Part shown: positions 1-32,094 of the stretch, piece by piece
Layout of the letters: every line of letters starts with the position of its first letter
How positions within the stretch are numbered: the first letter of the stretch is position 1
The notes under the pieces: model-generated
Databases searched by the model: none
The model's input: only the letters and a program-made list of their open reading frames with translations
Told to the model about the DNA's origin: nothing
Translations under genes and position numbers: made by a program
NCBI GenBank assembly: GCA_025457685.1
Contig: JALOTV010000010.1
Span: 1-32,094, forward strand
Length of the DNA stretch: 32,094 nt
Origin: Opitutaceae bacterium
GTDB lineage: Bacteria > Verrucomicrobiota > Verrucomicrobiia > Opitutales > Opitutaceae
Direction of reading: 5' to 3'

Positions 1-1412
1 ACGTCGGAGATCTCGGCGGCGGAGGCGCGGCGGAGACGGTCGATGTCGCCGAAGCGCTCCATGAGGGCGGCGCGGCGCACGGGGCCGAGGCCGGGAAAAT
101 CGTCGAGCACGGACTCGCGGATTTTTTGCGAGCGGAGGTCGGCGTTGTAGGTGTTGGCGAAGCGGTGGGCCTCGTCGCGCAGGCGCTGGAGGAGGTGGAG
201 CGCGGGGGAGTTGAGCGGGAGATTCAGGGGCGTGCGCTCGTCGGGGAAGATGATGGTCTCGTGTTTCTTCGCGAGGCCGATGAGGGCGGGCGGGGTGAGG
301 TCGAGGGCGTAGAAGGCCTTGAGCGCGGCGCCGATCTGGCCGCGGCCGCCGTCGATGACGACGAGGTCGGGGAAGGGTTTACCTTCTTCGGCGAGGCGGC
401 GGTAGCGACGGCCTACCACTTCCTCCATGGCGCGGAAGTCGTCATTGCCGATGAAGCTCTTGATCTGGAAACGGCGGTAGTGATTTTTGTCGGGCCGGCC
501 GTCGGCGAAGTGGACCATGGAGGCGACGCAGTAAGTGCCGCTGATGTGGGAGATGTCGAAACACTCCAGGGTGCGCGGGGCGGGGGAGAGGCCGAGGGCG
601 CGGCCGAGTTCGGCGGAGGCCTCCTCGTCGGCGGTGATGACGGGGTGGTCGCGCTCGAACTTGCGGGTTTTTTGCAGGGTCTTTTCGAGGGCGAAGACGA
701 TGTCGCGCAGCTCGGCGGCTTGTTCGAAGTTTTGTTTCTCGGCGGCGGCGGCCATCTCTTCGCGCAGGGTTTCGAGCCATTCGCGGGATTTGCCCTCGAG
801 GAAGGCGCAGGCGTCGTCCACGCGGGCGCGGTAGGTCTCGGGCGTGACGATGTTTTCGAGCGCGTAGATCTCTTGGCGCACGTCGTCGTAGAGTTGCCAG
901 CGTCCGTCGGGCAGGAGCTGCGGGGTGGCGTCGCCGAGGAGGATGCCGAACTGGCGGCGCATCTGGGCGAGGGTTTTGCGCAGGAGGCCGGAATGGGCGA
1001 AGGGGCCGAAGTAGCGGGCGCGGTCTTCCTTGCGCAGGCGGGTGAGGCGGAAGCGCGGGAGGGCCTCGGCGAGGTCCACGCGCACGAGCAGGAAGCGTTT
1101 GTCGTCGATGAAGTCGGTGTTGTAGCGGGGCTTCCACTGCTTGATGAGTTTGCCCTCGAGCAGGAGGGCCTCGGGTTCGGACTTCACCTCGATGGTGTCG
1201 AAGTCGTGGATGAGGCCGATGAGCGCGCGGATCTTCGGGTGAACCGTCATGGCGCGCGACGGGGTGAAGTAGGAGGAGACGCGCTTCTTGAGGGCCTTGG
1301 CTTTGCCCACGTAGAGAATGCGGCCGAGGCGGTCCTTCATGAGATAGACGCCGGGTTTGTCGGGCAGGCGCCGGACTTTCTCCTTCAGGTTTACTGGGTC
1401 GCTCGCTGGCAT
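1..1412 (-). CDS. uvrC: UvrABC system protein C (excinuclease subunit C), 3' end truncated by window edge
   Basis: Minus-strand reading frame from ATG at 1412 (MPASDPVNLKEKVRRLPDKPGVYLMKDRLGRILYVGKAKALKKRVSSYFTPSR...) is a GIY-YIG N-terminus. The same frame near the window start reads ...VLDDFPGLGPVRRAALMERFGDIDRLRRASAAEISDV, a C-terminal HhH region, and contains VVIDGGRGQIGAALKAF. It is absent from the ORF track because it is open at the edge. Confidence 0.95.
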   Translation of the reverse strand, partial: MPASDPVNLKEKVRRLPDKPGVYLMKDRLGRILYVGKAKALKKRVSSYFTPSRAMTVHPKIRALIGLIHDFDTIEVKSEPEALLLEGKLIKQWKPRYNTDFIDDKRFLLVRVDLAEALPRFRLTRLRKEDRARYFGPFAHSGLLRKTLAQMRRQFGILLGDATPQLLPDGRWQLYDDVRQEIYALENIVTPETYRARVDDACAFLEGKSREWLETLREEMAAAAEKQNFEQAAELRDIVFALEKTLQKTRKFERDHPVITADEEASAELGRALGLSPAPRTLECFDISHISGTYCVASMVHFADGRPDKNHYRRFQIKSFIGNDDFRAMEEVVGRRYRRLAEEGKPFPDLVVIDGGRGQIGAALKAFYALDLTPPALIGLAKKHETIIFPDERTPLNLPLNSPALHLLQRLRDEAHRFANTYNADLRSQKIRESVLDDFPGLGPVRRAALMERFGDIDRLRRASAAEISD

Positions 1413-1450
1413 TTTCGAAAAGAGTCACCAAGGTGAAGGGTTCGCAACGT

Positions 1451-2812
1451 ATGGTTTCCAGTTCTGACACGTCCTCCGGTCTTTCCTCGCCCACGCCGCC
1501 CCGCGCGGCGCGTTATGAACTCATCACGCTTGGAGACGAATTGTTGCTAGGGCTGACGGCGAACAGCCACCTGACCTTCATCGGCGCGGCGCTGGGCCGA
1601 CGCGGGGTGATCCTGGGGCGCAACGTCACCATCACCGACGAGGCCGACGCGATCGCCGCGCAGTTTCGCGAAAGCTGGGCGCGGAGCGACGTCATCATTA
1701 CCACCGGCGGGCTCGGGCCGACCTGCGACGACCGCACGCGCGAGGTGATCGCCGGCGTGCTGGGCCAGGAGCTTGTATTTGAAGAGTCGATACGCGAGGC
1801 GATCGAGGCGCGTTTCGCCCGCATGGGGCGCAAGATGACGGAGAATAACCTCAAGCAGGCCTACCGTTTCTCACGCGGCGAGGTGTTGCCCAACGCCAAT
1901 GGCACCGCGCCCGGGCTTTGGGTGGAACAGGATGGCAAGGTGTTGGTGATGTTGCCCGGTCCGCCGAATGAGCTGCACCCAATGTTCACCGAGCAGGTGT
2001 TGCCCAAGCTAGCGGCGCTCGGGTTGGTGGCGGCCAAGGAGGCCTACGTGCAGGTGCGCACGGCGGGTATCGGCGAGAGCGCGCTGGAGATGCGCCTGCA
2101 GCCGCTGCTGGCGCCGTTTGGGGACGCGTTGAGCATCGCGTTTTGCGCGCATCAGGGGCAGGTCGACATGCGCTTGAGTTCGCCCTCGGGTGCGCTGGAC
2201 GAAGCCGCGCTGGACGAGCTCGCGCAGAAGTGCGCGGGGGCGCTCGGAGACGACTTCTTATGTTTCGGGCACGACTCGCTGGCGAAGGTGTGCGCGGATC
2301 TGCTGCGCGCGGGCGAGCACACGCTGGCGGTTGCGGAGACGGCGACGGGCGGGCTGCTGGCCAACTCGTTTACGGACATCGCGGGGGCCTCTAAGTTTTT
2401 TGCGGGCGGCTGCGTGTGCTACTCGAACGAGTCTAAGATGCAGCTGCTGGACGTGCCGGAGGACATCCTTATGCAACACGGCGCGGTGTCGGCGGAGAAC
2501 GCGGTCGCGATGGCGGCGGGCGTGGCCGAGCGGCTCGGAGCCGACTACGGTTTGGCGGTGACGGGTTTCGCGGGGCCGTGCGGCGGCACGAAGGAGAACC
2601 CGGTGGGCACCATTTTCCTGGCGCTCTACACGCCCGAGGGCGTGTGGTCGCGGCGCTTGAGCCAATCGGGACCGCGCTCCTCGGTGAAGCAGCGGGCGGT
2701 CAACGGAGCGTTGGACTGGTTGCGACGCGAGTTGGTGCGCGCGAAACGAGGCGGCACCCGCGCCCCCTTCGGCGGTGGCGACACCGCGACCAGGCACGCA
2801 CCTGGAGGCTGA
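1451..2812 (+). CDS. cinA: CinA-family protein (competence/damage-inducible protein, NMN amidase / ADP-ribose pyrophosphatase type)
   Basis: YELITLGDELLLGLTANSHLTFIGAALGRRG...ITTGGLGPTCDDRTREVIAGVLG, and a C-terminal domain AVAETATGGLLANSFTDIAGASKFFAGGCVCYSNESK...GLAVTGFAGPCGGTKENPVGTIFLAL. The track start at 1433 is GTG; the in-frame ATG at 1451 is more likely. Confidence 0.93.
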   Translation: MVSSSDTSSGLSSPTPPRAARYELITLGDELLLGLTANSHLTFIGAALGRRGVILGRNVTITDEADAIAAQFRESWARSDVIITTGGLGPTCDDRTREVIAGVLGQELVFEESIREAIEARFARMGRKMTENNLKQAYRFSRGEVLPNANGTAPGLWVEQDGKVLVMLPGPPNELHPMFTEQVLPKLAALGLVAAKEAYVQVRTAGIGESALEMRLQPLLAPFGDALSIAFCAHQGQVDMRLSSPSGALDEAALDELAQKCAGALGDDFLCFGHDSLAKVCADLLRAGEHTLAVAETATGGLLANSFTDIAGASKFFAGGCVCYSNESKMQLLDVPEDILMQHGAVSAENAVAMAAGVAERLGADYGLAVTGFAGPCGGTKENPVGTIFLALYTPEGVWSRRLSQSGPRSSVKQRAVNGALDWLRRELVRAKRGGTRAPFGGGDTATRHAPGG

Positions 2813-2855
2813 GGCCCGGCGAGTGTCTAGTGCCGCAATCGCGTGCCGCCTGTGA

Positions 2856-3770
2856 TCAACCGAGCAGGTTGCGCAGGGCTTGAAGGTATTTGTCGCGGGT
2901 GCGTGAAATCACTTCGGCAGGCAACGCGGGTGCGGGTGGCTGCTGGTTCCATTTCAAGGCGAGCAGGTGATCGCGCACGAACTGTTTGTCGTAGCTCGGA
3001 GGCGAGCAGTCGGGACGATAGTCGGCGGCAGGCCAGTAGCGGGAGGAATCGGGCGTGAGCACTTCGTCGATGAGCACGAGTTTGCCCGAGGCATCGGTGC
3101 CGAACTCGAACTTGGTGTCGGCGAGGATCATGCTGGCTCGGGCGGCGGTGTCGTGGCCAAATGAATACAGGGCGAGGCTGGTGGCCTTGACCGGCTCGTA
3201 GAGGGCGGGGCCGACGATGGCGGCGCCCTGGGCGTCGTCGATGGGGGCGTCGTGCTCGCCCTTGGGGGCCTTGGTGGTGGGGGTGAAAAGCGGGGCGGGC
3301 AGGCGGTCGGCTTGGCGCAGGCCGACGGGCAGGCGGTGGCCGCAGACCACGCCGGTCTTTTGGTAGGAGGACCAGCCGCTGCCGACGAGGTAGCCGCGCA
3401 CCACGCACTCGATGGCGAGGGGTTTTAATTTGCGCACGATCATGGAGCGCAGTTGCAGGTCGCGGTCGGTGATGCCGCGGCGGGCGAACTCGGCGTCTTG
3501 ATCGGGCAGGAGGTGATTCTCGATCAGGCCGGCGGTGCGGGCGAACCACCAGTGGCTCATCTGGGTGAGCAGGATGCCTTTGCCGGGGATGCCGTCGGGC
3601 AGGATGACGTCGAAGGCGGAAAGGCGGTCGGTGGCGACGAGCAGGAGGGCGTCGCCGAGATCGAAGATTTCGCGGACCTTGCCCGAGGCGATCTTGGGGA
3701 AAGGCAGGCCGTCGATGGACGTGCGGGCCTGGGCGGGAAGGGCGGCGGCGATCTCGGAGGTGGTGAGCAT
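2856..3770 (-). CDS. purC: Phosphoribosylaminoimidazole-succinocarboxamide synthase (SAICAR synthetase)
   Basis: LPFPKIASGKVREIFDLGDALLLVATDRLSAFDVILPDGIPGKGILLTQMSHWWF...ECVVRGYLVGSGWSSYQKTG...KFEFGTDASGKLVLIDEVLTPDSSRYWP. Start chosen at MLTTSEIAA (3770); the track start is 3815. Confidence 0.95.
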   Translation of the reverse strand: MLTTSEIAAALPAQARTSIDGLPFPKIASGKVREIFDLGDALLLVATDRLSAFDVILPDGIPGKGILLTQMSHWWFARTAGLIENHLLPDQDAEFARRGITDRDLQLRSMIVRKLKPLAIECVVRGYLVGSGWSSYQKTGVVCGHRLPVGLRQADRLPAPLFTPTTKAPKGEHDAPIDDAQGAAIVGPALYEPVKATSLALYSFGHDTAARASMILADTKFEFGTDASGKLVLIDEVLTPDSSRYWPAADYRPDCSPPSYDKQFVRDHLLALKWNQQPPAPALPAEVISRTRDKYLQALRNLLG

Positions 3771-3859
3771 GGACGAGGAGTCGAAGGGCAGGGGAGTGCC
3801 GCAGTCATCCCGCAAGGGAAAGGAAAAATCCGGGTGCGCGTATCGTCCGTCCTGCGCGC

Positions 3860-4507
3860 TCAGGACGCCAACTGCCGACGGGTGAAGCCCTTTTCGATCG
3901 CGTAGCGGATGAGTTGGGGGGTCGATTTCAGGTCGAGTTTCGCCATGATGTTGTGCCGGTGATTGCGCACCGTGCGGGGGCTCAGGCCCAACTGGGTGGC
4001 AATTTCTTCGTTGGTTTTACCATAACCGAGGTGGCCAAGTAGTTCCATTTCCCTTTCGGATAGGATCTTGTCGAAGGATTTTGCGTCGGCTCGCATGCGA
4101 GCACGCGCCTGGTGGACGCTGGCGCTGGCGTAAAATTCTCCGGCGAGAACGTTGCGCATCGCCTCGTGAAGCAGGTCCAAGGTTTGGAGGTTTTTGTCCA
4201 CAAATCCGTTCACACCCGCCGCGAACGCCCTATGCAGGGTGTATTCGTCCGTGTGGGAAGATAGGGCCAGTAGCTTTATCTCGGGCGAGAGCGTGCGCAG
4301 GGCGGGTGCCAGCTCGAGCCCATCGCCATCCGGCAGCACGACGTCGAGGAGCACCAAATCGGGGAGATGCAGTCGACAGAGTGCTAGTCCCTCGCCCACC
4401 GTATCCGCCGCATGGATAGTGGCATCCGGGTAGGTCTGGCGGCAGGTCATGACCAGCAGCTCCCGGATCAAGGTTTGGTCTTCGATGATGACGAGCTTCA
4501 TGGACAC
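3860..4507 (-). CDS. NarL/FixJ-family response regulator (REC + LuxR-type HTH)
   Basis: MKLVIIEDQTLIRELLV...DLVLLDVVLPDGDGLEL...ALSSHTDEYTLHRAFAAGVNGFVDK, then LSEREMELLGHLGYGKTNEEIATQLGLSPRTVRNHRHNIMAKLDLKSTPQLIRYAI. Confidence 0.93.
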   Translation of the reverse strand: MSMKLVIIEDQTLIRELLVMTCRQTYPDATIHAADTVGEGLALCRLHLPDLVLLDVVLPDGDGLELAPALRTLSPEIKLLALSSHTDEYTLHRAFAAGVNGFVDKNLQTLDLLHEAMRNVLAGEFYASASVHQARARMRADAKSFDKILSEREMELLGHLGYGKTNEEIATQLGLSPRTVRNHRHNIMAKLDLKSTPQLIRYAIEKGFTRRQLAS

Positions 4508-4566
4508 ATAGGAGAGCGAGGGGGCAAGGGGAGGAGCGCGTTCTCGCGCACGGACAAACCAAGTGA

Positions 4567-5292
4567 TCAGGACGTCGTGTTGCCGGGGTTGGCCGAGGTT
4601 GTGCGCGATACCCCGAGGCAGGTGTCGAGGGCGGCCAACTCGTCTCGTATGGGGCGACCGAGGCGCAGTTGCTCGGCCAAGTGGCGAGCCGCCTCGTGGA
4701 TGGAAAGCGCTCCCACCATCCCCGAGAGCGATACGAGATTATGCAAGGCCCTCAGGGCGGATTCTTTGTGGCCCTCGCTCATGGCTTGGCCAAATTTCAC
4801 ACGCTCGGCGGCAAATTGCTCCTGACTGCGCCCGACCAACAGACGACGTGTGGCCTTTTGCTCGCTAACCATTTCCGGAAAATTGGGGCCGATTGCTCCC
4901 GTGGGCGCCGAAACCACGCGGGAAAGGATTTCTTTCAACTGTATGTTGGTAAATCCTTTGTGTAGTATGCCGGAAATCCCCAGGCGCAGGCAAGTCGCGC
5001 GGGTATCCGGGCTGTCATCCGAGGTGATCGCGATAACCGGCGGAGCCTCGCGTCTGCCAAGGATGGTCTTGGCGAGTTCGGCACCACTCAGGCCCGGCAG
5101 GTTCCAATCCACACACACGAGGTGAACGGTTTCTTGGTCCAGCCTTCGCAAGGCCTCCTCCCCGTCCAAAGCCTGAACCACGCGATAGCCCAGTTGCCGC
5201 AAGGCCACTGCGACAAACACCCGATCCAGCAGCACATCGTCGACGACAAGGGCGGTCAAAGCGGGGTTTCTTTCGCGATTCATGGGCGTCAT
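4567..5292 (-). CDS. Response regulator with receiver domain and HPt-like C-terminal helical region
   Basis: REC core ALVVDDVLLDRVFVAVALRQLGYRVVQALDGEEALRRL...LVCVDWNLPGLSGAELAK...VIAITSDDSPDTRATCLRLGISGILHKGF. The C-terminal ALHNLVSLSGMVGALSIHEAARHLAEQL resembles the HPt pattern HxLKGxxxxxGA with K/G substituted. Confidence 0.85.
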   Translation of the reverse strand: MTPMNRERNPALTALVVDDVLLDRVFVAVALRQLGYRVVQALDGEEALRRLDQETVHLVCVDWNLPGLSGAELAKTILGRREAPPVIAITSDDSPDTRATCLRLGISGILHKGFTNIQLKEILSRVVSAPTGAIGPNFPEMVSEQKATRRLLVGRSQEQFAAERVKFGQAMSEGHKESALRALHNLVSLSGMVGALSIHEAARHLAEQLRLGRPIRDELAALDTCLGVSRTTSANPGNTTS

Positions 5293-5526
5293 GACTGTCT
5301 GTGGGGACTTCCTGATGTTGAAATCAGCCCTCGCTCATCTGGTTAATCATCAGGTTTTAAACTCACCTCAGGCACGCCGGTAGGTTTCTGGTGAGGGGGT
5401 GCGTGGCGCGTGCGTCGCCTCGGAAATCATCGCCTCGGTGCGTCCTAATCCGAACCGCGAAAAAAGTCCGGCAAGGGCCGTGGTGGAGGCGGTGGGTTTG
5501 CTGGGGTCGGCGAAAGCGTAAAACAT

Positions 5527-5765
5527 CGCGAGTTTTGACAAAAAATTGATGGACGTGCGATGCGATCCGCAACCCGGTAATAGGTGTGTTCATACTTATG
5601 CCATCATTATTAATAGGTAAATAATACCCTAAAATAGGCTGAATGCTCGGTGTAAAAAATTTGATAGGACTTTTGCCGGGGCGAGATGCTGGGGCTCGTC
5701 AATGCCTACGAATCAGGGTCTAACGTTACTTAACTGTTCGGGGCAGAGGCTCGTTCACCTATAAC
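5527..5765 (+). promoter_or_regulatory. AT-rich intergenic regulatory region upstream of the surface-protein locus
   Basis: Sharp AT-rich island (about 5590-5670) in an otherwise GC-rich window. Four ATAGG direct repeats at 5580, 5614, 5634 and 5664. Inverted repeat ATTATT-N8-AATAAT at 5606-5625. No confident sigma70 promoter pair was found. Confidence 0.45.
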
Positions 5766-8700
5766 ATGAAAAACCATCACCGCATCCCGACGCGGGCCAA
5801 GTGGCTACTGTCACTCGGCGCGCTGTTAGCGACCGGGGTTTCTTCCGTGTGGGCCTTTACGCCCGCCGGAACCGAGATCCGAAACCAATCGACGGCGACC
5901 TACTTGGACGCCGCCAACACGCCCCAAATCGCGACCTCCAACGAGGTCATCAACACCGTCGCTCCGCTTTACAGCGTGGTCGTCACGCCCAACGCGACCG
6001 GCGCCACCGGCTTCTTTGCCTACGACGGCACCCCCGCGCTTACCCAAGTTTCCGCGCCGGGCAATGTCGCCTACTACTCCTACATCCTCGAAAACACCGG
6101 TAACGCCCCGGATCGCTTCAACGCCGACGTGCGCGCCCGCGCCGCCGGTGGTGCCGTCATCGCGCCTTCGGCCGCCGGCATCGAGATTTACTACGACGCC
6201 AACGGCAACGGCTTCGTGGACGCCGGTGACGTCCTCTTGGACAACAGCACCGCCGGTTCCGCCGCCGCCACCCCGATCGTCAACCCCGGCCAGAAGATCC
6301 CTCTCGTCGTCGCGGTTCACACTCCCTCCTCCGCCACCGCCGCCCAGCGCATCGAGACCGATTTCCAGGTCACCGGCGTGACCGGCTCGGCCTCGGACGC
6401 CGCTTCCAACTGGAACCGCACCACCTTCGCCCCCGGCGTCGGCGTCGTCACCGCCTACAAGTCGGCTGACGTCACCTCCGTCGCCCCCGGCCGCCAGGAC
6501 GTCACCTACACCATCCAAGGCTCCAACACCGGCAGCGCCGCCGTCAGCTCGGTGATCTTCGCCACCGGCGTGGACACGTCCGGCGATGGCGCCGAAGACG
6601 TGGTCGAGGGTATCCTGATCGAGGACGAACTCGACATCACCAAGATCGATGTCGGCGCGAACTACGCCAACATCAACCCCAACACCACCGGCGGCCAGAT
6701 CAGCCCCTCGACCGCCATTCCGCTGTTCTGGGACGATGCCAACAGCCTCTGGACCGCGACCAAGCCCACCCAGGCCGCGTCCACCAGCGCCGGCGACATC
6801 GGGAAATACAAAATCGCGCTCTTCATCCCCGACGCCGACTCCGTCGATAACACCGGCAACGGCGCCTCCGATCCCGTGCTCTCGCCCGGCCAGAGCTACC
6901 GCATGTCCTTCACTGTGGACATCCGCGCAGGCATCACGGCCACGACCCTCGAGAACGAAGTGTCCGGTCAATACGTCTCCGGCGGCGTGACCCGCGACTT
7001 CGAGTCCAACATCCACATCATCGAGATCGGTGGCGACGCCAGCACCACCACGGTGGACGTCGAGCTGAGTCCCTACACCTTCCTGAACGGCACCACGGCC
7101 AACCTTTCGGCCATCACCAACGGCGCGAACCGCGGCGCGCTCGAGCACCCGGGCGTGGACGCCCTCGGCTTGAACGCCAGCGCCGACACCACCTCGGCCG
7201 GTTCCGAGACGGATGCCGACGCGCATCGCAACGCCGGCACCACCGTCACGTTCCCGCTCACGTTGACCAACCCCGTCGCCACTTCCAGCGCCACGGATGT
7301 GTTCAACATCAGCATCGTGTCGGGCGTTCCCTCCGGCTGGGTCGCCACCGTGTTCAAGGCTGACGGCATCACGCCTCTGGCCGATACCAACGGCGACAGC
7401 CGCCCCGACGTGGGCGAGGTCGTCCCGGGTGGGGTCGTTGACCTCGTGGTCAAGGTCGTCATCCCCGACAACAGCCCGGCCGTGCCCGCCGCATCCGTCA
7501 TCACGGTGCGCGCCACCTCGGTGAAACGGGACGCCAACACCACCGTCGTCGCCACCGACGACACGCTCCTGCGCATCCCCGAGGTTCGCCCCGCCGGCGT
7601 CGACATCGCCATCCGCGGCCAGGTCTCCGGCGACAACTCCGTCCAGACCGCCGGCGATGCCTCCGCCGATGACGACGACGATGCCACCGGCACCGCCGTC
7701 CAGCCCGGCTCCAACGTCGCCTTCGCCATCCAGGTGGCCAACATGCGTAACCGGCTCCAGAACGCCCCGCGCACCGCGGACGAGACCACCACCGCCGTGG
7801 ACACCTATCAGTTGTCCGTGACCAAGAACGGTCCCGTGGCCACCACCTTCGACGTCGTGCTCTTCCGCGACCTCAACGGCGACGGTGTGCTCGACGCTTC
7901 CGAGCTGAATCCGATCTCGGACACCGGCTTCCTCAGCCCGGTCGCCACCCTCACCGGCGCGCCCCTGGCTGTCGGCACCGCGAACCTGTTCAACCTCCTC
8001 GCCCGTGTCACCGTGCCGAGCGAGACCCCCGCCGGCGACTACTTCGTGGACGTCACCGCGACCTCGACCAACCGCTCCGCTCAGACCGACACCATGCGTT
8101 TGCTGGTCCGCGTCGTGGCCGCTCCGTCGATCTCGGTCATCCCCGACAACACCGCCACCGTCGTTCGCGGCGGCTCGGTGACCTTCAAGCACGTCGTGGT
8201 CAACACCGGTAACACCACCGGCACCGTCCAGCTCAGCACCGCGTTCCCCGCCGGCCTCTTCCCGACCGGCTACACCGCGGTGTTCGTCAGCGACACCGGC
8301 GCCATCCTCGGCACCGACGGCGTCACCTACGTGACCCCCAGCCTCGCCCCGAACCAGTCCCAGGAGTTCTACGTGCGCATCTTCGTGCCCGCGAACGCCT
8401 CGGTCGGCGCCACCGTGCCCCTGACCATCACTGGTAGCGGCACCGCCGGCGGCGCCACCCTCGGCGCGGCCACCGACGACGCCGTGGACATCATCACCGT
8501 GATCGACGGCAGCCTCGACCTCCAGAAGACCAACTCGCCCACCGGCGCCGTCCTCCCCGGCGGCACCATCGGCTACACCACGGTCTTCAAGAACCTCGGC
8601 GGCGCCAGCATCACCGACGTCGTCGTGTTTGACGCCATCCCCGCCAACTCGACGTTCGTCGCCGGCTCCCTCGCTGCCTCCGGTCTGCCCGCCGGCGTCA

Positions 8701-8879
8701 CCACCACCCTCGAATACAGCACCAACAGCGGTGTCTCGTGGGTCGCGGTCGAGCCCGCCGCCGCCAGCGTCACCAACGTGCGCGTGAAGCTCGTTCGCAC
8801 CGCCGCCCTCGGCGTGCCGCTCAACGGCCTGCTCCCCGGTGAGTCCGGCAGCTTCACCTTCCAGGTGACCGTCAAGTAA
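5766..8879 (+). CDS. Secreted DUF11-like repeat surface protein (1037 aa)
   Basis: Signal peptide MKNHHRIPTRAKWLLSLGALLATGVSSVWA, then FTPAGTEIRNQSTATYLDAANTPQIATSNEVINTV. Repeated Ig-like motifs (TVVRGGSVTFKHVVVNTGNTTGT; DLQKTNSPTGAVLPGGTIGYTTVFKNLGGASITDVVVFDAIP). Several DxNxDG loops. Confidence 0.9.
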   Translation: MKNHHRIPTRAKWLLSLGALLATGVSSVWAFTPAGTEIRNQSTATYLDAANTPQIATSNEVINTVAPLYSVVVTPNATGATGFFAYDGTPALTQVSAPGNVAYYSYILENTGNAPDRFNADVRARAAGGAVIAPSAAGIEIYYDANGNGFVDAGDVLLDNSTAGSAAATPIVNPGQKIPLVVAVHTPSSATAAQRIETDFQVTGVTGSASDAASNWNRTTFAPGVGVVTAYKSADVTSVAPGRQDVTYTIQGSNTGSAAVSSVIFATGVDTSGDGAEDVVEGILIEDELDITKIDVGANYANINPNTTGGQISPSTAIPLFWDDANSLWTATKPTQAASTSAGDIGKYKIALFIPDADSVDNTGNGASDPVLSPGQSYRMSFTVDIRAGITATTLENEVSGQYVSGGVTRDFESNIHIIEIGGDASTTTVDVELSPYTFLNGTTANLSAITNGANRGALEHPGVDALGLNASADTTSAGSETDADAHRNAGTTVTFPLTLTNPVATSSATDVFNISIVSGVPSGWVATVFKADGITPLADTNGDSRPDVGEVVPGGVVDLVVKVVIPDNSPAVPAASVITVRATSVKRDANTTVVATDDTLLRIPEVRPAGVDIAIRGQVSGDNSVQTAGDASADDDDDATGTAVQPGSNVAFAIQVANMRNRLQNAPRTADETTTAVDTYQLSVTKNGPVATTFDVVLFRDLNGDGVLDASELNPISDTGFLSPVATLTGAPLAVGTANLFNLLARVTVPSETPAGDYFVDVTATSTNRSAQTDTMRLLVRVVAAPSISVIPDNTATVVRGGSVTFKHVVVNTGNTTGTVQLSTAFPAGLFPTGYTAVFVSDTGAILGTDGVTYVTPSLAPNQSQEFYVRIFVPANASVGATVPLTITGSGTAGGATLGAATDDAVDIITVIDGSLDLQKTNSPTGAVLPGGTIGYTTVFKNLGGASITDVVVFDAIPANSTFVAGSLAASGLPAGVTTTLEYSTNSGVSWVAVEPAAASVTNVRVKLVRTAALGVPLNGLLPGESGSFTFQVTVK

Positions 8880-8910
8880 ACGCGCCTCGCCCTCAGCCAG
8901 ACCCTGCTTT

Positions 8911-8939
8911 GGCGCCCGTGAGCAATCCTCGCGGGCGCC
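8911..8939 (+). terminator. Strong stem-loop between the first and second surface-protein genes (terminator/attenuator candidate)
   Basis: GGCGCCCGTGAG-CAATC-CTCGCGGGCGCC: 12-bp stem (11 Watson-Crick plus one T.G), 5-nt loop, followed by only TTT. Lies 32 nt after the stop at 8879. Confidence 0.6.
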
Positions 8940-8971
8940 TTTGGCGCTGTCGCTGAACGGCCTCGGCCCGC

Positions 8972-11900
8972 ATGCTTAAACTGCCTCCAGTCTCCGCCTG
9001 GATTCGACGCGTCTCGATTCTCGGCCTGGCGATCTTTGGCCTCCTGTCCTCGGGTGTTTCACCTGCGGCCCGGGCGGTCACGCCGGCCGGCACCGAGATC
9101 CTCAATCAGGCGACCGCCACCTTCGAGTGGCTCGGTCGCGCCCACACCGTCACCTCCAACCTGGTGTCCAACTCCGTGCTGCCCGTGCATGGCCTGGTCA
9201 TCAAACCCGATGGCACCGTGCCCGCCCCCGGCCTCCTGGCCACCGCCAGCCCCGGCGCGACGGTTTACCTGCCCTACACGTTGCTCAACACCGGCAACAC
9301 CACCGACAGCTTCCGCCTGTCCCTCGTTTTTCTTCCCGATTCCAGCTCCTTCGAGCCCCTCGATCGTCGTCTCTTCATCGATCTCGATGGCGACGGCGTG
9401 CTCTCGCCGCAGGAGGCCTCCGTGTCCATCGATCGCGTCGACCGGGTGCCCGCCGGCGGACTGGTCTATCTCATCGCCCAGATCCGCATCCCGGCCAACA
9501 CACCCAACGGCGCGCGCGCCTTCTTTGATCTCCGGGGCCGCTCCCTCGCCGACGCCACCGCGAGCGACGAGAGCAACATCGCCCGCATCACCCTCTCCGA
9601 GGATCCGGTGCTGCGCCTGCGCAAGTCCTCCGACCGCCCCTCCGTGCTCGTTGGCGGCGTCGTCACCTACACCCTCGACGTGCTGCACGTCTCCGGCTCG
9701 CCCGCCCTCGGTGACCTGTCGGTGGTGGACGGCGCGCCGCGCCGCGGCATCACTCCATCGACGACGGCCTCACCTGGCGCTCCTTCTCCGCACTCGGCGG
9801 CGAACCGCCCGCCGCCTCCGTCACCCATGTCGGCGTGCTTTTCCCCGGCCCCTTCTCCGCCGGCCAGTCCGCCCGCGCCCGTTTCCAGATTCGCGTCGCC
9901 CCCGACCACGCGCCCGGCCGCATCGGCAACCGCGCCGACTTGCGCTACCGCGCCGCCGACGAGCGTCTGCTCACCGACGCCTCCACCAACGAGATTTTCG
10001 TCGAGGTCCTCCCCGCGTTCGAAGGCGTCTTCATCGGTCCCGAGGCCGATCCGCGCCGCGTCGGCGAGACCAGCACCAACGACGACTCGACCCTCGACGG
10101 AGGTGTCAATTTCGACGCCGTCGGCCCTTACCAGGTGGTCGGCAATTTCGTCTTCTTCCGCAACACCATCGAGAACGCCTCCGCCGTGTCCGACGTCATC
10201 AACATCGACGTCGTCGCCGACGACTCCCAGTTCACCGCCGCGCCCGCCCCCGGCGCGCGCTCCGTCCGCGCGGCCCGCGTCTCCGCCCGCCAGCAAACCA
10301 ACCTGCCCGCCGGCTGGATCGTCCAGGTGCTCAGCGCGGACGCCAGCCGCACCCTGCTCGACACCAACGGCGATGGCGTGCCCGACGTCGGCGCGCTCCC
10401 CCCGGGCGGCCGCGCCGATGTCGTCGTGCGCGTGCTCATCCCGCCCGGTTACGTGCCGCCTCCCGCCCAGCCCGCCGCCTGGCAGGTCCTCATCCGCGCC
10501 GCGTCCGCCGCCGCGCCCACGCGGGCCAACCTCACCATCAACCGCATCCCGCGCGTCATCTTGGTCCAGGAGTTTTGGCGCACCTTCGGAAAAACCTTCG
10601 ACGCGCCGGCCGTCATCCTGCCCGGCACCGCCATCACCTACACCAACCGCTTCGGCCATGGCGGCTCCTCCTCCGTCACCAACGTCGTCATCATCGACAA
10701 CCTCAGCGATCGCCTGGTCAACGCCCGCGACATCACCACCGGCTCCATCACCAGCCTCGATGGCTCCCTCACCCTCACCGGCGTCACCGCCGCCTACGAT
10801 GCCGCCGCCAATCGCATCGTGTGGAACATCCCCGTAGTGCCGCCAAATTTCGTGGGCGAGTTGCGCTTCACCGCAGATGTCGCGCAGGGCACCCCCGGCG
10901 GCACCGAGATACCGAACGAGTTCACCATCCAGTCCGATCAGTCCACCGCCGTCCGCGTCTCCAATCTCGTCTCCACCGTGGTCAACGCCCCCGCCGTTCT
11001 CACGGTGGAAAAGGAGGTCAACCGCGAGAACGCCTCCATCGGCGACCCCGTTCTCTACACCGTCACCGTCACCAACGCCGGCCCCGTGCCGCTCATCTCC
11101 GGCGTGTCGCTGGTCGACGATCTGCCTCGCGGCTTCCGTTACCTGCCGGGCTCCGCCCGCCTCGAGGGCGCGCCGCGCGAGCCCGTGATCGATGCATCCG
11201 GCACCAGCCTCACCTGGCCGCTTGGCGATCTGGGCCTGGGCGAATCCCGCGTCGTCACCTACGTCACCGTCGCGTCGGTGGACGCGCTCGAGGGCGACGG
11301 TCGCAACGTCGCCACCGCCACCGGCACCTTCCCGGGCGGCGGCGTCGGGGTGGCGAGCGACGTCGCCGTGGTCAGCCTCGAGGGCGGCCCTTTCGCCAAC
11401 CGCAGCGTGATCCTTGGCCGCGTCTTTGTGGACGAAAACGCCGACGGCGCCTTCACCCCCGGCGAGCGCGGCCTCGCCGGCGTGCGCCTCGTGCTCGACG
11501 ACGGCGTCACCGTGCTCACCGACCGCGACGGCCTCTACCACATCGAGGGCGTCACGCCGGGCGTGCGCGCCTTCCGCCTCGACGAGAGCACCCTGCCACC
11601 GGGCCACACGCCCGTCGTGCTCGATTCCCAAAACGCCCTCAACCCCTCCTCCCGCTTCCTCGACCTGCGCTTCGGCGTCCTCCACCGCGCCAACTTCGCC
11701 GTGCTCCCGCCCGCCGACCAGATCGTGCGCATCGAAAAAACCCCGCCCACCGACGCCGTTTTGCTCGAGCCGTCCTTCCTCTCCGAAAACGGCGTCACCC
11801 ACGTGGTCGCGCGCTGGAACGGCGAAGCCCGCCCCACCCACCGCATCGACCTCAACACCGGCACCGTGTCCGTCTTTTTCCCGGGCATGATCAAGACCGG

Positions 11901-14900
11901 GCGCAAAACCAACCAGCCGGTCGATGAGCTCAACGTGGACCGCTACCGCATCCACACCGACCACGACGCGGGCTACACCCGGCTGGATATCCGGCTGCGC
12001 AAACGCACCTCCGGCTACCCCGCCGACTACGTGCGCGTCGCCCCCGCCGGCGACGGCGAGCTGCGCATCAGCGTGGGCGGGGCCGCCATCCCCGACGACG
12101 ATGAGGCCGCCCGCGCCTCCGCCGCCGTCGAGACCGCCATCCACGCCGTCGGCACGCCCGAGCCCGCCGCCGAGCTCGCCGCGCTTCAGGGCCCCGTCGT
12201 CCACGAACCCGCCGAAGGCACGGCGTTCATTTCCCGCGACAAGATTTCCGTGCGCGTCAGCGCCCACCTCGCCTCCGCCTTCGAACTCTACGTCAACGAC
12301 CAGCCGGTCTCGAAGGAACAGATCGGCGAAAAGAGCATCCACGTGAAGGCCCGCCGCTCCTTCTACGAATACGTCAGCGTGCCCATCGAGCCCGGCCCCA
12401 ACAAACTGCGCTTCGAGACCAAGGGCCCCTCCGCCCAGGAGACCGGTGTCGTGGAACTCACCGTCTTCCGCGCCGCCGATCCGGAGAAAATCGAGCTCGA
12501 GGTCGCCGACGACCAGCTCGTCGCCGACGGCCGCACCGAGCCCGTGGTGGGCGTGTCCCTGCGCGACCGCAACGGCCTGGCCACCGGTGAATCCACCGTC
12601 ATCACGGTGGAGATATCCGGCGGCCAGATCCTCTCCCCCGACTTCCGCCCCATGGAGCCCGGCCACCAGGTGCAGATCCGCGAGGGCCGCGCCCTGCTCC
12701 GCCTCAGCGCCGCCAACCAAGCCGAGACGCGCATCGTCACCGTCATCGCCGGCCGCCTCCGCCACCGCGCCGACCTCGTGCTCCGCCCCGCCCTGCGCGA
12801 CTGGATCCTCGTCGGCTCGGCCGACGCCACCGCATCGCTCACCGAGAGCCGCGAGGCCGCCTCCCGCACCCGCGCCCTGCGCGAAGAAACCCGCGAAACC
12901 ATCGAGTCCGGCCTGCGCGTCTTTGGTCAGGGCCGCTTCGTCGCCGATACCCTCCTCACCTTCAGCTACGACTCCGAACGCGCCTACGACGACTACCCGA
13001 TTTTCCGCCAGTTTCAGGAGGACGACTACTATCCCGTTTACGGCGACACCTCCAAGATTTTCCCCGAGGCCGCCTCCCGCGCCAAGCTCTACGCCCGCCT
13101 CGAAAAGGAGCAGTCCTACCTCATGTTCGGCGACATCGACACCGAGATGCAGGAGACCGAGCTCGCCGCCCACTCCCGCCGCCTCACCGGCGCCAAGGCC
13201 GACATCAAGACCGACTGGATCGACTTCAAGGGCTTCGCCTCCCACACCGAGCAAGCCCGCGTGCGCGAGGAGATCCCCGCCGGCGGCGTGAGTTACTACC
13301 AGCTCCGCGACCGTGACGTCATCCCGGGCTCCGACGAGATCTGGCTCGAGGTTCGCGACCGGGCCCGGCCCTCCGAGGTGCTCCGCCGCGAGCAGCTCTC
13401 CCGCGGTCGCGATTACAGCTTCGACTACAGTTTCGGCCGCATCCTCTTCAAGCGCCCCATCACCTCGCGCGACGAGGATTTCAACCCGCAGGTCATCGTC
13501 GTGAACTACGAGAAAGACGGCCGCACCGGCGACAAACAATACACCTTCGGCGGCCGCCCCGCTCTGCACGATCCCGACCGTCGCGTCACCGTCGGCGCCA
13601 CCTACCTCGAGGAGGAGAACGGCTTCTTCTCCGACAAGGTCGAGGGCGTGGACGCCACCGTGAAGCTCGACGAAAAAACCGCCCTCCGCGGCGAATACGC
13701 CGAGACCAACACCCTCGACGAGGGCTTCGGCCGCGGCCACCTGGTCGAGCTCAAGCGCGAGGAGGAAAAGACCTCCTACCGCGTCTACCACTCCGACCTC
13801 GACGACACCTTTGACAACCCCGGCCTGCGCGGCTCCCCTGTCGGCCGCCGCCTCACCGGCGCCGAGGCCGTGCACTACTTCACCCCGCGCGTCTCCGGCG
13901 AGCTCGAGGCCTACGACCAGATCGACGTCGTCGGCGGCCGCACCCTGCGCGTCGGCGTCGCCGACATGGTGTATGAAGGCGACAACTACAAACTCGGCGC
14001 CGGCGGCGGCTACGTCACCCAGGAGGAGGACGCCTCCTCCTCGCTCGGCGCCGCCGAGCGCGAGAGTCCTCTCCTCCGCCTCCAGGCCGGCTACGCCTTC
14101 AACAGCCGCATCGACATCGAGGGCGAATACCAGCACGCCTTCGGCGACCGCGACACCGAGCAGCCCACCCGCGGCGCTGTCACCGTCGGTTACCAGGTGT
14201 TTGAAAACACCCGCCTGCTGTTTGGCGTCGAGCGCCGCTACGTCACCGGCGAGGGCATGGCCGACAACCTGCTCCTCGGCACCGAGGTCACGGTCAACGA
14301 CTACGTCTCCGTCTTCAACAAATACGAGCTCGACGCCGGCCAGTCCGGCCAGGCCGGCCGCGCCAACTCCGGCGTCGCCTTCAAGTATCCCCTCCGCCCC
14401 GATCTGCGCGTGGACCTCACCGCCGAGGCCAACAACACCGTGCACGAGACCGGCCGCGCCCCGATCGGCCGCGAGTTCTGGTCCCTCGCCAGCGGCTTTG
14501 AATACACCCCGTCCGATGCCGATCACACCCTCGTCGGCCGCCACGAATACAAATGGCAGCCCGATCGCCGCGAACACTTCAACGAACTCGGCGGCACCGT
14601 GAAGGTCCTCGACGACCACACCGCCTTCGCCCGCAACCGCCTCTCCTTCGCCGAGGTCACCTCCCCCGACCAATACGACGAGTGGATCGCCCGCGTGCTC
14701 TTCGGCTGGGCCTACCGCCCGCTGTTCGAGGACCGGCTCAACGTCATCTCGTCCTTGGAATTCAACTACGAGCGCACCGCCTCCGCCAACCTCGCCCGCA
14801 TCCAGGACGTCTTGTCCTCCCACGAGTTCACCTACCAGACCGCGCCGGACTGGATCATCGAGGGCAAATACGCGGTCAAGGCCGCCTGGGGCGACTTCCT

Positions 14901-15279
14901 CGACGACACCGTCTGGACCGACGTCAAGGCCCTGCGCCTGCGCCACGATTTCACCAAGCGCTTCTACGGCGCGGTCGGCGCCCGCCTGCTCAGCCAATAC
15001 GAGACCGAGGTCCACACCCTTGGCTACGGCGTCGAGGCCGGCTGCATCATCCGCAAGGATTTCATCATCGCCCTGGGCTGGAACTTCGAGGGCTTCCACG
15101 ACCGCCGATTCTCCGCCGGCGACCACTGGGAACAGGGCGCCTACGTCGCCTTCCGCGTGAAGTTCGACGAATCCCTCTTCGGCGTGCTCCGCCAGCTCCG
15201 CGGCCGCGCCAACGCCGATGCCGACGCCGCCGGCTCGTCCACCGCCTACAACCTCAACGCCGCGCCCTCCGCGCCCTGA
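8972..15279 (+). CDS. DUF11 / SdrD-B-like / outer-membrane beta-barrel surface protein, apparent frameshift at ~9715-9757
   Basis: 5' part in frame 8972 (signal peptide, VTPAGTEILNQATATF...LGDLSVVDGAP); 3' part continues in the frame of ORF 9835-15279 (HSIDDGLTWRSFSALGGEPPAASVTHVGVLFPGPFSAGQ...). Frame B has a stop at 9712-9714, so the two parts cannot be one unshifted ORF. The 3' part is otherwise intact for >1800 codons. Confidence 0.82.
11395..11610 (+). other. SdrD B-like / Cna-B-like domain within the 8972-15279 protein
   Basis: NRSVILGRVFVDENADGAFTPGERGLAGVRLVLDDGVTVLTDRDGLYHIEGVTPGVRAFRLDESTLPPGH. Confidence 0.75.
12790..15225 (+). other. C-terminal outer-membrane beta-barrel region of the 8972-15279 protein
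   Basis: DDYYPVYGDTSKIFPEAASRAKLYARLEKEQSYLMFGDIDTEM...GVSYYQLRDRDVIPGSDEIWLEVRDRARPSEVLRREQLSRGRDYSFDYSFGRILFKRPITSRDEDFNPQVIVVNYEKD, then alternating amphipathic strands to ...GAYVAFRVKFDESLF. Confidence 0.75.
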
Positions 15280-15302
15280 CCTCCGCCTACTTTCCCTTTC
15301 GC

Positions 15303-18300
15303 ATGCCCCGTCTCCGCTCCAGTTTGGCCCGTCTCCTCGCCTTCCTGTTCTGGGTGTTTTTGCCCGTCTTCGCCGGCGCGCAGACGCTGCGTCTCAACGA
15401 GCTGGCGATCGCCGGCGCCGAGTTCGTCGAGCTCGACTACACGGGCTTCAGCACCCCGCAAAACCTCTCCGGCTATGCGCTCGTCACCGCCGGCCCGGGC
15501 GCTTCCGCCGGGTTCGCTCTGCCATCCTTCACCCTCTCCGGCTCCGGCCGCGTGGTGGTCTACACCGGCGCCGGCGTCGCGTCGGGCAACGTGCTCTACC
15601 TCGGCCGGCCCGGCCCCATCCTCGCCGACGGCGGCGATTCCGTGCTCATCCGACGCCTCTCCGACTCCGCCGCCATCGATTATTTCTCTTGGGGCAGCGA
15701 GGTCGCCGCGCCCCCGTCGCCGCTGGTATTCGCCACCAGCTACAACACCGGCGACGGCTTCTATGCGCCGGGCGACTCCCTCGCCTACATCGGCACCAAC
15801 CCCGACCTCGCCGCCCACTGGATCAATCGCCGCGGGGCCAACATCACCCCGGGCGCGGCCAATACCGTGCAGACGCCGCCGACCTTCGCCTACAATGTCG
15901 CCGCGCCCGCGGACATCGATTCGTGCGAACTCATCCCGCTCGCCCTGACGTTTACCCACACCGACGAGGCCCCGCTGCGCGGCACCACCCTTTCGTTCAC
16001 CCTGCCGGCGGGCTTCCTCTACGCGTCCGCCAGCGACGGCGGAGTCTTTAACAACGCCACCCGCACCGTCACCTGGACGCTTCCAGTCAGCCTCGCCGCC
16101 AACACCTTCGCGCGCACCGTGGGCGTGCGGCCCGACACCGCCGTCACCTCCGGCGCCTTCCCCGCCGGCAATCTTGCGTATTCATATTCTCGCTACGTCG
16201 GTGGTCCCGCGGTCCCGGGCTCCGGGGCCAACGCGGTCGATCCTTTCGCCGTCGCCCGTCCCGATCTGTCCGTCTCGGTGGCTGATTTCTCGGCGCCTTC
16301 CCAGCCCTACATCATCACCCAGGGCTCCGGGGTGGTGGCCCTGCTTGTGCGCGTCGCCAACGCCGGCCCGGGCGAGCTCGCCGGCGACGGCGCGACCGTC
16401 GCCCTCGATCTGCCCGCCAATCTCTCCCTGCTCACCGCCCGCATCGGCGGCCCCACCGGCTCGTCCGTCCTCAACCTGGTCTCCAACCTCGCCACCCAGG
16501 AGCACAGTTTCTCCACCGGCGTCATCGCCGCCGGCGCCTCGCGGGATTTCTACATCCAGGCGCGCGTGGACGGTTGCGGCGACCTCTCGCCGGTCATCGA
16601 CGTGAGCTTCGGTTGCTCCGACGCCGCCCCCGGCGCCGTGACGAGCGAGATCGCGCTGCCGACCGTCACCTTCCCCATTTACTGCGACGTCGAGCTGGCC
16701 ATTTCGTATCCGTCTGGCACCTACACCGCCGGTCAGCCCATCCCGGTCTCGGTCACCCTGACCAACCGCAACAACAACGCGCTCGACCCCGCCGGCCTCG
16801 TCCTCGCGTTTCACCCCGGCTTCTTTGTCGATTCGATCAAGCGGAGCGGGCTCGACGTCGGCGTCTACGATCCCGCCGCCCTGCCGGAAAAAACCATCAC
16901 ATTCAGCGCCGCCGACCTGGGCGGCGTCCTGGCGGGCAACTCCACCACCACGCTCGACATCGTGCTGCGGCCGTCCCCCTCGCTGCCCAACGACCGCAAG
17001 TTCACCGCCTCTCTCGGCTACACCGTGCCCGCCCTCGGCCCCACGCCGGTCCTCCCCGTGACGCGCCAAAGTCTGGGCGTCCAGGCGGTCCAGCCCGGAC
17101 TCACCGTCTCGCTCGAGGATCCCGCCGCCCCGGGCAGCACCACCGTGCTCGCCTCGCGCGGTGACGACGTCTTGTTCCTCGTCACCGTGCTCAACAACGG
17201 CGCGGGCAATCTCAATCAGGACGGCCCCGATCCCGACGCCTTGCCCGACGGCGCCTTTGTCGAGATCGCCGGCACGGGCGGCGCCTTGAATATCCTCCAG
17301 GTGCGCGACGTCACGGGCCTCGCCGGTCCCTACACCCCGACCAGCGGCGTGCCCGTCGCCTTGGGCGTCAACCCCGCCAACTCGCGCCAGCGCTGGAACA
17401 CCGGCGCGGTCAACGCCGGCCCGGCCGGCGCCAAACGCTACATCCTGGTCGTCTCGGTCGAGGACTGCGTCGGTCTCGAGGCCGAGCTTGATTCCTACTG
17501 GTCGGTGCAGGGCGCCCTTCTGCCCGCCATCGACACCGCCACCGTGTCGGCCGAGAGCGCGGGCTCCGTCGACATCGTGCTGCGCACCCCGGAGCTCTCC
17601 ATCGTCGCGCCGGCCTTCACCGTGGATTATTGCGCGGGCGTCTCCACGAGCGTCACCTTCGCCAACGCCGCCGGCGCGGGGCCGGTCCGCAATCTCGTCG
17701 CCGCCGTCACCGGGCTCAACCTCACCGCCTACGACGTCGTCGTCACGAGCGGCAATTTCACCTTCACCCCGAGCTACGCCAACCCCGGCCATCCCGCCGA
17801 CGGCCGGCCCGCCTTCGTCCTCATCGGCGGTCAGGACACCGATGGGGACGGCGACGCCGACGATCTCGATGCCGCCGCCTCCGCCGTCCTCACCTACCAA
17901 GTCTCGGTCAAGACCGGCGGCGTGGCCTGCTCGCCCGCCGGGGCCGGCCTGGTTTACCAGCCCTACTACGAGGACGACTGCAACATCCCCTGGACCGCCG
18001 GCACCCGCCTGAGCTCCTACGGCGTCACCACTCCGCCCGGCATCGCATCCGATTTCGACGGCCCCGACTTCGCCGACGTCAACGCCTCCGGTCTAACCTA
18101 CGACTACTCGTTCCGCTACCGCGGTGCGCCCGGCGCCCCGTTCCGCTACACCCTGGTCATCGCCTACCCGCTGGGCTTCGCCTACGCTTCCGTCACGCCC
18201 GCCATCGTCGCGCCGTCCATCCTCACGCACAACGCCCTCGCTCGCACCGTCACGGTCGAGATCGACGACGTGTTTGACGCTTCCGGCGACTATGCCGCCG

Positions 18301-21300
18301 ATTTCGCCTTCCTGTTCGACGCCCCGACCGACAACTGCGCCGCCGGCCAGTCCTACACGTTCACCTACAACCTCACGGTCACCGATCCCGCCGATCCCAC
18401 CGACTGCAACGATTGCCCCCAGACCGAGGACTTCAACGGCAGCCAGACCACCACGCTCAACAACGACGACGAGGACGCCATCGTCGCCCATAACCGCGAG
18501 GTCACCTACCTGAACACCCACCTCAACGGCGACCCCATCACCCACGGCGCCGCCGAGACCTGCACCGAGCTCGTCATCGACCACTACCTGCGCTTCTCCC
18601 CCTCCGCCCCCGCCAACTGGTTTGTCAACGTCTCCGGCGTCGATCGCCCCCTCGTCTTCGACGAGACCTTTTTCAACAACTACGGCATCCCCAACGGAAA
18701 CCTCGCCGATCTCCAGCTCGAGGTTTACTACTTCGCCTCCGCCGGCACGCCCTCCGCCCCCTCCGGTCCCAACTACGGCCCCACCGGCTCCGGCCTCGTC
18801 TCCCTTTCCGACATCAATAACCTCAGCCCCACCGGCGAGGGCTTTGATCGCGTGAAGATCGACCTCGACGGCCTCCAGGCCCTCGGCGGCCCGACCAGTC
18901 GCCCCAACGACGGAGGCTGGCTCTGGTTCCGCTACCGCATGGCGGTGAAGAGCAACACCACCCTCGGCGGCACCATCGAGTTCGCCGACCTCGAGATCCC
19001 CGTCCTGCTCGGCCTGTGCAACGCCGACGATAAAAACGAATTCCGCCAGGCCGTCGTCTTAAACGCCGCCCGCTCCGCCGCCACCGTCTCCATCGCCAAC
19101 GTCTCCGGCTCCGATTCCCGTGTCGTGGACCGCTGCGAGCCCGTCACCTTCCGCCTCGAGATCGGCAACCAGGGCTCCACCCCCTTCGACCTCTACGACA
19201 CCCGCGTCGTGCTTGATCTGGGCAACATCAATCCCACCACCAACCGTTGGGCCTACGATCCCGCCACCGCGGCCGTCTCCTTCGTCGGCCTCAAGAACGC
19301 GGCCACCAACACGCCCCTCGCCGCCTTCGCCCCCGTCGTCTCCGGCCCCAACGACTCCATCCTCACCTGGAACCTGGGCGACCTGCGCGAAGCGTATTTG
19401 CCCGGCACCTACATCGAGCTCACCCTCAACAAATCCTGCGACGAGGCCGGCACCGCCCTCTCCGCCATCGCCTACTCGCGCGACCGCTGCGCCAACGCTC
19501 CCGACCTCGGTCTGCCGTCCGTGCCCTCCGCCACCGGCGGCGGCAACTTCACCACCGCCAACAACGCCAGCTACGCCCCGTCCCTCGACGAGGGCGTGCT
19601 CTCCGCCCTCTTCACCACCGAGCTCGTTTACTACAACGACGGCTACCCGCGCATCCGTTTCGACGTCGTCAACTCCGGCAACGGCGATCTCTACAACGTC
19701 AAGATCCCCGTCCGCCTCGGCGACAACGCCCGCCCGCTCTCCCTCTCCTACGTCTCCTCCCGCGTCGCCAAGGTCGCCGGTGCCGTCACCTTCCCGGGCG
19801 GAGGCGCCCTGACCACGGGCGCCAACTTCCCCGCCTGGATCCTCGGCACCGAGGACGACGCGGTCCCCGTCGTCGCCGGCGCCGACGACGCCGAGCGCGA
19901 GGTTGTCTTCTCCATCGGCAAGTTGCCCAGCGGCGCCCTCGTCACCGTCGAGGTCACCCTGCGCATGCACCTTTGCCAGGACCTCTTCGCCACCATCCTG
20001 CCCGAGACCCGCTGGGGCTGCTTGGGCTCCGCCTGCGGCGCCAACATCGAGACGACCAAGCAGCGCATCAACATCGCCCAGGGCAACACCCGCGTCTTCG
20101 TGCTCGAACACAGCGCCGACCCCGCCGTGCTCGATTTCTGCGGCTCCCGCACCCGCTTCACCATGGAGATCGTCAACGTCGGCGCGGTGGACGTTTACGA
20201 GCCCATCATCCGGGAACAACTCCCGCCCGGCCTCACCCTCGTGCCCGACTCCGTCCGCTACGCCGTCGATAGCGGCTCCGGCTACGGCGCCACCACCTAC
20301 GACGCCATGACGCCCTTCCCCGGCGGCGGCTCGCGCTACACCTCGCTCACCGGCACCGGCTCCGCCGCTTCGCCCCAAGTCATCACGTGGAACTTCACCG
20401 ACCCCGACGACGACGACAGCGAATCCGACTCCCTGCTCGTCGGCGCCGCCCATCTGGACTCTCGCCCCACCGACCCTAATTTCACCCGCCACCGCGTCCT
20501 GCGCCCCGGCCAGCGCATCCGCGTCATGTTCGACGCCGAACTAGTCGCCACCGGCGACTGCGCCAACGCCCTCGCCTACTTCAACTCCGACCGCAAGGCC
20601 GAGGCCACCATCCTCTTCGACCTGCCGTGTAATCACGACAACACCGTCACAGCCTCCGGCTCCCCCGCCAGCCCCTCCCCGCGCGGCCCGCTCAACGCCG
20701 ACACCCGCGACTCCAACTTCCTCGATCCCGGCGCCGCCGACGTGCTCCTCGCCCTCGCCGGACAAAACACCACCCAGGCCGCCGCCCTCACCACCGCCCA
20801 AGTAAACGGCGAAACCGGTGACACTGTCGAGTGGACCTTCACCATCGAGTCCCTCGGGCCCGGCGTCGTCCCCGACGCCTCCCTCCAGGTCTTCCTGCCG
20901 TCCAACCTCACCTTCGTCTCCGCCGCCATCATCAGCGGCCCGTCCAACATCACCCTCGACACCGCCACCCCCGCGCCCGTCGCCGAGCCCGGCGGCGCAC
21001 GCCGCACCTTCACGTTCAACAACACCAACCCCTTCATGATCGCCCAGGGCCGCGCCGACTACCTCGACGCCAGCGGCACCATCACGATCAAGATCGTCAC
21101 CACCATCAACACCTGCGCCGAGGATCTCGTCGGCGTCGAGGGCACCTTCGCCTGGGGCTGCTGCCAGGGCGTCCCCGGCCTTGAAGACGCCAACGGCTCC
21201 GTCAGCGCCTCCGTGGACGTCAAGACCGTGCCCGACGCTCCCGTCGTCAGCCTCGCTTCCGGCCCCATGCCCACCCAGGTCGCCTTCTCCACCTGCGGCG

Positions 21301-24300
21301 GCTACCTCGACATCACCCTCGTCAACCCGAGCACTAACCGCGAGCTGTCCTTGCGCGACTTCGACCTCGCCGTTCCCGTGCCCACCGGCTTCGCCTACGA
21401 CGCCTCGATCGACGGCGCCACCTGGACCTACTCCCTCACCGGCGGCGGAGTCTCCCCCCGCGTTGCCGCCGCCGCCGAGCTCACCCCCGCCGAGGAGGAG
21501 CCGCAGATCGACGGCTCCTTCCTCCGCTGGCGCTCCCAGGCCAATTCCGGCCTCATCCCCGCCGCCAAGGCCCGCCTCTTCCCGCGCGAGACCGTCGTCA
21601 TACGCGTTTACTTCAAGCTCCAGGCCGGCGGCCCCTACTGCGACACCAACCCCGACTCCGACCCGTCCATCCCCAATTTCAACCAGCTCGCCACCTTCAA
21701 CCACACCGATTCCTGCGGCAACCAGCGCCCAGTCAGCCTCGCCAATCTCTCCATCGACCCGCGCTCGCCCAACCTCAACGTCGCCATCACCCCCGTCTCC
21801 GGCCCGGCCTTCATCACCGCCTCCACCACCACCGTGGAGTGGACCCTTACCCTGCAAAACGCCGGCGACGCCCCCGCCGGCGAGTCCGCCCTTCTCGCCA
21901 CCTTCGGCGCCGGCTACACCGGCGTCAGCATCACCCCGCTCGGCGGCGCCCCCGCCCCGACTTCCTCCTCCGGCAACACCTTCACCTGGGATCGCGGCGA
22001 CCTGCCCGTGCTCTCCGTCTCCGGCTCCTCCGGCGACACCCTCCAGTGGCGCGTCACCGCCACCGTGAACACCGTCTCGCGCGGCGATCTCTCCGGCGTG
22101 CTCGATACCAACGGCTGGTGTCTCGACCGCGCAGGAAACGACGTCTGTAATTACTCGCTGGATACACGCCGCGGCTACGTCTCCGGCGGCACCATCGAGA
22201 AGGTCATCGACGGTCTTTCCCTCTCCGCCCCGGCCGTCTCCACCCCCGCGGCAAACGATCCCGCCGCCAAGACCGCCGACCTGACCATCGGCTCCATCGT
22301 GCGCCACCTCATCACCGTCGAGCTCTTCGAAGGCGGCGCCACCGATCTCCGCGTCGAGGACCTCATGCCCGCCGGCTTCGTCTTCCTCGAGGCCTCCGCC
22401 CGGCGCGGCGTCTCCGGCGGCTGGACCGCGCTCACCAATTCCGGCACCGGCCAGCGGCTCGTCTTCACCGGCCAGCCCATCCTCAACGCCATCACCGGCG
22501 CGGCCACCGTCGTCGACGGCGACGCGCTCTACGTCGAGGTCTGGAGCCGCGTGGGCGACCTCGCCGCCAACGCCTCCGGCGGCTCCAAGGTCAACACCGC
22601 CACCCTCACCATCAACCGCGGCACCGGCCTTGGCGCCATCAGCTACACCCACGACAGCCCCGCCGGCGTCGACCTGCGCGACACCACCACCATCACCTTG
22701 ATCGAGCCCGAGCTCACCTCGCCGACCAAGACCTCCGTGCCCGCCTCCGGCACCTCCGGCACCCCCAACGTCATCAACCTCGCCACCGACCCCGCCTCCA
22801 TCGCCTACACCCTCACGGTGGAGAACACCGGCGACGCCCCCGCCTACGAGACCGTGCTCATCGACGCCGTGCCCTTCGGCCTCGTCGTCTCCTCCGCCAC
22901 CGTCACCCGCAACGCGGAGGCCCCGCTTGTGCTCGATACCCACTACACGTTCGCCTTCGTCGCCGGCGTCGGTGGCAACCCCGGCACCCTGACCGTCACC
23001 CTGCTCGACCAGGCCCTCGCCGTCCTGGCCCCGAACGATGTGCTCACCGTCGCCTACACCGCGTCCATCGCCGGCGCCGCCCCGGGCCAGGAACTGTTCA
23101 ACCTCGCCACGTTCAACACCTCCAGCCTCCCCGGCACCGGCGCCGCCAAGACCACCGCCCGAGGCACCGCGTTCCTCGAGGCCGACGACGAGCGCACCGC
23201 CTACCTCACCGCCGAGGTCCGCACCTTCCACCAGATCTTCGGCGTGTTGGAGCGGTCCAAGGGCGTGAAGAACGAACTCACCCTCGCGGCCGGCGCCGCT
23301 GCGGCGGACACCTATCGCTTCCCGCCCGACGCCACCACCCGCGCCACCATCGGCGAACTCGTCACCTACCAGGCCCGTCTCAAACTCCCTCCTTTTGTCA
23401 CCATCTACGACCTTCGTTTCCAGGACACCGTGCCCGACGGTCTCACCGTGCGCTCCATCAAGTGGGAACTCGTGCCGCGCGATGGCGCCCTCACCGTCGC
23501 CGCGCTCGATATTCCCATCCCCGCCCAGTCCTCCGGCGCCACCCCGATAAACCACCTCCACAGCTCGACCACCAATCCCTTCCCGGGCTCGCTCAACGGC
23601 GGCTCCACCCCCGGTAGCGATCTGTTGGTCGAGATCACCGCCACCGTCGACCAGCAGCTCAACGGCGGCACCGCCATCGCCGCCCAGAGCTTCGCCAACA
23701 CCGCCACCTTCAGCTGGGGTGATTTTTCCGGCGACACCACCCGCACCACCCTCGCCACCGACGCCGTCTCGTTCAGCGTCCTCGTGCCCAACATCCTCCC
23801 CGCGAGCGTCACCAAAATCGCCTCGGAATACCGTCGTGAGGACGGCGCCACCGTCTTCACCCCCTCTACGGTCACCGTCGTCAATCGGCTCTCCGGCACC
23901 CCGACTTTCCGCGGCATAAACGACAACGCCAACGCCACCGGCGTGCCTGTCGTCGCCCCGGGTGAGTTCGTCCAATACCGCGTCCGCGTGGTCAATTCGG
24001 GCACCACCACGGCCTACGCCGTGCAGGTTTACGACGTCGTCCCGCGCACCACCGTCGAGGACTTCGCGGTCGGCGCGCCCTACGGTCTCGAATACACCGA
24101 TTTCGGCGGCCTGCTCCCGCCTTCCGTCGTCGCTTCGTCGGGCACGAGCGCCATCCTCACCGGCCCCGCCTTCGTGCAAAACGAGCTCACGCTCACCCTC
24201 GACCAAGTCGCCGCCGGCGCCACGGTGGACGTGTTTTTCTGGATGCGCGTCCGGTCCGATGTCGCCGCGTCGCTGCACTTCGGCAACCGCGCCCGCGTGC

Positions 24301-27300
24301 TCGACTACCGCACTCTGCCCGCCGCCGGCGTCGCCTTCCCCGCCGAGGCCCGCACCAGCTCGTCCACCCCCGCGTTCGCCGCGATTCCCTTCGCCGCCGC
24401 ACGCGATGTCGGCCTCGCCACCGCCGCGCCCGTCTTCACCACCACGTTCCAGAGCGACATAACCGATCCCTCGCCCGATACCGCCCTGTCCGTCGACACC
24501 GGCCGCGCCACCATCGGCGAGGAGGTGGTGCTGCGCCAGACCATCGACCTGCCCGCCGGCCTCGCCCTCTACGAGTGGCGGCCGCGCAACAACCTCACCG
24601 GCCATGATGTCGACGCTTGGGTCGTCCCGTCCGGCCTCACCGTGCGCCGCGTCACCTTTACTTTCGGCGCCGACGCGGCCATCGACCTCCCCGCGGGCAA
24701 CATCACCGTCAACGCCGGTTCCGGATCCACCCGCATCGCCCGCCCCGCCACCCTCGCCGGCGCGCCCGCCGGCTACCCCGATCTGCTCGCCACCGCCATC
24801 TCCACCCCGGGCGGCGAGCCCGAGTTCACCCTCACCGTTTACGCCACGGTCAATGGCGACAGCCTCGCCGCCACGCCCATCCGCATCACCAACGGCTCCG
24901 GCTCCGCCACCATCGTGGATGCGGGCGATACGCTCTCCCTCGTCCCCGTCCATCGCTGGGCCCAGTGGGATGGCATCACGGCCAATCTCAACCAGGCCGC
25001 CGCCCCCACCCGCGCCTTCGGCATCGTCGAGCCCGGCATCACCAACGTCTCTTTCACCAAGACCCGCCTCACCGCCGCCACCTCCGGCACCGGCGTCAAC
25101 TTCACCAACTTCTACGGCGAGGGCCCGCTCGCCCTCGCCCCGCAAAACCCCGTCCCGTCCGTCCCGCTCTTCACCGATGGCGACGTCATCACCTACCGCA
25201 TTCAATACACCAACTCCGGCACCGCCCCCGCCTACGGAATCGAGGTCATCGACCGCATCCCCGCCGGCCTGACGTTCAACCCCGCCTCCCCGGTCGTCAC
25301 GTCCGAGACCGGGGGCACCGGCACCCTCACCGCCGCCGTCATCGCCTCCGCCGCCATCGCGCCGACCGACGCCAACTACTCCACCAACGTCCGCTTCACC
25401 GTGGACCGGCTCGACGTCGGCGAGACCGTCCAGTTCACCTACACCGCCACGGTCAACGATCCGGTCGCGGTCGGCCGCTACCTGCAAAACCGCGCCGACC
25501 TCTCCGATTATTCCACCCTGCCCGCCGGCTACGTGAGCACCCAGACGCCCGCCACCGCGGGCGTGGTCGAGGCCAACGAACGCGACACCGACTCCGCCAA
25601 TCCCTATGTGGACCGCGGGCCGGTCTGGGCTTTCGCCGGCATCGCCGACAACAACGTATCCAGCAAAACCCTACAAACCGAGCTCACCGCCCCCTCCGGC
25701 AAGCTCTCCAACGGCACCTCCCGCGCCACTCCGGGCGAGCTCCTCACCTACGAGCTCACCGTGGACATCCCGGATGGTCGCGTCCTGCACGACTTCTATC
25801 TCTTCGACGAACTGCCCGACGGCACCACCTTCGTGCCCGCCCTCACCAGCTATGCGCTCAACGGCGTGACCGGCCTCACCGCCGGCATCGTGCACGATGG
25901 CAACCGCCGCTTCGGCCTCGCCCTCGGTGATCTCGCCGGCACCGCCGCGGCCAACGAGCTCGTCGTGACCCTGCGCGCCACCGTGGACCTCGTGCGCGAC
26001 ACCGCCGCCACCCCGGTCGTGGCCGGCGCGACCTTGGGCAACTCGTTCACCTTCTCCTGGAACCAGGTGGACGTGGACCCCGATCCCGTGGTCAACCTCG
26101 CCACCGACGCCCGCACCACGGTCAATTCCGTCACCGTCGGCCCCGTCGTCCTCCAGATCCAGGAGCCCGATCTCGACGCCTCCCTGGCCAAGACTCAGGC
26201 CAACGTCCAGGAGGCCGGGGTGATCGGCTCGCCCGCCGCCTCGCGCGGCACCGCCGCCTACTACGCCTACGATGCCGCCGGCTCCACCGTCACCACCGTG
26301 GCCGGCGTGGAGTCGACCCTGCCCGACGACCGCGTGGTCTACACCCTCTCCGTCACCAATTCCGGCGCGTCCCCGGCCTTCGACATCGCCTTGCGCGACC
26401 TGCTCCCGGCCGACGACGGCGTCACTTACCAGAGCGGCGTCGGCACCGTCGTCGCCGGCTCCGCCCTGCCCGGCGCCCTCGGGGCCGACTTCGCCGGCTC
26501 GGCCGGCAGCCGCCTCACCGTCGCCACCTCCTCCGCCGTCAACCCCGCCGGCGAGACCGCCACCCGGCTCGACTTCACCATCGATTTCCTGCTTCCGGGC
26601 GAGACCGCCACCATCCGCTACGTCGCCCAGGTCGATCGCGGCATCGGCGCCGGCCACTACCTGGGGGCCAATTCCGTCAACCTGCGCGACTACGGCTCCC
26701 TGCCCGCCGCCGCTCTCGCCGTGTCCGTGGGCAACCTCGCCGCCGGCGATCTCGTGCACGACAACGCCCTCGAGCGCGACACCGACTCCTCCGTCGCCCC
26801 CTACGCCAAGCAGGGCCCGGTCGTGCGCCACCTCGGCGTGGTCTATCCGACTTTGGCCAAGTCAGTCTTCCGCCTCTACGACGCGGACGGCTCCCACGTC
26901 CCCGCCGCCGTCGCCGCCGACGAGGTCCTGCGCGTGGGCGACATCCTGCGCACCGAGCTCTCCGTCACCCTGCCGCGTTACACCCGCCTGTTCGATGGCG
27001 GTGTATCCGCCGTGCGACTACGCGACGTGTTGCCCGCCGGCCAGTCCCACCTCGCCGCCACCGTCGAGGGCGTGACGTATCCGGATTACAACGACGACAC
27101 GCTCGATCTCTCCGGCTTCGCCCCCGCCGTCTCCACTCCCGCCGCCTCGGGCGTGCAGACCGTGAATTTCGACTTCGCCGACGTCGTCAACTCCACCGGC
27201 GCCGCTCTCACCGGCACGGTGAAATTCCTCAGCGACATCCGCCCGCTCGCCGCCGACGGCTCCGATTTGCTCGCCTCGACCACCGGCCAGCTTTCCGGCG

Positions 27301-29342
27301 CCAACGTCGCCACCCTGTTCTGGAACACCCACGACACCCGCCCGCAGCGCTCCACCTACGCCGCCAGCGCGACCCTCAACCCCGCCGCCGACGATGTGCC
27401 GTGGCTGCGCCAGACCGGGCCCAGCGTGCTCACCCGCCAGCCCAACCTGTCCCTCGCCAAGACCGCCAACTACCCCGACGGCTCCGTCATCGGCGCCACC
27501 GCCGGGGTAGGTGACACCGTGCTCTACACCGTCACCGTCTCCAACCTCGCCGCCACCGCCTTCTCCGGCCCCGCCTACGAGGTCGGCCTCACCGACAACC
27601 TGCCGCGCAATCTCGCCCCCGCCGCCCTTGCCGCCGTGGCCGGCCCGCCCGCCGCCAACCAGTTCTCCGCCTCCGTCGGCTCGCCCGCGCGCACCCTCGT
27701 CCCGGGCGACGACTACACGTTCGCCTACGCATACGATTCCGTCACGCGCCGCGGATCCCTCAGTCTCCAGACCAAGCGGGATACCACGGGCAACGACTAC
27801 GCCTCCCGTATCGAGCCGGGCGAGACGCTCACCCTCACCTACAACCTGCCCCTCAATCCCGAGCTCGGTGCCGAGGGCTCCGGCGTCGGCCTCATGGCCA
27901 ACCGCGCCCAGATCCCGGCCTACGCGAGTTTCCCCGCCGGCATCGCCTCCACCTCGCCCAAGACCTACGATCCGCTCGGTCCCGCCGTCCACACCCTGAT
28001 CGCGCCCGCACCCACCGTCGCCAAGACCGCCCTCGCCCCGCACTTGCCGGGCTCCAGCCTCACCGCGGGCGACATCGTCACCTACGTCATCACCGCCCCG
28101 GCCGCGCTCATCCGCGCCAATCTCTACGACGTCGAGATTCGCGACAGCCTGCCCGACGGCATGAGCTTCGTTTCCGCCGGCGTCGTCACCGCCCCGGCCG
28201 GTCCGGCCGGCGCCCCGGTCGCGCTCGATACCACCCCGACGATCCCCGGCAGCGAGGTCGAGGTCGAGGGCGGCGCGGGCGACGTCACCATCACCATCGC
28301 GCCCGACGCTCGCTCCGTCTCCGTGCGCATCGATCGCGTGGACGAGACCGACGGCGACGCCGCCGGCGCAGACATCGATCAGGTCGTCATCACCCTCCGC
28401 GCGCGGGTGAACGACACGTTCGCCAACGGCGCTCCCATCCCTCGCCTGCATGAGTTCGCCAATTACGCCGAACTCTACTGGTATAACTCCGACGTCACCT
28501 TCGCCGCACGCTCCCGCTTCCTCCTCGTTTCCGAACGCGTCTCCCACTACTACGAGGCCTTCGGTCTGCTGCTCGAGCCCGACAATCAGGGCACCGCCGT
28601 CCCCGGCGAGGTGAAGACTTATCGCCACCTCCTGCGCAACTTCGAGTCGGGCGCGGTCGACGTGCCCCTCACCTGGAGCTCCACCCTCGGTTGGAACTGG
28701 CTCGCCTACGAGGGCGACGGCCAGGGCAACGTCGTCAGCGGCCCCTACGCGCCGGGCGACGGCCACCTCTTCGCCGTCCCCGGCGACGGCGCCATCGAGA
28801 TCATCATGCAGGCCTTCGTGCCCGCCCCGGCCACCGCCTTCACCACCGACGTGCTCACCCTCACCGCCTTCGGACCGCCCGACTTTGCCGCCGCGCTGAA
28901 TCCCGGCGATCAAGACATCTCGGTCTACGACACCACCACCGTGCAGCTCCCCGGCGTCGTCATCACCAAGGACATCTCGGACAACAACGGCGCGACCTAC
29001 GCCGATCGCCTGCTGATCGATCCCTCCGATCCCGATCGCGTGCTCCAGCGCCTGCGTTTCTACAACAACAGCCCGGTCGGCGTGCGCTCGGTCTACGTCC
29101 ACGACAACATCCCCCAGCACACCGCCTACGTGGCCAACTCCGCCGTCAACACCCCGCTCTACGCCCTTTCCTACTCCAAGGACCAGGGCCAGACGTGGTT
29201 GCCCGGCGAGCCCGCCGTTTCCGAGCCCGTGGTCGGCGGCACCGTTCCCTCCGTCACCCATCTGCGCTGGCTCTACGACGGCGGCGCTCTTCTGGTTCCG
29301 GGTCCCGTCCACACCGTCACGTTCAAGCTCAAGGTGAAATGA
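15303..29342 (+). CDS. Giant secreted DUF11-like repeat surface protein (~4679 aa) with N-terminal lamin-tail-like domain
   Basis: Real start most likely ATG at 15303 (signal peptide MPRLRSSLARLLAFLFWVFLPVFAGAQ). The track ORF start at 14553 overlaps the previous gene and begins with R/P-rich non-coding-frame sequence. Continuous frame to TGA at 29340-29342. Confidence 0.9.
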   Translation: MPRLRSSLARLLAFLFWVFLPVFAGAQTLRLNELAIAGAEFVELDYTGFSTPQNLSGYALVTAGPGASAGFALPSFTLSGSGRVVVYTGAGVASGNVLYLGRPGPILADGGDSVLIRRLSDSAAIDYFSWGSEVAAPPSPLVFATSYNTGDGFYAPGDSLAYIGTNPDLAAHWINRRGANITPGAANTVQTPPTFAYNVAAPADIDSCELIPLALTFTHTDEAPLRGTTLSFTLPAGFLYASASDGGVFNNATRTVTWTLPVSLAANTFARTVGVRPDTAVTSGAFPAGNLAYSYSRYVGGPAVPGSGANAVDPFAVARPDLSVSVADFSAPSQPYIITQGSGVVALLVRVANAGPGELAGDGATVALDLPANLSLLTARIGGPTGSSVLNLVSNLATQEHSFSTGVIAAGASRDFYIQARVDGCGDLSPVIDVSFGCSDAAPGAVTSEIALPTVTFPIYCDVELAISYPSGTYTAGQPIPVSVTLTNRNNNALDPAGLVLAFHPGFFVDSIKRSGLDVGVYDPAALPEKTITFSAADLGGVLAGNSTTTLDIVLRPSPSLPNDRKFTASLGYTVPALGPTPVLPVTRQSLGVQAVQPGLTVSLEDPAAPGSTTVLASRGDDVLFLVTVLNNGAGNLNQDGPDPDALPDGAFVEIAGTGGALNILQVRDVTGLAGPYTPTSGVPVALGVNPANSRQRWNTGAVNAGPAGAKRYILVVSVEDCVGLEAELDSYWSVQGALLPAIDTATVSAESAGSVDIVLRTPELSIVAPAFTVDYCAGVSTSVTFANAAGAGPVRNLVAAVTGLNLTAYDVVVTSGNFTFTPSYANPGHPADGRPAFVLIGGQDTDGDGDADDLDAAASAVLTYQVSVKTGGVACSPAGAGLVYQPYYEDDCNIPWTAGTRLSSYGVTTPPGIASDFDGPDFADVNASGLTYDYSFRYRGAPGAPFRYTLVIAYPLGFAYASVTPAIVAPSILTHNALARTVTVEIDDVFDASGDYAADFAFLFDAPTDNCAAGQSYTFTYNLTVTDPADPTDCNDCPQTEDFNGSQTTTLNNDDEDAIVAHNREVTYLNTHLNGDPITHGAAETCTELVIDHYLRFSPSAPANWFVNVSGVDRPLVFDETFFNNYGIPNGNLADLQLEVYYFASAGTPSAPSGPNYGPTGSGLVSLSDINNLSPTGEGFDRVKIDLDGLQALGGPTSRPNDGGWLWFRYRMAVKSNTTLGGTIEFADLEIPVLLGLCNADDKNEFRQAVVLNAARSAATVSIANVSGSDSRVVDRCEPVTFRLEIGNQGSTPFDLYDTRVVLDLGNINPTTNRWAYDPATAAVSFVGLKNAATNTPLAAFAPVVSGPNDSILTWNLGDLREAYLPGTYIELTLNKSCDEAGTALSAIAYSRDRCANAPDLGLPSVPSATGGGNFTTANNASYAPSLDEGVLSALFTTELVYYNDGYPRIRFDVVNSGNGDLYNVKIPVRLGDNARPLSLSYVSSRVAKVAGAVTFPGGGALTTGANFPAWILGTEDDAVPVVAGADDAEREVVFSIGKLPSGALVTVEVTLRMHLCQDLFATILPETRWGCLGSACGANIETTKQRINIAQGNTRVFVLEHSADPAVLDFCGSRTRFTMEIVNVGAVDVYEPIIREQLPPGLTLVPDSVRYAVDSGSGYGATTYDAMTPFPGGGSRYTSLTGTGSAASPQVITWNFTDPDDDDSESDSLLVGAAHLDSRPTDPNFTRHRVLRPGQRIRVMFDAELVATGDCANALAYFNSDRKAEATILFDLPCNHDNTVTASGSPASPSPRGPLNADTRDSNFLDPGAADVLLALAGQNTTQAAALTTAQVNGETGDTVEWTFTIESLGPGVVPDASLQVFLPSNLTFVSAAIISGPSNITLDTATPAPVAEPGGARRTFTFNNTNPFMIAQGRADYLDASGTITIKIVTTINTCAEDLVGVEGTFAWGCCQGVPGLEDANGSVSASVDVKTVPDAPVVSLASGPMPTQVAFSTCGGYLDITLVNPSTNRELSLRDFDLAVPVPTGFAYDASIDGATWTYSLTGGGVSPRVAAAAELTPAEEEPQIDGSFLRWRSQANSGLIPAAKARLFPRETVVIRVYFKLQAGGPYCDTNPDSDPSIPNFNQLATFNHTDSCGNQRPVSLANLSIDPRSPNLNVAITPVSGPAFITASTTTVEWTLTLQNAGDAPAGESALLATFGAGYTGVSITPLGGAPAPTSSSGNTFTWDRGDLPVLSVSGSSGDTLQWRVTATVNTVSRGDLSGVLDTNGWCLDRAGNDVCNYSLDTRRGYVSGGTIEKVIDGLSLSAPAVSTPAANDPAAKTADLTIGSIVRHLITVELFEGGATDLRVEDLMPAGFVFLEASARRGVSGGWTALTNSGTGQRLVFTGQPILNAITGAATVVDGDALYVEVWSRVGDLAANASGGSKVNTATLTINRGTGLGAISYTHDSPAGVDLRDTTTITLIEPELTSPTKTSVPASGTSGTPNVINLATDPASIAYTLTVENTGDAPAYETVLIDAVPFGLVVSSATVTRNAEAPLVLDTHYTFAFVAGVGGNPGTLTVTLLDQALAVLAPNDVLTVAYTASIAGAAPGQELFNLATFNTSSLPGTGAAKTTARGTAFLEADDERTAYLTAEVRTFHQIFGVLERSKGVKNELTLAAGAAAADTYRFPPDATTRATIGELVTYQARLKLPPFVTIYDLRFQDTVPDGLTVRSIKWELVPRDGALTVAALDIPIPAQSSGATPINHLHSSTTNPFPGSLNGGSTPGSDLLVEITATVDQQLNGGTAIAAQSFANTATFSWGDFSGDTTRTTLATDAVSFSVLVPNILPASVTKIASEYRREDGATVFTPSTVTVVNRLSGTPTFRGINDNANATGVPVVAPGEFVQYRVRVVNSGTTTAYAVQVYDVVPRTTVEDFAVGAPYGLEYTDFGGLLPPSVVASSGTSAILTGPAFVQNELTLTLDQVAAGATVDVFFWMRVRSDVAASLHFGNRARVLDYRTLPAAGVAFPAEARTSSSTPAFAAIPFAAARDVGLATAAPVFTTTFQSDITDPSPDTALSVDTGRATIGEEVVLRQTIDLPAGLALYEWRPRNNLTGHDVDAWVVPSGLTVRRVTFTFGADAAIDLPAGNITVNAGSGSTRIARPATLAGAPAGYPDLLATAISTPGGEPEFTLTVYATVNGDSLAATPIRITNGSGSATIVDAGDTLSLVPVHRWAQWDGITANLNQAAAPTRAFGIVEPGITNVSFTKTRLTAATSGTGVNFTNFYGEGPLALAPQNPVPSVPLFTDGDVITYRIQYTNSGTAPAYGIEVIDRIPAGLTFNPASPVVTSETGGTGTLTAAVIASAAIAPTDANYSTNVRFTVDRLDVGETVQFTYTATVNDPVAVGRYLQNRADLSDYSTLPAGYVSTQTPATAGVVEANERDTDSANPYVDRGPVWAFAGIADNNVSSKTLQTELTAPSGKLSNGTSRATPGELLTYELTVDIPDGRVLHDFYLFDELPDGTTFVPALTSYALNGVTGLTAGIVHDGNRRFGLALGDLAGTAAANELVVTLRATVDLVRDTAATPVVAGATLGNSFTFSWNQVDVDPDPVVNLATDARTTVNSVTVGPVVLQIQEPDLDASLAKTQANVQEAGVIGSPAASRGTAAYYAYDAAGSTVTTVAGVESTLPDDRVVYTLSVTNSGASPAFDIALRDLLPADDGVTYQSGVGTVVAGSALPGALGADFAGSAGSRLTVATSSAVNPAGETATRLDFTIDFLLPGETATIRYVAQVDRGIGAGHYLGANSVNLRDYGSLPAAALAVSVGNLAAGDLVHDNALERDTDSSVAPYAKQGPVVRHLGVVYPTLAKSVFRLYDADGSHVPAAVAADEVLRVGDILRTELSVTLPRYTRLFDGGVSAVRLRDVLPAGQSHLAATVEGVTYPDYNDDTLDLSGFAPAVSTPAASGVQTVNFDFADVVNSTGAALTGTVKFLSDIRPLAADGSDLLASTTGQLSGANVATLFWNTHDTRPQRSTYAASATLNPAADDVPWLRQTGPSVLTRQPNLSLAKTANYPDGSVIGATAGVGDTVLYTVTVSNLAATAFSGPAYEVGLTDNLPRNLAPAALAAVAGPPAANQFSASVGSPARTLVPGDDYTFAYAYDSVTRRGSLSLQTKRDTTGNDYASRIEPGETLTLTYNLPLNPELGAEGSGVGLMANRAQIPAYASFPAGIASTSPKTYDPLGPAVHTLIAPAPTVAKTALAPHLPGSSLTAGDIVTYVITAPAALIRANLYDVEIRDSLPDGMSFVSAGVVTAPAGPAGAPVALDTTPTIPGSEVEVEGGAGDVTITIAPDARSVSVRIDRVDETDGDAAGADIDQVVITLRARVNDTFANGAPIPRLHEFANYAELYWYNSDVTFAARSRFLLVSERVSHYYEAFGLLLEPDNQGTAVPGEVKTYRHLLRNFESGAVDVPLTWSSTLGWNWLAYEGDGQGNVVSGPYAPGDGHLFAVPGDGAIEIIMQAFVPAPATAFTTDVLTLTAFGPPDFAAALNPGDQDISVYDTTTVQLPGVVITKDISDNNGATYADRLLIDPSDPDRVLQRLRFYNNSPVGVRSVYVHDNIPQHTAYVANSAVNTPLYALSYSKDQGQTWLPGEPAVSEPVVGGTVPSVTHLRWLYDGGALLVPGPVHTVTFKLKVK
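15378..15880 (+). other. Lamin-tail-like domain (LTD) at the N-terminus of the giant protein
   Basis: LRLNELAIAGAEFVELDYTGFSTPQNLSGYALVTAGPGASAGFALPSFTLSGSGRVVVYTGAG...LADGGDSVLIRRLSDSAAIDYFSWG...WINRRGANITPGAAN. Confidence 0.7.
23110..27950 (+). repeat. Diverged protein-level tandem super-repeats of ~394-410 aa (about 1.2 kb) in the C-terminal half of the giant protein
   Basis: Anchor motif (N-x-A-x-x-x-[DA]Y-x-[ST]-[LF]-P): the Pro codon lies at 23130 (SSLPG), 24318 (LDYRTLPA), 25521 (SDYSTLPA), 26703 (RDYGSLPA) and 27933 (PAYASFPA). Spacings are 1188, 1203, 1182 and 1230 nt. Confidence 0.8.
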
Positions 29343-32094
29343 TCCGTCCCCGCGCTTCTCTCTTCTCCCGCCTGCGTCGCCGCGCGCTGCCCGCCCTCCT
29401 GGGCGTCCTCGCGCTGGCGCCGTGCGCCCGCGCCCAGTCCTCACCCGTCACCCCCGCCGGCACGGTTATCCGCAACCAGGCGGTCATCACCTTCGAGCAG
29501 GACGACGCATCCGGCGTTGTTTATCGCGCCACCTCCAACGAGGTCCTCATCGAGGTCGCCGCGATCTACGGCATCACCCTCCTGCCCGATGGCTCCACCG
29601 CCTCGCCGGGCCAGATCCAGTCCGTCGTCTCCGCCGCCACCTTCGCCACCCGCGTCCAGGCCACCTTCGGCTACACGCTTCGCTTCACCGGCAACACTCC
29701 CGACACCGCCACCCTCGCGCCCACCTACGCCTCCGCCGCCTCCACCTTCCGCCCCCAGCTGCCCGACGGCGACACCGGCATCCTCGTCTACTCCGACCTC
29801 AACGCCAACGGCCAGCCCGACAGCGACGACGTGCTGGTCTCTTCCTGGCGCGACGCCAACAACGACGGCGAGATCCAGCCCGCCGAGCTTCAGATAAACA
29901 CCCTCGGGTTTACCTACGCACCCGACGCCGTCGTGCCGCTGCTTGTCACCTTTTTCGTGCCCGAGGCGCTCCCGCCGGGCTCCATCGCCCACATCGGCCT
30001 CGACGGCGCCTATGTCGGCACCCGCCTCGTCACTCCTTTGCCCGCCGCCGGCGACGACGTGGGCAACATCGCCCGCGCCGTGACCGTGAACGACGCCGTC
30101 ATGGCCCTCACCAAGACCGTCTCCTCCGCCGTCACCAATCCCGGCGGCGCCGTCACCTACACCGTCACCGCCACCAACGTCGGCACCGCCGCCGCCCTGC
30201 GCCGTTCCTACACCGTCGATGGCACGCCGGGCTACGAGGGCGTGCTCGTTTTTGACGTCCTGCCCGGCGTGCTGCCCACGGGCGTCGCGCCGGCGCTCTC
30301 CGCCCAGACCATCGTGGCCCAGCCCGGCGGCGTCTCCGGCCTCCTCGTCTACGCCTCGCCTCCCCCCGCCACCCTCGCGCCCGCGTTTACCTCGTGGGAT
30401 CCGACCATCGCCGCGGACTGGGCCTGGTCCGCCACCTACACGCCGGGTGCCACCGTCATCGGCTACCTCTCGTCCACCGGCGCCTCCGACCACGACATCG
30501 CCCCTGGCGGCGCCGTCACCTTCAGCTTTCTCGCCACCCACCCGGCCGACGCCACGCTCCAGGTTCTCGAGAACCACGCCTACGCCCACTACGCCACCAC
30601 CACCCTCAGCCCGGCCGAGCAAACCGTCCGCACCCTCAACGCCACCCGCCTCGCCCTCTCGCGCGCCCACGGCGTCGTCATCCGCGACACCGACTTCGAG
30701 GCCGATGCCCTGCACCTCACCGCCATCGCCGACGACGGCGTCGCCGACGTCCAGCGCCTCGCCTCCGTGCAGGGCGGGACGACCGTCTGGTTCACCCAGC
30801 GCGTGTTCAACACCGGCGGCGGTCCGGACTCCTTCGATATCACCGTCTCCGCCCAACTGGACGGCGGCGCGCCGCCGCCCTCCGGCTACCGCTTCACCCT
30901 CTACCGCGCCGACGGCCTCACCCCGCTCGCCGACACCGGCGTGAATGGCGTGCCCGACACCGGCCTGCTCGACCCCGCCGGCGCCGACCTGGACAACCCG
31001 CTCGCCTTCGCCGACGTGCTTCTGCGCGTCGAGGTGCCCGATGCCGCGGCGAACCTCGCCACCGCCCTCGAGATCACGCTCACCGCGCGCTCCATAGGCG
31101 ACAGCTCCCGCGCCGACACCACGCTCGACCGCATCGAGGCCGTCGCCCGCGCCGCGATGAATCTCGCCAACCACACCGCGCCCGTCGCCGGTCCGCCCGA
31201 TGAGACGCCCTACGCGCGCACCACCGCCGCCGGCGGCTACGTCGATTTCCCCCTCCTGGTGCAAAACACCGCGCCCGCCGCCGCCTCGCCGGGCAACCCC
31301 GCCGGCAGCCCCGACGTTTACACCTTGTCCAGCTCGGTCCTGCCCGCCGGCTGGCGCGTCGTCTTCTACGCCGATCCCGATCGCGACGGCGTGGTCGACT
31401 CCGGCGAACTCCTGCCCGTGCTGCGCACTCCCGAGATCGCCCCTGCCGGCCGCGCCTACGTGGTCGCGCGCGTTTTTGTGCCCGCCGGCACTTCGGGCGA
31501 CGCCGACGCCAACCCCGCCAACGGCCGCCAGGACTACACGCTCACGTTCCGCGCCGCCTCCACGAACCTGCCCGCCGTTTTCGACGACCAGGTCGATTTC
31601 GTGCGCGTGGGCTACGACGACCGCTTCGAGCTTCGCCCCGATCGCCAGGGCACCATCGAGCCCGGCGGCACCGTGCAATATCTCCACACGGTGCGAAATC
31701 TCGGCGAACGCGCCAACCGCTTCTACCTCACCTTCACCCCGGGCCGGAGCGATTGGACCTACACCTTGATCAACGCCGACGGCTCCGCCCTCCTGCCCAC
31801 CGCCATCGACCCCGCCGACGGCCTCGAAAAAGCCTACGTCGATCTCACCGGCGCCGCCGGCGCCACCCCGAAGGTCGATTTCCAGCTCCGCCTCTTCGCC
31901 CCCGCGCGCACGCCTCTCGGCCAGACCGAGACCACCTTCCTCCAGGTATCCGCCAACGATCCCGACGCCCCCGCCACGCCCCTGCCGGTCGAGGATTTGC
32001 ACGGCGTGGTGGATGTCACCCGCGTGGTGCGCGGCGACCTCGTGCTCACCAAGACCGTCGATCCGGCGGAAAACATCCCCGTCTCCCCCGGCGA
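29339..32094 (+). CDS. Secreted DUF11-like repeat surface protein, truncated by window edge (>=918 aa)
   Basis: ATG at 29339 overlaps the previous TGA (ATGA). Signal peptide MIRPRASLFSRLRRRALPALLGVLALAPCARAQS, then SPVTPAGTVIRNQAVITFEQDDASGVVYRATSNEVLIEV. Frame is open to 32094 (...LVLTKTVDPAENIPVSPG). Not in the ORF track because it has no stop in the window. Confidence 0.9.
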   Translation, partial: MIRPRASLFSRLRRRALPALLGVLALAPCARAQSSPVTPAGTVIRNQAVITFEQDDASGVVYRATSNEVLIEVAAIYGITLLPDGSTASPGQIQSVVSAATFATRVQATFGYTLRFTGNTPDTATLAPTYASAASTFRPQLPDGDTGILVYSDLNANGQPDSDDVLVSSWRDANNDGEIQPAELQINTLGFTYAPDAVVPLLVTFFVPEALPPGSIAHIGLDGAYVGTRLVTPLPAAGDDVGNIARAVTVNDAVMALTKTVSSAVTNPGGAVTYTVTATNVGTAAALRRSYTVDGTPGYEGVLVFDVLPGVLPTGVAPALSAQTIVAQPGGVSGLLVYASPPPATLAPAFTSWDPTIAADWAWSATYTPGATVIGYLSSTGASDHDIAPGGAVTFSFLATHPADATLQVLENHAYAHYATTTLSPAEQTVRTLNATRLALSRAHGVVIRDTDFEADALHLTAIADDGVADVQRLASVQGGTTVWFTQRVFNTGGGPDSFDITVSAQLDGGAPPPSGYRFTLYRADGLTPLADTGVNGVPDTGLLDPAGADLDNPLAFADVLLRVEVPDAAANLATALEITLTARSIGDSSRADTTLDRIEAVARAAMNLANHTAPVAGPPDETPYARTTAAGGYVDFPLLVQNTAPAAASPGNPAGSPDVYTLSSSVLPAGWRVVFYADPDRDGVVDSGELLPVLRTPEIAPAGRAYVVARVFVPAGTSGDADANPANGRQDYTLTFRAASTNLPAVFDDQVDFVRVGYDDRFELRPDRQGTIEPGGTVQYLHTVRNLGERANRFYLTFTPGRSDWTYTLINADGSALLPTAIDPADGLEKAYVDLTGAAGATPKVDFQLRLFAPARTPLGQTETTFLQVSANDPDAPATPLPVEDLHGVVDVTRVVRGDLVLTKTVDPAENIPVSPG

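Follow-up and report, generated by a model that had tools for sequence, protein, structure and literature searches.

On the 32-kb stretch of DNA analysed here (the window, which is the entire contig C190), the gene for a large surface protein, gene B, runs in two reading frames. The question is whether the organism itself carries a broken gene or whether the break belongs to the assembly. The source assembly, a draft, comprises 426 contigs with a total of 3.55 Mb; it is 77.5% complete, and its DNA has a GC content of about 68%.

Gene B lies between two other large genes. Gene A (5766–8879, + strand) encodes a 1037-aa protein with a module related to that of gene B at its C-terminus, and the giant gene (15303–29342, + strand) encodes about 4680 aa of DUF11 repeats in a single open frame, with a related module near its end. 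Both modules provided yardsticks within the locus. The same order of a DUF11-like gene A, gene B, and a very long open frame was also observed in genus and family relatives. Together, the three genes (5766–29342) form a cluster for large surface proteins that is conserved but occurs in few of the family's genomes. Two response-regulator genes, one of them LuxR-type, are located at 3860–5292 on the reverse strand, divergent from the cluster, and they possibly regulate it. Literature searches returned nothing on this locus or on this type of lesion in short-read drafts.

At the level of reading frames, the first ORF runs from the ATG at 8972 to 10837, and the second frame, with its last upstream stop at 9715–9717, is open from there to 15279. 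Both frames overlap from 9718 on, with a switch of −1 from the first to the second. In a codon-usage score for which the neighbouring genes served as training set, the frame of 8972 rates as coding until about 9710 and that of 9751/9835 from about 9770, which places the switch within 9710–9770, and the best split in a seven-state Viterbi model fell at 9749/9750. By both measures the coding frame changes inside gene B, as in a frame-disrupted orthologue. The original prediction had described this frame switch, and reading frames, codon usage and the Viterbi split all bear it out. Beyond the switch, the first frame is open to 10837 with out-of-frame sequence rich in P, S, A and T. No second lesion was found within the roughly 2100 codons of gene B.

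The downstream frame, open for more than 1800 codons, had also been taken as a sign of an artefact, a very recent mutation or phase variation. A young lesion or an error does fit such a frame, but its length is weaker evidence than it looks, because GC-rich antisense frames of 1000–1900 codons are present in the window and in relatives too. It is the codon-usage signal together with homology, rather than the length of the open frame, that carries the case.

For the homology, we searched the 3′ part of gene B against 252 genomes of the family and found relatives in 13 of them, counting the genome of the window itself. At all 12 family loci fetched, the homologue was uninterrupted, a single frame that measured between 1574 and 2399 codons; a contig end truncates one of them. 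At five of these twelve loci, the window's 5′ and 3′ parts both match one and the same frame. No close relative turned up when contigs were scanned with the 3′ part, which limited the comparison of the junction to the protein level. The two parts belong to a single gene.

The alternative would be a gene fission, giving two independent genes, with the start of the second near a GTG at 9835. This position does offer a possible start codon. However, the split is absent from all relatives fetched, the break falls within a domain and would orphan both halves, the upstream frame runs on for 365 out-of-frame codons past the break with no stop there, and inspection revealed no apparent export signal after 9835. 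We consider a fission extremely unlikely.

The 5′ part of gene B (8972–9739, + strand) keeps the original frame and contains an N-terminal signal-like stretch, a first region, and the first half of a DUF11-like module, ending in ...SVVDGAP; it was delimited from codon usage, the module profile, and matches to gene B of five relatives. After the junction (9740–9750, + strand), where the frame changes, the 3′ part (9751–15279, + strand) continues in the shifted frame with the rest of the module, a further DUF11 repeat, an SdrD_B-like stretch, and a conserved C-terminal region. Its basis is codon usage, the models PF01345 and TIGR01451, and single-frame homologues in twelve other genomes of the family. 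Both models score above their curated cut-offs in the 3′ part: PF01345 with 59.3 bits against 24.6 (E = 5.7e-16), and TIGR01451 with 65.4 bits against 24 (E = 3.3e-18). Roughly 2100 residues long, the product of gene B is a surface protein with DUF11 repeats. Its C-terminal region (12001–15276) had no match among NCBIfam models, Pfam models or PDB sequences; within the family it retains about 30% identity across 1000 residues, and a structure prediction without an alignment gave a mean pLDDT of 30.

The DUF11-like module at the break is incomplete and split over the two frames. Of the 158 profile positions, the 5′ part matches 16–75 (residues 195–253) and the start of the 3′ part matches 120–158, and the stretch between them is about 14–15 codons too short. 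The break is inside the domain, since the 5′ part ends at module position 75 and the 3′ part begins at 120. These matches are weak (10.9 and 4.9 bits), yet they stand in the right order and place, and in relatives gene B has the complete module at the corresponding position. The profile interval alone would not prove a loss: positions 75 to 120 span a median of 40 residues in 53 module matches, and the range of 23–48 covers short modules as well as the 25.7 residues of the window.

As a yardstick, we counted the residues that separate the P of the D..P motif from the H/R after 'LY' in eight orthologues. The spacing is 18 residues in seven of them and 20 in the other; in the window it is 11 nt (9740–9750), which gives a net loss of about 43 nt, or 49 by the outlier. 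This orthologous spacing is decisive for a loss, and a conserved segment of the first DUF11-like module is gone. The spacings within the locus, 24 residues in the 1037-aa protein and 19 in the giant protein, had been counted correctly and belong to paralogous modules. The loss of 45–60 nt proposed earlier holds as a matter of some tens of nucleotides, with 43 nt at or just below its low end. Module profile and orthologue spacing lend good support to a deletion of 3n+1 nt of this order with loss of frame. The 3n+1 length is no independent evidence, because the frame change already implies it.

The loss had been attributed to overlapping GC palindromes at the junction. Palindromes are indeed present, GGCGCGCC at 9731–9738 and CCGCGG at 9742–9747, but not beyond what chance would give: for the first, the window has 6 copies where 6.2 would be expected, and for the second 29 where 56 would be. 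Single-strand folding of the junction is no better than that of shuffles (z of −0.83 and −0.26, DNA parameters), and about 14% of 1500 random places in the assembly fold as strongly. As a cause of the loss, the palindromes find no support in these counts or in a fold and GC content that are usual for this genome; the junction stretch is ordinary for DNA of 68% GC.

The same stretch bears on two further readings. Programmed −1 frameshifting would join both frames into one product, and the overlap from 9718 and the direction of the switch speak for it. However, no slippery heptamer was seen on inspection of 9718–9750, the junction folds like its shuffles, no relative uses such a mechanism, and the missing domain segment would stay unsupplied. 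We give it an almost negligible probability. Surface proteins are often phase-variable, and the junction contains a 5-nt unit, GCGCC, in about two and a half copies, so that a population in which gene B is on in some cells and off in others comes to mind. These are just short imperfect repeats rather than a true repeat tract, however, and what was lost is a conserved domain segment and not repeat units, at a place where orthologues have no tract. Phase variation is very unlikely, and it is equally improbable that the short junction is real in part of the population, with a recurrent small deletion switching the giant surface-protein locus off in some cells. Among the options that the original prediction had left side by side, an artefact or a very recent mutation fits, and phase variation has no repeat tract to support it.

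To place the lesion among others of the same draft, we ran a frame-switch detector on 447 kb of the assembly, with the window left out, as well as on sampled sequence from three genus-mates. It found 10 in-gene switches in 390 kb of coding sequence here (L036, L042, L045, L047, L050, L078, L085, L097, L098 and L104). In a closed genus-mate, 329 kb of coding sequence had 1 switch, which makes the rate in this assembly about 8 times higher (p = 0.015). Of two draft genus-mates, one had no switch in 88 kb and the other 2 in 236 kb of coding sequence, each with p = 0.23 against this assembly at a low sensitivity of the detector, and missed events may account for part of the difference from these drafts. 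Of planted one-base deletions, the detector caught 25 of 59 in this assembly and, in the controls, between 4 and 11 of 20, and all rates are lower bounds. Eight of the ten switches are on contigs under 7 kb (115 kb). The other two are on longer contigs (2 in 276 kb), a rate not clearly above that of the controls.

In at least four of the ten switches, a Pfam domain seems to have lost codons, an estimated 10, 10, 30 and 14. The genes concerned are two sulfatases, a dienelactone hydrolase, and a xylose-isomerase-like protein. These losses were computed by hand from the Pfam profile coordinates on either side, and they are rough, as families vary in length. The same kind of lesion, tens of nucleotides lost together with a frame change, recurs in unrelated genes of the assembly, and this recurrence favours an error of assembly or consensus. 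GC or hairpin content as a common cause found no support: the junction and the ten other sites were unremarkable, with no significant difference between all these switch sites and random places in GC (p = 0.31) or folding (p = 0.16). No repeat elsewhere in the assembly that could mislead the assembler at the junction was found, and the assembly has the junction sequence only once.

A second feature of the draft concerns murD. An intact copy lies on contig C30 (8580–9800), and a broken one on the 3.5-kb contig C40 (2861–3286). We had considered the latter as proof of a falsely broken essential gene, and dropped the argument because of the intact copy on C30. C40 more likely represents a second strain or a contaminant, and the presence of two copies makes mixed-strain or contaminant contigs in the bin probable.

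A real and recent deletion, by slippage or by recombination between short repeats, would make gene B a null allele, that is, a young pseudogene. A lone lesion in an otherwise open gene suits a young event, the long contig of the window has few other lesions, and gene B is dispensable in the genus, being present in only 1 of the 14 genus-mates searched. Set against this, the same type of lesion affects unrelated genes of the assembly, concentrated on short contigs. We hold a real deletion to be a substantial possibility, though less likely than an error.

We favour an assembly or consensus error as the origin of the loss of about 43 nt, with a probability of roughly 0.6; this figure and our rating of the null allele are judgements and not computed values. 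The net deletion in the first DUF11-like module of gene B removes one conserved segment and shifts the frame; on this view it arose as an error in a fragmented and probably mixed-strain draft, and the organism itself most likely has an intact gene B. The intact orthologues, the lone lesion, the excess of switches over a closed genus-mate, the four similar domain losses, the 426 contigs of the draft, and the second murD suggest an artefact. Counting against it are the 32-kb length of the contig, the rate on long contigs near that of the controls, the lack of a significant difference from the two other drafts, and the unique junction.

Taken as real, the sequence would yield an N-terminal fragment that ends in an out-of-frame tail, the C-terminal part would lack an export signal of its own, and the locus would hold nothing more unusual than a null allele, in a gene for a surface protein of patchy distribution. 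The main bearing of this analysis is on annotation: the draft is unfit for claiming that gene B has been lost, split or made phase-variable. In-gene frame switches occur about once in every 40 kb of coding sequence, a rate that is a lower bound because the detector missed over half of the planted deletions, and caution applies to reading other broken genes of this draft as biology. The break in gene B is an ordinary finding, and its likeliest cause is an assembly error.

Compared with known systems, gene B shares with bacterial surface proteins of the DUF11 (PF01345) and TIGR01451 (B_ant_repeat) type a repeat that exceeds the curated cut-offs, and it resembles its family orthologues of this type in length and in the order of its parts. 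Unlike these repeat proteins elsewhere, gene B of the window lies in two frames, with about 43 nt of its first module gone. Like young bacterial pseudogenes, it has one frame-breaking deletion and is open in the remainder. It is likewise similar to the frameshifted genes of fragmented drafts, having lost both tens of nucleotides and its frame as one of several such genes, whereas most other lesions of this draft are on short contigs and that of gene B is on a long one.
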